From contig CALHBJ010000001.1 in the NCBI GenBank assembly GCA_937930845.1, forward strand, positions 1-64,000: a stretch of DNA of 64,000 bases. The letters are read 5' to 3'. The notes below the pieces were generated by a model, which saw only the letters and a list, made by a program, of their open reading frames with translations, made no database searches and was not told where the DNA came from. Positions within the stretch are counted from its first letter, which is position 1. Each line of letters begins with the position of its first letter. The translations under genes and the position numbers were made by a program. The DNA comes from an uncultured Rhizobiaceae group bacterium (GTDB lineage: Bacteria > Pseudomonadota > Alphaproteobacteria > Rhizobiales > Rhizobiaceae). Shown in pieces: positions 1 through 64,000 of the stretch.

Positions 1-2
1 AC

Positions 3-174
3 GCGGAAATAACCGCGGCCGTGACAGGGCTCGGAATAGGTCACGTAGCCGCAAGCAAGAAAGTCGACAGCGGCGTGCTGGTCAGCGCAGAAGCTTCAGG
101 GCTGAACGCGCGACGAGGACTGGGCGCGACTCACGAAACCCGTGTTCGCTTTCAAGGCCTTGCCGATAACGCTT
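3..174 (+). CDS. 3' end of an unidentified protein (partial)
   Basis: An open frame without stops runs in from the left edge and ends at TAA 172-174, giving the last 56 residues of a protein. The visible part is rich in Ala, Gly and Val and has no motif I recognise. Codon third positions look reasonable for this genome, but another frame over the same bases is also open and very Arg-rich, so frame choice is not certain. It would converge with tig, with a strong terminator hairpin between them. Confidence 0.4.
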
Positions 175-226
175 AACCGGCAAGTTACTCAATGACATCC
201 GCCTGTTGGCCTTCGGACAGGTAGAT

Positions 227-262
227 AAAAAAAGGGGCGGCCTGTAGCAATACAGGCCGCCC
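227..262 (-). terminator. Rho-independent terminator of tig
   Basis: Perfect 12-bp inverted repeat (GGGCGGCCTGTA at 235-246, GCAA loop, complement at 251-262). On the minus strand it is followed by a run of seven U (A run at 227-233), as expected for termination of tig transcripts. The other flank lacks a T run, so it is mainly a minus-strand terminator. Confidence 0.9.
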
Positions 263-339
263 TCACTTTGTCATTTGGATCTTGGGGGTATCAAACGCAT
301 AGCGCGTAAACCCTCAATTCCTAAAAGCAACGACCGATC

Positions 340-1686
340 TTAGATCGGCAGTTCGTCATCTTCCATCAATTCTTCTTTTGAGACGACTTTATCTGTGACA
401 GTGGCCTGTTCCAGAATGTGGTCGACCACTTTTTCTTCAAACAATGGCGCGCGCAGACCACCAATCGCATCGGGATTGTTGCGGAAGAATTCGTAAACCT
501 GCTGCTCCTGACCCGGATATTGTTGCACCTGGCGCATGAGAGCCTGCTGCAACTCGCTTTCGGTCACTTCCACTTTGGCCTCTTCGCCAATTTCAGCAAG
601 AACCAATCCCAGACGCACACGGCGCTTAGCAAGTTTGGAATAATCCTCACGCGCTTTTTCTTCCGTGGTGTCTTCGTCTTCAAACGTTTTACCAGCCTGT
701 TCCAGATCCTGTGCGATCTGACCCCAGATATTGTTGAACTCCTGCTCTACCATGCCTTCCGGCAGGTCGAACTGGTGCAACTCATCCAATTGGTCGAGAA
801 GCTGACGCTTTACCTTTTGGCGGGTTTGAGCGCCATACTGGCTTTCGATCTGGTCTTTGACGACTTCCTTGAGTTTTCCAAGATCGTCGAGCCCCAAAGT
901 CTTGGCCAGTTCATCATTGATTTCGAGCTTTGCAGGTTTTGCGACTTCGTGGACGGTCACATCGAACACGGCGTCTTTGCCGGCAAGATGGGCTGCACCA
1001 TATTCGTCGGGAAACTTCACGTTGACCTGTGTTTCATCACCCGCCTTGGTGCCGATCAGCTGCTCTTCAAAACCGGGAATGAATGTGTTGGATCCCAGAA
1101 CAAGGTTTGCACCATTGTCTGCGCCGCCTTCAAAAGGTTCGCCGTCGATCTTGCCCACATAATCCATGGTGACACGGTCTTTGTCGGCAGCCTTGCCCTT
1201 TTTGGTCTCGTAGGTGCGGTTGTTATCAGCAATTCGCTCAATCTGTTCGTTGATCTCATCATCGGACACATCAACAATGGGACGTTCGATTTTGAGTTTG
1301 TCGAATTTCGCCACTTCAAATGGCGGCACGATTTCGTAGGAAATCTTGAATTCGAAATCCTTGTTGCCGGAAAGAATCTCTTCCGCTTCGGCCTCGTCCT
1401 CGGTCATGGCGATTTTGGGCTGCTGGGCGGCTTTTTCGGAACGCTCGGCGAGAACAGCTTTGGTCTTTTCATCAATTGTTTCATTGACGATCTCACCCAT
1501 GGCAGATTTGCCATAGAGCTTGGTCACATGTGAAAACGGCACTTTGCCAGGGCGAAAGCCGTTGATTTTCACCTTGTCCTTGAGATCATGGAGGCGCTCG
1601 TCGCGCAATTTGATCATGTCGGCGCTGGCAATCTGTACAGTGATTTCGCGCTTCAGGCCTTCGTTAAGGGTCTCGGTAACCTGCAT
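340..1686 (-). CDS. tig: Trigger factor (ribosome-associated chaperone and prolyl isomerase)
   Basis: A 448-residue trigger factor, close to the usual family length, that binds at the ribosomal exit tunnel and helps nascent chains fold. The ribosome-docking signature GFRPGKVP is at residues 43-50, followed by an FKBP-type PPIase domain at roughly 155-245 and a helical C-terminal chaperone domain. The ATG at 1684-1686 is chosen because GAGG lies five bases upstream and the product then begins [10 protein letters not shown] as in relatives; an ATG seven codons earlier is possible but lacks a ribosome site. It is monocistronic, with a terminator just downstream. In many alphaproteobacteria clpP follows tig, but not here. 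Confidence 0.97.
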
Positions 1687-1980
1687 TGTTGTCCTCGTGA
1701 TATTCATAACCGATGGTTTTCGGCGATGGGCCGACTTTTGTTCGGTCGCAATTGTGCGGAATGCCCGTATCGGGAACGCGGCCTGCCCAAATATACGGGC
1801 CTGTCGCGAGGTGTTCCACCCACGTTGGGCGCGTTGCTAGCAAATCAATGGGTCAGGGGCAATGGGCATTGGCCGAGTTTGACTGAGAATGAAGCAGATA
1901 ACGCCGTCAGCGCCAGTTTCCTTGCCCCATCACCGTGCCTGCACCCTTGTTGGCGGATCAATTTGTGCCAGCCCTGCGCC
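1687..1980. other. Intergenic stretch upstream of tig, no gene seen
   Basis: This gap lies between the tig start and the cspA terminator. A weak inverted repeat (CCCGTAT near 1767 and ATACGGG near 1795) would lie in the tig leader. No tRNA, convincing small ORF or mobile-element end is visible; open frames across it lack recognisable protein features. Confidence 0.5.
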
Positions 1981-2024
1981 AAAAACAAAGAAGGCCGCAA
2001 TTCCCAAATGGGAACAGCGGCCTT
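1981..2024 (-). terminator. Rho-independent terminator of the cold-shock gene
   Basis: AAGGCCGC (1991-1998) pairs with GCGGCCTT (2017-2024), with an inner TTCCC/GGGAA stem. On the minus strand the stem is followed by a U-rich stretch. It sits about 30 bases beyond the cspA stop codon. Confidence 0.85.
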
Positions 2025-2054
2025 GCAGTAATCGATTATTCAGCGTTGGCTGAA

Positions 2055-2264
2055 TTAAGCAGCTTCGATTTTGCTGACAGCAGGCTTGCCGCTGCGCGCA
2101 TCAACATCAGTTTCGAAAGTTACTTTTTGGCCTTCGGACAGTGTCGACAAGCCACAACGCTCCAAAGCGGTTGCGTGAACGAATACGTCCTTGCCGCCAT
2201 CTTCTGGCTCGATGAAGCCGAAGCCTTTGGTTTCATTATAGAACTTAACTGTTCCTGGAGTCAT
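2055..2264 (-). CDS. cspA: Cold-shock domain protein, CspA family
   Basis: A 69-residue single cold-shock-domain protein that binds single-stranded nucleic acid. The RNP1 motif KGFGFIEP and RNP2 motif DVFVH are both intact. The start at 2264 is preceded by AAGGAA seven bases away; an in-frame codon 24 bases upstream has no such site. A gap of about 200 bases separates it from the upstream flavin reductase gene, enough for its own promoter and the long leader typical of csp genes. Alphaproteobacteria carry several csp paralogues, so the symbol denotes the family rather than a precise orthologue. Confidence 0.95.
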
Positions 2265-2473
2265 TTTGGCGTTCCTTCTGGTCTGCACGTGGGGCTGATT
2301 TCACTATTGAAACACGGCGCCCCGATAGTTCGATCTAGGAGAAAAATCTGAGTGCGAGACCATCAAGGATGGTGGGCATGCCAGTCGTTCGTCAAATATC
2401 GAAGTTAGTCCCTAGTCCTAAAATGCGACAACAACAAGACAAATCGATTATCTTCCAAAAAGTGTGATCCAGA

Positions 2474-3070
2474 TCACGTTGGGCGCACCAGCTCGAATAA
2501 ATCCCCTGCCCCCATATAATCATGGTAGCCGCAGCGCATGATGGGATCTGCTTTGGCAATGTCGAAACGGCCATCGTTGATCATTTCATCGTCAATATAA
2601 ACGCCGGTCACCTGACCAATGACCAGAATATAAGCGGCCTTGCCACCATCCAGCGTATCTGGCTGAACCAGATTGACAGTTTTGCACTCCAGCGCGGCAG
2701 GCACACCTTTTACGCGCGGGCAGGATACGGTCTGCCCGGCAACCATTTCCAGCCCGGCAGTGTCGAACTCACTTTCACCGCGGGCCAGCGACGCAGATGA
2801 GATGTTCATCTCGTCTTTCATCGAATTGCTTACATAGTTGAAGGTGAACTCGCCGCTGTCGGAGGCGAATTGAGCCGAATCTTTCATGCCGCCGGAAGCA
2901 AACATGACCATCATGGGCGTGTCGCAAATACCATTGAAAAAGGAATAGGGAGCCAGATTGGTGCGCCCTTCCCCGTCAATTGTTGAAATCCAGCCAATGG
3001 GGCGCGGAGCGACAATGGCTTTGAACGGATTATAGGCAAGGCCGTGGTGCTCGTTGGCATTGTAGAACAT
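2474..3070 (-). CDS. Flavin reductase family protein (FMN-binding split barrel)
   Basis: A 198-residue protein of the flavin-reductase-like split-barrel family, which binds FMN and often supplies reduced flavin to partner oxygenases. The N-terminal stretch with IVAPRPIGWIST, followed by NLAPYSFFNGI and a PMMVMFA strand, is the family hallmark. It begins three bases after the stop of the nitroreductase-family gene, so the two are probably cotranscribed as a two-gene flavoenzyme unit. The physiological substrate or partner is not evident. It is not one of the specialised styrene- or HPA-monooxygenase reductases as far as can be seen. Confidence 0.88.
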   Translation of the reverse strand: MFYNANEHHGLAYNPFKAIVAPRPIGWISTIDGEGRTNLAPYSFFNGICDTPMMVMFASGGMKDSAQFASDSGEFTFNYVSNSMKDEMNISSASLARGESEFDTAGLEMVAGQTVSCPRVKGVPAALECKTVNLVQPDTLDGGKAAYILVIGQVTGVYIDDEMINDGRFDIAKADPIMRCGYHDYMGAGDLFELVRPT

Positions 3071-3073
3071 GGA

Positions 3074-3655
3074 TCAGGCCTCTCGAATTTTAAAAATACT
3101 GTCCAGGTCAGGCCTGGGTCGTTCTGACTTGGGCGTGTTGCAGGAACCGATATGAATAATACCGGCAATCTGCTCGCCGTCGGAAAGGCCAAGAATGGGG
3201 CGGGCGCGGTCTTCATATATATACCAGGCGGTGAGCCACTGGGCCTCAAACCCATGGGCGTTGGCGGCCATCAACAGATTTTGGCACACGGCACCAGCAG
3301 ACAAGACCTGTTCCCATTTGGGAATTTTGGGATGATCGGCGGCGCGGCTGATCACGGCAACCACACAGGGCGCATGCAATATCTTGTCGCTGCCCTGCTG
3401 CATTTTGGATTTTTCAGTTGGTGCACCGGCTGGCAATTCCATGGACATCAGCAATTCAGCCAGCTTTCCGTGCATCATCTTGCGGGCATCCCGGGTCCAC
3501 AGTTCAAACCGCCAGGGGGCCAATTTGCCATGATCGGGCACCCGTGAGGCGATTGTCAGCATTTCCCGCAATTGCGCCCTGTCAGGACCGGGGGAGTCTA
3601 GCGTCATTGAAAGAGAAGAGCGGCGGGTTTTCAGATAGTGCGCGAGTTCGGTCAT
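3074..3655 (-). CDS. Nitroreductase family protein (YdjA-like)
   Basis: A 193-residue FMN-dependent nitroreductase fold protein. The N-terminal RRSSLSM and SRVPDHGKLAPWRFEL stretch matches the compact YdjA-type subfamily, whose members reduce nitroaromatics or related acceptors with NAD(P)H in vitro. Start choice: the frame is open further upstream, but those codons run into the 5' end of the divergent exported-protein gene, and Met at 3655 gives the usual family N terminus. No strong ribosome site is visible, so the start is moderately certain. It is the first gene of a unit with the flavin reductase. Confidence 0.9.
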   Translation of the reverse strand: MTELAHYLKTRRSSLSMTLDSPGPDRAQLREMLTIASRVPDHGKLAPWRFELWTRDARKMMHGKLAELLMSMELPAGAPTEKSKMQQGSDKILHAPCVVAVISRAADHPKIPKWEQVLSAGAVCQNLLMAANAHGFEAQWLTAWYIYEDRARPILGLSDGEQIAGIIHIGSCNTPKSERPRPDLDSIFKIREA

Positions 3656-3742
3656 AAATTGTTTCAGCGGTGATGTGTCGCCACCTGTGTAAGGCAATTC
3701 ATTGGCCTTGAAAATGCCACCGCTGTGGGCGAAAACGCCCGC

Positions 3743-4636
3743 ATGAACAACGCCGTCCATCTTTCCCGCATTTTACGCAGCGCGCTCACCGTCACGCTGA
3801 TGACGTTTGCGACCGTTTTTGGAGCCAGTGCTCAGAACCTTTCAGCCGAAGATCCCAGCAGCATTCCCGGCATAGGCAATTATCCCCTGGAACTGTCTGC
3901 CCGAATGACGCAGGAGAGCGCGCCCATATCAAGGGGCATGGTGTGGCGGGTCTTCCGCGAGCGCGAGGATGCGGATGGCAAATTGCCACTTCTTGCCACC
4001 GCAAAGGGCGGCACTGCAAAATTCGAACTGCCCGCAGGCACCTATCTGGTTCACGCCGCTTTCGGTCGTGCCGGTGCCACCAAACGGGTTTCTTTGGGCA
4101 GCGATGGCAGCAGCGAGGAAATCGTGTTGCAGGCCGGTGGTCTGGAACTCAATGCAACTGCTGCAGAATCAGAGATCGCGCCGCGCAATTTGCGCTTTTC
4201 GGTGTTCGAATTGGAACTGGACGACGAGGGTGAGCGCAAACTCATTTCGCGCAATGTGAAGCCGGGCAAGGTCATTCGGCTCAACGCGGGCACTTATCAT
4301 GTACTGTCCCGCTATGGAAATATCAACGCGACCGTGCGAGCAGATCTTGAAGTAAAAGCGGGAGAAATCACCCGCGCTGTGCTTCAACATCGCGGTGCCC
4401 CAATTTCGCTACGGCTGGTGTCTCAATCCGGTGGTGACCCAATCGCCAACACGGCGTGGACCGTGTTGACCGAAGACGGCGAAGAGGTCTTTTCAAGCAA
4501 CAGCGTTGCGCCCTCGCTGGTGCTGGCAGAGGGGGGCTATGAAGCCACCGTGCGCAACGGCGAAAAAACCTATCGCCAACCGTTCAATGTTCGACCCGGT
4601 CAACGGCAACGGGTCGAACTGTTATTGGCTCAATAA
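3743..4636 (+). CDS. Exported beta-sandwich repeat protein of unknown function
   Basis: A 297-residue secreted or periplasmic protein. A signal peptide is clear (SRILRSALTVTLMTFATVFGASAQN), probably cleaved after ASA. The mature part has three related segments, each ending in a Gly-Thr-Tyr or Gly-Gly-Tyr turn (PAGTYLVHA, NAGTYHVLS, EGGYEATV) followed by a short strand, as in carboxypeptidase-regulatory or SpaA-like beta-sandwich repeats. No catalytic motif is visible. Similar exported proteins of unknown role occur in rhizobia. An upstream in-frame GTG at 3725 is an alternative start. It is divergent from the nitroreductase gene and convergent with thrS. Confidence 0.8.
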   Translation: MNNAVHLSRILRSALTVTLMTFATVFGASAQNLSAEDPSSIPGIGNYPLELSARMTQESAPISRGMVWRVFREREDADGKLPLLATAKGGTAKFELPAGTYLVHAAFGRAGATKRVSLGSDGSSEEIVLQAGGLELNATAAESEIAPRNLRFSVFELELDDEGERKLISRNVKPGKVIRLNAGTYHVLSRYGNINATVRADLEVKAGEITRAVLQHRGAPISLRLVSQSGGDPIANTAWTVLTEDGEEVFSSNSVAPSLVLAEGGYEATVRNGEKTYRQPFNVRPGQRQRVELLLAQ

Positions 4637-4697
4637 CAAAGCGAAGATTGGTCGCAGCTACATTCGCTGGATCAAAGGTGTTCGGTGTCCAAACACA

Positions 4698-6677
4698 TTA
4701 TCCAGCTTGGGCGGCACGTTTTAAGTCTGGCGCAATGGCTTCCTGCGTCAGGGATTCAACGGCTTCTTCCAGCGTCATGGTGGTTTGATGCTTTGACCCA
4801 AGCCGGCGAATGCTCACGGTGCCCTGCTCTGCCTCGCGGCCACCGACCGCAATAATGGCCGGAATCTTCACCAGCGAATGTTCGCGCACTTTGTAGTTGA
4901 TCTTCTCATTGCGGGTATCGGCTTCCACGCGCAGGCCCGCAGCTTTGAGGGTCGCGACCACCTTTTCGGCATATTCATTGGCGTCCGATGTGATGGACGC
5001 CACGACAGCTTGTACCGGTGAAATCCATAGGGGCAAATGCCCGGCATAGTGCTCAATGAGAATGCCGATAAAGCGCTCCATGGATCCACAAATGGCGCGG
5101 TGCACCATGACCGGTTCCTGCTTATTGGAATTCTGGTCAATGTAAAACGCACCAAACCGTTCGGGCAGTGCGAAGTCCACCTGTGTCGTGCCACACTGCC
5201 AGTCACGGCCAATTGCATCACGCAATACATATTCGAATTTGGGGCCGTAAAACGCCCCCTCACCTGGATTCAATTCCGTCTTGATGCGGCCATCGGATTC
5301 CGCCTCAATCTGGTTGAGCACCTTTTGCATGATGGCTTCGGCGCGGTCCCAACCTTCTTCGGAACCCACCCGTTTTTCAGGCCGGGTCGACAGTTTGACG
5401 ACAATGTCGCCAAAGTCGAAATCGGAATAGGTTGTGAGGATCAGATCATTGATCCGCAGGCATTCCGCTTCCAATTGCTCGGATGTGCAAAAGACGTGGG
5501 CATCATCCTGAGTGAAGCCACGCACACGCATCAACCCATGCAGCGCGCCTGATGGTTCATAGCGGTGCACATTGCCAAATTCAGCCATCTTGATGGGCAA
5601 TTCGCGATATGATCGCAGCCCGTTCTTGAATATCTGAACGTGCCCTGGGCAGTTCATGGGTTTGATGGCGAATTCACGGTCATCTTCGGTCTGGGTTGTG
5701 AACATGTTTTCACGATACCAATCCCAGTGACCAGATGTCTGCCACAGCGCCTTGTCGAGAATTTGCGGGGCATTCACTTCATCATAGCCATGCTCTTCAA
5801 TGCGGCGGCGCATGTAGCTGACCAGTTGCTGAAACACTTTCCAGCCCTTCGCGTGCCAGAATACCACGCCCGGCCCCTCTTCCTGAAAATGGAACAGATC
5901 CATTTCCCTGCCCAGTTTGCGATGGTCCCGCTTTTGAGCTTCTTCCAGCATATGAAGATAGTTTTTCAGCTGCTTCTCATCGGCCCAGGCAGTGCCGTAA
6001 ATCCGGCTCAACATCCGGTTATCGCTGTCGCCGCGCCAATAGGCACCGGCCACGCTCATCAGCTTGAAGGCACTGCCCACTTGCCCTGTTGTGGGCATAT
6101 GGGGGCCGCGACACAGGTCAGTCCATTCACCCTGGCTATAGAGCTTAACGTCTTCACCTTCAGGAATCGCGTCCAGCAATTCCAGCTTGTAGGATTCGCC
6201 CATGGCGTCGAACACGGCGCGCGCTTCCTCGCGGCTGACGATCTTTTTCTCAAACGGCAGGTTGCGCTGGATGATTTCCCGCATCTTCTTTTCGATGCGT
6301 TCCAGGTCTTCCGGCGTAAACGGCTCGGCGCGGTCGAAATCGTAGTAGAATCCGTTCTCAATCACCGGGCCAATGGTCACCTTGGTATCGGGCCAGATTT
6401 CCTGAACCGCTTCGGCCAAGACATGGGCGCAATCATGGCGTATCAGTTCCAGCGCACGGTCATCGGAACGGGTGACAATCTCGATCTTGCCACCGCTATG
6501 GATAGGATCGGCCAGATCGATCAATTCGCCGTTTAGAACATAGGCGACTGATTTTTTCGCCAGCGATTTGGAAATGCCTTCCGCGATGGCGCGTCCGGTA
6601 ATGCCTGTTTCAAAGCTGCGAACCGAGCCGTCAGGAAATTCTAATTCAATGTTTTTGGAATTGGCATTGTCAGCCAT
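4698..6677 (-). CDS. thrS: Threonine--tRNA ligase
   Basis: A 659-residue class II aminoacyl-tRNA synthetase that charges tRNA-Thr. Visible in order are an N-terminal TGS domain ([17 protein letters not shown]), the editing domain with zinc-site [10 protein letters not shown] and the later CRGPH, then the catalytic core with motif 2 ([26 protein letters not shown]) and motif 3 ([21 protein letters not shown]), and the anticodon-binding domain. The start at 6677 has AGGAG upstream. Length is normal. No T-box is expected in this phylum and none is seen. Confidence 0.98.
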
Positions 6678-6850
6678 GGCATGCGCTCCTGCTATCCAGT
6701 CCCGCAAACGAAGCGGGTGGTTGATTTATGCGAAGGCGTTTAGGTCAATTTCGGCAATGGGTCAAACTGGCCTTGAGACATGTTTCGCGCGTAACAATCC
6801 GTTTCGCCAATACGTGTAGTTCTATCCCTCATGTTTAGCGGCAACAGCGC

Positions 6851-7156
6851 CTAGTCCGGTACCGGGTCGTGACCATGGGTGCCGCCCAGTCTTTTCCAGG
6901 GATTGCACCGGGCCACCCGTTTGGCGCTCATCCAACCGCCTTTAGGCAGGCCATGGCGGGCGATCGCCTCATAGGCATATTCGGAACATGTGGGCAGATG
7001 GCGACAGCTGTTACCGATAAAGCCTGACAGGGTGAGTTGATAAAAACGTACCAGCCCCACCCCTACCAACCGCCCTGGTGTGCGTTTCCATTCACCACGG
7101 TAATTGCGTGAATATTTTTGTTTGCGCGATGGGCGGGCTTTGAGCGGATCAGGCAA
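6851..7156 (-). CDS. yidD: Membrane protein insertion efficiency factor YidD
   Basis: A 101-residue member of the YidD (DUF37) family, a small peripheral protein that assists YidC-dependent membrane insertion. The signature is intact: YQLTLSGFIGNSCRHLPTCSEYAYEAI, then GWMSAKRVARCNPW near the end. It overlaps the 3' end of the preceding Fe-S scaffold gene by eight bases, so the two are translationally coupled; in many alphaproteobacteria this same pairing occurs instead of the rpmH-rnpA-yidC locus. Confidence 0.95.
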   Translation of the reverse strand: MPDPLKARPSRKQKYSRNYRGEWKRTPGRLVGVGLVRFYQLTLSGFIGNSCRHLPTCSEYAYEAIARHGLPKGGWMSAKRVARCNPWKRLGGTHGHDPVPD

Positions 7157-7595
7157 CTTCCTGCTCTGCTTTCATGGCCTGTTTGACCGCTTCCACCACT
7201 GCATCAAATGCCAGCATGGTTGAGGCGTGGCGGGCGCGGTAATCACGCACGGGTTCGAGGAACTTCAGGTCGCTGAATCGGCCGGTTGGCGGCTCCGCGT
7301 TTTCCTTTAGCATGGCCAACATCTGGGCCTTCACCTGCTCAAGTTCGCCCAGTGTTGACCCTTCAACATTTTGCGCAAGTATGGCGGCAGATGCCTGACC
7401 CAGAGCACATGCCTTCACGTCCTGGGCATATTCTTCGACCACACCGCCGTTCATTTTTACGTCAACAATGACGGTCGATCCGCACAATTTGGAATGGGCC
7501 TTGGCGCTGCCCTGGGCATCGTCGAGGCGTCCTATATGGCTGATATTACCCGCATAATCGAGAATCTTGCCATTATATACAGAGTCTATGCTCAT
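7149..7595 (-). CDS. Iron-sulfur cluster scaffold, NifU/IscU N-terminal family
   Basis: A 148-residue protein with the IscU/NifU N-terminal fold. Two of the three cluster-ligand cysteines of IscU are visible (in SKLCGS at residue 38 and KACALGQ at residue 62). The third, normally about 40 residues later, is replaced by Ala in RARHASTMLAF. This subfamily is common in rhizobia, usually beside yidD, and its in vivo role is not established; it may bind a cluster differently or serve as a carrier. The first ATG is used. It is the first gene of a two-gene unit. Confidence 0.85.
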   Translation of the reverse strand: MSIDSVYNGKILDYAGNISHIGRLDDAQGSAKAHSKLCGSTVIVDVKMNGGVVEEYAQDVKACALGQASAAILAQNVEGSTLGELEQVKAQMLAMLKENAEPPTGRFSDLKFLEPVRDYRARHASTMLAFDAVVEAVKQAMKAEQEVA

Positions 7596-7881
7596 GGGAT
7601 TTCCAATTGAGAAGTGAGTGGCGGCTGCAGCGAATTTTTACCTATGCGTCAATAGAGACCAAATCAAAGCTTGGCATAACTTTATAGCCCCTTATATTAG
7701 AGGTCGTTGGCGCGAGTTCAAATGCAAATTCGAATTCTTGCCAATGAAGGTCACCGTGCCGCAAGGCCCCGGAACCTATGCAAGTCCTCAAGAAGCGACA
7801 TTATCGCTTATTCCATGGGAAGTTGGCTTGGGTAGTTCCACGGTTTAATCAAACCCGACTAGCCAAGACTGGAATCAAGAC

Positions 7882-8520
7882 ATGGATCAAATCGCAGACA
7901 ACACCGTCATTCCGATTGACGGCAAAGTTAGAAAAGAACCGCTGGCGCGTCCCACACGAGAGGAAGCAGAAGCGGCTGTGAAAACGCTGTTGCTGTGGGC
8001 TGGTGATGATCCTGGTCGCGAAGGGCTGTTGGACACCCCCAAACGGGTTGTCAAAGCCTATGGCGAATTGTTTGGCGGTTATGACGAAGATCCCAAGGAT
8101 GTTCTGGGGCGGACTTTTGAAGAAGTTGCTGGCTATGACGACATGGTTGTTGTTCGTAACATTCCGTTCCATTCCCATTGTGAACACCACATGGTGCCGA
8201 TTATTGGACATGCCCATGTGGGCTATTTGCCCGAAGGCAAAGTGCTTGGCCTTTCCAAAATTGCGCGGGTTGTCGACATATTCGCGAAACGATTGCAGAC
8301 CCAGGAAAGCCTGACTGCGCAGGTCGCCCATTCCATTCAGGAAGCGCTGGAGCCGCGTGGAGTTGCGGTGTTGATCGAAGCTGAACATATGTGCATGGCC
8401 ATGCGCGGTATCCGCAAGCAGGGTTCCACCACATTGACCACCACATTTACCGGCGCCTATCAGGACGACCCCCATGAACAAATGCACTTCATGGCCCTGT
8501 CCAGAGGAACCGAAAGTTAG
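7882..8520 (+). CDS. folE: GTP cyclohydrolase I (type IA)
   Basis: A 212-residue enzyme that converts GTP to 7,8-dihydroneopterin triphosphate, the first step of folate and pterin synthesis. Zinc ligands are visible at Cys100 (SHCEHH), His103 and Cys171 ([10 protein letters not shown]). The core [15 protein letters not shown] and the C-terminal [19 protein letters not shown] are fully conserved. A 286-base upstream gap, with AT-rich stretches but no clear gene, should hold its promoter. hisI follows 11 bases later, so the two are likely cotranscribed, an arrangement common in Rhizobiales. Confidence 0.97.
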
Positions 8521-8531
8521 GCAATCACGCC

Positions 8532-8972
8532 ATGTGTGACGATCTTTCTCCCGCGGAACGTGAGAGCGGCAGCGTATTTGCACCCAAATTTGATGATGCA
8601 GGGCTTATTGCCGCCATCGTTGTCGACAGGGATAATGGCCAACCGCTCATGTTTGCCTATATGAATGCGCAGGCGCTGGACCTTACACTTGAAACATCTC
8701 AGGCCCATTTTTTCAGCCGCTCCCGCCAGGAAATCTGGCACAAGGGCGGCACTTCGGGAAATGTGCTGACCGTGCATGAAATGCGCACGGATTGTGACCA
8801 GGATGTGCTGTGGCTCAGTGCAACCGCGCAAGGTCATGGCGCTGCATGTCACACCGGTCGTAAAAGTTGTTTTTATCGACGGCTTGTAAAATCCGATGGT
8901 ACAACACAACTGGAACTGGTTGAGGGCAACGACCCTTTGTTTGATCCGCACGAAGTTTATGGGAATTCCTGA
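8532..8972 (+). CDS. hisI: Phosphoribosyl-AMP cyclohydrolase
   Basis: A 146-residue monofunctional HisI that opens the purine ring of phosphoribosyl-AMP in histidine biosynthesis. Metal-binding residues are present: DCDQD (Asp87, Cys88, Asp89, Asp91) and Cys106/Cys113 in AACHTGRKSCFYR. It has no HisE pyrophosphohydrolase domain; that function is normally encoded elsewhere in this group. It lies directly downstream of folE. Confidence 0.97.
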   Translation: MCDDLSPAERESGSVFAPKFDDAGLIAAIVVDRDNGQPLMFAYMNAQALDLTLETSQAHFFSRSRQEIWHKGGTSGNVLTVHEMRTDCDQDVLWLSATAQGHGAACHTGRKSCFYRRLVKSDGTTQLELVEGNDPLFDPHEVYGNS

Positions 8973-9050
8973 GATCAACCGCACAAGAAAAGGATTCACT
9001 TCCTGGTGACAATTTTGCCGCACGATAAAGGCGGACAAAGGGAAGTCAAA

Positions 9051-10013
9051 ATGTTCAACATGGACGTGGCGCAGGAAAATGATGTCCCGATTCCGGGTCA
9101 TGACATAGAAAATCCAAATCCTGGCGTGGCACTGGCCCTGGGTGGTGGTGTTGCACGCGGCTGGTCTCATATTGGCGTATTGCGGGCTTTTGACGAAGCC
9201 AATATTCCTATCAAAATGATTGCGGGCACATCCATCGGCGCACTTGTGGGCGGATGCTACCTGGCTGGCAAGCTGGATGAGCTTGAAGAATTTGCACGCG
9301 AATTGACGCCACGCAGAATTGTTGGGTTTCTGGATGTAAGCCTGCGCGGCAGCGGCCTCATTTCCGGCTATCGACTTGCAGAGCGCATGGCGGTGCATCT
9401 GGATGGGGCACGTATTGAGAACCTGTCAAAGCCGCTTGTTTGTGTTGCCACCGAAATCAGCACCGGCCATGAAATCTGGCTGTCCAGAGGTCCGCTGATT
9501 GACGCCATTCGCGCGTCTTATGCTCTGCCTGGAATTTTTGAGCCCGTGCGCGTTGGTTCGCGCCTGCTGGTTGATGGAGCATTGGTCAATCCGGTGCCCG
9601 TTCCTGTGTGTCGTGCGTTTGAGGCTGATTGTGTGGTTTCAGTGAACCTGTCGTCTGACATTTATGGCAGGGGCACTGTCGTGCGCGATGCCAGCAGCGG
9701 TGGAGATGAAACGCAATTAAACGATAACAAATCCGATGCAGACGCACTGAAAACCAAGCGGCGAAAATTTGGACGGGTTGGAAAAACCATGGGCGTGACT
9801 GCCGTCATGATCGAATCGTTCAACATCATTCAGGACCGTATTGCCCGTTCACGGCTGGCGGGCGACCCGCCGGACCTTTCCGTCATGCCAAAAGTCGGCG
9901 GCATCGGCCTTGCGGAATTCCACCGTGCGGCCGAATGCATCGATCTGGGCTATGAAGCGGCAAAATCAGAAGTGGCGCGGCTCAAAGACCTGGCCAGCAT
10001 CAGCACTGTTTGA
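9051..10013 (+). CDS. Patatin-like phospholipase
   Basis: A 320-residue patatin-family lipid acyl hydrolase. The oxyanion loop GGGVARGWSHIGVL (residues 31-44), nucleophile motif GTSIG (Ser61) and catalytic Asp motif DGA (Asp175) form a complete Ser-Asp dyad. The ATG at 9051 has AAAGGGAAG just upstream and is preferred over a GTG 15 codons earlier. The Lys/Arg-rich stretch around 235-250 and C-terminal part are typical of the RssA/YchK-like bacterial subgroup. It ends 12 bases before the convergent rhomboid gene. Substrate unknown, most likely membrane phospholipids or fatty acyl esters. Confidence 0.92.
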   Translation: MFNMDVAQENDVPIPGHDIENPNPGVALALGGGVARGWSHIGVLRAFDEANIPIKMIAGTSIGALVGGCYLAGKLDELEEFARELTPRRIVGFLDVSLRGSGLISGYRLAERMAVHLDGARIENLSKPLVCVATEISTGHEIWLSRGPLIDAIRASYALPGIFEPVRVGSRLLVDGALVNPVPVPVCRAFEADCVVSVNLSSDIYGRGTVVRDASSGGDETQLNDNKSDADALKTKRRKFGRVGKTMGVTAVMIESFNIIQDRIARSRLAGDPPDLSVMPKVGGIGLAEFHRAAECIDLGYEAAKSEVARLKDLASISTV

Positions 10014-10025
10014 ATGGATTAGGGT

Positions 10026-10772
10026 TCAAGCTTTGCGCGCCCTATTGCCGTCGAACCATCCAAAGCCGAGCCAACCGAAGAGAAAGCCACCCATGTGCGC
10101 TTCCCAGGCGATTCCGCCTTCAAAGCCCGGTATCGGCACCACGCCAGAACCAAACAACCAGTTCACGGCAAACCAGATACCCACAAAGATCATTGTTCCG
10201 CGGTTGGACAGGGACTGGAGCAAGGACAAGGCCGGGGCATTTGTTGCATCACCGCGCATACGACCTGGGGTAAATGCAAACCGGATCGAAGCACCCATAC
10301 AAGCCGATACTGCCCCCGATGCGCCAACCACCGGCACCGTGCCGCCCATATGGAACACATAGTGCGCCAGTGCGCCTGCTGAGGTCGCCAATACCAAAAA
10401 GATCAAAAATTTCAGGCTCGAAAATCGCCGCGCCAACGGGCTGCCGAACGCCACAAACCACATCACATTGACGCCCACATGCATCCAATCAGCATGGAGC
10501 AGGCCATAGGTGACCGGGCTCCAATAAGGCGACAAAGGGTGCAGCAGGTTGTTGGTGGGAATGTCATAGGCCAGCGGAATGAACGAGAACACACCCAGTA
10601 CCCAGCCATAGGTATCGCGACTGACAAGTTCGGTCAGCGCTGCATGAATGGCGATGATCAAAATGCACACCACCAAAACACTTTTTGGAATGTTAAACGC
10701 CGGCGGCACTTTCTCTTCCTGGTCAAATGGTAATTCTGTCGGGCCTTGTGACTGGTATTTCGACGGCTCCAA
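10026..10772 (-). CDS. Rhomboid family intramembrane serine protease
   Basis: A 248-residue polytopic membrane protein. Catalytic Ser152 (GASGA, 150-154) and His226 (EAHMGGFLFG) are in place, as is the HxxxN element (His98, Asn102) before them. About six membrane helices can be drawn from residue 30 onward, the N-terminal 25 residues being cytosolic. The substrate is unknown. It is convergent with the patatin gene. A Rhizobiales rhomboid of this size is usually encoded near core genes and is not part of a known operon. Confidence 0.93.
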   Translation of the reverse strand: MEPSKYQSQGPTELPFDQEEKVPPAFNIPKSVLVVCILIIAIHAALTELVSRDTYGWVLGVFSFIPLAYDIPTNNLLHPLSPYWSPVTYGLLHADWMHVGVNVMWFVAFGSPLARRFSSLKFLIFLVLATSAGALAHYVFHMGGTVPVVGASGAVSACMGASIRFAFTPGRMRGDATNAPALSLLQSLSNRGTMIFVGIWFAVNWLFGSGVVPIPGFEGGIAWEAHMGGFLFGWLGFGWFDGNRARKA

Positions 10773-10863
10773 ATCAGTCTCCCTTTTTGACTCTCAACCT
10801 GCCCCGGCAAGGCATGGCCTCATGCCTGTGACACTTTTGCAATGTTGGGAATAGCCTTGCAGA

Positions 10864-10902
10864 CAAAAAAAGGCCCGATGTTGTTTCCAACACCGGGCTT
10901 TT
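10864..10902 (-). terminator. Orphan terminator hairpin
   Basis: GCCCGATGTTG (10873-10883) pairs with CAACACCGGGC (10888-10898) with one mismatch. The left flank is a run of seven A (10865-10871), i.e. U7 on the minus strand, while the right flank has only four T. It therefore best serves a minus-strand transcript coming from 10.9-11.2 kb, where no sizeable gene is present. Confidence 0.75.
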
Positions 10903-11264
10903 GGTCGGCCCCAACATCCCGTCCCCCGACGTTCACGCTGTGCCAAGCATAGTTTGTGCAAAGTTTCTGTGCTGTCAGACTTTGCAGATTGCTGGAGTTT
11001 CGAGGACAAGTCGAACCTCCGTGGAGTTCCCCATCTTGGTGACAGAAACCAATTTGAAAGGCAATCCTAACCCGGTGTTAAGGTTAATTTCCGTCAACCA
11101 TTTTTGATCCTTGGATAACTCAACAACGCCCCACCCTTCACCTGACACCAAGCCTGCAAATTTGGCACGGTGAGTGCATCGCAGCCCATAGAATCATTCT
11201 TGAGCGCGCGAAATGTCTCGAAACGGGAAAACAGTGACGCACTCACAATCAATGGGCAGGCAAT
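10903..11264 (-). other. Possible small RNA or small-ORF locus
   Basis: This 360-base gap has no convincing gene. On the minus strand it ends in the terminator at 10864-10902, implying a short transcript. A 19-codon minus-strand reading frame starts at an ATG near 11034 (MGNSTEVRLVLETPAICKV) but has no clear ribosome site. No Rfam family is recognised by eye. Confidence 0.35.
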
Positions 11265-12002
11265 ATGCGTCATAACAAGACAAAACAGATGCTTTCATAC
11301 TGGATGGAGCTGTTCCTGGAAGCGGGGAATGTGCCCGGCGAATCCCAGACGATCGTTTGGCCGGAGCGCAGCGAAGTACATCCGGCACGTTGCCGCGCCC
11401 TGTTGAGCGACATGTTCATATTGGAAAATACCGGCGGTGATCACATCTATCGTTTGGCAGGAACCCAGCTATGCGCCACATTTGGGCGGGAACTGAAACG
11501 GGAATCGTTTGCCAGCAGTTTTCACGGTGCCGACAAACGATCTATTGAAGGTTGGCTGAGCCGATTGGGGCTGGATGAATATGTGGTTTTGATCAGTGCC
11601 AATGGTGAAACGGAATGGGGAGACGTGGTTGGTCTGGAAACTTTACTCCTGCCCCTGTCTCACAGCGGTGTTCGCGGCGCCCGGGTGTTGGGCATAACAT
11701 CCGTACACAAAGCTCCGCACTGGGTTGGTTCCGAGCCGCTTGTGGAACAGTCCGTTAAATCTATTCGCGTCATCCGTCCCTGGGAAGGCGACAGATATTT
11801 GGGCAATTGGCCGTTCCACGCGCCTGCTGGGAAAGCCGGGGCTGCCGTGGAACGCCTCAATGTTACCCCTCCCCCCATGGATCATACGGTTCAATATCCA
11901 AGACCAACGGCCTTGTTGAATACCCATGAGAACGAACATCGGGTTCGGCGGGTGGCCCATTTGACGGTGTTTTCTGGCGGGTTGGACGGCACCAGTAAAT
12001 AG
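11265..12002 (+). CDS. PAS domain protein of the PAS_5 family
   Basis: A 245-residue protein of the PAS_5 (formerly DUF1457) type, found almost only in alphaproteobacteria. The PAS-like core occupies about residues 30-165: conserved WPERSEVHPARCRALLSDMFILE, then the RLAGTQLCATFGREL segment and GETEWGDVVGLETLLLPL. No output domain is present, so it probably senses a ligand and acts by protein contact. The C-terminal tail is low in predicted structure. The next gene encodes a PilZ protein, suggesting a link to signalling. Confidence 0.85.
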   Translation: MRHNKTKQMLSYWMELFLEAGNVPGESQTIVWPERSEVHPARCRALLSDMFILENTGGDHIYRLAGTQLCATFGRELKRESFASSFHGADKRSIEGWLSRLGLDEYVVLISANGETEWGDVVGLETLLLPLSHSGVRGARVLGITSVHKAPHWVGSEPLVEQSVKSIRVIRPWEGDRYLGNWPFHAPAGKAGAAVERLNVTPPPMDHTVQYPRPTALLNTHENEHRVRRVAHLTVFSGGLDGTSK

Positions 12003-12121
12003 CGAGCCCGATCTGGGGCACGTTAAATCGGTGAATATGCTGACAATTCATTAACCAAGTGGCGAGATAATGAGGGCACTGTTCCCGCCCGCAATGGGCC
12101 TATTTTGCACGGAAACCGCTT

Positions 12122-12721
12122 GTGTCTTTAGTTCAGGATCCCGCTACCCAGCCCGAGCGCCGTGCTTATGAGCGTGTGCCAATCAACGTATTTGGCCGCT
12201 GTCTTCTTTCCAATAAACTCGAAATTCCCTGCCAGGCGATCAACATGTCGCCCGGTGATATCGGCATTGTTGCGGCCCATTCACCCCAGGTCGGTGAAAC
12301 CGTGATCATCTATCTCGACCATATTGGCCGGTTGGAAGCCACTGTCACCCGCCTGTTCGAAGGTGGATTTGGAGCCGTTCTTGAGTGTACGGCACGTAAG
12401 AAAGAAAAACTGGCAGCAAGTATTGAATGGGTGCGCGCCCATGCTGAGTTTGGCGTGGAAAACAGCCGTAAACACGAGCGATTTGAGCCGGCACAGCGCA
12501 ATGCCGGGTTCCAGTTGGAAGATGGCCGCACCTATCCGGTCAATATAATTGATATTTCGCTTTCGGGCGCGGCGCTTGAAACACAGGTCAAACCGGCCAT
12601 TGGTACGAGACTCACCTTCTCCGGGCTTCAGGGGCGCGTGGTGCGCCATCTGGATGAAGGGATTGCGATTGAGTTCGACGACACCCAGAACCCGGAACTG
12701 TTCAAGCGCACTTTCAGCTAA
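12122..12721 (+). CDS. Tandem PilZ domain protein
   Basis: A 199-residue protein with two PilZ-like domains. The first begins with ERRAYERVPINVFGR (RxxxR type c-di-GMP contact, residues 12-26) and has a weak second motif (NMSPGDIGI). The second begins RKHERFEPAQ around residue 116 and carries DISLSGAALE, a good match to D/NxSxxG. PilZ proteins act as c-di-GMP receptors that alter motility or polysaccharide output. The start is GTG; no upstream ATG is in frame. It follows the PAS_5 gene by 120 bases. Confidence 0.87.
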   Translation: MSLVQDPATQPERRAYERVPINVFGRCLLSNKLEIPCQAINMSPGDIGIVAAHSPQVGETVIIYLDHIGRLEATVTRLFEGGFGAVLECTARKKEKLAASIEWVRAHAEFGVENSRKHERFEPAQRNAGFQLEDGRTYPVNIIDISLSGAALETQVKPAIGTRLTFSGLQGRVVRHLDEGIAIEFDDTQNPELFKRTFS

Positions 12722-12926
12722 TACGGCTCGCCCGCAGCTCTGCTTTGCCAAGACCGATGGATGACGGCTGGTTCCTCCATGGTTAATGGTGCGTGCTTAA
12801 TCGCATAAAATTTTCCTCGAATTTGAATCTAATTATCCAAAAATACGTTTAAAATCAGACCACTAAAACGAACTTCATCTAAAATCGCTTGTGAGAGTTT
12901 CCCGGTGTGGACGGGAGACTTGAACA

Positions 12927-13526
12927 ATGAACACAACACTAAAAGCGCTCATGATGGCTGGAGTATTATTCTCCTCTTCATTGATGAGCACACAGGCGGA
13001 AGCAACCGCCAGACATATGCCAACCGTGGGCGCGACATCGCAGCCGATCGGTCACGCCCTGTTTTGCAAGCAGTTCAGACAAGAATGCCAGGTTCGCAGC
13101 AATGCGACCAAGGCAACACAGCTGACCCGCAAGCGCTGGGCACAAATGCTTGAAATCAACAATCACGCCAATATGGCCGTAAAGCCTGTGACGGATTACG
13201 AAGGTTACGGCGTTGAGGAACACTGGACTTATCCGCGCAGCTATGGCGATTGCGAAGACTATGTCTTGCTAAAGCGTCACATGCTGATGAAACGCGGCTG
13301 GCCCGCATCAAGCCTGTTGATCACCGTTGTGCTTCAACCCAATGGTGAGGGCCATGCAGTGCTGACCGTGCGCACGGACCGTGGCGACTACATTCTCGAC
13401 AATCTTGAGACTAAGGTGAACCGCTGGGACAAAACACCTTACCGTTATCTCAAGCGTCAATCGGCGGCCCATTCAGGTCGCTGGACCAAAATCAGTGACA
13501 GACGGGCACAAGTCGCCAGTTATTGA
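12927..13526 (+). CDS. Transglutaminase-like cysteine peptidase (BTLCP family)
   Basis: A 199-residue exported protein of the bacterial transglutaminase-like cysteine proteinase family. A signal peptide spans residues 1-25 (LKALMMAGVLFSSSLMSTQAEA). The catalytic triad is complete: Cys109 in YGDCEDY, His143 in EGHAVLTV, Asp158 in ILDNLE. In other bacteria relatives such as LapG cleave adhesins under c-di-GMP control, but the short rhizobial versions are of unknown role; the neighbouring PilZ gene makes a c-di-GMP link tempting yet unproven. A strong terminator follows 80 bases downstream. Confidence 0.93.
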   Translation: MNTTLKALMMAGVLFSSSLMSTQAEATARHMPTVGATSQPIGHALFCKQFRQECQVRSNATKATQLTRKRWAQMLEINNHANMAVKPVTDYEGYGVEEHWTYPRSYGDCEDYVLLKRHMLMKRGWPASSLLITVVLQPNGEGHAVLTVRTDRGDYILDNLETKVNRWDKTPYRYLKRQSAAHSGRWTKISDRRAQVASY

Positions 13527-13607
13527 TATAAATCGACGGGATTCCGACGTACCTAATTGACCTGGTCGCGTCCCCACTTCCCCGTCCCCACCGAGGCCAG
13601 GTCAAAA

Positions 13608-13648
13608 GGGGCCGGTTTGCTTTCCCGCAAACCGGCCCCGCTTTTTTT
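13608..13648 (+). terminator. Rho-independent terminator
   Basis: Perfect 13-bp stem (GGGGCCGGTTTGC at 13608-13620 with its complement at 13627-13639), then GCTTTTTTT. It terminates transcripts from the BTLCP peptidase gene. Confidence 0.93.
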
Positions 13649-13701
13649 GCGTATAATGGCTGGCCGCAATTATCTGCGCAGATAAGCTGTTGGTGAGAAG
13701 A

Positions 13702-14244
13702 TCAGTCGACCCGTTTCATACCATCGCGGAAACGGTGTGAATTTTGAACGTAATGCAGGGCGCTGGCTTTGAGCATGTTTTCAACGGACTCATCCAGTTG
13801 CTTCACAACCTTGCCCGGCGCCCCAACCACCAGGGAATTGTCAGGAATAACCTTTCCCTCCGGCACCAACGCACAGGCGCCAATAAGGCAGTTGCGGCCG
13901 ATCTTGGCACCATTGAGAATGGTTGCGCCCATCCCCACGAGAGAATTTTCGGCAATGGTGCAGCCATGCAAAATGGCGCTGTGCCCGATTGTACATCCAG
14001 GACCAACCACAAGCGGGAAACCAATATCGGTGTGTAGGACACAGGATTCCTGAACATTGCTGTTTTTGCCAATTGTGATGCGTTCATTGTCGCCGCGCAA
14101 AACCGCGCCGAACCAGATATTGGCGTCCGCTTCCAGGGTCACATCGCCAATCAATATGGCGCTTGGCGCGATCCAGCAGTTCGAGTTCGGTTGTGTATCA
14201 CCGGCCAGATCCGGTGAAATTCCATCAAGGCTGTATATGGGCAA
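13702..14244 (-). CDS. Gamma carbonic anhydrase family protein
   Basis: A 180-residue left-handed beta-helix protein of the gamma-carbonic-anhydrase/YrdA family. The three metal-ligand histidines are present (His71 in LHTDIG, His88 and His93 in GHSAILHG). Hexapeptide repeats run from about residue 25 to 150, closing with [12 protein letters not shown]. Many such proteins lack measurable anhydrase activity, so the enzymatic role is likely but not assured. Divergent from the membrane protein at 14336. Confidence 0.92.
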
Positions 14245-14335
14245 CGAATTCTCCCCTTAATTGCCGGGCATCAAACAGGTGTCCCGGCCAGATTGGCGTC
14301 TTGACAAGCTTCCGCGATTCACGCCGATTAGGCAA

Positions 14336-15043
14336 ATGATCAGCGACCCAGACCAACTCTATGCAAAGCGAACCGTTTGGTTTCGTCGCCCCGACTTTAT
14401 TTTTGTGGCTTGTGCCCTGCTGCTTGCCATTTTCTTCTTTCTGGCCACCGGACTGCTGAAATCGCGTTTGTCGTCGCGCGGTTATGTGGAAAGCACCAGT
14501 CTGCATGAAATTATCATTGGCAATTCCGTATTGCGTGTTCCGCGCAACATGATCCGGTTTGAAACCGAACGCAGCGCGCTGGTGCGCGACCAATTGCGTT
14601 TGGCCGTGCACTGGCCAACGGGCGCGGGATATTCAAAGGCCAACAGTGCCGCATTCTTGATGCCTGACCAGGATGAGGCGCTGTTGTTCATAACACTTGA
14701 GCAAAAAAGCCAAAACGAAGACATGTCACAACGCTGGTCCAGCGTGTATGCGCTTGTCACCGAAGGCAATCCGGTTCCCCTGAACAACGGGTTGATGAAA
14801 CAGGCCCTGCGCGCCAATAGCGGCTTCGATGGTGAAGTGCTGTATGTGGAACAGACCACAGGCCTGCCCTGGATTGCGCGCTGCCAGAGCGACAGCACCC
14901 ATGGTCAACCGACTTGCTTGCAGGACATACATGTGAGCGAAGAACTCAGCGCGACCGTGCGGTTTCGGGCGTCAACGCTCGATCAATGGCAAAAAATTCG
15001 TGAAGTGGTAGACGACACGATGGATGCCATCATCATCCGATGA
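14336..15043 (+). CDS. Membrane-anchored protein of unknown function
   Basis: A 235-residue protein with one N-terminal transmembrane segment (FIFVACALLLAIFFFLAT, residues 22-39) and a soluble, probably periplasmic remainder. The segment IIIGNSVLRVPRNMIRFE and the later CQSDSTHGQPTC suggest a folded domain, perhaps with a disulfide. No family is recognised, though the type is familiar in Rhizobiales. A TTG 25 codons upstream would extend it to within 16 bases of the divergent carbonic anhydrase gene, leaving no promoter room, so the ATG is preferred; the start is uncertain. Confidence 0.7.
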   Translation: MISDPDQLYAKRTVWFRRPDFIFVACALLLAIFFFLATGLLKSRLSSRGYVESTSLHEIIIGNSVLRVPRNMIRFETERSALVRDQLRLAVHWPTGAGYSKANSAAFLMPDQDEALLFITLEQKSQNEDMSQRWSSVYALVTEGNPVPLNNGLMKQALRANSGFDGEVLYVEQTTGLPWIARCQSDSTHGQPTCLQDIHVSEELSATVRFRASTLDQWQKIREVVDDTMDAIIIR

Positions 15044-15061
15044 AACAACCGGGCATTAGGC

Positions 15062-15469
15062 TCAGTCTTCGGGTTCCAGATCGATGTCCAAAATGGCCAT
15101 GTTGAAGACCTGCATGCCCTCTTCATTGCCATCATCATCGTAAAGCACGCCGAGGAACTCATCCCCCTTGTAGACTTCAGCAGAATCCACCTTGTTGGGA
15201 CGTTTGCGCACTTCCACCACGTGGGAATTGAACATCGTCTTGATATATTCGTTCAATTCATCATGGGGCTGATCCGGCACGTCTTTGGAGAAATTGTAAG
15301 ACAATTCTCCCTCGTCTTCGTCTTTCTCGATACGGGCAAAAAATTCCTGGCCACGCGCCACCAATGCCTGATCGTGGTCTTCGGGATGCAAAAGAACCGT
15401 TATCTCCTTGCTGTTGAACAGGCGTGAGAGATAGTCGGTCAGGCTGTCGAGTTCTGACTGCTGCAACAT
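15062..15469 (-). CDS. DUF3126 family protein with a tandem repeat
   Basis: A 135-residue acidic protein. The C-terminal half (LNEYIKTMFNSHVVEVRKRP, then DSAEVYKGDEFLGVLYDDDG and MAILDIDL) matches the DUF3126 family, which is normally about 70 residues. The N-terminal half (LTDYLSRLFNSKEITVLLHP, then ALVARGQEFFARIEKDEDEG) has the same pattern, so the protein looks like an internal duplication. Function unknown. It lies just downstream of cysE, as is common in rhizobia, and is probably cotranscribed with it. Confidence 0.85.
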   Translation of the reverse strand: MLQQSELDSLTDYLSRLFNSKEITVLLHPEDHDQALVARGQEFFARIEKDEDEGELSYNFSKDVPDQPHDELNEYIKTMFNSHVVEVRKRPNKVDSAEVYKGDEFLGVLYDDDGNEEGMQVFNMAILDIDLEPED

Positions 15470-15495
15470 GGGCTAAATCCAAATTTATAAGATAA

Positions 15496-16320
15496 TCAGT
15501 GTAGGTCAGGCTCTTCTGCGAGAATCTGATCCATTGTGCGAGAGGGCTGTGAACACCCGGCAACGCCAACCACACGGGCAGGCACGCCGGCAACGGTAGT
15601 TTTGGGTGGTACTTCTTTGACCACCAATGCGCCAGCGGCAATGCGGGAACATTCGCCCACGTTCAAATTGCCCAGCACTTTTGCGCCCGCGCCAATCAAA
15701 ACCCCGTTTTGCACTTTGGGGTGACGATCACCGCCTTCTTTGCCGGTTCCACCAAGTGTCACGTCCTGCATGATTGATACGTCATCACCGATCACGGCTG
15801 TTGCGCCGACAACAATACCCGTTGCGTGGTCCATGAAGATACCGCGACCAAATTCCGCCTGGGGGTTGATGTCTGTTTGAAACACCTGACTCGACTGGGA
15901 CTGCAGGTATAACGCAAAATCTTTGCGCCCCACTTTCCAGGCCCAGTTCGCCAGACGGTGAACCTGGATGGCGTGAAACCCTTTGAAATACAGGATGGGT
16001 TCAATGAAGCGGGAACATGCCGGATCACGGTCATAAACCGCGGCAATATCGACGCGCACGATGGCTGACCATTCTGGATCATCTGCCAGCATTTCATGAA
16101 AGGCTGTGCGGATCATTTCCGCTGGAAATTCAGCGCGATGCAGGCGTTCGCAAATGCGATGGATTACTGCCGATTCCAGGGATTTGTGATTGAGAATATT
16201 GGCATAGATGAAACCGGACATGGCCGGGTCCGAATCGATCACCGCCTGGGCTTCATTCAGCAGCGCCTGCCAAACGGGATCGAGGTCCACTACATCATGG
16301 ATTTTTGTTTGAATGGACAT
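15496..16320 (-). CDS. cysE: Serine O-acetyltransferase
   Basis: A 274-residue enzyme that acetylates L-serine, the committed step of cysteine synthesis. The N-terminal helical domain (about 1-145) is followed by hexapeptide repeats with the catalytic region FMDHATGIVVGATAVIGDDVSIMQDVTLGGTGKEGGDRHPK. The start at 16320 is supported by GGAGAAT seven bases upstream; an in-frame codon 15 codons earlier lacks a site. Feedback inhibition by cysteine is typical of the family. Confidence 0.96.
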   Translation of the reverse strand: MSIQTKIHDVVDLDPVWQALLNEAQAVIDSDPAMSGFIYANILNHKSLESAVIHRICERLHRAEFPAEMIRTAFHEMLADDPEWSAIVRVDIAAVYDRDPACSRFIEPILYFKGFHAIQVHRLANWAWKVGRKDFALYLQSQSSQVFQTDINPQAEFGRGIFMDHATGIVVGATAVIGDDVSIMQDVTLGGTGKEGGDRHPKVQNGVLIGAGAKVLGNLNVGECSRIAAGALVVKEVPPKTTVAGVPARVVGVAGCSQPSRTMDQILAEEPDLH

Positions 16321-16415
16321 GTCTATTCTCCAATACCGGCAGGCCTGTGGGCCTTGCCCTGACAACCAACATAATGCATGGACCTCAACGGTTAAACCGG
16401 TGATGGGTGAAATAA

Positions 16416-17231
16416 TTGTTCAACTCTATTCACAAACTTCCAACGCTTAAACAGTTTGAGGAGAGCCATATCCGTTGCGCTGTGGATGGCGCGATTGGAT
16501 GGATCCAACTCAACAACCCTGACAAACACAACGCCCTTAACCAGTTGGATTGGCTTTGCGTTCCCCAAGTTGTGGCATTCCTGCTTGACCAGAACATTCG
16601 CGCCATCATCCTGCTGGGCGCTGGCCGCAGCTTTTGCGCGGGCGCGGATATTTCCGAATTCGATGAGGTGCGCAGGAACGCTGCAACCGCACGGGTGTAT
16701 GAAACAGCCAATGCGGAAGCTTTTAAGGCATTGCGCGATGCGCCTGTGCCCACCATTGCGGCCATATCCAACATTTGCTTTGGCGGTGGATTTGGGCTGG
16801 CCGCAGCGTGTGATCTGAGAATTTGTACAGATGACGCGCAATTTTCCGTGCCAGCCGCGCGGCTTGGCCTCGCTTATCCCGTTGAGGCAATGGCCGATAT
16901 TGTGCACGCAGTTGGGCCACAGCGGGCCAAACATATGTTGTATACGGCCAGCCGCTATCGGGCCGCTGACATGTTGAAATTCGGGTTTGTGCTCGACATT
17001 GTTGAAAACGAGCGTCTGATTGAGCGCGCCCTGGATATGGCCATGGGCATCAGCGAACTGGCTCCCCTCACCCACCGGGCAACCAAAGCCGCCATTGACG
17101 CCGCCATTGGAGGCGGCACATCCAGCGATGAAGCGGCAGCGTTGGGCGATCTGACTTTCGAAAGCACTGACTATGCCGAAGGTCGCGTGGCCTTTGGTGA
17201 AAAGCGGGCGGCAAAGTTTACCGGAAACTGA
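16416..17231 (+). CDS. Enoyl-CoA hydratase/isomerase (crotonase) family protein
   Basis: A 271-residue crotonase-fold protein. Visible are the first oxyanion strand GAGRSFCAGADISEF, the second oxyanion loop NICFGGGFGLAAACDLRI, and ARLGLAYPVEA. The Glu pair of true hydratases is not clearly present, so hydratase, isomerase or another crotonase reaction is possible. No ATG starts the frame; a TTG at 16416 or a GTG about 22 codons later are the candidates, so the N terminus is uncertain. It converges on the hydrolase pair. Confidence 0.88.
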   Translation: MFNSIHKLPTLKQFEESHIRCAVDGAIGWIQLNNPDKHNALNQLDWLCVPQVVAFLLDQNIRAIILLGAGRSFCAGADISEFDEVRRNAATARVYETANAEAFKALRDAPVPTIAAISNICFGGGFGLAAACDLRICTDDAQFSVPAARLGLAYPVEAMADIVHAVGPQRAKHMLYTASRYRAADMLKFGFVLDIVENERLIERALDMAMGISELAPLTHRATKAAIDAAIGGGTSSDEAAALGDLTFESTDYAEGRVAFGEKRAAKFTGN

Positions 17232-17251
17232 TGTATCGCGCGCTCACGCCA

Positions 17252-18154
17252 TCAAATTGATTGTGTCTGTTTCTCCAGAAACGAAATCACTTCATGGGCA
17301 AACACGTCATTGCGGTCCCCGGCGACCATGTGGCCCGCATCGGTGATGTCCACATAGCTGGCGTGGGGCACCAGTTTGATGAAATCGTCCGCCGCCTGTT
17401 TGGTAACCAATTCCGACTTGCTGCCGCGAATGAGGAGTGTCGGCACACTGATGGAAGAAGCTGCCACTTCAAAGGCGTGTTGCGGGTCATCATGGTCCAT
17501 AACCATAATATTGTTCTTGCTTTCAACAAATGCAGGATCCCAGTGCCAATAATATCTCCCGTCATCGCGCAGGCGCAGATTCTTGCTCAAACCATCAAGC
17601 GATTTGGGGCGTTTGCGTCCAGGCAGATAAGCTGCGATTGCGTTAGCCGCCGCTTCCACCGACTCAAAGCCACTGCGCATGTTTTGTGACATGAAGCCCA
17701 TAATCCGCTCCACGCCCGACGCTTCCATGCGCGGTGTGATATCAACCAGCACAATGGCCGAAAACAAATCCGTTTCCTGGCTGTGTTGCGCCATCATGGC
17801 TGAAATGCCCCCCATGGAAGCGCCAACCAAAATGGGCTGATGTTTTCCGTTGCCATAGGTGGCTCCCACCTGTCGGGTCAATTCCGTCAGATCAGCGGCA
17901 TAGTGATGGAAGGTGTAATTTGCGCTCTTTACCCATTCACTGTCGCCATGGCCCCGCGCGTCCACGCTGACTGCCAGGAACCCCCGCGCGGCCAGGCGCT
18001 GGGAAGTCGCTTCCCAAGCATGGCGCGTTTGTCCGCCGCCATGCATTAGAATGACAGGAGGATGGGTGTGCTCGGATGCCGGACTAAAGCAGGTGGCAGA
18101 CAGGCTGTTATTTTCACTGCCGGTCAGATGAATGGTGGAAACGATGCCGCTCAT
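17252..18154 (-). CDS. Alpha/beta hydrolase
   Basis: A 300-residue alpha/beta hydrolase. The oxyanion stretch LMHGGGQTRHAW, DARGHGDSEW and nucleophile elbow VGASMGG (Ser113) are clear, with an acid after PTLLIRGSKSELV and His in ITDAGHMVAGD near the end. Relatives are annotated as peroxidase-like or esterase/epoxide-type hydrolases; the substrate cannot be told. Its start overlaps the stop of the upstream hydrolase gene by four bases, so they form a coupled pair. Confidence 0.9.
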   Translation of the reverse strand: MSGIVSTIHLTGSENNSLSATCFSPASEHTHPPVILMHGGGQTRHAWEATSQRLAARGFLAVSVDARGHGDSEWVKSANYTFHHYAADLTELTRQVGATYGNGKHQPILVGASMGGISAMMAQHSQETDLFSAIVLVDITPRMEASGVERIMGFMSQNMRSGFESVEAAANAIAAYLPGRKRPKSLDGLSKNLRLRDDGRYYWHWDPAFVESKNNIMVMDHDDPQHAFEVAASSISVPTLLIRGSKSELVTKQAADDFIKLVPHASYVDITDAGHMVAGDRNDVFAHEVISFLEKQTQSI

Positions 18155-18936
18155 GGGGATTTGTCTTCCTGTGTCAGGAATTCCAACACGGCCTGTTTAA
18201 AAGCTGCAGCGCCGGTGCTTTTCATGTGATCGAGCCCTTCCAGCACCACGCCTTTGGCATTGTTCATCTGATCTGCCAGTTCCAGTGGTGACCCGCCAAT
18301 ATCATCGTCCGACCCCACGACCACCAAAACAGGCACGGTGATTTGGCCGATAATCTGAGGGGTAATTTTCATCCGTGCCGGGCGCACACAAGCTGCCAGT
18401 GCCAAACGGTCGCTGCGTGTTCTGTCGGCAAATTTTCGAAACGCGATTGCTCCAGGATCAGTAAGGTTATCGGGAGTGTCCGTCTCCAAGCCTTCAGCGA
18501 TCGCCTCATAGCTGCCGCGTCCTCCATAAATATGGGCGCCCATGCCGCCGAACACGGCTTTGCGCACCCGTTCTGGCGCGCTGTAAGCAAGCCAGGACGT
18601 GATGCGCGCGCCCATGGAAAATCCAACAATATCGGCACGTTGAATATCGAGATAATCCATCAGCCCGATCACGTCGGCTGCAAATATGTCGGGACCATAA
18701 TCCGCCGCATCGTAAAATTTTTCGCTTTGCCCGTGTCCGCGATTGTCCAGTGCGACAACCCGGTATCCTGCCTGCTGCAATTCTTTCACCCAGCCGGTGC
18801 CAATCCAATTCACACGCGCGGTTGAGGCAAATCCGTGGATGAGGATCACGACCGGCGCATCATCGCTGGGCGCAGAAAAATCATAATAAGCCAATTTTAC
18901 ATTTGGCAATTGAGCAAACAGGACCAGATCGTTCAT
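18151..18936 (-). CDS. Alpha/beta hydrolase
   Basis: A 261-residue alpha/beta hydrolase. The core reads LIHGFASTARVNW, LDNRGHGQSEK and VGFSMGARI with Ser107 as nucleophile, and ends with a His in LEGLDHMKST. It is only distantly similar to its downstream partner. The two hydrolases beside a crotonase suggest ester or CoA-thioester metabolism, but no specific pathway is evident. The start Met is the first in frame; the divergent zf-CHCC gene lies about 150 bases away. Confidence 0.9.
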   Translation of the reverse strand: MNDLVLFAQLPNVKLAYYDFSAPSDDAPVVILIHGFASTARVNWIGTGWVKELQQAGYRVVALDNRGHGQSEKFYDAADYGPDIFAADVIGLMDYLDIQRADIVGFSMGARITSWLAYSAPERVRKAVFGGMGAHIYGGRGSYEAIAEGLETDTPDNLTDPGAIAFRKFADRTRSDRLALAACVRPARMKITPQIIGQITVPVLVVVGSDDDIGGSPLELADQMNNAKGVVLEGLDHMKSTGAAAFKQAVLEFLTQEDKSP

Positions 18937-19084
18937 GTATCATTTGGACATCAATTCATGGATGTCCCTATCTCCCCTGTTTGTCCCAGGTTCTCAAGGG
19001 CAAAATTGCCCCATGTGTCTTGCAAAATTTCGGCAAAACGCTAGACGAGAGGCAGGGTTAGTTCGCAAACAAAGTCGTACCATC

Positions 19085-19324
19085 ATGGCCAAAGCTGTCG
19101 TTCCCCATTTTCACAATGATGCCGGCGTGCCGCAGGTGGAAATTGGTGCGCGTGAATTTATGTGCGTGGGTGCCAATGCGCCCCAGGATCACCCCCATGT
19201 GTATCTGGATATGGGCGATGAGACAGAAATCGTATGCCCCTATTGCTCAACCCTGTTCAAATTCAACCAAGAACTGTCTGTAGATCAGACAGTGCCTGAA
19301 GGATGCCTTGTAGTCGGTGAATAA
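19085..19324 (+). CDS. Zinc-finger protein, zf-CHCC family (NDUFS6-like)
   Basis: A 79-residue protein of the zf-CHCC family, related to the mitochondrial complex I subunit NDUFS6. Ligand candidates are Cys in GAREFMCVGANAPQDHPH (with His) and the CPYC pair in EIVCPYCSTLFKF. In alphaproteobacteria this protein co-purifies with or is inferred for complex I; here it lies away from nuo genes, as usual. The ATG at 19085 gives the standard N terminus; upstream in-frame codons extend into the divergent hydrolase promoter and look spurious. Confidence 0.92.
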   Translation: MAKAVVPHFHNDAGVPQVEIGAREFMCVGANAPQDHPHVYLDMGDETEIVCPYCSTLFKFNQELSVDQTVPEGCLVVGE

Positions 19325-19407
19325 ACGCGCCATCGGCCAATTTCCCCAACGCCGCTTGCCTGTCTTGCCTCAGTTTAGCGGACGGCTCACATTCTGAGAA
19401 AATGAAC

Positions 19408-19458
19408 TGAAAAAATTGCGGGCGCGGCGATATCATTCGCCACGCCCGAATATATTTT
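19408..19458. terminator. Bidirectional terminator hairpin
   Basis: CGGGCGCGGCGA (19419-19430) pairs with TCGCCACGCCCG (19437-19448) with one mismatch. An A run lies on the left and a T-rich stretch on the right. It separates the convergent zf-CHCC and aapP genes and could serve both. Confidence 0.75.
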
Positions 19459-19593
19459 AAGAACAGCAACCGGGTTACCATTGGTGCATTATTGCATGTC
19501 GCGCTTATCCATCCTCACATTCAAATCGAGCAGCAACGCCTCCTGAAACAGCGCTGACAATCCACCTGTCAATCCGATCAAACCGAACGCGGC

Positions 19594-21072
19594 TTAATGC
19601 AGGATTTGGCTGAGGAATTCTTTGGTCCGCTCGTGTTGTGGGTTGTCAAAGAACTCATCGGGTTCGTTTTGCTCAACGATCTGCCCTGCATCCATGAAGA
19701 TCACCCGGTTGGCGACCTGGCGCGCGAAGCCCATTTCGTGGGTCACGCAAATCATGGTCATGCCTTCCTCGGCCAACCCGACCATGGTTTCCAGCACTTC
19801 CTTGATCATTTCAGGGTCAAGCGCAGATGTGGGTTCGTCGAACAACATGATTCTTGGGTTCATGCACAACGAGCGGGCAATGGCCACACGCTGCTGCTGA
19901 CCGCCAGATAGTTGACCAGGGTATTTGTGGGCCTGCTCGGGAATCTTGACGCGCTTGAGATAGTGCATCGCGATTTCTTCCGCATCTTTTTGCGGCATCT
20001 TGCGCACCCAGATCGGAGCAAGAGTGCAGTTTTCCAAAATGGTCAGATGAGGGAACAGATTAAAGTGCTGGAACACCATGCCAACTTCGCGGCGCACTTC
20101 GTCAATCTTTTTCAAATCACCGGTGAGTTCAATGCCATCGACGACGATTTGACCGCGCTGATGTTCTTCAAGCCGGTTGATACAGCGGATCATGGTTGAT
20201 TTACCTGAACCTGACGGTCCGGCAACCACGATACGCTCACCTTCCATGACTTTGAGGTTGATGTCACGCAACACGTGAAAATCACCATACCACTTGTTCA
20301 TGTTGTTGATTTCAATCGCAACTTCCGTTTCGGAGACGCTCATCTTCGAACGTTCTGCGGTGCCATTGGTCTTGGCACCATTTACCGAGCCGTTGGTCGC
20401 GGCTGCCACAGCACCGGCCGCCCCCGTTGCCACGGTGGCCGACACCAATCCCGCTGCTGTTGACTTTGACGACGAACGTGGACTTGCTGGTTTAGCCTTG
20501 GCCTTGGTCGCGGGCACGGAGCGAGGTGGCGAAGCCTTTGACTTGCTGGCCGCTGCGCGGCTTGTCTTAGCAGTCGTTTTCTTGGCCGCAGCTTTTGATG
20601 CTGTTGCTTTAGAAGTTGTCGCCTTTGATGCAGACGATTTGGCCGTAGGCTTGCTCGCAGCGGATTTCGTGGCTGCGGATTTACGGGTGGCAGATGCGGC
20701 TGATGTGGCCTTTTTTGCAGCGGGCTTTTTGGCTGCGGGTTTCGCCGCGGCAGACGCCTTCTTGGCCGATTTCTTCGGCGCGGCCTTCGACTGGGCTTTC
20801 AACAGTGCAATGGCTTGCTTTACCCATTCGTCGCGTTGAATGCGGCCTTTGAAGTTCAAATGCTGATCCACATAATCGCACTCGGCCTTCTTCCAACCGG
20901 CAATCTGGCGATAGGTCCACACGCCCATGGCATTGACCTTTTTCTCCAGCGCCGGACCGACGCCGGAGATGACTTTCAAATCATCGGGCTTTGCGGGCTT
21001 GGCAATTTTGGACGGGGCTTTGCCGACAGTAGCTTTCGCGACCGCTTTTGAGGTTTTTGGTTTGGTTGCCAT
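19594..21072 (-). CDS. aapP: Amino-acid ABC transporter ATPase AapP with an N-terminal HhH domain and histone-like linker
   Basis: A 492-residue protein; normal AapP is about 250. Residues 244-492 are the ATPase of the general L-amino-acid transporter: Walker [10 protein letters not shown], the LSGGQQQR signature and IMLFDEP Walker B are intact. Residues 30-90 form a helix-hairpin-helix-like domain ([20 protein letters not shown], then [13 protein letters not shown]), the kind appended to NuoE and L21 in alphaproteobacteria. Residues 92-242 are a low-complexity Ala/Lys/Ser/Thr linker like histone H1. The ATG at 21072 has AGGAG upstream and lies four bases after aapM. An internal ATG at 20343 would give a standard-length AapP, but its ribosome site is weak; both products may be made. 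Confidence 0.93.
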
Positions 21073-21076
21073 GGGT

Positions 21077-22393
21077 TTAGCTCCTGTGGCCGGTGTCGAG
21101 CTTGCGCTCGAAATACATTGAATAGCGAGACATGGTGAAACAGAAGATGAAGAACACCAGTCCAATATAAATGGGCAATTCCCACACGATGCCATTCCAT
21201 TCCGGCGTGGAACGAATGGGGTTCATGATGCCAATCGGGTCCAGCAGACCAACGATTGAAACCAGTGTGGTGTCTTTGAACAACCCGATGAACGTGTTCA
21301 CGATGCCAGGAATTGAGATTTTCAACGCCTGGGGCAAGATGATCAATCGCGTGCCCTGCCAGTAGTTGAGGCCAAGCGCATTGGCTGCCTCGTACTGGCC
21401 CTGGGGCAATGCCGCCAACCCGCCACGGATAACTTCTGCCATATAGGCGGCTGCAAACAGTGTAACCATGATGACCACGCGCAGGACGAGGTCAAAATTG
21501 GTGCCGGGCGGTAGAAAATAGTTCAGCAGGGTTGAGGCAACGAATAGCAGCGTGATCAGGGGCACGCCGCGAATGAACTCGATGAACCCCACACACAGCA
21601 TTTTCACGATTGGCATGTCGGATTTACGACCCAGTGCCAAAACGATGCCGATTGGCAGCGACACCACAATGCCGGTCACCCCAATAATGAAGGTCAGCAG
21701 GAAGCCACCAAACTTGGAGGTTTCAACGGATTCAAGGCCAATAGGAATAATGCCCGCAAATAGCTCTGTTAAGGGCGACTGCAAGAACAGCAGCCAAATG
21801 ACCATGGAGGCAAAGGCGGCAAGCAAGCCGATGGTTGGCGAAATGGCCGCAGACACGGCACGGCCCACCAGGAAGGCTGCCACAACCATGGCGATAATCA
21901 TCAAGGGACCGGCAATGGAGCCACCCCACAAAAGCCAGAACGCCAGCAGCGGATAACCTGCAGAAAACCACAACAATTTGCGTGGCAGGTTTTCGTGCAG
22001 CAATGGCGCGAAAGCCACAAACATCAACACGAAAGCCAAAATTGGCCGCCAGTAAAGTGTGGATGGGTAAAAACCAAAGTTAAGCTGGTTAAACCGGCTC
22101 ACCACCACCGAGAAGCAAGCGCCCGAGTGGCCGACAATGGTTTCACGACATCCGCGCAGTGAATCTGCAGTCCAGACCGAGTTCAGGAAAGCCCAGGGGA
22201 TCAGCGCCATCAGTGCGTAAATGACAAAATAGCCAAACAGCAATGTCAGGATGGTATCCCGCCATGTGGCGAACAGATTTGCCCTGATCCAGGCAATAGG
22301 CCCGCTTGTATTGATGGGTGCGGGAAGCTCTGGAAGCACTTTGGTGGACACGTAGCGCACGGAATTCGTCGATGGTGTGTTAGTATTGGACAT
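21077..22393 (-). CDS. aapM: General L-amino-acid ABC transporter permease AapM
   Basis: A 438-residue inner-membrane permease of the His/Glu/Gln/Arg type. The C-terminal half has the typical EAA loop ([38 protein letters not shown]); the N-terminal half has extra membrane helices characteristic of AapM compared with ordinary polar amino-acid permeases. It is separated from aapQ by one base, with AGGAG inside the end of aapQ, so the genes are coupled. It pairs with AapQ to form the channel. Confidence 0.96.
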
Positions 22394-22394
22394 C

Positions 22395-23597
22395 TCAACG
22401 CTCCTGCAATGATACGGAATTATTGTAGACGTTCATCACCGCTGAAATCAGCAGCGAGATCGCAAGGTAGAAGAGCATGAGCAATAATATGCACTCCATC
22501 TCCTTGCCCGTTTGGTTCAACGTGATGCCCCCCAGTGTGCCGGTCACATCCATATAGCCAACCGCAATCGCCAGGGACGAGTTCTTGGTCAGATTGAGAT
22601 ATTGCGAAATCAGCGGTGGAATGATGATGCGCAGGGCCTGGGGCAGGATCACCAGATTGGTGGTTCGGTTTGGCGGCAAGCCCAATGAATAAGCGGCTTC
22701 CGTTTGCCCCTTACTGATGGCCTGGATACCGGCACGAACATTCTCCGCGATAAAGGCGGCGGTATAGAGCGACAATGCGAGCCAAAGCGCCATGAAGCTG
22801 TTTCGGATAAACAATCCGCCCTGGAAATTGAAGCCTTTCAACTCCGGCAGGGACAGACCGATTGGCCGTCCCAGAACGAAAAACAGCAATAGTGTTGGCA
22901 CGATGATGATGGCCAGGCGGATCCAGAAGACCGGCAGAATTTCACCGGTTGCCAATTGCCGTGCCCTGGCCCATCGGCCAAACAGCCAGGCACCGATCAA
23001 AGAGGCGATGAATAGAAATGCCAGCGGCAAGCTGCCTTCGTTCCAGACCAGCGAGGGAATGTAGAACCCGCGATTGGTGGGCACGAAACCGCCGCCCAGA
23101 AGTGTTGGTGCCTGACGTGGTGAGGGAAGAATGGCGGAGAACGCGGTGCTTGCGAGCAGGATCCACAAAAGCACCGGCACGTTGCGCAGCGACTCGATAT
23201 ACACGGTCATCAGTTTGGCAACGAGCCAGTTCTTGGAAAGGCGCAAAACCCCGATGATCACCCCCAAAATGGTGGCGGCGATACAGCCCAGCACTGCAAT
23301 CAGCAGTGTGTTGAGAATACCTACCAGCGCTGCACGCCAATGGGGCGAGCGCGAGGTATAATCGATCAGTGTCTGGTTGATGTCGTAAGAAGCAGGCTGC
23401 CACAGAAAACTAATGGAGAATTCTTTGCCCAGCTCTCTAAAATTATCGATCACATTATCTACGAGCCAGCCAACCACCAACATGAACACGAATATTGTAA
23501 TCACCTGAAGCGTGTAGGATCGATACCGCTTGTCGTTGAACAACATACCAATGCGGAAAGGTTCGCTCGGTTCGGCAAAATCGCTGGCTACTGTCAT
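22395..23597 (-). CDS. aapQ: General L-amino-acid ABC transporter permease AapQ
   Basis: A 400-residue permease, paralogous to AapM. The C-terminal EAA loop reads ENVRAGIQAISKGQTEAAYSLGLPPNRTTNLVILPQALRIIIPPL; N-terminal residues 1-90 hold a first helix and the periplasmic SFLWQPASYDINQ region typical of AapQ. It starts after a 150-base gap containing a hairpin that separates it from aapJ. Confidence 0.96.
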   Translation of the reverse strand: MTVASDFAEPSEPFRIGMLFNDKRYRSYTLQVITIFVFMLVVGWLVDNVIDNFRELGKEFSISFLWQPASYDINQTLIDYTSRSPHWRAALVGILNTLLIAVLGCIAATILGVIIGVLRLSKNWLVAKLMTVYIESLRNVPVLLWILLASTAFSAILPSPRQAPTLLGGGFVPTNRGFYIPSLVWNEGSLPLAFLFIASLIGAWLFGRWARARQLATGEILPVFWIRLAIIIVPTLLLFFVLGRPIGLSLPELKGFNFQGGLFIRNSFMALWLALSLYTAAFIAENVRAGIQAISKGQTEAAYSLGLPPNRTTNLVILPQALRIIIPPLISQYLNLTKNSSLAIAVGYMDVTGTLGGITLNQTGKEMECILLLMLFYLAISLLISAVMNVYNNSVSLQER

Positions 23598-23691
23598 AGA
23601 TACCCACCTGCCCTATCGGGCTTGATTTCTCATGTTTGAATGCTGAATTCCGATCTTACGGGAAGACCAGGACAGCACAGGAATTCAAATA

Positions 23692-23735
23692 TAAAAAAAG
23701 GCGACACATTCCTGATTTGGAAGAGGTGTCGCCTT
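23692..23735 (-). terminator. Intercistronic hairpin between aapJ and aapQ
   Basis: AAGGCGACAC (23698-23707) pairs with GTGTCGCCTT (23726-23735). On the minus strand it is followed by U7 from the A run at 23693-23699. This would end most transcripts after aapJ and let a fraction read into aapQMP, giving excess binding protein; it could also stabilise the aapJ mRNA 3' end. Confidence 0.8.
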
Positions 23736-23749
23736 CAATCATTTTTCGC

Positions 23750-24772
23750 TTAGCGGATTGGCGCTGCGTACAAGATACCGCCCTTGTTCCAGAGTGCGTT
23801 CAAGCCGCGCTCAAGACCAATGTTGGTTTTTGGACCGATATAACGATCGTAGATCTCGCCGTAGTTGCCGCCGGCTTTGATGGCGTTGAGTGCCCAATCT
23901 TTGCCAAGGCCCAGCATTGCGCCGTATTCGCCTTCGGTGCCGAGAATGCGTTTCACATCTGGGCTATTGGAAGATTTGGACATTTCGTCTGCATTTGCAG
24001 CGGTAATGCCAAGCTCTTCAGCGTTGATCAGGGCGTTGATTGTCCATTTGACAATATCTGACCACTGGTCGTCGCCATGGCGTGTCAAAGGAGCGAGAGG
24101 CTCTTTTGAAATGATCTCTGGAAGGAGAACATGCTCATCTGGCTTTTCAAAAGCTGCGCGTGTTGCAGCAAGACCGGAAGCGTCCGTTGTGTAAACGTCG
24201 CAAGCGTTGGCCAGGTATTTTTCCTGAGCTTCAGCATTGGTTTCGATTGGCACGGGCTCGTAGTTCATGTTGTTGGCGCGGAAGTAGTCGGCCAGGTTGA
24301 GCTCAGTTGTTGTACCGGTCTGAATGCAGATGGTTGCACCAGAGAGGTTCAAAGCGGAAGTCACACCAAGTGACTTACGAACCATGAAACCCTGACCGTC
24401 ATAGTAGTTGACAGGTGCGAAAGTGAATTTCAGGTCAACATCACGGCTGAAAGTTTCAGTCGTGTTACGGGCCAACATGTCAACTTCGCCGGAAGCCAGC
24501 GCAGTAAAACGTGTTTTACCAGTGGTAGGTGTGAATTTAACAGCCTTTGAATCACCAAAGATTGCCGCAGAAACTGCGCGGCAAACAGCTGGGTCAAAAC
24601 CCTGCCAGTCGCCATTGTCGTCGGTGAAAGCAAAGCCAGGTACACCGGTCGACACACCGCACATCATAAAGCCTTTGGCTTTTACGTCATCGAGTGTTGC
24701 GGCGGATGCGCCTGTGGCAACTGTTGCAAATGCAGCAGCACTAAGTGCAAGTGTTAGGAGTTTGGTTTTCAT
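23750..24772 (-). CDS. aapJ: General L-amino-acid ABC transporter substrate-binding protein AapJ
   Basis: A 340-residue periplasmic binding protein with a signal peptide (LLTLALSAAAFATVATGASA, cleavage before ATLDDVK). The N-terminal VKAKGFMMCGVSTGVPGFAFTDDNGDWQGFDPAVCRAV and the RFTALASGEVDMLARNTT stretch are diagnostic of AapJ/BztA. It captures a broad range of L-amino acids for AapQMP. Start at 24772 gives the normal precursor; further upstream codons are ignored. A sigma70-like promoter is visible about 215 bases upstream. Confidence 0.97.
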   Translation of the reverse strand: MKTKLLTLALSAAAFATVATGASAATLDDVKAKGFMMCGVSTGVPGFAFTDDNGDWQGFDPAVCRAVSAAIFGDSKAVKFTPTTGKTRFTALASGEVDMLARNTTETFSRDVDLKFTFAPVNYYDGQGFMVRKSLGVTSALNLSGATICIQTGTTTELNLADYFRANNMNYEPVPIETNAEAQEKYLANACDVYTTDASGLAATRAAFEKPDEHVLLPEIISKEPLAPLTRHGDDQWSDIVKWTINALINAEELGITAANADEMSKSSNSPDVKRILGTEGEYGAMLGLGKDWALNAIKAGGNYGEIYDRYIGPKTNIGLERGLNALWNKGGILYAAPIR

Positions 24773-24986
24773 GGGATGAGCAGCCTTTCCTGTTCCATGA
24801 CTAAGGTACATTGTGACCAAAGAACAAGCGCGCTCCCGCATCAGCTCAAACAAGACGAATCAGATTGGCTAAACCGACCTGCCCCTCGTCCCCTCTCCCT
24901 GGTGCGTCATGTCTGCACACCTGATGGTGCCACCCTTCTTTTGCGGGCTTGACAGACAACAGGGCGCGAAGCCCTTTGACGTTGCG

Positions 24987-25015
24987 ATAACAAGCTATTA
25001 TCCCTTCGCGGTCAA
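24987..25015 (-). promoter_or_regulatory. Candidate promoter of aapJ
   Basis: On the minus strand TTGACC (25010-25015) is spaced 17 bases from TGTTAT (24987-24992), a good housekeeping-type match. It would leave a leader of about 200 bases before aapJ. The 330-base divergent gap with metC holds no gene; no SAM riboswitch was recognised for metC. Confidence 0.5.
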
Positions 25016-25103
25016 GAGGGTAAAATCCGACATCAATTTTTATGAAATGAAAATTGGACTTTGGTTAATAATAGCAATGTCTTAATCCACACGGGCGACA
25101 AAA

Positions 25104-26306
25104 ATGAGCAACGATTTCAACGACAAAAATGAAGATCAAACGTCCAGCAATGTGGGAATAAACACCCGACTATCGCATATTGGCAACAAACCAATGGACT
25201 ATCACGGCTTCGTGAATCCACCAGTGGTGCGTGCTTCGACCGTCCTGTTTCCCGATTACGAAACCATGCGCGACCGTGCCCAGCCTTATGTTTATGGCAC
25301 ATATGGCACGCCAACAACGGATGCTCTTTGCAATGCCCTGAGCGAACTTGAAGGGGCTGCTGGCACACGATTGGTACCATCTGGCCTGGCTGCGATCAGC
25401 GTTCCTGTCCTGGCATTTGCCCGCGCCGGCATGCATGTTCTTGTGGTGGACAGTCTTTATTCGCCCAACCGCCGGTTTTGCAATGATGTCCTGAGCCGCC
25501 TTGGCGTCGAAGTCGAATATTTCAGCCCCCATGCGGGCGCGGACTTTGCCAAACTCATGCGGCCAAACACCGGAATTGTGATGCTGGAAGCACCTGCATC
25601 CAATTCGTTTGAAATGTGCGACACCCCGTTGATTGCCAATATCGCCCACGAGAAAAACCCCGATTGCGTGGTGATGATGGACAATACCTGGGCCACGCCC
25701 CTGTTCTTCAAACCGCTTGATTATGGCGTTGATGTTTCCATCCACGCCCTCACCAAATATCCAAGCGGCCATTCCGATGTGTTGATGGGCGGTGTTTCCG
25801 TAAATGCCCGCCACTGGGAACAATTTAACGACGCAACCAACGCCATGGGTATTTGCGTGGGTGGTGATGATGCGGCGCTGGTGCTGCGCGGCTTGCGGAC
25901 CATGGGCGTGCGGCTTGCGCATCATGAAAAAAGCACCATGGAAATTTGCCGCTGGTTGTGGAAACACCCTGAGGTTTCGCGTGTGCTCTACCCTGCCCTT
26001 CCCGATGATCCCGGCCATGAGTTGTGGAAGCGTGATTTCAAAGGTGCATCCGGCCTGTTCAGCTTTGTCATTCGGGGAAAGGGCCGTGACGATTGCGGGG
26101 CTTTTCTCAACGCCCTGAAATATCACGGCCTTGGCTATAGCTGGGCGGGTTATGAAAGCCTTGCGGTCATGCCCAATTTTGGTGACCGGGTGGTGGCGCA
26201 CGGTCCCGATGAGGGAACCACCATTCGCATTCAGGTGGGGCTTGAAGATCCGCAAGACCTGATCGCAGATCTGGAACGCGGGTTTGCAGCGCTCAAGCGC
26301 AGCTGA
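25104..26306 (+). CDS. metC: Cystathionine beta-lyase
   Basis: A 400-residue PLP enzyme of the Cys/Met metabolism family. The Schiff-base lysine is Lys218 in SIHALTKYPSGHSD; PYVYGTYGTPTTDALCNALSELEG and the NTWATPLFFKPL strand are typical. It cleaves cystathionine to homocysteine in methionine synthesis. Divergence from aapJ is the standard rhizobial arrangement, supporting orthology. Related members may also act on other sulfur amino acids. Confidence 0.95.
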   Translation: MSNDFNDKNEDQTSSNVGINTRLSHIGNKPMDYHGFVNPPVVRASTVLFPDYETMRDRAQPYVYGTYGTPTTDALCNALSELEGAAGTRLVPSGLAAISVPVLAFARAGMHVLVVDSLYSPNRRFCNDVLSRLGVEVEYFSPHAGADFAKLMRPNTGIVMLEAPASNSFEMCDTPLIANIAHEKNPDCVVMMDNTWATPLFFKPLDYGVDVSIHALTKYPSGHSDVLMGGVSVNARHWEQFNDATNAMGICVGGDDAALVLRGLRTMGVRLAHHEKSTMEICRWLWKHPEVSRVLYPALPDDPGHELWKRDFKGASGLFSFVIRGKGRDDCGAFLNALKYHGLGYSWAGYESLAVMPNFGDRVVAHGPDEGTTIRIQVGLEDPQDLIADLERGFAALKRS

Positions 26307-26323
26307 TCCGGCTGTATTTGTTC

Positions 26324-27136
26324 TTATCGCATATTTGGAATGACGCCCGGCCCTGGCTTAAACAACGCCAGGCGGTGGCTTAAATATCGGGCGAACAGCA
26401 AGGTTGCGCCCGCGCCAAAATACAGACCCATGATCACGTCAGACGGATAGTGAGCCCCCACCATGACACGGCTGGCACCGCCCAGCACAGCAGCGGCTGC
26501 AAACCAGGGCCACCATTTGCGCGGCAAGACCAATGCCAGCGCCATGCACAAGGCGCCAAATGTGGTGGAATGGCCAGAGGGAAAGCTGGCAAAGCCGGAA
26601 TCAAAGCGGGCGAAATCAAACTCCAATGGTCCCAATGTATCGAGATGGCGTGGCCGCGCCCGGCCGATCGTGTTCTTGATCAGATTGGCGGCAATGCCCG
26701 TTACAGCCACGGAAAAGAAAATGAAATTGCATTGGGCATGCAATCTGGACCAGTAGGCTATCTGGTCCCTGTTCATGGCCGACCAGCGCATTGCAGATAT
26801 AATCAAACCACCAATGCCCGTTATGATCAATATCCAGGCACTGGTGCCCAGATCGGTGATCGCGCGAAAAAATGTTGGCACAATGCCGCCCTGGGCACGC
26901 CACTCGCGCGCCTGCCGCGCCACGGGCTCATCAAGATATTCAAATCCCAATGCCACCAAGGACAGAACGATAATTGTAAGCAGCCATGGTGCCAGCGTGC
27001 GGGGTAAGATCGACTGCACCTGCAGGGCCGGTCTGGGCGCGGCAAAAGTGCGCCGCTGAACCACCTTTGCCGAATTCACAGCAAAGGTGAGTGCGTTTCT
27101 GGCATTGGCGGGTGTTATGTGTGTCCTGGGGCTCAT
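26324..27136 (-). CDS. PAP2-family membrane phosphatase
   Basis: A 270-residue membrane protein with the three-part PAP2 signature: KNTIGRARP, then ASFPSGHSTTFG, then SRVMVGAHYPSDV. About six membrane helices are apparent. It likely dephosphorylates phosphatidate or undecaprenyl diphosphate or a lipid A-type substrate. The ATG at 27136 is used; a TTG two codons earlier is equivalent. It ends 17 bases from the convergent metC stop. Confidence 0.92.
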   Translation of the reverse strand: MSPRTHITPANARNALTFAVNSAKVVQRRTFAAPRPALQVQSILPRTLAPWLLTIIVLSLVALGFEYLDEPVARQAREWRAQGGIVPTFFRAITDLGTSAWILIITGIGGLIISAMRWSAMNRDQIAYWSRLHAQCNFIFFSVAVTGIAANLIKNTIGRARPRHLDTLGPLEFDFARFDSGFASFPSGHSTTFGALCMALALVLPRKWWPWFAAAAVLGGASRVMVGAHYPSDVIMGLYFGAGATLLFARYLSHRLALFKPGPGVIPNMR

Positions 27137-27355
27137 GATCAAGCGGGTTAGTCGCTGGTGGCTACCGGGTCAACAGCCACGGCGCTGCCCCTGCCCCTGC
27201 CCTTGTCCATCATCCATTGTCCCCGGCTCGGTTCAAAATTTCAATGCGACCATTGAAACGCGACCATTAAATTGGGCGCCAAGACGGTTGTTCTCAGCGC
27301 CCATTTTTATTGGACAAATTCGTAGACAGGCAAATCAGATTGGTTGACGTGGAAA

Positions 27356-27841
27356 CTACTCTGCCGCGTCTGCCGTTCCGGCATTGAGCTGGCTGTATTT
27401 TTCAACGCCAATATTTGCAAGAAGCTCCAACTGGGTTTCCAGGTAGTCGACATGTCCTTCTTCGTCGGTCAGAAGCTGCTCGAACAGGTTTTTGGACACA
27501 TAGTCCCCTGCCTTTTCGCACACATCGCGGGCTTCCTTGTAGGCCGTGAGCGCGTCAAGTTCACCGGCAAGATCGGCTTCCAGAACTTCTTTGACATTCT
27601 CGCCAATGCGCAGGGGCGCAAGTGTTTGCATGTTTGGATGACCGCCCAGGAACAAAATACGGGCTGTGATTTTGTCCGCGTGCTGCATCTCTTCGATGCT
27701 CTCTTCACGTTCTTTTGCGGCAAGCTTTTGGATGCCCCAATCGTCCAGCAGGCGGTAGTGAAGCCAATATTGATTGATCGCACTCAGCTCCAAAAACAGA
27801 GCTTTGTTAAGGTGCTTGATAACTTCTGGATCGCCCTTCAT
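27356..27841 (-). CDS. bfr: Bacterioferritin
   Basis: A 161-residue heme-binding ferritin that stores iron. Conserved are [27 protein letters not shown] (di-iron and heme-Met region) and the C-terminal helix [18 protein letters not shown]. It lies downstream of the bfd-like gene with a 54-base gap containing an iron-control palindrome, so repression of storage during iron limitation by Irr is likely. Confidence 0.97.
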
Positions 27842-27856
27842 GGTCGATTCTCCTCT

Positions 27857-27871
27857 TTAGAATAATTCTAA
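27857..27871. promoter_or_regulatory. Iron-control element (Irr-type) upstream of bfr
   Basis: TTAGAATAATTCTAA is a perfect 15-bp palindrome ending 16 bases before the bfr start codon. It matches the ICE motif recognised by Irr in Rhizobiales. A second AT-rich half site lies just upstream (AGGAATTATTC, 27886-27896). Confidence 0.75.
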
Positions 27872-27895
27872 TTTATACGCCTAAAGAGGAATTAT

Positions 27896-28201
27896 TCAAG
27901 TGCTGCCGGCTTGAGACAATTCGTCCATTCGGGGCGTACTGGGGCTGTTTCTTTCTTTGATACAGGCAACCAGATCGACGATCTGTGCGCTTGGCGTTTG
28001 CCTGCGTTCGTGGAACTCTGTTGTCACCCTGACGATAGTATCAACAACGGAGGGGAAGCACCCGCAACACCGGCCTCGTTGTTCAAGCGCGTGGTATACC
28101 TGAACAGGCACGATCAGTTGATATGGTTCTTCATTGAGCAACCCAATAATGGCCTGCTCAATTTCTTCCGCGCGTATCTGATTGCAGTGACATAGGATCA
28201 T
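27896..28201 (-). CDS. bfd: (2Fe-2S) bacterioferritin-associated ferredoxin-like protein
   Basis: A 101-residue protein with a Bfd-like BFD domain in its first 60 residues: CxC at Cys4 and Cys6 and a CxxC pair at Cys45/Cys48 within GRCCGCF. Bfd supplies electrons to bacterioferritin for iron release. The C-terminal 40 residues are an extension beyond typical Bfd. The ATG at 28201 is chosen because MILCHCNQ is the family N terminus. It is directly upstream of bfr on the same strand, so a bfd-bfr unit is likely. Confidence 0.9.
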   Translation of the reverse strand: MILCHCNQIRAEEIEQAIIGLLNEEPYQLIVPVQVYHALEQRGRCCGCFPSVVDTIVRVTTEFHERRQTPSAQIVDLVACIKERNSPSTPRMDELSQAGST

Positions 28202-28312
28202 GGCTGAATTCGGAACCTTTTCGCCCACTCAATTCAAACAAAAATGTAATCCTCCATTTTCACGGGAACAAGGCCAAACAGGCCCACAAACAGGTGTTTC
28301 ACACGAAGGTGA

Positions 28313-28389
28313 TGGCGAACCCGGCAGGATTCGAACCTGCGACCGTCGGCTTAGAAGGCCGGTGCTCTATCCAGCTGAGCTACGGGTCC
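28313..28389 (-). tRNA. tRNA-Arg (anticodon TCT)
   Basis: A complete 77-base tRNA with CCA encoded. The acceptor stem GGACCCG pairs with CGGGTTC; the D arm is GCTC..GAGC; the anticodon loop is CTTCTAA giving TCT; the T arm is GCAGG TTCGAAT CCTGC. It decodes AGA. Confidence 0.97.
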
Positions 28390-28526
28390 GTTGGAGTGCT
28401 TCTATCGATTCTTGACGGGTTTGAAAACGGTCAGATTTGAACTTCCTATCGAGTCCCCAAATTGCTGTCCATTTATTGATGGGTGCACCTCCCTCTGCCC
28501 GCACAGCCACAGCGATTGGCCTATAT

Positions 28527-28994
28527 TCAGGTATCTGCATCGTCTTTCAGGCGCGCCTCGCATGAAGCATTTGCCCGGTCGAGCAAATTCTTCAATTGCA
28601 CAAATTCGGTGTCACTGAAAATGTTGGAAATATCGGCCGCCAATAATTTTGCATCTGGCCAGATTTTTTCGACAATTTTGATACCGTCTCGGGTCAGGTC
28701 ATACTGAATGCGCCGCTTGTCCTGCATGTCGTCGCGGCTTTCGACCCATCCTTTTGATATCATCGTCTTCACCACCCGGCTGGTATGTGCGGGATCCTGC
28801 GCGGAGTGACGGGCCAGCAAGCGTAAATGCAGTTCACCATACTGGGCGAGACTAACCAGCACTCGCCATTGCTGCACTGACACCCCGGCAGGCCTGAGCG
28901 ATTCGCGCTGAAATATCAGTGAAAGTTTAGATGCCAGGCGTAAAATCCTGATGTTCAGGATTTGATCGATTTCGTCTTTGGTGATCAGGCTCAT
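28527..28994 (-). CDS. MarR family transcriptional regulator
   Basis: A 155-residue winged-helix regulator. The HTH (LHLRLLARHSAQDPAHTSRVVKTMISKGWVES) and wing (DKRRIQYDLTRDGIKI) are clear. It is divergent from the TRAP transporter genes across a 128-base region, so it probably controls them. The start at 28994 gives the usual MarR N terminus (LITKDEIDQILNIRILRLASKL); a longer frame upstream would overlap the TRAP promoter. The effector is unknown. Confidence 0.9.
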   Translation of the reverse strand: MSLITKDEIDQILNIRILRLASKLSLIFQRESLRPAGVSVQQWRVLVSLAQYGELHLRLLARHSAQDPAHTSRVVKTMISKGWVESRDDMQDKRRIQYDLTRDGIKIVEKIWPDAKLLAADISNIFSDTEFVQLKNLLDRANASCEARLKDDADT

Positions 28995-29067
28995 TGGGGA
29001 ACAATCGATCCATTTGGTGCGGATGTTTTTAATACACCTAACTTTCGTTGCGCCTGCAACATTATCG

Positions 29068-29097
29068 TTGACACTGTTTGATAACTGCTCCCACAAT
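29068..29097 (+). promoter_or_regulatory. Candidate promoter of the TRAP operon
   Basis: TTGACA (29068-29073) is followed 18 bases later by CACAAT (29092-29097), 25 bases before the binding-protein ATG. The imperfect palindrome GTTGCGCCTGCAAC (29048-29061) just upstream is a possible MarR site. Confidence 0.4.
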
Positions 29098-29122
29098 GAT
29101 CTGGCATAACGGGAGGAACACT

Positions 29123-30169
29123 ATGCTCAAACACCTATTCACCGGCGCGTTTGTCGCCGCATCGCTTGTCAGTGCACCTGCACATGCACAGGTCAACCTG
29201 ACAGCGGAAACCGCTTCGCCTGGTGGCGCTGTTCATTTGGCCCCTACTCACCTGACCGAAGTTGCGTCCAAACAGGGCATTGCAAACATTCAACTGGCCG
29301 ATGGCCAAACCCTCACTAACTCACTTCAAAATGTGGCTGAAGGTAAAACGGATATTGCCGGCACGCCGCATATTCTGCCCTTCCTTATGAGCCGTGGCGT
29401 TGGGCCTTACGGGAAGCTTGGCAAGGAAAAGGGCGCCGAACTGGCAAGCAATCTGCGCTCCATTTACCCCTATACATTGGGTGTGTTTTTCCTTTTCGCC
29501 TATGATGCCAAGGGCATTGACGGCTGGGGCGACCTGAAAGGAAAGAAAATCTTCAACGGTCCGCCACGCGGCGGCGCGCTCACCAATGCCAGAACGATTA
29601 TTCAAATTGCAACGGGTCTCAAAGATGGCGATGGCTATGAAGGCATTCAATCGAACTGGGGCCAGGCTTCACAGGTCATCAGTGGCGGTGACCCGGACGC
29701 GGTTGTGTTGCCAGAACTGTTTCCAAGTGGCCGGATTGCCACCATTGGTTCATCGGGAAAAATGACTGCATGGTCGATGCCGAAAGACATCTACGAGAGC
29801 GAAGCCATGCAAAAATACATGAAGGGCCCCGGCGCTGCGCCGACGGAGCTTCCTGTAGCCGACTTGAAAAAAGCACTAGGTGAAAACTGGACCTTTGTTT
29901 CCGAAGACGAAACTTTCCGCGGCATGTCCACAATTGGCGGCGACGTGGTTCACAAGGATATGGATGAAGACCTCGTCTACAAGCTGGTGAAGGCCTATGT
30001 GGGAACGCTGGATGAACTCAAATCCAAGGCTCCGTTCGCCAGCACGGTGAACTATGATAACCCGTCCCTGGGCATGTGTGGTGCCAACCCCATGAAATAT
30101 CACAAGGGTGCGGTGCGTGCCTGGGAAGAAGCCGGGTATGATATTCCCGACTGCGCCAAAGACCAGTAA
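29123..30169 (+). CDS. TAXI-family TRAP transporter solute-binding protein
   Basis: A 348-residue periplasmic binding protein. The signal peptide covers LFTGAFVAASLVSAPAHAQ. The mature protein begins NLTAETASPGGAVHLAPTHL, as in TAXI proteins, and has EGKTDIAGTPHILPFLMS, the usual substrate-pocket region. GGGAGGA sits six bases before the ATG. It partners the fused permease downstream. The ligand is unknown; characterised TAXI proteins bind carboxylates such as glutamate or alpha-hydroxyglutarate. Confidence 0.92.
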   Translation: MLKHLFTGAFVAASLVSAPAHAQVNLTAETASPGGAVHLAPTHLTEVASKQGIANIQLADGQTLTNSLQNVAEGKTDIAGTPHILPFLMSRGVGPYGKLGKEKGAELASNLRSIYPYTLGVFFLFAYDAKGIDGWGDLKGKKIFNGPPRGGALTNARTIIQIATGLKDGDGYEGIQSNWGQASQVISGGDPDAVVLPELFPSGRIATIGSSGKMTAWSMPKDIYESEAMQKYMKGPGAAPTELPVADLKKALGENWTFVSEDETFRGMSTIGGDVVHKDMDEDLVYKLVKAYVGTLDELKSKAPFASTVNYDNPSLGMCGANPMKYHKGAVRAWEEAGYDIPDCAKDQ

Positions 30170-30191
30170 CGCTTGTTGCTGATAAACCAGG

Positions 30192-30223
30192 TGTCGCCTC
30201 CTCATGCGAATGAAGAGGCGACA
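30192..30223 (+). terminator. Intercistronic hairpin after the TAXI binding-protein gene
   Basis: TGTCGCCTC (30192-30200) pairs with GAGGCGACA (30215-30223), with further TCAT/ATGA pairing inside. It is followed by only a short T stretch, so it probably acts as an mRNA 3'-end stabiliser or partial terminator between the binding-protein and permease genes. Confidence 0.65.
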
Positions 30224-30357
30224 TTTGTTATGTGCGTTGGCAGCAGACTACGCAAAGCGCCGATTGCGAGGTCTAACTTATCCCTTTGTAAATGCGTGTT
30301 TCCCTTGGCAAGGCCGATTTTGACCATGGCGAAAAACACACCAAGCTGAACAGTTTC

Positions 30358-32700
30358 ATGTCCAAACAAACCCATTCAGAACAATATAAGTCCATATTTC
30401 CCAATCAATTTGTCTATTGGCTGGCGCTGGCCTTCATTGTGGTGGGCTTGCTGAACAGCATGCCCGTGATCCCCGGCTGGGATGGGTTTTGGCGCGATAT
30501 TACCGGGAACGACAAACTCAATGTGCGCAATTTTGCGACCGAGTGGTTCTATCCCATAATCTTCTTCATCATGATGCTGATCGTGGCGCTGAAACACTCC
30601 ATGTGGCGCGATTGGAAGGGAACCCCAAAATCCGGCCTTGGCCTGTTTATGGATGTGGCTCTGGTGGTTGCAGCCGCTGCCATTTCGCTGACTTACCTGA
30701 TTGAAATCGACAGCGTTTGCCTGATCGATGAATTTACCGGCGAGCGGGCACGCCTCATGGCGGAAACGCTCAAGGCAGAAATCGCATTCGCCGAGGAACT
30801 GGGCCTGCCCGCCCCCGACACTGTTGAAGATCCCAGTTGTGTTGCCACCACGGGGGTCTGGCTGGTGGCCATAGTTGGGATTTCGATGCTGGTTTTCCTT
30901 GGTTACAACATCAAGGTCTGGGGCCTTCCGCTCGTACTCGTATCGCTGATCATTTCGATTTACACGATCGCCACTGTGTTGGTGTGGTATTTCCATGGCC
31001 CCGACGACATCAACAAATACCTGATGACCAAGCTGGGCGGTGAGCCGCGCGCATTCATTGATGGGCGTCCAAATGTCCATGATGCACTGGTCAACAATGC
31101 TTCAGGCATGTTGGGGCGTTTCATGAATGTCATCATGAATATCGTTTTTCCCTACATCATTTTGGGCGCCATGTTTGGCAAGTCCGCAGGCGGCCAGTCC
31201 CTGATCAAACTGGCATTCCGTTCCACCCGAAAACTCAGAGGCGGGCCGGCCCATGCTGCGATTGTCTCTTCGGCCATGTTTGGCACGATTACGGGTGGCC
31301 CGGTTGTCAACGTGCTTTCCACTGGTGTGTTGACCATTCCTATGATGCTCAAGCGCGGGTTTTCGAAAGTCTTTGCCGGTGGGGTTGAGGCTGCGGCCTC
31401 ATCGGGCGGGTCGATCATGCCACCGGTCATGGGCGTTGCAGCATTCATTCTCTCTGCCCTGACCGCCGTGCCCTATCGCGATGTGATTGTGGCGGCCGCG
31501 TTGCCAGCAATCGCTTATTTTTTCTGCCTGTTTTTGTCAGCCGTGTTCCAGTCCCGCAAACAGAAGATCGAGGCGGTCGGCGAACTGACCGAAGACATGT
31601 ATCTGTCGCGCACTGATCTGCTGCATCTGTGCCAGATATTCCTGCCGATCATGCTTATTCTGGTACTGTTGCTCACCCCCAAGGATGGCGTTGGTTGTGG
31701 CCCGCTGGGATGGTTGTTTGGTGTTGAACGGGTGTTCACTGATGGCCAATGCAGCGCGACAAATCTGCCGTGGTTCTTTGAACTGGTTCAAAATGCCGCC
31801 GGTGACGCCGGTGCAACGGGCTGGTGGGCGGCGGCGTTTGTCACTCTGCTGCTGTTCCTCGATAAAGACTTTAGGGCAAAGCCACGGCTGGTGCTGGAAG
31901 CATTGGCTGAATCGGGGATTACAGTCTCGACCCTTTATCTGATGTTCCTTGCTGTCACGGTGATCGATGTTTGCCTGAACTTCACGGGGCTGTCGAAATT
32001 TGTGGCACTGGATATTTTAGGCTTCCTGTTGTCACTTGATCTTGGCGGAAGCGGGTCCGTGTTATTCCAGTTTGTGGCGCTGGTCATCACGATGCTGCTG
32101 GCAGTTCTGTTGGGCATGGGAATGCCCGCAGTTCCAGCCTATATCAATGTCGCGCTGTTGATGGGGCCCCTGCTTATCAGTCTGGGCATTGCCACTTTCA
32201 CCGCCCATATGTTCATCTTCTATTTCGCGGTTGCCTCGGCCATAACGCCACCCGTGGCACTGGCCGCGTTTGCGGCCTCGACCATCACCAAGGCCGACCC
32301 GATGGCCACCGGCTTCAGTGCGGTCAGGTCCGGGATTGTGATGTTTGCCATTCCCTTTGTGTTTGCGTTCTACCCGGAAATTTTGCTCATCAATCAGGCC
32401 CTGATTGACCCAGCAAGTCCCAATGGCGCACCGCTGGCGGGTTATGAAAACGGCATTCAATATAGCGCGCTGGTGTGGCTGATTGTGCGGCTGGCCCTGG
32501 CGCTTTACCTTGTGGCCAGTGCGCTTGCGCGGTTTGACACACATGCCCTCAACGTCTTGTGGGTATTTGTCCGCCTGGGGCTGGCTGCCGCGATCATGTT
32601 CCGACCAGAAACAATTCATATCAGCGCTTTTGTCATCGCCTCGGCAATGCTGGTTTGGCAACACATTTCCAACCGTAATGCCGAGCGGGCACTGGCTTGA
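30358..32700 (+). CDS. TRAP transporter fused permease (DctQ-DctM)
   Basis: A 780-residue polytopic permease that fuses the four-helix small subunit to the large subunit. The N-terminal fifth has DctQ-like helices; the rest has the DctM features AAIVSSAMFGTITGGPVVNVLSTGVLTIPMM, SSGGSIMPPVMGVAAFI and GMGMPAVPAYINVALL. With the TAXI protein it forms a sodium- or proton-driven importer. Neither candidate ATG (30358 or 30292) has a good ribosome site; the later one gives the usual N terminus. Confidence 0.93.
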   Translation: MSKQTHSEQYKSIFPNQFVYWLALAFIVVGLLNSMPVIPGWDGFWRDITGNDKLNVRNFATEWFYPIIFFIMMLIVALKHSMWRDWKGTPKSGLGLFMDVALVVAAAAISLTYLIEIDSVCLIDEFTGERARLMAETLKAEIAFAEELGLPAPDTVEDPSCVATTGVWLVAIVGISMLVFLGYNIKVWGLPLVLVSLIISIYTIATVLVWYFHGPDDINKYLMTKLGGEPRAFIDGRPNVHDALVNNASGMLGRFMNVIMNIVFPYIILGAMFGKSAGGQSLIKLAFRSTRKLRGGPAHAAIVSSAMFGTITGGPVVNVLSTGVLTIPMMLKRGFSKVFAGGVEAAASSGGSIMPPVMGVAAFILSALTAVPYRDVIVAAALPAIAYFFCLFLSAVFQSRKQKIEAVGELTEDMYLSRTDLLHLCQIFLPIMLILVLLLTPKDGVGCGPLGWLFGVERVFTDGQCSATNLPWFFELVQNAAGDAGATGWWAAAFVTLLLFLDKDFRAKPRLVLEALAESGITVSTLYLMFLAVTVIDVCLNFTGLSKFVALDILGFLLSLDLGGSGSVLFQFVALVITMLLAVLLGMGMPAVPAYINVALLMGPLLISLGIATFTAHMFIFYFAVASAITPPVALAAFAASTITKADPMATGFSAVRSGIVMFAIPFVFAFYPEILLINQALIDPASPNGAPLAGYENGIQYSALVWLIVRLALALYLVASALARFDTHALNVLWVFVRLGLAAAIMFRPETIHISAFVIASAMLVWQHISNRNAERALA

Positions 32701-32771
32701 CCCGACCTGCTGTCGCCAAGCGTACCAGCGTAACTGAAACGCCAGGTTGGGCATAAAGCGAGGATGAACTA

Positions 32772-34346
32772 TTGAACAAGCGGCCCAATTTCGTATTCAT
32801 CGTCACCGATCAGCAGCGCGCCGACTGGCTGGGATGTTACGGGCATCCCGTGCTGAAAACACCCAATATCGATGCGATTGCCGCCAGGGGAACCCGTTTC
32901 AACAATTTTCATGTGGCATCGCCCGTGTGCATGCCCAACCGGGCATCACTGTTGACCGGGCGCTATCCGTCCCTACACGGCCTGCGCTACAATGGGTGCC
33001 GCCTGCCCCTTTCTGCCAACACATTTGTCGATCTTTTGGCTGGTGCCGGGTATCACACCGCCGCCATTGGCAAGAGCCATCTGCAACCCTTTACGGACCT
33101 GCCGCCCATCGGGCGAAGTGCCGACGATATCTGCTCGAAGGCCGAGGCCTGGAAAAGTGACGGCGGCAGTTACACCCAGGAAGAACCGGGCCGCTATCGC
33201 GAAGACGGACGCTACGAAATTCAAACCCCCTATTATGGCTATCAGCACGTGGACATGGTGACCTCCCATGGCGACCGGTGTGGTGGTCATTACCTGCAAT
33301 GGTTCCGGCAAAACGCGCCTGATTGGGAAGCGCTGCATGATGATGCCAATCAGTTGCCGCATAATTATTCCTGCCCCCAGGCCTATCGCACTCCGATACC
33401 GGAGGATCTGTATCCAACGGCCTATGTGCGCGACCGCGCCATCGATTATCTGAATTCGCGTATTGGCGAGGACGCCCCGTTCTTTACCTTCGTTTCATTT
33501 CCCGATCCGCACCATCCCTTTAACCCGCCGGGCAAATACTGGGATATGTATTCGCCCGATGATTTCGATGTGTCCCTGCCCTATTCGGCTCACAAAAACC
33601 CACCCAAGCCGCTGCAATGGTTGCGCCAGAACTGGGAAAATGGTGGTGGCCAAACAACTCCCCAAACGGCCATGATGTTGGACGAGCAGCAATTGAAAGA
33701 GGCCATGGCGCTGACGGCGGGAATGATGGCTTTCATAGATGATGCGGTGGGCGACATCATGAATTGCCTGACGGAAAACGGGCAGATGGAGAATACGGTC
33801 GTTTGCTACAATTCCGACCACGGCGACTATCTGGGCGATTTCAACATGCTGTTGAAAGGCGCATTGCCGTTTCGCAGCATCACCCGCGTTCCGTTCATCT
33901 GGTCAGACCCGGACAACCGTACACCATCTGCTTCAAACGCACTCGCATCGACAGTCGATCTGGCCGCAACGATATTGGACCGTGTGGGGCTTGAAACGTT
34001 TAACGGCAATCAAGGCAAGAGCTTCAAATGCGCCCTTGGAGGCAAACTTGAGGGCAAAGATGGGGTTCGTGATGAATTGCTCATTGAATATAATGACGGG
34101 GGAAACCGTTTGGGGTTCGAAACGCCCGCCAGAGTGCGCGCATTGGTGACGCCGCACTGGCGTTATACGATCTACCGGGATCAGGATTGGGGCGAATTGT
34201 ATGACCTGCGCAATGACCCGCTGGAAACGCACAACCTTTGGGAAAGTGCGGACCACTTCACCATCCGCGCTAACTTGGCTGAACGCATGAACCATCATCT
34301 GACCGCACAGATGGATGAAAGCCCCCAGTCGGAGCGGGTTGCCTGA
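32772..34346 (+). CDS. Type I sulfatase family hydrolase
   Basis: A 524-residue sulfatase. The active-site motif SPVCMPNRASLLTGR holds Cys53-x-Pro55-x-Arg57, the form converted to formylglycine. Metal ligands are suggested by VTDQQRADWLG (Asp13, Gln14) and NSDHGDYLGD. It starts with TTG, because AGGA lies seven bases upstream and no in-frame ATG exists. There is no signal peptide, so it should be cytoplasmic. It lies 70 bases after the TRAP permease and may act on an imported sulfate or phosphate ester; alternatively it belongs with the glycosyltransferase genes that follow. No formylglycine-generating enzyme gene is in the window. It is not a close BetC (choline sulfatase) match by motif. 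Confidence 0.9.
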   Translation: MNKRPNFVFIVTDQQRADWLGCYGHPVLKTPNIDAIAARGTRFNNFHVASPVCMPNRASLLTGRYPSLHGLRYNGCRLPLSANTFVDLLAGAGYHTAAIGKSHLQPFTDLPPIGRSADDICSKAEAWKSDGGSYTQEEPGRYREDGRYEIQTPYYGYQHVDMVTSHGDRCGGHYLQWFRQNAPDWEALHDDANQLPHNYSCPQAYRTPIPEDLYPTAYVRDRAIDYLNSRIGEDAPFFTFVSFPDPHHPFNPPGKYWDMYSPDDFDVSLPYSAHKNPPKPLQWLRQNWENGGGQTTPQTAMMLDEQQLKEAMALTAGMMAFIDDAVGDIMNCLTENGQMENTVVCYNSDHGDYLGDFNMLLKGALPFRSITRVPFIWSDPDNRTPSASNALASTVDLAATILDRVGLETFNGNQGKSFKCALGGKLEGKDGVRDELLIEYNDGGNRLGFETPARVRALVTPHWRYTIYRDQDWGELYDLRNDPLETHNLWESADHFTIRANLAERMNHHLTAQMDESPQSERVA

Positions 34347-34462
34347 TATCTTTTACTCCAGATAACGGTTCATAAAGTTAGGCTTGGCCAAATTGGATGC
34401 GCCATGTGAAGATGGGCGGTAAAATTTCGAAGTTGAATTCGCTGTTCAAACGGGAACAAATA

Positions 34463-35242
34463 ATGGCTGCTGACCCAAATATTGCCAGGACGAAAGTGCT
34501 CATTTTGACTCCGGTGAAGGATGCCGAAATCTATCTGGATCGCTATTGGAAACTGATACAGCAGTTGGACTGGCCAGGCGAAAACCTTTCAATCGGCCTG
34601 CTGGAAGGTGACAGCGAAGATGCAACCTGGGACCGGCTTGGCGAGATGGTGCCAGCGATGGAGGCTCATTTGGCCCGGGTGACGCTGGTGAAAAAGGAAT
34701 TCAACTTCCGCATTCCCAACGGCATTCCCCGCTGGGAACGGGCTTTCCAAAAAGCGCGCCGGGAAGTGCTTGCCAAAGCGCGCAATCATCTGCTGATGCG
34801 CGCGCTGCAGGACGAAGACTTTGTATTGTGGCTGGACGTGGATGTTGTTGACTATCCCCGGAGCACGATCGAAACATTGATCCGGTCTGGACTGGATATT
34901 GCGCACCCAAATTGTGTGCTCAAACCTGGTGGAAAGAGTTTCGACCTAAATGCCTGGGCCGACGGCGGCAAGAAAACCCTTTCCGATTTCCGAGGGCATG
35001 ACGGGCCTGTGCGTCTTGAATCCGTGGGTGGTACGATGCTGTGGATTCGTGCTGATTTGCATCGCGATGGACTGATTTTTCCGCCCTACCCCTATGGGGT
35101 GGAATGCTCTGCGATCCGCAAGCCCCATCCTGTTTGGGGGGCGGGTGAAATCGAAACTGAAGGCTTGGCCATGATGGCGCGTGACATGGGACACCAGTGT
35201 TGGGGCCTGCCGGATTTTGAGATTATTCATGACAGCGACTGA
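34463..35242 (+). CDS. Anp1-like (GT62-type) glycosyltransferase
   Basis: A 259-residue GT-A fold enzyme resembling the fungal Anp1/Mnn9/Van1 mannosyltransferases. The features are VLILTPVKDAEIYLDRYW at the start, LSIGLLEGDSEDATW, and the metal-binding DVDVVDYP with Asp125/Asp127 followed by SGLDIAHPNCV. The ATG at 34463 has GGGAA seven bases before it. Bacterial members are sparse and uncharacterised. It overlaps the nucleotidyltransferase gene by 14 bases. The donor is presumably a nucleotide sugar such as GDP-mannose, but that is inference. Confidence 0.82.
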   Translation: MAADPNIARTKVLILTPVKDAEIYLDRYWKLIQQLDWPGENLSIGLLEGDSEDATWDRLGEMVPAMEAHLARVTLVKKEFNFRIPNGIPRWERAFQKARREVLAKARNHLLMRALQDEDFVLWLDVDVVDYPRSTIETLIRSGLDIAHPNCVLKPGGKSFDLNAWADGGKKTLSDFRGHDGPVRLESVGGTMLWIRADLHRDGLIFPPYPYGVECSAIRKPHPVWGAGEIETEGLAMMARDMGHQCWGLPDFEIIHDSD

Positions 35243-36404
35243 CCCGGGTTCTGCCAAACCGGCGCATGATGAAATCCAAGGGCACGCCACCGCAACGGGT
35301 GAAGGCCTGGCGTTATTGCGCGAAATCCTGAAATTTGGTGATGATTGGGAACATACTCACCGAATACGCGAACGCTTGTTCCAGCCGGGTGGTTGGGATC
35401 TTGTCTTTGCTGCGGCCAGTGAGACGCGGCTCCTGCCTGCCCTGATCGACCATGTGAAACAAAAACAGCTCCTGCCGCCTTTTCCAATTCCTGTGGCGGA
35501 GGGGTCAATGCACCCCAATGACATCATGGAATTGCAATCGGGGTATCATGCGCAACGGCGCACCGAATTGCGCGATGCGCTGTTGGCAGCCGTGGGTGCA
35601 CTCAACAAGAGTGGTATCACCCCCACATTGCTCAAAGGTGCCCGCTATTTGTGGACTGGCACCAATGAGACGCGGACCATGCGGGACATTGATCTCCTTG
35701 TCCCTTCTAACGCCGCCCATGAGTCAAATGCTGCGCTGCTTCAAATTGGCTATGCTGCCACGGGTGAAGATGCCGAGCGCACCAGCCGACACCACATGCC
35801 TTCCTTGTTTCACCCGGATCGGCCCGGATGGATTGAACTGCACCGCCAAGCGGGCAACGCTTATGCTGAATCCGTATTTTCAACACATAGTTTATTTGAA
35901 AGCGAAAATATTTTTGAAAGCAAAGGCATAGAGGCTGCCTTGCCCACCATGGCGGCGCATATCTGGCATGGCGTGGTGCACCATTACTTTGGCCATAGCG
36001 GGTTTGCTCGCGGTGAAATTCATCTCAAACCCCTCTACGAATTCAGCACCGCCTTGATGCATATCGACAGGGCGATATTTGCCGAAATCGAAGGGTTTGC
36101 TGCAAACAGCAATGTGGCGCGCGCATGTCTTGAATTGTGGGTTGCCGCTGCCCAGAACGGGCTTGGCGCCGAACAACCCTTCCTGTTTCAACCATCTGAA
36201 AAAGCGCGACAACTGGCCATAAAGAACCTCGACAGGAGCCAGTCCCAACTGCCGCAAGACGGCAAATATCCAGGCTATCGGGAACTTTTGAAACTGGCCT
36301 GGAGCTCGGAAATTCGCGCACGTTCAAACTGCTCAGGTCAATTTGCCGATGGACGACTGACCGACCTTCGCATTCTCGCCCCGAAGATTAAATTTGTGGG
36401 TTAG
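35229..36404 (+). CDS. Nucleotidyltransferase family protein (NTP_transf_5)
   Basis: A 391-residue protein of the NTP_transf_5 family. The core is TPTLLKGARY (residues 131-140) followed by ETRTMRDIDLLVP, where Asp153 and Asp155 would bind metal; later come HRQAGNAY and HIWHGVVHHYFGHS. Members recur beside PqqD-like proteins and HprK-related kinases, and in some lasso-peptide clusters, suggesting nucleotide transfer to a peptide or intermediate; no reaction is proven for this group. Its stop codon overlaps that of the convergent GT2-TPR gene, so the two operons abut. Confidence 0.85.
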   Translation: MTATDPGSAKPAHDEIQGHATATGEGLALLREILKFGDDWEHTHRIRERLFQPGGWDLVFAAASETRLLPALIDHVKQKQLLPPFPIPVAEGSMHPNDIMELQSGYHAQRRTELRDALLAAVGALNKSGITPTLLKGARYLWTGTNETRTMRDIDLLVPSNAAHESNAALLQIGYAATGEDAERTSRHHMPSLFHPDRPGWIELHRQAGNAYAESVFSTHSLFESENIFESKGIEAALPTMAAHIWHGVVHHYFGHSGFARGEIHLKPLYEFSTALMHIDRAIFAEIEGFAANSNVARACLELWVAAAQNGLGAEQPFLFQPSEKARQLAIKNLDRSQSQLPQDGKYPGYRELLKLAWSSEIRARSNCSGQFADGRLTDLRILAPKIKFVG

Positions 36405-37528
36405 CCATTTGACGCCGCTGAAAATGCGGCTTGCTTGATTGCATATTCGGCAACACCAGGTTCCAGCAAATTTGCTGAACGATAATCTTCAACGGCGCGG
36501 TCGTGTTGCCCAAGGCGGACAAACACATCGCCACGCAAATTATGGGCCCATGATCCAAATATGCGTTTGTCATAGGATGTCAGCGGATCAACAAAAGTAT
36601 GGGCGTCGATTCCAATCAAACCATCAAGGGTTGCAAGAAGGCTTTCGGCTTCGCCCAGTTTGAACCGTGCGGTGGCTTCCAGAAGTTCAAGGGCTTTGTT
36701 GTTGGGATGGCCTTTGCGGTTCTCCTGGCACAAATCCAGCGCCGCTTCTGCATCACTTTCAAGCAGGTGGTGAATGAGTAATATTGCCGCCTGGGCCCCA
36801 TCCGCATGCTGTTTTTGTCCGCGGATGGAAAGTCTCGACAGGCGAATGGCTTCTTTTAACGCCACCACCGCGGCCTGTGGCTGGTTGACCGCCAACAATG
36901 TTTCACCAAGATTGCACCAAAGGTAGACCCGCGCCGGGTTTTCCTTGACCGCCTGTTGCAGCAAGGGGAGATTGCGTTCGTGCTTATGGGCCAGATCGCC
37001 TTCATATCCCAGGTGCTGGATTTCAACATCACAATCCAACACATCAAATTTGCCGGTATCCACAAGGCTTCGTATATGTGGGTGAACGGTTTCGTGAATG
37101 CGCCCCTGAAACCGTATGGCGTCCATGCGCCGGAACAGCCGCACTTCGCGATAGGGCGTGAATTCCACGCGCGGGCGGAACAACACTTCAAGAGAAATGT
37201 TGTTGGGCTGGCGCAATTGCTCGCCCACAATGCTGTTTGGCGGCACCGACAGGCGTTCATCGGCATCAATGTATAAAATCCAGTCGCAGGTGGCTTTTTC
37301 AAGGCCCACATTGCGTGCTGCTGAAAAGTCTCCCACCCAGGGGTGATGAAACAGCTTCACATCAAATTTTTTGCAAATTTCTAAGGTGTCATCGGTCGAC
37401 CCGGTGTCAACGATGACAATTTCACTGACAAATTGTGAAACGGATTCCAGGCAACCCGCAACAAAGCCCGCCTCATTGCGAACGATGAGACAGGCGGTTA
37501 CCGGTTGCCTTGGGCAATCAGCCAGCAA
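36401..37528 (-). CDS. Glycosyltransferase family 2 with C-terminal TPR region
   Basis: A 375-residue protein. Residues 10-190 are a GT2 domain (ACLIVRNEAGFVAGCLESV, IVDTGSTDDTLEI, YIDADERL with the DxD). Residues 200-370 are helical TPR-like repeats (ARVYLWCNLGETLLAVNQPQAAVVALKEAIRLS, and GDVFVRLGQHDRAVEDYRSANLLEPG). Such proteins are often peptide or protein O-glycosyltransferases. It is the last gene of the PqqD-HprK operon, 18 bases after the small peptide gene. It starts with TTG; an alternative start close by cannot be excluded. Confidence 0.88.
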   Translation of the reverse strand: MLADCPRQPVTACLIVRNEAGFVAGCLESVSQFVSEIVIVDTGSTDDTLEICKKFDVKLFHHPWVGDFSAARNVGLEKATCDWILYIDADERLSVPPNSIVGEQLRQPNNISLEVLFRPRVEFTPYREVRLFRRMDAIRFQGRIHETVHPHIRSLVDTGKFDVLDCDVEIQHLGYEGDLAHKHERNLPLLQQAVKENPARVYLWCNLGETLLAVNQPQAAVVALKEAIRLSRLSIRGQKQHADGAQAAILLIHHLLESDAEAALDLCQENRKGHPNNKALELLEATARFKLGEAESLLATLDGLIGIDAHTFVDPLTSYDKRIFGSWAHNLRGDVFVRLGQHDRAVEDYRSANLLEPGVAEYAIKQAAFSAASNG

Positions 37529-37546
37529 GAAGTTTGTTATTTCAAC

Positions 37547-37750
37547 TTAGGAAGACGTTGCTGAATTCGACAACACTATCATCTGTGCCCAGGCATTGGA
37601 TGTCTTGAGCGACCCAAGTGAGAATGTCGTCACCGCAGGGACAACCCAAACGGCTTTAGCAAGCGTTGAAAGTGTTTCACGCTTATCTGCATCAAACTCT
37701 TTTGAAATCTTGTTTTCGATTTCAGCGAGTTTCTTACTTTCATTGGACAT
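37547..37750 (-). CDS. Small Ser/Thr-rich peptide, candidate substrate of the PqqD-HprK system
   Basis: A 67-residue peptide with no homologue I recognise. The first 25 residues are charged (SKEFDADKRETL); then comes a semi-hydrophobic stretch (AKAVWVVPAVTTFSLGSLKTS) and a tail ending SNSATSS. It has no Cys. Overall it resembles short peptides with a degenerate Tat-like N terminus (KRETLSTLAKAVWVVPA) and a possible cleavage site after NAWA. Ser/Thr residues abound after position 40, giving many sites for phosphorylation or O-glycosylation. Two ATGs compete; the second (37750) has GGAG eight bases upstream. It overlaps the 3' end of the kinase gene and precedes the GT2-TPR gene, so it belongs to the operon. 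Confidence 0.8.
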   Translation of the reverse strand: MSNESKKLAEIENKISKEFDADKRETLSTLAKAVWVVPAVTTFSLGSLKTSNAWAQMIVLSNSATSS

Positions 37751-38600
37751 GGTCATTCTCCGACAATCCTAGACGATTCAACAGCTTGTAGACTATTGAC
37801 GAGACCCTATCAAGAGCCCCGCAATTCAATTCATATAACGGGACACTGCTTAATAAGTGCCTTACCGCAATGATTCCGGCAAATCTGTCATTTTCCGGCA
37901 ATAGGGTGTTGTCGAGAATACGCTGGGTAATTGCCTCTTCCCCCATTGCTTTTATGGATGAAAAACCGCCGTGATTGGGCTTGAGAACAATGATTGCCGA
38001 TATGGGGAGGGAGCGGATTTTCCAGGGTCGCCCAAACACTTGCGGCGATACGGCATAGATTTTTCGGCTGTGCCAGTCCTCAATGAACGGGCTTTGCTCG
38101 ATGGCAGACCGCAATTTGGCGGGCATGAGCTTCAGGCTGCCCTGTTTGAGACGCAGGGTTCTGGGGCGCGTGATACCGTGCAATCCGTTCAGCAAGACGT
38201 GCTCGTCACCACAGACTTCCAGTCCTGCATGCCCCAGCCATCCCATGAGTGTCGATTTACCAGCGCCTTTGTCGCCGAAAATCAGCATCATTTTCCCGCC
38301 AACGGCCAGAGACCCGGCATGCAGCAGCGGAGATTGGGGGAATTCCAGGCGGCTTTGAATAAAATGCCAAGTGTGCAGGTCGGACAATATGTGGCTCAAA
38401 TCGCCTTCGGACGCATAGTTATCGGTCAATGGCAGGCGATAATAGCCCTGCACTTCCTGCAATTGGACAGGCTTCGGCTTTGCCGAAAACCCATCGATAC
38501 TGGGTGTCGCATCAATGAACTTGAGCGCTTCGTGGGATTTTAGATCAGGGCATTCAATTTCAAGGCGTTGCCTGAGCGTGCTAACACTGACTGTTAGCAC
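37740..38600 (-). CDS. HprK-related kinase (HPr-rel-A type)
   Basis: A 286-residue protein related to HPr serine kinase. The family core SPLLHAGSLAVGGKMMLIFG leads into a Walker A GDKGAGKST (residues 109-117) and then CGDEHVLL, the equivalent of the HprK Asp pair. No HPr or PTS gene is near. HprK-like kinases in lasso-peptide clusters phosphorylate the peptide at serine, which supports a peptide substrate here. The start is taken as a GTG whose bases overlap the stop of the PqqD gene (GTGCTAA), indicating translational coupling; the frame is open 13 codons further upstream. Confidence 0.87.
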   Translation of the reverse strand: MLTVSVSTLRQRLEIECPDLKSHEALKFIDATPSIDGFSAKPKPVQLQEVQGYYRLPLTDNYASEGDLSHILSDLHTWHFIQSRLEFPQSPLLHAGSLAVGGKMMLIFGDKGAGKSTLMGWLGHAGLEVCGDEHVLLNGLHGITRPRTLRLKQGSLKLMPAKLRSAIEQSPFIEDWHSRKIYAVSPQVFGRPWKIRSLPISAIIVLKPNHGGFSSIKAMGEEAITQRILDNTLLPENDRFAGIIAVRHLLSSVPLYELNCGALDRVSSIVYKLLNRLGLSENDHVQ

Positions 38601-38869
38601 GGTGTGATCAAGCCCTTGCCGACGAGATCTTCCAGACACTTTTCGACCTCAGTGACAGGCATGTCCGGGAGGTCGAACTTTGCTCCAAGGTAAAGGGAAA
38701 TTTCCTCGGCGGTGAGTTTGGCGCTGCATAGGGCCAAAACCAGGGACGCCGTTGGATTGAGGTAATGCACCTGTTCCTCGCCTTCCTGATAGACCACATA
38801 GCCATCTGGCATCAGTTTCAGATCGTTTTCGTTGGCGATTTGATATTTCGGTGCAATTGAAGAAGTCAT
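38594..38869 (-). CDS. PqqD-like peptide chaperone (RiPP recognition element)
   Basis: A 91-residue protein with the PqqD fold: YQIANENDLKLMPDGYVVYQEGEEQVHYLNPTASLVLALC, then LTAEEISLYLGAKFDLP and EVEKCLEDLVGKGLI. PqqD proteins bind a leader peptide and deliver it to modifying enzymes. Position between a glycosyltransferase and the HprK-related kinase identifies it as the HPr-rel-A type. Start from the ATG at 38869; a weak site only is visible. Confidence 0.9.
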   Translation of the reverse strand: MTSSIAPKYQIANENDLKLMPDGYVVYQEGEEQVHYLNPTASLVLALCSAKLTAEEISLYLGAKFDLPDMPVTEVEKCLEDLVGKGLITPC

Positions 38870-38905
38870 GATACCAATTCGGGTGCCGGTTTAGTTTTTT
38901 CAACA

Positions 38906-40162
38906 CTATCTAAACTGTGTAAAAATGCCAGACAGCCGGTCAACCGCCGTGTTGATATTGTGCAACCGGTTCACAAATTGCCAGGCATTGTTGGCGCGGC
39001 GCATCCGCTCTGCCGGTTGCGCCAACGCTTCACAAATTGACTTGGCAAAGGCAGTGGGTGAATTGGCAATCCAACAATGTTCGCCATCGGCGAATTCCAG
39101 ACCTTCCGCCCCGATGGCGGTTGTAACAACGGGCACACCCAAAGCTGCACTTTCCAATATCTTGATTCGCGTACCCGCCCCCAGGCGCAGGGGCACCACG
39201 GCGATGGCAGCGCGTTCGTATAACGGGCGCAGGTCTGCCACATCGCTGAGCAGGTTCATCCCAGGAGCTTGTGCCAGTTTGCGCAAATGTTTTGACGGTG
39301 ACTGACCGACAATGGTTATATTTGCATTGGTGAAAGACTGGACCCTTGGCCAGACATTTTGGATAAACCATTCCAGGCCGTCTGCATTGGGCAAATAGTT
39401 GAGTGAGCCAACGAACAAAAGCTCCTCACCATTTTGATCCGATTTTGGTGCCGTTGGTACAAAAACCGAATTTACCACCGTTTCGAAACCAGTGCCGGTA
39501 TCGCGCGACAAAAGTTCTGCTTCTTTGTCGGAACTTGCAAACACGCGATCAAAACTTGCCACATTCGCAGCAATCAGAGTTTTGAAAGCGCGCGCTTCAC
39601 ATGCGGTCCATTTTGCATTTTCTGTCTCCCCCCGCGCCTCGAAATGGCGCGCCAGATCGGTGTTGAATCGAGCGTCATCCTCATCAAGATCAAGAGTGAG
39701 CGTTGGGTTTGTCTGGCCTTTGTCGTCAAGTTGCCGCACCAGTGAACGGACAAATGGGGCGCAATAGCTGCGCATGGCATGCACATGCAGATAGTTTTGG
39801 CCGCGCAATGTAGCAGCGCAGAGCCGCGCCAGATCATCCGTTAAATTGGCACACAGGCTTGGTAATCCGTAAGCTGCAAATGCTGCACACCGTTGTTTGG
39901 GATCTTCGATCCGCCGGATCAGGTCAAAATGCGTACTGGGCGCGAAATCGCCATCTATCGTTTCAAATGCAGGTTTGGTGGCCGCTTCATCATGCCTGGC
40001 CAATTGTGGTTTTGCCTGGGCTATCGGAACCAGCAAAACATCGGTTTGGAATACGCGGTGTAAGGCGCGCCAGAACATGAAGGCCCGCTGGGCCAATCCG
40101 TTCCCATTAGGGTCAGGTGCAATGGGGGAAATGAAGAGGCATTTGGGAACCGGCGTCACCAT
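38906..40162 (-). CDS. Glycosyltransferase family 4-type protein
   Basis: A 418-residue GT-B glycosyltransferase. The N-terminal stretch [25 protein letters not shown] is typical; the C-terminal nucleotide-sugar site reads [40 protein letters not shown] in outline. The ATG at 40162 overlaps the stop of the GT71-like gene (ATGGTGA), so they are coupled. Donor and acceptor unknown. Confidence 0.88.
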   Translation of the reverse strand: [418 protein letters not shown]

Positions 40163-41658
40163 GCCTTGGTGCGCCAATCCTGATAGCCTGTAGCCAGAGT
40201 TCCGCTTTGTTTGTCCGGTGCACGATTGGCAGGCTCAGGAACCGCTTGCAGAACCGCAGCCGCAATCTGCGCCAATTGGGGTGACAGATCGGCCAATGCT
40301 GAAACCGCCGGTCGCACACCAGGTTCGGCGCGCAATAACAGGGTCAAGGCACCGCACAGTTCCGCCCGGGACGCCTCCCCTCCATGGCTGATGTCACACG
40401 CTTCAACCAGTTGCGCAACCAATCCACTGACCGGCTCGCGCTGCTGGCCTTCTGCTTCATCCCTCTCATGAAGGGCGATCGCTGGAGAGGGTTTTTGATG
40501 TTGGTTCCCTTGCCACGTCCCGTCTTCCAGTTTTTTCAAAACAAAGAAAATCTGATCATTGGCCTCGATGATCAGTTCGAACGCATGATCGCGCTCAAGC
40601 ACATACCAGTTTTGACGATCCAGGCTGCGGCCCTGGCCAATTTCGTGGCTGGGCAGAAGTTCAATGGTTTCATCCCTGTCGCCGATAAATTCCAAACGAT
40701 ACGCCCCGCCCTGGGCAAGTCGAGCTTCCTCATTGCGGGCAGAAATCGTGCGGTCTGGCGGATAAAACATCACTCCGTTCCATTTCTGCCGCAGCTCTTC
40801 CACGTAGGTGCGACAGGTTTCGCCATGCTGCTCACCGTCGAATTGAACCTGTTTGCCCCGATACATCCATTTCGCGTTGGTGCGGTGCTGAAAAAGCGGA
40901 TTTCCCTCAAAGTCCCGCTGGGTCAGCGTTCGTTCGGTCAAGAATGGCCGATGGGGAACCAGCTCAAAATCGGCATCATCCATCAAGAAGCCAACCAGGA
41001 ACGTATCCTTGTCGCCATAGATGGTTGCGTAGATTTCTTCCTTCATCTCGTTAATCGCCACTATTTTTTTCAAAGCTGAAAGGTGTCGATTTCGGTCGAT
41101 CAGAACCTGACCACTTTCAAAAGAGGGCACGCACCGGCCTTCCAATCCAAGTTGTGACCAGATCGGATTGTCCTCGCGGATGTCGAGAATATCAGGCCAG
41201 AACACAGCCCCTGATGATTTAAACTGCGCAAATTCAAACACCGAAGCCGGATTCAGGACAGGCACCTGATCGGCATCGAGGAACAGCGCCTGGGCGAAGC
41301 TGCTATACAAAAGCGCCAGCGCTTTGAGTTGCCAGCCATCGTGAATATCGGCGTCCAGATGGGACAAGACGGATCGTGCGTCGATAAATGTAACGTCGTA
41401 GGGGCGCAGCAATTGGCGCATGATGGGCGTTATTTCACCCTCACCATAGTGCCACACTTCAATGGGCAATGTGCAGTTCAATTCCTCGCGCAACAAGCGC
41501 ACAAGCACGTATCCGTTCGTAAAGTGACGCACACCGCCAAACGCCGTGACAATGCCTTGCCCGTTAAAGGCTTTTGGCGTGGGAAGCCGCTGTTCCCGCT
41601 TCAATATCTCATCGAGCAAAGGCAGGCTCTGGTTTGTCAAATCGGTCAAAATTGCCAT
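40156..41658 (-). CDS. MNN1/MNN2-like (GT71-type) glycosyltransferase
   Basis: A 500-residue protein whose first 310 residues resemble fungal alpha-mannosyltransferases of the MNN1/MNN2 family: GQGIVTAFGGVRHFTNGYVLVRLLRE, CTLPIEVWHYGEGE, QLKALALLYSSFAQALFLDADQVPV (DxD at 128-130), AVFWPDI, and SFESGQVLID. The C-terminal 190 residues are of a different, low-conservation nature and may be a separate binding domain. Bacterial members are rare and uncharacterised. It overlaps the next gene, GT4, by seven bases. Confidence 0.82.
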   Translation of the reverse strand: MAILTDLTNQSLPLLDEILKREQRLPTPKAFNGQGIVTAFGGVRHFTNGYVLVRLLREELNCTLPIEVWHYGEGEITPIMRQLLRPYDVTFIDARSVLSHLDADIHDGWQLKALALLYSSFAQALFLDADQVPVLNPASVFEFAQFKSSGAVFWPDILDIREDNPIWSQLGLEGRCVPSFESGQVLIDRNRHLSALKKIVAINEMKEEIYATIYGDKDTFLVGFLMDDADFELVPHRPFLTERTLTQRDFEGNPLFQHRTNAKWMYRGKQVQFDGEQHGETCRTYVEELRQKWNGVMFYPPDRTISARNEEARLAQGGAYRLEFIGDRDETIELLPSHEIGQGRSLDRQNWYVLERDHAFELIIEANDQIFFVLKKLEDGTWQGNQHQKPSPAIALHERDEAEGQQREPVSGLVAQLVEACDISHGGEASRAELCGALTLLLRAEPGVRPAVSALADLSPQLAQIAAAVLQAVPEPANRAPDKQSGTLATGYQDWRTKAW

Positions 41659-41758
41659 CGGTTCATGTGGTTCCTGATCTGCAAAATTTCACTCCCTCCG
41701 ATGAATGGCAAGCCCCGGACAAGGCTAAACAAGCCAATCTTTATGAGGCCGGTGGCGC

Positions 41759-42892
41759 TTATGCATTGGCTGAAGGCACATTTAGGGAAAGCCCGACCAG
41801 TGGCCGGGTGACTTTCGTTTGATCCAGCGCGAAATAAAGCGCGTAAGACACAATGAAAGTGCCAAGGGTCAGCACCCCCCATTCAATCCCCCAGGGCCAG
41901 CTAACTTCGCGCAAATAGTACAGGCCCACCATCATGATTGGGAAATGCAGAATAAACACGGGATAAACGGCGCGGTTGAGACGCAACAATATCCCACTTG
42001 GTCTATTGAGATTGTGATGGGCAAAACCAAAGACGATTGCGCACCAGATGACCGCGTTTGCCGAATAGGCCACGCTGTGTATCGCAGTGATCGTGTTTTG
42101 ATAGGGACGCCCTTGCGCCAGCCATCCGCCATTTGACAGCAGACCCGCATCGGCTGCCGGATAGGCCGCATAAATGGGCATGAAAGCCAGCGACATTGCC
42201 ACACCGATGACCAACAACGGCCAACGCCATCTGGCCAAACGTGTCCAGAACTGTTCACTTTGGGCCATTGCGATGTAACCGGCAAAAAAGAAAGGGATGT
42301 ACCAGAAATCGCGATAATCCAGCGGACGATCATAGCTTAAGGGTTTGAGTATCAATTCAATAGTGACGGCTGTACCAAACAGTCCAAGCGCAAATTTCAC
42401 CAGCCCAATGTCTCCCATACGGCGAAAGAGTGGCGCCAACAGCATAAGCAGCAGGCCGTAAAGAAAGAGATTGATCAAAAACCAAAGATGGCGGGCATGC
42501 CCCCAACGGGGTTCCAACAGCCATTGTCTGTAAAATGAAACCAGACCCGGTTCGTTCCCACTTGCCAGTTGGAAATAGTAGCCATGGGCCACATTCCAAA
42601 CCAGCACAGCGACAAGCAAGGACAAAAGCAGCCTGATCATCCGGTTTTTCAAAAACCGCCATGTGCCGTGCTTCAGCAGGAACCAGGATCCCACTCCAGA
42701 GATCATGAACAATGCCGGTAAGCGCCAAGTGTGGCTGAAGAAAATCAGCATCTCCAGCCATTCGCCGGCAATATCCTGGTTGCGGTAGCCATAGACATTA
42801 CCGCCATAGCGAACAAACCCGATGGCGGCGTGATAGGGAACCAGCAGGCCAAATAACAGCACTCTTAGCCAGTCTAGATCGTATCTGCGCAT
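41759..42892 (-). CDS. Acyltransferase 3 family membrane protein
   Basis: A 377-residue polytopic protein of the acyltransferase 3 (OafA/OpgC/NodX-like) family. The N terminus RRYDLDWLRVLLFGLLVPYHAAIGF carries the conserved Arg-x(9-12)-His; about ten membrane helices follow. Members transfer acetyl or succinyl groups to surface glycans. It lies 100 bases upstream of the GT71-like gene on the same strand and may be the first gene of the operon, or separately transcribed. Confidence 0.88.
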   Translation of the reverse strand: MRRYDLDWLRVLLFGLLVPYHAAIGFVRYGGNVYGYRNQDIAGEWLEMLIFFSHTWRLPALFMISGVGSWFLLKHGTWRFLKNRMIRLLLSLLVAVLVWNVAHGYYFQLASGNEPGLVSFYRQWLLEPRWGHARHLWFLINLFLYGLLLMLLAPLFRRMGDIGLVKFALGLFGTAVTIELILKPLSYDRPLDYRDFWYIPFFFAGYIAMAQSEQFWTRLARWRWPLLVIGVAMSLAFMPIYAAYPAADAGLLSNGGWLAQGRPYQNTITAIHSVAYSANAVIWCAIVFGFAHHNLNRPSGILLRLNRAVYPVFILHFPIMMVGLYYLREVSWPWGIEWGVLTLGTFIVSYALYFALDQTKVTRPLVGLSLNVPSANA

Positions 42893-43058
42893 GAATTATT
42901 GACCACCCAATCGACCCGCAATCCGCCCTGCCCCGCCCCACGATGCCATGGCGCAACTGTTTGCAACAGTGTGTATTTCCCTGAATTTACAAACATCAGA
43001 TTTTGAACATCGTGGACCGCCTGACTGCGATCATATGAGGCTAATGCTAATGCCAGCG

Positions 43059-44087
43059 CTATTCGGAAGTGCCAAGAACACTGCGCCTTAGATCATTTGC
43101 ATAGGCAAAAATTGCGGGCCCGCCACCTGAGTGGATAAACAGCAAATCCTGGTTTGGGTTTCGACGGCTTTCGGCAATCAGACCTGCCATCACTTTGGCT
43201 GTGTACACCGGGTCGAGCACAAGGCCTTCCATTTGGGCGCACAGCTTTATCGCTTCGATCGTGTCTGGTCCGGCTTGGCCATATCCCGGTGGTAGGAATG
43301 CACCATCAATCACGATGTCACCGGGTTTTAATGGCGAGGTTTCCTGGAACATATTTGCCAATTGTCCGCACCGTTGTTCAATGCGTGGCTTTTGCAGGTT
43401 GGCACTGCGCCGCACACAAATGCCAGACACGGGAACCTGGCATCCCAATTTTCGCAGTCCGTAGATTAACCCGGAATGAGTGTTGCCAGAGCCAGAGCCC
43501 ACAAAAATGCGATCTGGCACGTTGCCCGATGTTTCAAATTGTTTCACCAGCTCGGCCGCGCAGTCGATGTAACCAAGGGCACCCAAAGGGTTGTGGGAAG
43601 GATGCATGGGAACGATATAGGTTTTTGCGCCCTGTTGGCGCAAACCTTCCGCAATCTCCGCAAGCTTGTTGTCGGCGGCAGTTTCATCACCGCCTTCATT
43701 GAAATAATGAAGCGTTGCGCCGAGCAATTCATTGAGCAAAACATTGCCAGAAGAATTGTAGTCCCGGTCGTCCTTTGGAACCCGGTCCTCAAGTTGAATG
43801 TGGCATTTCAAACCATAGCGATTGCAGGCGGCTGCGGCTGTGCGCACAAAGTTGGACTGCACCGCGCCGGTCAGCAAAACCGTGTCAGCGCCCTGTGAGA
43901 GAGCATCGCCAATGTAATATTCGAGCTGGCGAACCTTATTGCCCCCAAACGCCAATCCGTTGCAGTCATCACGTTTTATGAGCACAGAACGTGCGCCAAT
44001 TGCTTTTGCAAGCCTTGGCTGTGGTTCCAAGGGCGTTGCATGCGACCACAGGGGCGCATGGGGAAAACCGTGACGTTGCTCCACCAT
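43059..44087 (-). CDS. PLP-dependent D-cysteine desulfhydrase / ACC deaminase family enzyme
   Basis: A 342-residue fold-type II PLP enzyme. The Schiff-base lysine is Lys51 in FGGNKVRQLEY; the phosphate loop is GSGSGNTHSG, and VLLTGAVQSNFVRTAAAACNRYGLKC is typical. Family members include D-cysteine desulfhydrase, ACC deaminase and L-cysteate sulfo-lyase, which sequence inspection cannot separate. It starts inside the stop of the permease gene (ATGA), so it belongs to the betaine-type transporter operon and may process the imported compound. Confidence 0.87.
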   Translation of the reverse strand: MVEQRHGFPHAPLWSHATPLEPQPRLAKAIGARSVLIKRDDCNGLAFGGNKVRQLEYYIGDALSQGADTVLLTGAVQSNFVRTAAAACNRYGLKCHIQLEDRVPKDDRDYNSSGNVLLNELLGATLHYFNEGGDETAADNKLAEIAEGLRQQGAKTYIVPMHPSHNPLGALGYIDCAAELVKQFETSGNVPDRIFVGSGSGNTHSGLIYGLRKLGCQVPVSGICVRRSANLQKPRIEQRCGQLANMFQETSPLKPGDIVIDGAFLPPGYGQAGPDTIEAIKLCAQMEGLVLDPVYTAKVMAGLIAESRRNPNQDLLFIHSGGGPAIFAYANDLRRSVLGTSE

Positions 44088-45628
44088 CAGTCCCGTTGCC
44101 CCTGGACAACGCGGTTCAATATCATGGCACAAAACAGAATTGCGAAACCGGCCAGAATACCTTGCCCAACCGATGAATATTGAAGGGCTTCCAACACATC
44201 TTCACCCAGGCCTTTGGCGCCGATCAGAGAGGCCACAACCACCATTGCAAGGCTGAGCATGATGGTTTGATTCACCCCTGCCAGAATGGAAGGGGCAGCC
44301 AGGGGAAGATCAACTTTTGTGAGCAGATACCATTTGGATGCGCCATAGGCGATGGCGGCTTCTCTGATGGTCTCCGGCACACCGCGCATTCCCAGCACCG
44401 TCAGCCGCACCACCGGCGTGCCACCGAAAATCATGGTGGTGATGACAGCCGCCGGTTTTCCCACACTGAAAAATGCAATGACCGGAATCATGAATACGAA
44501 GGATGGCATTGTCTGCATGAAGTCCATGATGGGCCGGATGACCGCGTAAAACCGCGGTCGCCGTGCGCAGAAAAGGCCCAATGGAATGCCGAGAGCTATG
44601 GATATGAGCGCAGCGGTTCCAAGCAGTGCCAGCGTGGTCATCGCTTTATCCCAGAAACCGAACAATCCCATATAGGACAGAAAACAAGCACTGGCGATGG
44701 ATGCCCAAAGTCCTGCTGAAAGCCATGTGAGCAAAATGATGAAGCTTGCAATGACCGGCCAAGGGGTGGTGACAAAGAGAACTTCAAGCCCATCCAGCAA
44801 AACCCGTATGCCATAACTGATGGAATAGAAAACGCCGCGACCGCTGGACTTGATGAATTCAAAAACGGATTCAACCCAAATAATTGCTGTCAGGCGTATG
44901 TTCTTGTCGGTTGGAAAATCAGCCAACCAACTCACAGCACCTGGAAAAGCAAAATGCACAATGCTCACGCCAAAAATCAGCAGAACAAAACCAATGGTTA
45001 TGGCTGTACGCATGGGCGACAGCCCGGAGTTTAACGAACGATCAGATAGCCATTCGCTGAAACGGTTTTCCAAAGCCGGGTTGGCCATTATTCCTTCAGC
45101 AATTTTAACGAGGGCCAAAAATGCCAAGCCAAACAGGGTAATCCAGATTGCATTGGCTTCGGCGAGCGCCGCTTCCGCGTTGATGTCGCTTATGGCTTTT
45201 TCAAGCGAAGCTATCGTGCGTCGAAAAACATCCACATTGGCCGCTTCGTTCTTAATGGCAGCTTCCAGCTGCTGATAACGAAAATCCAGCGTCCCTTGAA
45301 TTTGTCCAATGCGCTCCCTTGCATCAGCGCCCAGATCACCAAACAAACCCCGCGCAACCTGGATGAACCCAAATGTTTCGAGAATGACAAACGGCAAACC
45401 CCATTTCCAAAGACTGCGCATCCCATACCAGATTGGCCCCAGCACAGCCGCCATGAAATTAAACGTCCATGAAAATTTGGCGGTCGAGCCAATCTTCTCA
45501 AACTGCGATTTGTAATATTGAGGGCTGGACCCCACGAATTCGCGCAGCAGTTCTTCGCGGTTCTCCGCCCGGTTTTCGGCCAGTTCCGACATGCTTTCAG
45601 TGGCGATGACCGCATCTTGAGTGCTCAT
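44087..45628 (-). CDS. Glycine betaine/proline-type ABC transporter permease with long N-terminal extension
   Basis: A 513-residue permease. The C-terminal 280 residues are a ProW-type permease (FGFWDKAMTTLALLGTAALISIALGIPLG, then EAAIAYGASKWYLLTKVDLPLAAPSILAGVNQ). Residues 1-230 hold extra membrane segments and a long helix (residues 90-135, RERIGQIQGTLDFRYQQLEAAIKNEA) of coiled-coil character, beyond typical ProW. It starts within the stop of the ATPase gene (ATGA overlap). Its substrate is likely a quaternary ammonium compound. Confidence 0.9.
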   Translation of the reverse strand: MSTQDAVIATESMSELAENRAENREELLREFVGSSPQYYKSQFEKIGSTAKFSWTFNFMAAVLGPIWYGMRSLWKWGLPFVILETFGFIQVARGLFGDLGADARERIGQIQGTLDFRYQQLEAAIKNEAANVDVFRRTIASLEKAISDINAEAALAEANAIWITLFGLAFLALVKIAEGIMANPALENRFSEWLSDRSLNSGLSPMRTAITIGFVLLIFGVSIVHFAFPGAVSWLADFPTDKNIRLTAIIWVESVFEFIKSSGRGVFYSISYGIRVLLDGLEVLFVTTPWPVIASFIILLTWLSAGLWASIASACFLSYMGLFGFWDKAMTTLALLGTAALISIALGIPLGLFCARRPRFYAVIRPIMDFMQTMPSFVFMIPVIAFFSVGKPAAVITTMIFGGTPVVRLTVLGMRGVPETIREAAIAYGASKWYLLTKVDLPLAAPSILAGVNQTIMLSLAMVVVASLIGAKGLGEDVLEALQYSSVGQGILAGFAILFCAMILNRVVQGQRD

Positions 45629-46698
45629 GATGTTTCTGTGCCTTCAATGACTGTGCGAAGAAGATCGGCGCGTGTGATGACACCAAGCCGCTTGTCGGTA
45701 TTACTTACAATCGCGATTGGATTTTCATCGCTGATCGCGTGATCAATCAGGGTGCTCAAATCCGCATCTTCGGGAAACGTTTTTGCCGTTGCTGCCAGTT
45801 TGCCATTGGCACTTTCAAACGCACCAAGCTTTTGCATCACCGCGTGGGCACGAACAACTTTCAGTCGTGAAATTCCTGCCACAAAATCAGCAACATATTC
45901 ATCGGCAGGATTCATCACGATGTCTTCGGGCGTTCCTGTTTGAACAACACGCCCATCACGCATAATGGCAATGCGGTCGCCGATGCGAACAGCCTCATCC
46001 AGATCGTGAGTGATAAACACCGTTGTTTTGTTCATGTGTTGAGCCAAACGCATGAACTCATTTTGCAATTGGCGGCGGATGAGCGGATCGAGCGCACTGA
46101 AAGGTTCATCCATGAGCAGGATTTCAGGATCAGCGGCCAAAGCGCGGGCGAGACCAACGCGCTGTTGCATTCCGCCCGAAAGCTCGTGGGCGAATTTATT
46201 GCCCCATCCGGTGAGTTCAACCATATCGATGGTGCGCTCAGCAGCTTCCAGTCGCTCGTTTTTGTTTACGCCCCGGATCTCAAGAGGCATGGCAACATTG
46301 TCGAGAACGGAACGGTGCGGCATGAGCGCAAAATTTTGAAAAACCATCGCAATGTGTTCATTGCGGTACTTACGCAATACATCCGGCTTCATGGCCATAA
46401 TGTCTTCGCCGTTGACAATGATCTGGCCCGCTGTGGGTTCAAGCAGCCGATTGATGTGGCGCACAAGGGTCGATTTTCCAGAACCCGACAGGCCCATGAC
46501 ACAAAATACTTCACCTGGAATGATATTCATGTTGGCGTCGGCAACACCCACAACGCTGCCATGTTTTTCCAAAACCTGTTTTTTCGATATGCCGGTGGCG
46601 CGAATGTCTGCCATTGCAGCAGCCGCTTTTTGCCCAAAAATTTTCCATACGCCAGAAAGCTCAATGGCGTAATCTGCACTCGTGTTGCTGGCGTTCAC
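45625..46698 (-). CDS. Glycine betaine-type ABC transporter ATPase
   Basis: A 357-residue ATPase of the ProV/OpuAA type. Walker A reads GLSGSGKST, the signature LSGGMQQRVGLARALA, and Walker B ILLMDEPFSALDPLIR. A C-terminal CBS-like region (IVSNTDKRLGVITRADLL) is present, as in ProV, and may sense ionic strength. The start is GTG. It forms one transporter with the adjacent binding protein and permease. Confidence 0.93.
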   Translation of the reverse strand: MNASNTSADYAIELSGVWKIFGQKAAAAMADIRATGISKKQVLEKHGSVVGVADANMNIIPGEVFCVMGLSGSGKSTLVRHINRLLEPTAGQIIVNGEDIMAMKPDVLRKYRNEHIAMVFQNFALMPHRSVLDNVAMPLEIRGVNKNERLEAAERTIDMVELTGWGNKFAHELSGGMQQRVGLARALAADPEILLMDEPFSALDPLIRRQLQNEFMRLAQHMNKTTVFITHDLDEAVRIGDRIAIMRDGRVVQTGTPEDIVMNPADEYVADFVAGISRLKVVRAHAVMQKLGAFESANGKLAATAKTFPEDADLSTLIDHAISDENPIAIVSNTDKRLGVITRADLLRTVIEGTETS

Positions 46699-46774
46699 CG
46701 GTTACCCCAATCGAAAAGATGGAAGTTCGATGCCCACTTTAGGGCGGGCACCGAACATATTGTTTATCAGGGTT

Positions 46775-47734
46775 TTACAGGCCGAGCCATTTGTCGACGC
46801 GGGCCGAGTTTTTAGCGACCCATTCTTTTGCCACCACGGCAGCGTCTTTGCCGCCTTCAATTTCAAACGCAAAGTTTGAAACATCTTCGCCATTCAGCTT
46901 GATGTTTTTCACCAGATCGGCAATCGCTGGCGAACGTGCTTCAAGTGATTTGGAATAGGCGATTTGCACTTGTTTTAATGCATCTTCCGTCATCACCTTT
47001 GAGTTCTCAAACCAGTTGGGATCTTCGCTGGGTTGGATCGCCTTATATTTGGCTGGATCAAACTTTGGCTCTTCCAAACGAACAATATCGTGCTGGAACC
47101 AAATGGCGTGGGGCGAATAGCAATAGAATGCGTAGCCAATTCCTTTTTGGATGGAATCCCCAACGGTCGCTGTCATTACTGACTGATCGGCGCGGATAGG
47201 CTCCATGAATGGCATCAGTCCGTAATCGCGAACCTTAACCTGGTTGACATTGGCTGATGCCCAACCCGGTGCACCAATCCAGATTTCACCTTTGCCGTTT
47301 CCGTCACTGTCCATCAGTTTTGCAATTTCCGGACGAGCCAGATCAAAGATTGATGTCACACCGTTTTTTTCTGAAAACTGTTTTGAAACGCAAAAGCTTT
47401 GCTTGCCTTCATATGCGTTGGCAGAAAGGGCTACTTTGCCGGTTCCCGACACATATTTGTCCGTGAAGCTTTTCTGGTTTGGCAACCAAACGTCCGGGTG
47501 AATATCGATATCGCCATTGCCTGCGTCCATTGCCGCAAAGATTGCTGCATTGTTGCCCGGCACCAGATTGGCTTCACCGCCAATGCGGCTTGTCACGATT
47601 TCCTGAATCAGATGGGCAATGGCCTGTGCTCCGGTCCAGGACGGTGCACCGATATTTACCTTTTCCGCTGCAAATGCGCCCGGTGCAACCGATAGCGCGA
47701 GTGCGCAAATTGCGCCCAAAAGTGTTTTTTTCAT
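46775..47734 (-). CDS. Glycine betaine-type ABC transporter substrate-binding protein
   Basis: A 319-residue periplasmic protein of the OpuAC/ProX family with signal peptide (LLGAICALALSVAPGAFAAE). The mature region KVNIGAPSWTGAQAIAHLIQEIVTSRIGG is characteristic. AGGGAG is eight bases before the ATG. Trp and Tyr residues typical of quaternary-ammonium binding are present (WTGAQ, YSPHAIWF). The ligand could be glycine betaine, choline, carnitine or a related methylated compound. Confidence 0.93.
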   Translation of the reverse strand: MKKTLLGAICALALSVAPGAFAAEKVNIGAPSWTGAQAIAHLIQEIVTSRIGGEANLVPGNNAAIFAAMDAGNGDIDIHPDVWLPNQKSFTDKYVSGTGKVALSANAYEGKQSFCVSKQFSEKNGVTSIFDLARPEIAKLMDSDGNGKGEIWIGAPGWASANVNQVKVRDYGLMPFMEPIRADQSVMTATVGDSIQKGIGYAFYCYSPHAIWFQHDIVRLEEPKFDPAKYKAIQPSEDPNWFENSKVMTEDALKQVQIAYSKSLEARSPAIADLVKNIKLNGEDVSNFAFEIEGGKDAAVVAKEWVAKNSARVDKWLGL

Positions 47735-47802
47735 ATTCTTCTCCCTAATGAGGTCAACGCAAACCGATGAGCCGGTCTGCAATTTTCTTCACGGTTTGCA
47801 GT

Positions 47803-48558
47803 TCAATGTGGATTGATAAAATCGTCAATCACAAAATTAAATAAGTGTGGTTTCTCAAGATGCGCATTGTGGGCACATCCGGGGATAACGGCCAGTTGGC
47901 TCAGCTTAATGCCCTTTCTTAAAGCATGGGTTTGGTCCCAATTGTAGGATCGATCCCGATCGCCGCATATCACCAGCGTGGGGCAGCCAATGGTTTGAAG
48001 ATCGCTGCGACCATCCCAACTTTCCCAGGCATCGAGGCAGGCAAGAGCGGTTTCTTCCCTCACATTTCTTCCAAGATGTTTGCACAGGTCGAAGCCCTGC
48101 CCTTTTTCACCCTGAAGGTGCCATGTGGCAGCAATTCGCTTAACCGTTGCTGCCATTCCGTCTGTTTTAATTCTGACCCTGGATTCATCTATGGTCTCAA
48201 ATCGACCGGGCATCACGCCAACGGGGCCTGTTCCATAGCAGATGAGTTGCTTTACCCGATCCGGCGCCAATGCCGTCATTTTCTGGACGACCATGCCTCC
48301 CATGGAATGGCCCATGAGAACGAAATTCTCGATGCCCAGCTCTGTTAGAAACGCCAGAACATGTTCGGCGATGGCGGGGATTGAGTTGTGGGCTTTGGTA
48401 CCCGTGCTTTGACCAAATCCGGGAAGGTCGACCGCGATCACGTCATATCTTTTTGAAAAATAGTCGATCTGGTCATGCCAAATTGCAGCGCCGGCGAGAT
48501 ATCCATGGACCAAAACCAAGGGATAGCCCTGGCCTTTGCGAATGTGGGTCAGTGTCAT
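47803..48558 (-). CDS. Alpha/beta hydrolase
   Basis: A 251-residue alpha/beta hydrolase: VHGYLAGAAIWHDQ, DLPGFGQS and MGHSMGGMV with Ser85 as nucleophile, and His in GCAHNAHLEKP. It overlaps the upstream MOSC gene by four bases and is followed after 68 bases by the binding-protein gene, so all may be in one operon. It could cleave an ester of an imported betaine-like compound; substrate unknown. Confidence 0.88.
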   Translation of the reverse strand: MTLTHIRKGQGYPLVLVHGYLAGAAIWHDQIDYFSKRYDVIAVDLPGFGQSTGTKAHNSIPAIAEHVLAFLTELGIENFVLMGHSMGGMVVQKMTALAPDRVKQLICYGTGPVGVMPGRFETIDESRVRIKTDGMAATVKRIAATWHLQGEKGQGFDLCKHLGRNVREETALACLDAWESWDGRSDLQTIGCPTLVICGDRDRSYNWDQTHALRKGIKLSQLAVIPGCAHNAHLEKPHLFNFVIDDFINPH

Positions 48559-49655
48559 TGGCCAGCCCTTACACGACGAAAGAAAGGTCCAGAAACGATC
48601 ACATGATCCCGCACGTCATGCATCCTTTCCAATGTCCGAAGAGACATATCTGACCCGTCTGTTTTCAAGTTCAGCGACCTGTTGGATGCCGCCAGAATTT
48701 CAGCCACGAGAGAGGCCCCTTCGCCGGTGTGAATTTTCATTTGGCCAATTGCGCCATTCTCTGCGAGAGGCGATGGCCCCACCGGTGCAAGAGTGAATTC
48801 ACCGGCGCTGCCCCCATCAATGACCACAGCAGCCTTGGGCCAAAGCGATGCATCGGGAGCCAAAGCGCATTGATTGGGTGCTGTAGTGAACACTGACGTT
48901 TCAACGGGCCTGAACTCATCGCCCACCGCCACATCACCACCCTCTGCAACACGCGCATAAACACCTAAAAACCCGTGTCCATAATCTCTCACCAGTTGTT
49001 GCAATAGGTCCACATCCCTATCGCCGGTCGCCGGATTCACCGATGTTGCCGCGCATCTTCGCGATGGGCGCAATATCTCTATTTGTGCGCTACCAAGTTC
49101 AAATTTTGCACCATAGAGCGCGAATTCCGACCACGGCGGCGTGCCATCGATGAACATGTTGGCCCGAAACCGGCGGGGATCAATCGCAATATTCCAACGC
49201 AGTTCAAGTTCACGGAGTGTGGCCAAATTCACAATCGACAGTTCAGAATCCGTAAAGTCCCAATGGGCCTTAGGCTCTGTTCTGTTTTTGCGATCAATCA
49301 GACACGGCCGTTTGGCCTGGTTTTCTGGTGCCGCTAAAACGGCATGGAACAAAGCATCGATTTCGCCGGTCTTGGATACCCCGTCAGCTGTGATCCACGC
49401 GCTCTCGCCCGTTGGGGCGCGCAACACCCAACCGTCCTGATTTCTGGCCCAGCCGAGTTTGAGCAAATTGTCATTTACAGAATTTATCAAATAGCTGCGC
49501 GTCGACCGCCAAACGCCATCGTCGATAGTGTCATCAATTCCAAATGCAAAACGACGGTCGCCAACCACGCCCGATCCAATGCCCAGTTGTGCGCAAGTCA
49601 GCCCCTCCCCCATCAGCCCTTTGAACGGATATCGCATGAGTTGCTTGACAATCAT
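48555..49655 (-). CDS. MOSC domain-containing protein
   Basis: A 366-residue protein with an N-terminal MOSC_N beta-barrel (IVKQLMRYPFKGLMGEGL) and a C-terminal MOSC domain (around 150-280, with RPSRRCAATSVNPATGDRD, whose Cys is the candidate molybdenum ligand). It resembles YcbX, which reduces N-hydroxylated compounds with a partner. Unlike YcbX it has no C-terminal 2Fe-2S ferredoxin; the last 80 residues lack a CxxxxCxxC. Its placement with amine-related genes is suggestive of N-oxide or N-hydroxyl reduction. Confidence 0.85.
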   Translation of the reverse strand: MIVKQLMRYPFKGLMGEGLTCAQLGIGSGVVGDRRFAFGIDDTIDDGVWRSTRSYLINSVNDNLLKLGWARNQDGWVLRAPTGESAWITADGVSKTGEIDALFHAVLAAPENQAKRPCLIDRKNRTEPKAHWDFTDSELSIVNLATLRELELRWNIAIDPRRFRANMFIDGTPPWSEFALYGAKFELGSAQIEILRPSRRCAATSVNPATGDRDVDLLQQLVRDYGHGFLGVYARVAEGGDVAVGDEFRPVETSVFTTAPNQCALAPDASLWPKAAVVIDGGSAGEFTLAPVGPSPLAENGAIGQMKIHTGEGASLVAEILAASNRSLNLKTDGSDMSLRTLERMHDVRDHVIVSGPFFRRVRAGQ

Positions 49656-49894
49656 TCCACCCACCCACGGACTTGCCCGGTCTCAACCTTCGACTTGAGA
49701 CTGGCTTGATTGTTGGCGATAAATCAAGACCATGGCGAACGTGGATGATGAGAAGAATTGAAAATAGTACGACTTTTCTATCAGACCGAGATCGGTGTCC
49801 GAGATTGGGGGAGCAGCCGTTTACCGCATCAGCGAGCATATCGGCTATCAACACCCAGACATCGCGCGGGCGCGTGTACAAACAGCACTGAACA

Positions 49895-50878
49895 TTAATG
49901 GCCTTGCAGGCAGGCCAGCAATGCACGGTCGAAAGCTGCCCCCGCAGGAATTCCATCCGGCTCTTCCATTCCCAGCGCTTGTCGGGCAGCAAATGTGTGC
50001 ATGGGTAAGAAACGCTTTGCAGCCCGGTTTGTTGAGTCAAGTGACCAAACTCGTGGGAAAACATTGATGTCTACACAGAAGACCTCACCATCCGCCTCGC
50101 GCACCAACAGGTCCAGGGCGAAATAGTCAATTTTGCTGATCTGATGAATCGCCTTTGCCAGGGCGACCATCTTATCGGTAACTTCAAACCCGTAGTAGAG
50201 ATGTTCTGTTGTGCGGACACAAACGTTCCAGTCTTTCGAAAGAAAAACCTTGCTCGACCTGACCCATCCACAAAGATAGAACAGCCGAAAGCGTCGATAA
50301 TATCCGTCTCGCCATCTGGTATCGATAAACTGGAACGCCCGGTATCCCAGTTTGGGGCCGGTATAGTTAGCCAAGAATTTTTTCGAGTTCTGTTCACCCG
50401 CCTTCTTATAGACTGCAAGCCCGCTATAGCTGTCTTCTTCCTTCAATTCCTGTGCGACGACAATGCCTGCTTTTTGCAGGGCTTCAAAGCTGCCCTTCGA
50501 ATGGTAGAAGTTGTAATTTTCCGGTGCGTTGATCACCAAGCAATCGGTCTCATCATCGATCGTTCGTTTTAACGCCTCAATGCGCTCACTCGAAAGCGGA
50601 TCCTGCTCCAAGACCCAAATCGCATCAATTTTTCCGTCTGGCCTGGTGGTCTGTGCGTGAAATTTCACACTGCTGTTATTTATCCATAATTCGGTAAAAA
50701 TACATCCCGAACCCCGGGGTTTGGAACTAACAAGCCATATCACATAGGGTTTGCCTTTAAGTCTTGAGCGGTATCGACACACCGCTGCCCACGGGTGCAA
50801 GCATCTGCGCCCCAAAACACTCAGCCAGCCACGAGTATCGCTAGGTTTAGGCCCTCGCAGCGATTCATCTTGCAACAT
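49895..50878 (-). CDS. ATP-grasp-like protein
   Basis: A 327-residue protein. The C-terminal half matches ATP-grasp enzymes of unclear type: GYRAFQFIDTRWRDGYYRRFRLFYLCGW and then DYFALDLLVREADGEVFCVDINVFP, where the Asp/Asn would bind magnesium. The N-terminal 60 residues are Arg/Pro/Trp-rich. It overlaps the upstream methyltransferase gene by 14 bases. Related ATP-grasp proteins ligate amino or carboxylate groups; no substrate can be named. It sits beside IS remnants, suggesting an accessory origin. Confidence 0.7.
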   Translation of the reverse strand: MLQDESLRGPKPSDTRGWLSVLGRRCLHPWAAVCRYRSRLKGKPYVIWLVSSKPRGSGCIFTELWINNSSVKFHAQTTRPDGKIDAIWVLEQDPLSSERIEALKRTIDDETDCLVINAPENYNFYHSKGSFEALQKAGIVVAQELKEEDSYSGLAVYKKAGEQNSKKFLANYTGPKLGYRAFQFIDTRWRDGYYRRFRLFYLCGWVRSSKVFLSKDWNVCVRTTEHLYYGFEVTDKMVALAKAIHQISKIDYFALDLLVREADGEVFCVDINVFPRVWSLDSTNRAAKRFLPMHTFAARQALGMEEPDGIPAGAAFDRALLACLQGH

Positions 50879-51707
50879 TATCTTTTCCGATTGTCAGCAT
50901 TAGATAGTATTGGCTCCAGAAACCGTCACTCACGTTATGATCTGTAATTTCCATGCCGAAATCTTCAGCCAATTTTTCAAACGCACCAAAATGCATAAAT
51001 AGATTTTTCCCAAAATACTGAAAGCGACGGGCAATTTCATATTCTTTGATTGTGATGTCGCTTCTCTTATACATATCTTCAATCTGCGCGAATGAAGCAG
51101 CGTTATCCAGCAAACCATCGCGCATCACACCTTCGCAGTGGCTAGTGCCCCATAGCCGCATCGAGAGGCCAAAAGCATCCTCACAAATCTCTGCGTTGCG
51201 GAATTTTTCGACAAGAAACTTCCAATGCAGATTTCCAAGTTCATTCTCGCCGGGCAGAACCGGATGCCGCGTTATGATGCTCCCAGCGGGGGCAAGACAT
51301 TGGGCAAGCTTTTCCATAAGCGCGCTTTGGTGCTTCACTGTGAGTAAATTTGGGAAGACTCCATCACCAAGGATGGCACCGAAACTCCCGTGATCAGATG
51401 GATCAAGTGCGAGCCAGTTGTCCTGAATAATTGTCTCGTCGATGTCGGGAGTAACCCAATCGTTATAAATATCGATCGCCTCACGGCTCATCTCAATGCT
51501 GGTAACCTGCGCATCTGCATCTGCCGCCAATTGCCGAAGTTCCGGTGTCATGCCTAGAACAAGCACGCGGTGGGATTGTGCGGCATCAAGCGCCTTCAGC
51601 ATCTCATGGCGATAGCAATCAATCTCCCTGCCGGCGGGAGATCCAGCACGGTGGCGATGTCCTGTTTTGACAATCCGAGCTTGGTGGTCAGACTTCGACC
51701 ACGACAT
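50865..51707 (-). CDS. Class I SAM-dependent methyltransferase
   Basis: A 280-residue methyltransferase. Motif I is HRVLVLGMTPELRQLA, followed by VTSIEMSREAIDIY (acidic residue for the SAM ribose) and GSFGAILGDGVFPNL. The GMTPELR variant is common in methyltransferases of small-molecule or peptide-tailoring clusters. AGGA precedes the ATG at 51707. Paired with the ATP-grasp gene, it may form a two-enzyme tailoring unit. Confidence 0.85.
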   Translation of the reverse strand: MSWSKSDHQARIVKTGHRHRAGSPAGREIDCYRHEMLKALDAAQSHRVLVLGMTPELRQLAADADAQVTSIEMSREAIDIYNDWVTPDIDETIIQDNWLALDPSDHGSFGAILGDGVFPNLLTVKHQSALMEKLAQCLAPAGSIITRHPVLPGENELGNLHWKFLVEKFRNAEICEDAFGLSMRLWGTSHCEGVMRDGLLDNAASFAQIEDMYKRSDITIKEYEIARRFQYFGKNLFMHFGAFEKLAEDFGMEITDHNVSDGFWSQYYLMLTIGKDNVAR

Positions 51708-51835
51708 TGTCCAGATTCCTTTGCTTCTAATAGAGCCACATATTATCAATGTTGCCAGCAATTGTTACAAGTGATGATGTCAGGCTCATACAATGATCTG
51801 ATCTAGGCTGTTGCGAGTTGGTTGTTCTTGGGGGG

Positions 51836-52186
51836 AGCGGATGGTGACGGCGCGGAGTTCATTGCTGAAGCTGTACGAGACTGGATCGCGGCCGCGGGCG
51901 CGCAGACCGCCTACATCACACCAGGGTCACCTTGGGAAAACGGCTATGTCGAGAGCTTCAACGCCCGCCTGCGCGACGAACTGCTCTACGGAGAAATCTT
52001 CTACTCGCTGAAAAAGGCCCAGATCATCATTGAAGGATGGCGGCGTCATTGCGACACCAAACGCCCCCACAGCGCGCTTGGATACACCCCCCCAGCACCA
52101 GAAACCCTCATCCATTTGCATGAAAGGATAACCATGAACCAACATTCAAACTGGACCCAGGAGTGTGGGCTGATCAGTGAGGCCCC
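51836..52186 (+). mobile_element. Remnant of an IS3-family element (transposase OrfB C terminus)
   Basis: Only the 3' part of an IS3-type transposase remains: DGDGAEFIAEAVRDW, AYITPGSPWENGYVESFNARLRDELL, and KRPHSALGYTPPAPE. The integrase-core Glu lies in WENGYVESFN. The N-terminal portion is absent. The right end of the element probably lies near TGAGGCCCCTAAATCCGG (52172-52196), reaching the adjacent cyclase gene. Not functional. Confidence 0.8.
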
Positions 52187-53484
52187 TAAATCCGGACTAA
52201 CACTTCTATGGGTTCTAAGCGGCCCTTGATTGCAATCGGCTCTTGCAACACGAATTTTTCTTCATCCACTTCGGCAACTTGCCCAGTCTGCCGCGAAATG
52301 ACGAGTGTCCAATCATGATGCTTTGCCAGTTCTTCCAAACGGGCAGCTGTATTTATCGTGTCGCCAATGGCTGTAAATTCTAGCCGACGGTCATCCCCGA
52401 ATGCACCGACAACAGCTGGTCCCGCGTGAATGCCGATCGCCAGCCGTATATTTTCAAGTCCTTGTTCTGCACGCCCATCGTTCCAGTTTTCAATGGCGTT
52501 CAGTAGATCTTCGGCCATATCAACCGCGTCCCGACAAGACTGTTTGAAGTCACCATTGAGGCCGAAAATAACGAGCGCTCCATCTCCGATAAACTTGTCG
52601 ACTATGCCGTTATTGCGTGTAGCAGAATCCGTGATGATGGCTCTGAATTGGGTTAGCAACTCAGCCGTTTTACGCGCACCAATCTGCTCTGAAATGCCAG
52701 TGAAACCGCGTATGTCGGCAAATAGCACGGCTATGTCTTTCTCTTCGCCTAAACGCAGGGTGTTCAGGTTTTCATCACTCATGGAGTTGGCAATTTCGTT
52801 TGGCAGAAATCGTTTTCTATTTTCCGCGATCTCTGTTTCCTTGGCCACCGTTTCGATGAGACGCTTGGACCTATAGACCGCTGTGCCGATGAGAAACGCC
52901 ATAGCTGACAACATGATGAGACGCATAACATTTGGAGGCAGACTATAAAGAAGTTGAAGTTCCTGTTCCGCCTGTGGTGAGAGCGATGTTCCTATTTGCG
53001 GGTCGTGAAACATAATCAATGCACACAATCCCAGCAGCAACACTGTAGAAAAGATGTGTAATCCGATTTGAAACCGCAGCACTTGCACGCAAATCACCAG
53101 CGCCGCAACAAGCATAACTGGGCTGGCAAAGACGAGAAGTGAAGGCGTCGCCGGATCGACCACATCGACATAGAGTTGCACAGAGACGAGGAGGACTTCA
53201 CCCAAGTTGAATGCCCAACTCATCCAGGGTCTTAACCTGGCCTCTGTTGCAAAGTAGAAATTCACTGCACCAAGCGTGAAATAGCAGATCGCTCCGACAA
53301 GTAGGCCATACAACTCGAATTGCCGCATCTCCAGACCAGCTGAATGCGACTGCGACAACACAAATGATATGCCGAAAAAAAGTAACGCCGCCAAAATCAT
53401 GCGCAGCACAGCAATCAGGCGTTCAGCCTTCAAGTCGGATTGAGCAATAATTCTGGCGGCGGGTGTTTGCGGAATTTTGTTCAT
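52186..53484 (-). CDS. Membrane-bound class III adenylate/guanylate cyclase
   Basis: A 432-residue protein. Residues 20-225 hold about six membrane helices; residues 240-430 are a class III nucleotidyl cyclase domain with metal Asp in VLFADIRGFTGISE, GDGALVIFG, and DRRLEFTAIGDTINTAARLEELAKHHDWTL. It should make cAMP (or cGMP). The end, EPIEVLVRI, is probably near complete; the stop codon lies in sequence belonging to the end of the IS3 remnant, so a short original C-terminal tail may be lost. The start at 53484 is preferred over an earlier codon. Confidence 0.9.
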   Translation of the reverse strand: MNKIPQTPAARIIAQSDLKAERLIAVLRMILAALLFFGISFVLSQSHSAGLEMRQFELYGLLVGAICYFTLGAVNFYFATEARLRPWMSWAFNLGEVLLVSVQLYVDVVDPATPSLLVFASPVMLVAALVICVQVLRFQIGLHIFSTVLLLGLCALIMFHDPQIGTSLSPQAEQELQLLYSLPPNVMRLIMLSAMAFLIGTAVYRSKRLIETVAKETEIAENRKRFLPNEIANSMSDENLNTLRLGEEKDIAVLFADIRGFTGISEQIGARKTAELLTQFRAIITDSATRNNGIVDKFIGDGALVIFGLNGDFKQSCRDAVDMAEDLLNAIENWNDGRAEQGLENIRLAIGIHAGPAVVGAFGDDRRLEFTAIGDTINTAARLEELAKHHDWTLVISRQTGQVAEVDEEKFVLQEPIAIKGRLEPIEVLVRI

Positions 53485-53733
53485 CACTAAAGATAACAAA
53501 CCCTAGTTAAATCTCCAGCAAAATAGGAATGCCGACTAACAATGTGGTTTAAATGTCTTATCCTGAGCGTCGCGCAAAAAGGTCCGGCGTGGGTATCTGG
53601 CGAAAGAGGTACCAAAGGCGGTTTTTCGCATCCCGGCCTTCCATCATCAAAATATTGGACCAATGATGACTGGCGGCTTTGGTGTCGGTTTGAAGTGCTG
53701 ATTCAATTCTCATCAATAGAGGAGGATTAGGTA

Positions 53734-54130
53734 ATGATGGGCAGATAGTCCAAGGTGCAGACGGCGCTGTTTTACGAGTTCAATCTGGAAGAACACGTTG
53801 CGTAAAACTACCTACAGCCGCTTTCGCGAGAGCGATCTGTTCCGAAGGCTGTTTGAGCTTGTCCTGTCACGGTGCATTACAGAAGGACTGGTCGCCTGCG
53901 GACCGTGCCAGCCGCGCAACAACGGAATATCTCGACACGCTTGACGACACCGCATTCTGTGCAACCACACCGGTCGTGCCCAAATACATCTCACCGCCCG
54001 ACCCTGCAGCGCGCTGGTCGGCGGCAGATCGGGGCGAAGCTGGCGCCCGCAACGGCGTAAGGCGGTCAGGAAGGTAGCGTAAAGTCGATTGCAAGCGGCT
54101 CAAAAACCGGACTTTTTCAACAAAATCAGC
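53734..54130 (+). pseudogene. Degraded IS1182-family transposase
   Basis: Translating pieces in different frames gives recognisable IS1182-type segments: MMGR then a stop then VQTALFYEFNLEEHV near 53734-53800; LFRRLFELVLSRCITEGLV near 53837-53893; and RASRATTEYLDTLDDTAFCATTPVVPKYISPPDPAARW around 53907-54018. A stop codon at 53746-53748 and several frame changes disrupt it. The stretch CCGGACTTTTTCAACAAAATC (about 54105) looks like the element's end. Confidence 0.75.
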
Positions 54131-54280
54131 CGATAGCACTATCGGATTAAGCACCAATTTTGCAGAAGGGCACAAGCCTCGCTGCCCCCATGATGGCAAG
54201 CACTAACGAATTTTGTTGCGTTTTCGCGGTGTTCCCTGGCCAATTCAATCAAGCATAAATCGCAATTCTCAAAATAGTTA
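54131..54280. other. Spacer between IS1182 remnant and tRNA-Arg
   Basis: No gene is visible. There is no clear duplicate of the tRNA 3' end nearby that would mark an attachment site. Confidence 0.4.
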
Positions 54281-54357
54281 TGGTGATCCCGACTGGATTC
54301 GAACCAGTGGCCTTCGGATTAGGAATCCGACGCTCTATCCTGCTGAGCTACGGGACC
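54281..54357 (-). tRNA. tRNA-Arg (anticodon CCT)
   Basis: A complete 77-base tRNA with CCA encoded. The acceptor GGTCCCG pairs with CGGGATC; the anticodon stem-loop TCGGA TTCCTAA TCCGA gives CCT; the T arm is CTGG TTCGAAT CCAG. It decodes AGG. Confidence 0.97.
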
Positions 54358-54454
54358 AATATTTTTGACTAGCAAAGCACAGGAAGTGTTGCCACCAAAT
54401 TATTGTGCCCTTTAAGGGCGGATCAAAGGATTCACTATGCATCAATGCGATCGA

Positions 54455-54820
54455 TTAACTAGGCATACGGTTAAAAGACATTATTTCCATGGCAACGTGG
54501 TGAGGAATGCGCTTGGGCAGTTTCACCGATGCCGCGTCTGTGACCGTGCCTGAGCGGCTTTCCGGCAAAGCAAATGTGGCGTGGTCTGCCGCCAAAATGA
54601 TGTTGCAGGCATGGGCAATTCCCAGCCCGCCACCACAGCAGATGCCGTTGAGCGCACACATCACCGGCTTGTTCATATCACCCAGTTCCTGAAGGCTGCC
54701 GAAACCACCAACGGTGTTTGTAATACCGCAATCAAGCCGCCGAATATCAACAAAACGATGAGCCAATATCTCGCTCAATCCAAATCGCGATCGTGCCCAA
54801 AAACCCTGACGGCGCATCAT
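54455..54820 (-). pseudogene. Truncated crotonase (CaiD-like) gene
   Basis: A minus-strand fragment encodes the centre of a crotonase: GGFGSLQELGDMNKPVMCALNGICCGGGLGIAHACNIILAADHATFALPESRSGTV and KLPKRIPHHVAMEIM. The usual N-terminal third before it is missing and replaced by unrelated residues, and the protein stops soon after MSFNRMPS, losing the C-terminal domain. It is best read as a decayed gene. Confidence 0.75.
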
Positions 54821-54898
54821 ACAAAAATTGGCATTAACCGACGAATTGGGCCAATGTTGAAATGCTGCCCAGTGTCCAAAATGAAACCCGTTATGTCC

Positions 54899-54926
54899 GT
54901 TTCAGACACTATCTCCTGTTTGAAAC
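54899..54926. promoter_or_regulatory. Inverted repeat upstream of soxB, possible operator
   Basis: GTTTCAGACA, an 8-base spacer, then TGTTTGAAAC: a 10-bp inverted repeat with one wobble-type mismatch. It ends 38 bases before the soxB start. This is a plausible site for the GlxA-like or XRE regulator encoded downstream, though the regulator is not known. Confidence 0.5.
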
Positions 54927-54964
54927 CATATTACTCTCAACCAGATATTTGATTGAGGTGAGCC

Positions 54965-56215
54965 ATGCGGTATTCGGGTTTCAGGGTCATTAAAGAGGCG
55001 TTGACGGGCCACAAGGGTTGGAAACCAACCTGGCGCGATGCTGAACCGCAGCCAGAATACGATATCATCATAATAGGTGGCGGTGGCCATGGTTTGGCGA
55101 CTGCCTATTACCTTGCAAAACAGTTTGGTCAGAAACGAATTGCCGTTGTTGAAAAGGGCTGGATCGGTGGCGGCAATGTGGGGCGCAACACGACCATTAT
55201 TCGTTCCAACTATATGTTGGATGGAAATGAGCCCTTCTATGAGTTCTCGTTGAAGCTTTGGGAAGGTCTCGAACAAGACTTCAATTACAATGCAATGGTC
55301 AGCCAACGGGGGATATTGAATCTCATCCATTCAGACCCTCAACGCGATGCATTCGTGCGGCGCGGCAACGCGATGATTTTGAATGGTGCTGATGCTGAGT
55401 ATCTCAGCCGCGAACAACTGCAGGAAGAATTGCCGTTTTTGAACTATGACAACGCGCGCTTCCCCATCAAGGGCGGTTTGGCTCAACGTCGGGGCGGCAC
55501 AGTGCGCCATGATGCCGTTGCATGGGGTTATGCAAGAGGCGCTGACCAGCATGGTGTGGACATTATTCAAAACTGTGAAGTCAAAGGTATCCGTCAGAAA
55601 AACGGAAAAGCAATCGGCGTTGAAACGTCACGCGGTTTTATCGGTGCCAAGAAAATTGGCTGTGCTGTGGCTGGTAATTCCAGCCGCATAATGGGCATGG
55701 TCAATCGCAAACTGCCGATTGAAAGCCATGTTCTGCAAGCCTTCGTTTCGGAAGGGTTGAAGCCCGTTCTTCCTGGCGTGATCACATTTGGCGCGGGCCA
55801 TTTTTATGTCAGCCAATCGGACAAAGGTGGCTTGGTGTTTGGCGGCGACATCGACGGCTATAATTCCTATGCCCAAAGAGGCAACCTGCCCGTCGTTGAA
55901 GACGTGTGCGAAGGCGGGATGGCCATAATGCCAATGATTGGTCGAGCCCGTGTGTTGCGTATGTGGGGGGGTGTGATGGACATGTCCATGGACGGCTCGC
56001 CCATCATCGACAAGACCGACATTGAAGGGCTCTATTTCAATGGCGGCTGGTGTTACGGCGGCTTCAAAGCCACGCCGGCATCCGGTTGGTGCTTTGCGCA
56101 TCTATTGGCGAAAGATGAGCCCCACGAAACTGCAACGGCCTATCGATTTGATCGGTTCCACAAGGGATTGATGATCGACGAAAAAGGCATGGGCGCACAG
56201 CCCAACCTGCATTAG
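54965..56215 (+). CDS. soxB: Sarcosine oxidase subunit beta
   Basis: A 416-residue flavoprotein, the catalytic beta subunit of heterotetrameric sarcosine oxidase. The N-terminal RYSGFRVIKEALTGHKGW is typical, followed by the dinucleotide fold IIIIGGGGHGLATAYYLAKQFG and, at the end, GLYFNGGWCYGGFKATPASGW. It oxidises sarcosine to glycine and a methylene group. GAGGTG precedes the ATG. First gene of soxBDAG. Confidence 0.97.
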   Translation: MRYSGFRVIKEALTGHKGWKPTWRDAEPQPEYDIIIIGGGGHGLATAYYLAKQFGQKRIAVVEKGWIGGGNVGRNTTIIRSNYMLDGNEPFYEFSLKLWEGLEQDFNYNAMVSQRGILNLIHSDPQRDAFVRRGNAMILNGADAEYLSREQLQEELPFLNYDNARFPIKGGLAQRRGGTVRHDAVAWGYARGADQHGVDIIQNCEVKGIRQKNGKAIGVETSRGFIGAKKIGCAVAGNSSRIMGMVNRKLPIESHVLQAFVSEGLKPVLPGVITFGAGHFYVSQSDKGGLVFGGDIDGYNSYAQRGNLPVVEDVCEGGMAIMPMIGRARVLRMWGGVMDMSMDGSPIIDKTDIEGLYFNGGWCYGGFKATPASGWCFAHLLAKDEPHETATAYRFDRFHKGLMIDEKGMGAQPNLH

Positions 56216-56227
56216 GGGAGACCAAAA

Positions 56228-56515
56228 ATGATCATAAACCACCCTCTCCTTGGCCCTCGCGACAGCCAGGAATTCACCTATCTCGGCGATATGTCACTCA
56301 TCAATCGTCCGGATTGGGAAGCTGACGATGCAGTCGACCAGTTCCATGAATATCTCTATTTGCGAGACAATCCTGCTGGCGAACACAAGGAACTTTGGTT
56401 CCATGAACAAGGCGACAGATCGTGGCTGGTTGTGACACGCAATACGCTCACTCATGACATCACAAAGGTTGAGATCGCCAAGGATATCGCCAGACAAATG
56501 GGGCGTTCGAAATGA
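56228..56515 (+). CDS. soxD: Sarcosine oxidase subunit delta
   Basis: A 95-residue delta subunit. The sequence HPLLGPRDSQEFTYLGDM and LYLRDNPAGEHKELWFHEQGDRSWLVVTRNTLTHDI is characteristic; the zinc-binding cysteines found in some delta subunits are not present here (the N-terminal CPxC is replaced). GGGGAGA is seven bases before the ATG. The end overlaps the soxA start (ATGA). Confidence 0.95.
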   Translation: MIINHPLLGPRDSQEFTYLGDMSLINRPDWEADDAVDQFHEYLYLRDNPAGEHKELWFHEQGDRSWLVVTRNTLTHDITKVEIAKDIARQMGRSK

Positions 56516-59463
56516 CCCAGAACAACCGTCTCGAAGGTGGTTTGATAGACCGCTCCAAAACTCTTAGATTCACGTTTGATGGAAAGACCTACCAGGGCCA
56601 TCAAGGAGACACGATTGCCTCTGCGTTATTGGCAAATGACGTGCGGCTCATGGGACGCAGCTTTAAATATCATCGCCCGCGTGGTCCGTTGACGGCAGGG
56701 TCGGAAGAACCAAATGCACTGGTTGAACTGCGCGAAGGAAATCGACAGGAACCAAACACGCGCGCCACAACTGCAGAGCTTTTCGACGGCCTGTCGGCGA
56801 AAAGCCAAAACCGCTGGCCCTCACTTTCTTTCGACGCGATGGGTGTAAATGACCTGCTGTCGCCGTTTTTCGCGGCCGGTTTCTATTACAAGACATTCAT
56901 GTGGCCAAAGGCATTTTGGGAAAAACTGTATGAACCCATCATCCGTCGCGCAGCGGGTTTGGGTTCATTGTCCATGGAGGCCGATCCTGATGTTTATGAC
57001 AAAGGCTTCCTCCATTGCGATCTCCTGATCATTGGAGCAGGCCCCGCCGGATTGTCGGCCGCATTGACGGCTGGGCGCGCCGGTGCCCGTGTCATCCTGG
57101 CCGAAGAAGACTTTCTTCTGGGTGGACGACTAAACGCTGAAACATTTGAGATTGCCGGAATGGCTGGACATGCCTGGGCAGCACAAACACAGGCTGAACT
57201 GGCTTCCATGGACAATGTGCGCATCATGACACGCACGGCCATTCTTGGGGCTTTCGACCACGGCATCTATGGTGCTCTGGAGCGTGTTTCGGACCATCTG
57301 GCCGTACCGGCTGCGGGCAAACCGCGTCAGACTCTGTGGCGCATTTATGCCAAGCGAACCATGCTCTGCGCCGGTGCTGTTGAACGCCCCATCGCCTTCA
57401 AAAACAATGACCGACCAGGCATCATGTTGTCAGGGGCTTTAAGGACATATGCAAACCGATATGCCGCGGCGGCTGGGCAAACTGTTGCGCTGTTTACAAA
57501 CAATGATGATGGCCTGCGCAGTGCAGCCGACCTCGCTGCAAAAGGCGTAGATGTAGTCGCTGTTATCGACACACGTGCAGATGGGCCATCAGTTCAAGCT
57601 GGTGCCCATTTCAAAGGGGCGCAGGTCGTTGATGCGGGCGGCAAGCTTGGCTTGAACACGATCACGATCAAGCTCGCCAATGGCCAAACGACCCGGATCA
57701 ATTGCACGGCACTTGGTGTATCTGGCGGCTGGAATCCCAATGTTCATCTCACCTCCCATCAGCGTTCCACGCCGAAATGGGATGAGAAAATTGCTGCATT
57801 TGTGCCGGAATCAACGCCTGCTGAGATGAGTGTCGCTGGCGCTGCAAATGGCGACATGTCAACGCATGCTGCATTGGCAAATGGCGCCAAGCAAGCGGTT
57901 ACGGCGCTTAAAGACATTGGCATCAAGGCGACAGCTGGCAGGACACCAAAAGCTGAAGATGAACCTATCAACGTGTCGCCGTTTTGGTATGTGGAACATA
58001 AGGGCCGCGCCTGGGTGGATCAGCAAAACGACGTGACCGTCAAAGACATCAAACTCTCCCACCAGGAAGGGTTCAGGTCGGTTGAGCATCTCAAGCGTTA
58101 TACGACACTTGGCATGGCAACGGACCAAGGCAAGACGGCCAATGTACCCGGCCTCGCCATCATGGCGGAAATGACGGGCAAGAGCATTCCAGATACTGGG
58201 ACAACCATGTTCCGCCCTCCCTATGCACCCACATCATTTGGTGCATTTGCGGGCCGTCACCGCGATGAAGACTTCAGACCCATACGCAAAACTCCATCCC
58301 ACAAATGGGCCGAGGAACATGATGCTGTATTTGTGGAAACGGGAATGTGGTTGCGCGCCCAATGGTTCCCTAAACCGGGCGAGACCCATTGGCGTGAAAG
58401 TGTAGATCGCGAAGTTCTTGCAACGCGAAAATCCGTTGGCATTTGCGATGTTACCACCCTGGGGAAGATTGATGTGCAAGGCACTGATGCCGCGACCTTC
58501 TTAAACCGCGTTTATTGCAATGCGTTTGCAAAACTTGCCGTTGGAAAAACACGTTATGGCTTAATGTTGCGCGAAGACGGGATTGCAATGGATGATGGCA
58601 CCACAGCCCGGCTTTCTGAAAACCAGTTTGTGATGACCACGACCACGGCAAACGCAGTGCCTGTGTTCAGGCATCTGGAATTTTGCCGGCAATGCGCGTG
58701 GCCCGACCTTGATGTTCAGCTGATTTCCACCACAGAGGCCTGGGCACAATATGCGGTCGCAGGACCAAATTCGCGCAAGCTTCTCCAAAAAATTGTCGAT
58801 AAGGACTTCGACATTTCAAACGAAGAATTCCCGTTCATGGGCTGTGGTGAAATTACCGTGTGCGGAGGTTTGCGCGCCCGCCTCTTCCGCATTTCTTTCT
58901 CTGGGGAGTTGGCCTTCGAAATTGCTGTTCCAACACGCTATGGCGATTCAATGATGCGAGCCCTCATGGAGGCCGGCGAAGAATTTGACGTTGTGCCATA
59001 CGGTACGGAAGCTCTCGGTGTCATGCGCATTGAAAAAGGTCACGCTGCGGGTAACGAACTGAACGGAACAACAACAGCGCTTAACCTTGGAATGGGGCGT
59101 ATGGTGTCAAAGAAGAAAGACTCCATAGGTTCAACTTTGTCCGAACGAGAGGGCTTGAACCAGGCAGATGCACTAAACCTGGTTGGCTTCAAACCCGTCA
59201 ATTCTGACGAGACGTTTTCGGCTGGCTCGCATTTCATCAACTCCGATGCGCAGGCCAATGCAGCCAATGATCAGGGATATATGACGTCAGTTTGTTATTC
59301 ACCAAATCTGGGGCATACGATCGGTCTTGGCTATTTGAAAGATGGTGCCAACCGCATGGGCGAAACCACTCGCGCGGTAAATCCGCTCATGGGTGAGGAA
59401 ACCGAAGTGGAAATTGTCAGCGCTCACTTTATTGACCCGGAAGGAGAACGTCTGCGTGCTTAA
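56512..59463 (+). CDS. soxA: Sarcosine oxidase subunit alpha
   Basis: A 983-residue alpha subunit, normal length. Residues 15-110 form the ferredoxin-like N-terminal domain; residues 160-480 contain the NAD/FAD fold (LLIIGAGPAGLSAALTAGRAGARVILAEED); from about residue 600 comes a GcvT-type aminomethyltransferase domain that passes the methyl carbon to tetrahydrofolate (GIAMDDGTTARLSENQFVMTTTT, PYGTEALGVMRIEKGHAAG). It is coupled to soxD by overlapping start and stop codons. Confidence 0.97.
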   Translation: MTQNNRLEGGLIDRSKTLRFTFDGKTYQGHQGDTIASALLANDVRLMGRSFKYHRPRGPLTAGSEEPNALVELREGNRQEPNTRATTAELFDGLSAKSQNRWPSLSFDAMGVNDLLSPFFAAGFYYKTFMWPKAFWEKLYEPIIRRAAGLGSLSMEADPDVYDKGFLHCDLLIIGAGPAGLSAALTAGRAGARVILAEEDFLLGGRLNAETFEIAGMAGHAWAAQTQAELASMDNVRIMTRTAILGAFDHGIYGALERVSDHLAVPAAGKPRQTLWRIYAKRTMLCAGAVERPIAFKNNDRPGIMLSGALRTYANRYAAAAGQTVALFTNNDDGLRSAADLAAKGVDVVAVIDTRADGPSVQAGAHFKGAQVVDAGGKLGLNTITIKLANGQTTRINCTALGVSGGWNPNVHLTSHQRSTPKWDEKIAAFVPESTPAEMSVAGAANGDMSTHAALANGAKQAVTALKDIGIKATAGRTPKAEDEPINVSPFWYVEHKGRAWVDQQNDVTVKDIKLSHQEGFRSVEHLKRYTTLGMATDQGKTANVPGLAIMAEMTGKSIPDTGTTMFRPPYAPTSFGAFAGRHRDEDFRPIRKTPSHKWAEEHDAVFVETGMWLRAQWFPKPGETHWRESVDREVLATRKSVGICDVTTLGKIDVQGTDAATFLNRVYCNAFAKLAVGKTRYGLMLREDGIAMDDGTTARLSENQFVMTTTTANAVPVFRHLEFCRQCAWPDLDVQLISTTEAWAQYAVAGPNSRKLLQKIVDKDFDISNEEFPFMGCGEITVCGGLRARLFRISFSGELAFEIAVPTRYGDSMMRALMEAGEEFDVVPYGTEALGVMRIEKGHAAGNELNGTTTALNLGMGRMVSKKKDSIGSTLSEREGLNQADALNLVGFKPVNSDETFSAGSHFINSDAQANAANDQGYMTSVCYSPNLGHTIGLGYLKDGANRMGETTRAVNPLMGEETEVEIVSAHFIDPEGERLRA

Positions 59464-60028
59464 ACATTCTCTGAAACCCCTCACCCCACTTGGCAGCGAT
59501 GAACCTGACAGCACTGTTATTGGCAATCTAAAAATTACCGAACGGGATGATTTTTCATTCGCCTCGATTGCACAACGCGATGGCAAGTCGCGCCCGTTTG
59601 CTGCGGCGGCAAAACGCGCATTCAATTTGAAACTTCCTGGGCCCGGACAAAGTGCTTCCAACGGAGACTACACTTTATTCTGGTCATCTCCCGAACAATG
59701 GTTTGTGGAAGCTCCGATGGCCACACATGAGGACATTGCTTCAATTCTCAAAGCTGAGTTTGAAGAATCCGCGTCCATTACAGAGCAATCAGGCGGCTGG
59801 TGTCGTTTTGACTTGGAAGGAGACGCCAGCGTCAGCACCCTTGAAAGGTTATGCGCCGTTGATACAGCAATGATGACTGATCAGGCTGCAACCCGTTCAG
59901 TGATTGAGCATATCGGTGTTTTTATAGTTTGCAGAAGTGCGGGCCAATATTTCAGCATCTATGGGCCACGTTCATCGGCAGGTTCCCTGCACCATGCTTT
60001 GGTATCAGCAGCTAAAAGTGTTGCCTAA
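59456..60028 (+). CDS. soxG: Sarcosine oxidase subunit gamma
   Basis: A 190-residue gamma subunit. It begins at a GTG that overlaps the end of soxA (eight bases), with AAGGAG nine bases upstream; a longer frame exists but would lie within soxA. Features include SIAQRDGKSRPFAAAAKRAFNLKLPGPGQS and EQSGGWCRFDLEGDASVSTLERLCAVD. Its stop overlaps that of the convergent regulator gene. Confidence 0.93.
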   Translation: MLKHSLKPLTPLGSDEPDSTVIGNLKITERDDFSFASIAQRDGKSRPFAAAAKRAFNLKLPGPGQSASNGDYTLFWSSPEQWFVEAPMATHEDIASILKAEFEESASITEQSGGWCRFDLEGDASVSTLERLCAVDTAMMTDQAATRSVIEHIGVFIVCRSAGQYFSIYGPRSSAGSLHHALVSAAKSVA

Positions 60029-61032
60029 ACTGCTGGGACTGCCCCATTGTTTTCAACGCGGAATTGATTGGCATTCTTGCGGTGTTCTGACGGCGTGATG
60101 CCAAATGTTTGCTTATAATGCCGGACAAATGGACCGCTGGTGGAATAGCCCACGGCCAAGGCGATCTCTGCAATATTGTCGCTTGAATACATCACCAATT
60201 GACGCGCTTTTTCCAAACGGATCGTTCGATAGTATTTCAAAGGGCTTTGGCCAGTCGCTCTTTGAAATGCCCTGTCCAATTGCCGGGTTGAAGTGTTTAC
60301 CAATGCAGCGACATCAGCCACGCGCAATGGCTCCTCCACATGCTCTGAAAACAATTTCACCGCCTCAGCGACCTTTGGCGGAAGCATGTCCTGCGTCTCT
60401 GTGCTTTGATGTGCCGGAACGCGCTGCGCCACATCATCACCCCGAACATAAGGATGCTGAAACCAACACGCGACTTCGGTCATGATATCCGAGCCCAGGG
60501 TTTCTTCAATGTGCAACAACATCAAATCAAAAACGGCGGCCGAACCACTCGCCGTTTCTAATTTGCCGTCAATCGTGATGACCCGATCTGTCGCTTCAAT
60601 CTTCGCGAACTCGTTTCTAAATGCCGTCTCATAAACCCAGTGAACGCTGCATTTATGACTATCCAAAAGTCCGCTGCGCGCGAGTGGGAACACCCCACCA
60701 CTGAAAGCACCTATCGTGACCCCATTGCGTGCCAGCCGCCGAACGACTGCATTAGAAGCTGTGCCCAACTCGAAATGACTGTTGGGGCTGCCCAAAATAT
60801 ATAAACCATCACATTCACGCAGTTCATCCAATGAACAATCAGGATCAAAACGAACTTCAGCGCTGGAAACAATCGGAGACTTGTCCTCCCCAACAACGGA
60901 CCAAACAAAGGTTTTTGTACCCGTGATTTCATTTGCTGCCCGCAATGGCTCAATGGCGGATGTGAGACAAGCCATCGGAAATCCGGGCATCACCAAGAAA
61001 GCAAATGAAGAACGAGTTTGCAGTATTTCCAT
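60025..61032 (-). CDS. GlxA family transcriptional regulator (GbdR-like)
   Basis: A 335-residue regulator: an N-terminal DJ-1/PfpI-like domain (about 8-190, with FLVMPGFPMACLTSAIEPLRAANEITG) and a C-terminal AraC-type double HTH (230-325, VADVAALVNTSTRQLDRAFQRATGQSPLKYYRTIRLEKARQLV). GbdR of Pseudomonas has this architecture and controls glycine betaine and sarcosine catabolism, and the convergence with soxG supports a similar job. Divergent from the XRE-cupin gene. Confidence 0.93.
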   Translation of the reverse strand: MEILQTRSSFAFLVMPGFPMACLTSAIEPLRAANEITGTKTFVWSVVGEDKSPIVSSAEVRFDPDCSLDELRECDGLYILGSPNSHFELGTASNAVVRRLARNGVTIGAFSGGVFPLARSGLLDSHKCSVHWVYETAFRNEFAKIEATDRVITIDGKLETASGSAAVFDLMLLHIEETLGSDIMTEVACWFQHPYVRGDDVAQRVPAHQSTETQDMLPPKVAEAVKLFSEHVEEPLRVADVAALVNTSTRQLDRAFQRATGQSPLKYYRTIRLEKARQLVMYSSDNIAEIALAVGYSTSGPFVRHYKQTFGITPSEHRKNANQFRVENNGAVPAV

Positions 61033-61128
61033 AAGTTCCTATATAGCCGCTATTCCATTGGGTGCGATGGACTTTTTTTATTTAAAAGAACAGAATATTC
61101 CTGCCAGTGATAATTATTGAGAGTTTCT

Positions 61129-61800
61129 ATGAACGATAGTGTGGACAATAAGGCGTCTGGTGCTGCTAAGAACGAACCGGTTCTTTCTCAAAACCCGCAT
61201 AAAACCAGCACAAAACCGCGCGAAAAGGTTCTGGAAGTTGCCATTGGGCGCGAAGTGCGTGCGTTTCGCCGTCAACACAATATAACTGTCGCTGATCTTG
61301 CAAAGACGACGGGGCTTTCGATCGGCATGCTTTCCAAGATTGAAAACGGCGTCACGTCCCCTTCACTCACCACACTGCAAACCCTCGCCAATGCATTGAG
61401 TGTTCCGCTTACTTCGTTTTTCAGCGGATTTGAAGAGCAGCGTGAGGCTGTTCATGTGCAAGCCGGAACCGGGCTTGAAACAGAACGGCGCGGCACGCGC
61501 TCTGGCCATCAATACAATCTGCTTGGGCACATTGGTTCAAACTCAAGTGGCGTAATCATGGAGCCCTACCTGATTACGCTGACAGAAGAATCCGATACAT
61601 TCCCCGATTTCCAACACGATGGCATGGAGTTCATCTACATGCTGGAAGGTGAAGTTGAATATCGCCATGGCGACAAAACATTTCACTTAAAGCCCGGTGA
61701 CAGTTTGTTCTTTGACGCCGATGCCCCCCACGGCCCACAGAAACACATACAACTGCCGGCGCGATACATCTCTACGATATCATATCCGCAAACATCATAA
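61129..61800 (+). CDS. XRE family regulator with cupin domain
   Basis: A 223-residue regulator. The HTH (REVRAFRRQHNITVADLAKTTGLSIGMLSKIENGVTSPSLTTLQTLANALSVPLTSFF) lies at about 40-105 and a C-terminal cupin (EFIYMLEGEVEYRHGDKTFHLKPGDSLFFDADAPHG) at 130-215, which should bind the effector. The ATG at 61129 is chosen over a TTG four codons upstream. It is convergent with the N-demethylase genes and divergent from the GlxA gene, so it could control either set. Confidence 0.92.
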   Translation: MNDSVDNKASGAAKNEPVLSQNPHKTSTKPREKVLEVAIGREVRAFRRQHNITVADLAKTTGLSIGMLSKIENGVTSPSLTTLQTLANALSVPLTSFFSGFEEQREAVHVQAGTGLETERRGTRSGHQYNLLGHIGSNSSGVIMEPYLITLTEESDTFPDFQHDGMEFIYMLEGEVEYRHGDKTFHLKPGDSLFFDADAPHGPQKHIQLPARYISTISYPQTS

Positions 61801-61812
61801 TCGAAGATTGTC

Positions 61813-62856
61813 TTAGTCTTCAGGCCAAACACCGGGCGATGTTTCTGCACCATCGTCAAACTGGGACAAATATTCCAAAATCATCGGACGATTGTCGATG
61901 AAACCTTTGTAGGTTGCCAGCTCTTCCGGCAGGTCACGAATGACACGATGAAGTCTGCGGCCCCATTTTGGAAATTTGGTAATGTCTTCCAGACAGGCGA
62001 GATAACATCTGATTGGAAACACCAAACCATTGGAACGCGGCAGGCGGAAAAACGTCTGTAATTCGACGCGCAAATGCTGTTTTTTTCCTACATTTTCTGG
62101 TGTCAGAGTTGTCTTTTGAATGCCCCATTTATGGTAGTTTTCGGGGCTCGTATCCAGCAGCGGATTGACGGTCATTGTCCAGTTTAGACGACGCGCTGGT
62201 GCCCCTTGCTGGATGTTAAGCAGGAATTTCAACGCGCGGACAAAAATGCCTTTTTCATGGGCCAATGGCACAGGTGCATGCCATTCGAAAAAATTCATGC
62301 CGATGTCAAAATCAAGCGACCAGTCCGCCTGAGTCGTGACCATTCCAGCGTCCATCCATAGATTATCTTCACGCTGATCCAGAACACAGAAATCGCCTTG
62401 GGTTTGGCGCGTGATGTATTCCATCGGACCATAAGGCAGCGTGCTTGCATCCATAAACGTGAACTTGTCATCAATGCCCAGCGGTTTGTTGACCCAATGC
62501 CATTTGTCGCCATCGCGTGTCAGTTGGAAAAGGTCCGGATAGTCCTTCGCCTTCTCAACCATAATGAGTTCGAGAAGATCCCACCCGTGAAGTTCCATGT
62601 GAGGAAGCGACTGGCAGCGGAGCGGGTCTTCATCCAGCACCATGGCGCGGTCCGCCATTTCTGAAACATAGTGCTCATCCACGTCAAACGAGTTGTAATA
62701 GACACTCCCTTCGCGAACCGGTGTGTGCGGCTCCATATTCACCGCATACATGTAGCTGTCTTTGTCGAAGGGAAATGGAAAACGCTTCATCGCCTCTGGC
62801 GAATTGGAAAACGTGTAATCACCACGGAACGTTTCTTTCTTGAACTCGATACCCAT
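61813..62856 (-). CDS. Heme-dependent oxidative N-demethylase family protein (DUF3445)
   Basis: A 347-residue protein of the family (formerly DUF3445) named for the alpha subunit of a heme-dependent oxidative N-demethylase. Conserved stretches include EDPLRCQSLPHMELHGWDLLELIM, FCVLDQREDNLWMDAGMVTTQADWSLDFDIGMNF and the C-terminal EELATYKGFIDNRPMILEYL. It should act with the reductase and the DmmA-like protein upstream as a dimethylamine monooxygenase or similar N-demethylase, releasing formaldehyde. AGGAG is seven bases before the ATG. Confidence 0.92.
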   Translation of the reverse strand: MGIEFKKETFRGDYTFSNSPEAMKRFPFPFDKDSYMYAVNMEPHTPVREGSVYYNSFDVDEHYVSEMADRAMVLDEDPLRCQSLPHMELHGWDLLELIMVEKAKDYPDLFQLTRDGDKWHWVNKPLGIDDKFTFMDASTLPYGPMEYITRQTQGDFCVLDQREDNLWMDAGMVTTQADWSLDFDIGMNFFEWHAPVPLAHEKGIFVRALKFLLNIQQGAPARRLNWTMTVNPLLDTSPENYHKWGIQKTTLTPENVGKKQHLRVELQTFFRLPRSNGLVFPIRCYLACLEDITKFPKWGRRLHRVIRDLPEELATYKGFIDNRPMILEYLSQFDDGAETSPGVWPED

Positions 62857-62865
62857 AGTTGTCTC

Positions 62866-63828
62866 CTAACGGTCCAAAACCAGCGTTTTGCCCACAAAGC
62901 GGGATACGCAAGGCATAATTTTCTTGCCCGACTTATGTTCTTCTTCCTCAAGCCAATGGTCGTTGTGCACAAACTCACCGTCAGACTTGATGACGTTGGT
63001 TTCGCACATTCCGCACGCACCGCCGCGACACAGATAAGGCGCGTCCACACCCGCCTCCTCGATGGCTTCGAGCAGGCTTTGTTTTTCGCTCACATGAATG
63101 GTTTTTCCAGAAACGGCGAGTTCTACATCAAAAGGTTTGCCAGGCTCTGGCGCCAAAAACTCTTCATAGTGAATGCAGTTTTCCGGCCAACCTGCAGCGG
63201 TGGCTTGTGCAAGAACCCAATCAATCATGCCTTTTGGGCCGCATACATAAATATGCGTACCCAGCGGTTGGCCCGACAGAAGTCCTTCAACGTCGATCGC
63301 CTGATTTTGGTCGTCGTAGTAGACATGCACATTGTTGGGGAATTGCGAAGTCAACTCATCAACATATGAGCCCAGCGCAGGCGTGCGCACGGCGTAGTGC
63401 AGTTCAAAGTTGCCTTGATTGGCGGCAGACAATTGTTTAATTTGAGACAAAAATGGCGTGATGCCAATGCCGCCAGCAATCATCACATGCTTGCGCCCAC
63501 GCAAGTCCAGTGAGAACAAATTGACTGGATTGGAAATTACCATTTCCATTCCGGCTTTCACATGGTTGTGCAGGAACAGGGAACCGCCCCTGCCCTCATC
63601 ATCGCGACGCACCGAAATGGTATAAGCTGATCGATCCGTTGGGCTGCTCATCAAAGAGTAAGGGTTCAAACGGCGTGTTCCGTTGTCATCCATCTCCACA
63701 ACCGTGTGGGCCCCACCGGAGAAAGTCGGCATCAATTCGCCATCCGTCCGTTCAAAACGGAAGCGTTTCACCAAATCATTGACTTCAACAACGTCGGTGA
63801 CGCGCACATTCATCTTCGCCGCGCTCAT
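62866..63828 (-). CDS. PDR/VanB-type oxidoreductase of the N-demethylase complex
   Basis: A 320-residue reductase: an FMN/FAD-binding barrel (RRLNPYSLMSSPTDRSAYTISVRRDD), an NAD-binding domain (HVMIAGGIGITPFLSQIK, HIYVCGPKGMIDWVL), and a C-terminal plant-type 2Fe-2S ferredoxin with PYLCRGGACGMCETNV. It passes electrons from NAD(P)H to the oxygenase. Its ATG overlaps the stop of the upstream DmmA-like gene (TAATG), and the DUF3445 gene follows nine bases later. Confidence 0.95.
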   Translation of the reverse strand: MSAAKMNVRVTDVVEVNDLVKRFRFERTDGELMPTFSGGAHTVVEMDDNGTRRLNPYSLMSSPTDRSAYTISVRRDDEGRGGSLFLHNHVKAGMEMVISNPVNLFSLDLRGRKHVMIAGGIGITPFLSQIKQLSAANQGNFELHYAVRTPALGSYVDELTSQFPNNVHVYYDDQNQAIDVEGLLSGQPLGTHIYVCGPKGMIDWVLAQATAAGWPENCIHYEEFLAPEPGKPFDVELAVSGKTIHVSEKQSLLEAIEEAGVDAPYLCRGGACGMCETNVIKSDGEFVHNDHWLEEEEHKSGKKIMPCVSRFVGKTLVLDR

Positions 63829-64000
63829 TATAAAATCTCCACTGGGTCTGGCACGTTGCCTGGATCTTCAGCGTCTATGCAGACCCCCTGAAATGCAGCC
63901 AACCTCCGTGAATAGTGATCTCGAACGAACAGGTTCAGTCCACAATGTGAGCAGACGAATGGGTCCGTGATCACGTCCTCAGTTATGCCTTTGCAGTGGA
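63828..64000 (-). CDS. dmmA: Dimethylamine monooxygenase subunit DmmA-like (3' end only)
   Basis: The last 56 residues of a protein entering from the right edge. The segment HCKGITEDVITDPFVCSHCGLNLFVRDHYSRRLAAFQGVCIDAEDPG matches DmmA of dimethylamine monooxygenase in character, with a Cys-rich knuckle (Cys-x-Lys-Gly, CSHCG). It is the upstream neighbour of the reductase gene, with overlapping stop and start. The 5' part lies outside the window. Confidence 0.85.
   Translation of the reverse strand, partial: HCKGITEDVITDPFVCSHCGLNLFVRDHYSRRLAAFQGVCIDAEDPGNVPDPVEIL

Follow-up and report, generated by a model that had tools for sequence, protein, structure and literature searches.

Gene content of the locus

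The window, the whole 64,000-nucleotide stretch of DNA that was analysed, contains a cassette in which a small peptide gene lies among genes for glycosyltransferases, a PqqD-like protein, an HprK-like kinase and a putative nucleotidyltransferase. Its features are as follows.

34397..35242, plus strand: GT62 (Anp1/Mnn9-like) glycosyltransferase, a usual cassette member (PF03452, 2.7e-43)
35181..36404, plus strand: NTP_transf_5 putative nucleotidyltransferase, convergent (PF14907, 2.2e-17)
36401..37528, minus strand: GT2 glycosyltransferase with TPR domain (GT2-TPR), SunS/ThuS/GmaR-like (TIGR04195, PDB profile, Foldseek)
37547..37750, minus strand: candidate precursor peptide of 67 aa, with WVVPAV motif, AxA at NAWA and tail QMIVLSNSATSS
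37740..38639, minus strand: HprK-like kinase, 299-aa ORF (TIGR04352, 4.9e-8, under the cut-off)
38594..38869, minus strand: PqqD-like discrete RRE (PF05402, 29.1 bits against a cut-off of 23.4)
38906..40177, minus strand: GT4 glycosyltransferase (PF13692, 1.4e-25)
40156..41658, minus strand: GT71-like (Mannosyl_trans3) glycosyltransferase (PF11051, 2.1e-36)
41759..42892, minus strand: acyltransferase 3 (Acyl_transf_3; PF01757, 3.2e-24)

The initial annotation had described the seven minus-strand reading frames, and an ORF check and profile searches reproduced both their coordinates and their families. All the members that it listed were recovered, but the plus-strand Anp1/GT62 gene (34397-35242) had been overlooked. 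The peptide and kinase genes overlap by 11 nucleotides. A GTG codon at 38600 may be the real kinase start, overlapping the stop codon of PqqD; residues 1-8 of the longer kinase ORF have a pLDDT below 50 in the structure model. None of the eight cassette proteins matched PADLOC, and a defence system was therefore dropped as a candidate. Among the matches listed by a literature search, outside which most subscription papers lie, no publication was recognised as describing this cassette.

Conservation and gene order

Genome contigs were scanned with the GT62 pattern alone, which yielded 61 loci. The kinase was present in 18 of these, all 18 of which also carried PqqD and the peptide, while none of the 42 peptide-less loci carried a kinase. 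The initial annotation had staked its proposal on PqqD, kinase and peptide genes being kept together in relatives, and it survives this comparison. Its expectation that the glycosyltransferases would co-occur with the peptide was likewise borne out: GT4 was present in 18 and GT71 in 17 of the 19 peptide loci from the scan, 17 of which were absent from the first peptide model. Duplicates were removed before counting (L036 and L196, both equal to L053; L039, equal to L071; L183, equal to L052).

Locus maps were compared for 23 loci, the source locus included. PqqD, HprK, peptide(s) and GT2-TPR were consecutive in 18 maps, and the peptide was followed by GT2-TPR in 22, a regularity greater than chance would give. 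The four-gene row is broken in L037 and L053 by GT71, GT4 and a second kinase; of the other exceptions, L052 lacks the kinase, L067 has PqqD elsewhere, and in L064 the contig ends inside GT2. The hosts span various, mostly alphaproteobacterial, species, and GT62 is 53-58% identical to homologues from five other loci. In L178 and L182 just PqqD, peptide and GT2-TPR were found of the eight families, in adjacent positions; the kinase and NTP_transf_5 are thus optional parts. GT62 is also absent from some relatives. No strong GT62 was found in four genomes that encode version-B peptides (G632, G532, G406 and G471); glycan extension therefore does not depend on GT62 everywhere.

Acyltransferase 3 had no homologue at 1e-5 in the 67 other loci searched; it was dropped as a core gene and is probably a local decoration gene. 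A neighbouring sulfatase was also dropped, being matched in one of the 67 (L062, 4.5e-43), a locus without the cassette. Nine of the 23 loci have as a neighbour a family that includes an FkbM methyltransferase (one member checked), and seven have a GT10 family (two members checked); both are sugar-type families and were counted in favour of a glycopeptide. No peptidase family was conserved beside the cassette among the neighbour families of the 23 loci.

Kinase homologues turned up in an order-level sample. A class-wide sample gave kinase matches in four of 289 genomes at 1e-5, one being the source genome and the other three weak, and a plasmid search gave none. GT2-TPR matched six plasmid records over 52-62% of the query, and 14 of 60 other relatives' genomes only within approximately its first 150 residues. 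The peptide search of the class sample returned the source locus and five matches between 1e-4 and 1e-2; of these, L114 seems to be either fortuitous or a distant relative, and the others seem fortuitous. In the order sample, GT62 (< 1e-100) and peptide (< 1e-5) matches fell in the identical eight of 397 genomes, a coincidence that is partly circular because seven of the eight, all except G483, supplied rows of the peptide alignment. Weaker peptide matches were obtained in 13 further genomes of the order sample; judging by their gene context, some of these are real peptides of versions B and C.

The candidate precursor peptide

Common to the peptides are a short tail and the RRE-like motif [FWY]xxPx[VI]. 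The motif occurs in all 28 aligned peptides (counted by eye), its Pro and the next Phe being invariant in all 28; in two version-B peptides outside this alignment (L177 and L180), the second aromatic position is Y or M. This stretch resembles a published RRE motif, [Y/W]xxPx[L/V/I/F/A] (PMC13381572, section 6), from which it differs in beginning with F in 20 of the 28 peptides and with Y or W in eight. Six loci encode multiple peptides (seven in L037, four in L075, three each in L053 and L108, two each in L068 and L073). In the kinase-bearing type, the leader resembles a signal of the twin-arginine or Sec kind with a terminal AxA-like site.

An Asn is present in the tail of all 42 peptides adjoining GT2-TPR. 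Counted as one peptide per locus it occurs in 27 of 27, compared with a mean of 16.8 and a maximum of 24 in 2000 shuffles, where p-values are nominal since the loci are related and selection of Asn-bearing peptides was possibly favoured by peptide models that contain the tail. Two peptide matches, L077 (a 199-aa ORF) and L186, were left out of the tail-residue count. Tail Asn is also found in L179 and L181, which have PqqD and no GT2-TPR within 3.5 kb, and in two of four peptides with kinase and NTP_transf_5 and without GT2; Asn therefore does not strictly track GT2. At the source locus the Asn is followed by S-A, and there is no N-x-S/T sequon. Most tails of the kinase-free type terminate in GN plus 0-2 residues (...YMGNQ in L177, ...ALALAGNV in L052).

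The putative modifying enzymes

The best library match of GT2-TPR was TIGR04195 (SunS; 1.5e-25), with a score of 90 bits against an equivalog cut-off of 350. PDB profile searches matched GmaR (2e-45) and SunS (5e-36), and Foldseek ranks 1-6 were all SunS/ThuS (E 3.0e-18 to 8.8e-18, prob 1.00, TM (query) 0.63-0.65, identity 19-22%). SunS/ThuS and GmaR are its nearest relatives; these act on Cys and Ser/Thr, not Asn. The GT62 profile matched the Mnn9 structure 3zf8 (1.9e-30). Among the yeast mannan outer-chain enzymes, Mnn9/Anp1 belong to GT62 and Mnn1/Mnn2 to GT71, and chain building is known for both families.

The best match of the PqqD profile was TfuB1 (6jx3_B, E 1.1e-4). The kinase profile matched the HPr kinase 1ko7 (6.7e-10), and the catalytic residues H107, K128 and D145 are present (299-aa ORF numbering). 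Foldseek with the kinase model (pLDDT 93.2) placed PEPCKs at the top of its ranking and HprK entries only from rank 36 on, the two families belonging to one superfamily. NTP_transf_5, for which no PDB relative was found, keeps K152, G153, R165, D169 and D171 in 17 of 17 homologues. It is present in 16 of the 17 loci with an intact kinase, the remaining locus being cut by a contig end, and in none of six with degenerate kinases only. With a locus scored if any of its peptides qualified, a Ser/Thr lay within four residues after an Asn in 17/17 intact-kinase loci versus 4/12 others, and a C-terminal Ser was present in 11/17 versus 0/12.

A predicted glycopeptide pathway and its alternatives

From the observed gene conservation, order, families, motifs and correlations, we infer the chemical steps, acceptor residues and export route of an RRE-guided (PqqD-guided) glycopeptide pathway, which is the best explanation of the cassette and, in our judgement, a probable one. 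The mechanism is suggested by two correlations, that of Asn with GT2-TPR and that of intact kinase and NTP_transf_5 with Ser/Thr. The PqqD-like protein would bind the [FWY]xxPx[VI] stretch and present the short C-terminal tail, on which GT2-TPR would place a first sugar, possibly at the conserved Asn. GT62, GT71 and GT4 would lengthen the chain, and at the source locus acyltransferase 3 would decorate the glycan. An HprK-like kinase with intact catalytic residues, such as that of the source locus, would phosphorylate a Ser/Thr just past the Asn (in many cases a C-terminal Ser); NTP_transf_5 would then cap the phosphate with a sugar, as PsmK/PsmN do in pseudomycoidin. Housekeeping export and cleavage at the AxA-like site could release the tail. 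C-terminal Ser phosphorylation followed by hexose addition to the phosphate has precedent (PMC9266682 and PMC8498205).

The sugar might instead be attached in a GmaR-like manner to Ser/Thr of the tail, the Asn serving recognition only. GmaR is the top PDB sequence match of GT2-TPR, Ser is commoner in tails (10.4%) than in leaders (7.9%), and known relatives of the enzyme use residues other than Asn. However, kinase-free tails have Ser/Thr at no fixed position (by eye), yet their Asn is constant, and we regard this variant as possible if somewhat doubtful. It is quite unlikely that the glycosyltransferases make a surface polysaccharide or lipid-linked glycan while PqqD, HprK, NTP_transf_5 and peptide are a separate, co-travelling LPP-like phosphopeptide system. 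LPP and paeninodin clusters are frequently within capsule loci (PMC13381572), and the one exporter family beside the cassette, an ABC ATPase that is Wzt-like by eye, lies near four of 23 loci; but such separation sits poorly with the three-gene loci L178 and L182, with the peptide-GT2-TPR order of nearly every map, and with GT2-TPR being closest to peptide glycosyltransferases.

We give similarly little credence to the peptide being a primer or membrane anchor, on which a glycan would be assembled in the cytoplasm for surface display. The 32 peptides of intact-kinase loci do contain a hydrophobic stretch (best 15-residue mean 1.35 to 2.47), as an anchor would, and GT62/GT71 are chain-building families. 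Kinase-free peptides, however, are less hydrophobic overall (mean 0.92, range 0.07 to 1.65, the ranges overlapping), and the loose AxA-like site suggests cleavage.

A bolder version of the glycopeptide pathway, which we hold to be unlikely in full, would make the cassette a new RiPP class. A PqqD-type RRE would direct the SunS-like GT2-TPR to a peptide Asn, giving cytoplasmic N-glycosylation without an oligosaccharyltransferase; Mnn9- and Mnn1/2-family enzymes would add a yeast-like outer chain; the optional kinase and nucleotidyltransferase would add a second, phosphate-linked sugar next to this chain; and the RRE would keep the signal-like leader masked for as long as modification is under way. 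The cassette unites RRE-guided modification, the kinase-nucleotidyltransferase pair of phosphorylated lasso and LPP peptides, and glycosyltransferase families of yeast mannan. It offers such NTP_transf_5 and HprK-related proteins a candidate substrate, and the cross-locus correlations predict residue-level sites for two enzymes. The small PqqD, peptide and GT2-TPR systems are suited to testing in E. coli.

Comparison with known systems

Judged by sequence, the locus is best read as a modified-peptide system. The initial annotation had labelled it HPr-rel-A, with which it shares an HprK-like kinase, a PqqD relative and a nearby NTP_transf_5 (a member of that system according to the same annotation). 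The label did not hold at the curated cut-offs, under which both source-locus proteins fall (kinase, TIGR04352, 32.4 versus 200 bits; PqqD, TIGR04353, 24.9 versus 35), and the cassette differs in its conserved glycosyltransferase set. The PqqD of the kinase-free relative L178 scored 37.3 bits against the TIGR04353 (PqqD_rel_X) cut-off of 35.

Linear polyphosphorylated peptides (LPP; PMC13381572) have in common with the cassette an aromatic-xxPxV leader motif (WVVPAV at the source locus), a discrete RRE, an HprK-like kinase and an NTP transferase (LppN being assumed to be PF14907), as well as the lack of a macrolactam cyclase and a patchy spread. LPP clusters, however, carry an SpI-like leader peptidase and an MsbA-like exporter (PMC13381572), neither of which was found among the 32 ORFs scanned in the window or among the neighbour families (ORFs of at least 150 aa, at least three sharers) of the 23 loci. 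LPP are from Bacillota, whereas the cassette is mostly alphaproteobacterial, treats kinase and NTP transferase as optional, and has conserved glycosyltransferases including the SunS-like GT2-TPR, GT62 and GT71.

The lasso peptides pseudomycoidin and paeninodin (PsmK/PsmN, PadeK) resemble the cassette in their kinase and nucleotidyltransferase pair and in a similar RRE motif; in those peptides phosphate, then hexose, is added to the C-terminal Ser. The cassette differs in its short tail, its conserved glycosyltransferases and the lack of a cyclase or B2 peptidase. The initial annotation had noted that a lasso cyclase and peptidase are missing. No macrolactam cyclase (asparagine-synthetase-like) or B2 peptidase was found among the 32 ORFs scanned in the window; none was seen either when the shared neighbours were inspected by eye, with Pfam checks of four members from three families, and a lasso cluster was dropped for want of a cyclase.

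The likeness to yeast mannan outer-chain enzymes, seen in the Mnn9 match, is one of family, and here the genes are bacterial and lie beside a peptide gene. In glycocins (SunS, ThuS), as in the cassette, a small peptide gene adjoins the gene for a GT2 enzyme, and these enzymes have one peptide glycosyltransferase fold in common. SunS and ThuS are S-glycosyltransferases, however, whereas only the L108 and L182 peptides, among the 42 adjoining GT2-TPR, have a Cys in the tail, and the cassette also has an RRE, a kinase and further glycosyltransferases.

Organization and spread of the cassette

The initial annotation had claimed seven minus-strand genes in the window, and both their positions and their family names were borne out. 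The cassette genes overlap or almost do so: the ATG of the peptide gene (37750) falls within the 3' end of the kinase gene, whose own start may be a GTG (38600) within the end of the PqqD gene. Two cassette genes lie on the opposite strand, the first of them not named in that annotation:

34397–35242, plus strand, Anp1/GT62, overlapping the start of NTP_transf_5
35181–36404, plus strand, NTP_transf_5, convergent to the operon

None of the eight cassette proteins scanned matched a PADLOC model. A sulfatase gene (32772–34346, plus strand) immediately precedes GT62; its homologue occurred in one of 67 other loci (L062, itself without the cassette), and acyltransferase 3, present in the window cassette, had a homologue in none of the 67. 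Methylated-amine-type genes occupy 54965–63828 of the window, encoding a DAO oxidoreductase and sarcosine-oxidase-like, AraC/PfpI-type regulator, HODM-like and DmmA-like proteins.

A kinase search of 397 genomes of the order returned long homologues (E < 1e-16) in five genomes beyond that of the window, and the cassette was present in all five, incomplete in some. NTP_transf_5 was not found at L040 (genome G337), and the main locus of G366 (L039) lacks GT4; in that genome GT4 sits at another locus (L038), together with an additional kinase and an additional GT71. We also took the GT62 alignment as sole query, one unbiased toward the peptide, for a scan of 84,980 species genomes; two short patterns were used, a non-exhaustive search, and 147 matching stretches yielded 61 confirmed loci, which were searched with cassette profiles made from the window and L035–L040. 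The kinase was found in 18 of the 61, all 18 with PqqD and peptide, and one further locus (L052) had PqqD and peptide without kinase; two of these 19 peptide loci (L053, L071) share their contigs with training loci L036 and L039. The profile search found neither kinase nor peptide in the remaining 42, which include other uses of GT62 (e.g. in long Streptomyces and Azospirillum ORFs) and some short contigs (L055, L063) that carry other cassette genes and stop before the peptide.

Record titles were chiefly alphaproteobacterial (Devosia, Bradyrhizobium, Phreatobacter, Labrys, Oricola, Mesorhizobium and others), with three MAGs labelled Actinomycetes. An unbroken row GT71-GT4-PqqD-HprK-peptide(s)-GT2-TPR was seen in 14 of 23 locus maps, where a convergent NTP_transf_5 immediately after GT2-TPR was a common arrangement. 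Neither GT62 nor the peptide was found in 14 other genomes of the window's genus, three of them < 90% complete. The cassette is a patchy, accessory island, and we infer horizontal transfer.

The small peptide and its leader

Alignment of 28 representative peptides revealed a common core, [FWY]xxPx[VI], followed as a rule by [ST]F (WVVPAVTTF in the window). Neither the P nor the second aromatic (F) varies among the 28; in peptides found later, the latter position is Y in L177 and M in L180. The first aromatic is F in 20 and Y or W in 8. The nearest match of the PqqD profile was TfuB1, a lasso RRE. Discrete lasso RREs bind [Y/W]xxPx[L/V/I/F/A], a motif that, in the available text of its source, does not list the F predominating here at the first position (PMC13381572).

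The core is mostly followed by 16–27 residues; L066-group and L182 peptides have longer tails, of 52 and 72 residues. In the intact-kinase loci, all 32 peptides contain a [KR]Rx-hydrophobic pair, a hydrophobic stretch and a loosely defined AxA-like site; the pair was absent from all seven kinase-free peptides. Peptide genes occur in tandem, with up to seven consecutive copies (L037), a habit of RiPP precursors. At L194 (10330–12343), three ORFs near two HprK-like genes have a common leader, WVKPVVNAVIPPAHAAASA, and long tails of low complexity, rich in G/S/T/N or A/P/T.

GT2-TPR and the tail Asn

Against the PDB, GT2-TPR profile A3 matched GmaR (2e-45, over its first 195 positions) and SunS (5e-36). 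GmaR acts in flagellin O-glycosylation. With the AlphaFold model (pLDDT 93.7), SunS/ThuS took ranks 1–6 of the structure search (E 3.0e-18 to 8.8e-18), the next structure was about ten orders of magnitude worse (5.6e-8), and GmaR was absent from the best 50 matches. The search entries name SunS/ThuS S-glycosyltransferases; among peptides beside GT2-TPR, tail Cys is rare (L108 and L182 only). All 42 peptides encoded near GT2-TPR, from 27 loci, had Asn in their tails. Taking one peptide per locus, the count was 27/27, compared with an expectation of 16.8 and a maximum of 24 in 2000 composition-preserving shuffles, which ignore kinship of loci, while the peptide search model includes the tail. 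Tail Asn also occurred in 4/6 peptides without GT2-TPR nearby.

Kinase, NTP_transf_5 and Ser/Thr

The kinase His, P-loop Lys and Asp are all intact in 17 loci. NTP_transf_5 accompanies 16 of these, the exception being L064, whose contig stops before its usual place, and none of the six loci whose kinases are all degenerate, of which three (L066, L069, L080) are closely related and another, L038, is in a genome with an intact set. Scoring a locus if any one peptide qualified (at L075, only two of four do), Ser/Thr within four residues after Asn was found in 17/17 intact-kinase loci vs 4/12 others (nominal Fisher p 1e-4), N-x-S/T in 14/17 vs 0/12 (1e-5) and a C-terminal Ser in 11/17 vs 0/12 (4e-4). 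The window peptide lacks N-x-S/T. Judged from sequence, kinase activity, NTP_transf_5 and nearby Ser/Thr tend to come and go together, as expected of a phosphate-then-sugar sequence. In the available text on known enzymes, PadeK transfers phosphate to its precursor's C-terminal Ser, and in pseudomycoidin PsmN puts a hexose on the phosphate, a host enzyme for the sugar not being excluded (PMC9266682, PMC8498205).

L037 and L053 carry, beside the intact HprK, an additional GT71 and an additional HprK without His and P-loop Lys (pseudokinase). The kinases of L066, L069 and L080 (MAGs labelled Actinomycetes) also lack these two residues; there the GT62 and GT71 profiles both hit a single long ORF, which may be a natural fusion.

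Versions of the system

We grouped the loci into three versions. Version A, that of the window, comprises PqqD, HprK, NTP_transf_5, peptide, GT2-TPR and further glycosyltransferases. Version B (L040, L052, L056, L177, L178, L180, L182) has peptide, GT2-TPR and, except in L180, PqqD, sometimes with GT4, GT71 and GT62; NTP_transf_5 is absent and the kinase missing or degenerate. Tails end in GN plus 0–2 residues in six of the seven, the exception being L182, where a peptide beside PqqD and GT2-TPR (9150–9425, minus strand) has three copies of VNCLNVASVT in its tail, perhaps a multi-site core. L179 and L181 have PqqD and a peptide with a GN-type tail; GT2-TPR was not found in the 18 kb fetched. 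One family lies directly 3' of GT2-TPR, at the NTP_transf_5 place of version A; its L040 member gave a weak match, below cut-off, to sugar-transfer-associated ATP-grasp (PF14397):

L040, 6597–7529
L052, 8947–9951, relative
L056, 3716–4657, relative

Version C has HprK, NTP_transf_5 and a twin-arginine-like peptide, without GT2-TPR; L184 has three such small peptides beside the kinase. The N-terminal part of its kinases matches TIGR04353 weakly, below cut-off, hinting at a fused RRE. The modules of the system seem separable.

L184, 7733–9708, HprK and NTP_transf_5
L185, 6854–8439, HprK and NTP_transf_5

Possible glycan extension and export

The GT62 profile matches the Mnn9 structure. GT71 was present in 17 and GT4 in 18 of the 19 peptide loci, all located via GT62. 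No strong GT62 match was found in genomes G632, G532, G406 and G471, which have version B peptides, so in these the extension may take another course. Among the neighbours are a family with one FkbM-methyltransferase member (9/23 loci, that member checked) and a GT10 fucosyltransferase family (7/23, two checked); the window has acyltransferase 3 in their place. The natural reading of these genes would be a multi-sugar, variably decorated glycan.

No peptidase family was common to at least three of the 23 loci, and exporter parts near the cassette were limited to one ABC ATPase family (4/23, Wzt-like by eye). Speculatively, the signal-like leader of version A, mostly missing from version B, could lead to a housekeeping export route, and an RRE covering the hydrophobic stretch during modification would delay export as well.

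Relation to known systems

In a literature search covering mainly open-access papers, we recognised no description of this combination, though one may exist elsewhere. RRE-glycosyltransferase fusions are noted, in the text available, by RRE-Finder (PMC7470986) and a later RRE survey (PMC12710340). We would place the cassette among the RiPP-like modified peptides, and there is a fair prospect that it forms a separate class. The nearest known system is that of the linear polyphosphorylated peptides (LPP) of Bacillota; although LPP, as described in the available text, has an SpI-like peptidase and an MsbA-like exporter, it has the precursor motif, RRE, kinase and NTP transferase in common with the cassette (PMC13381572).
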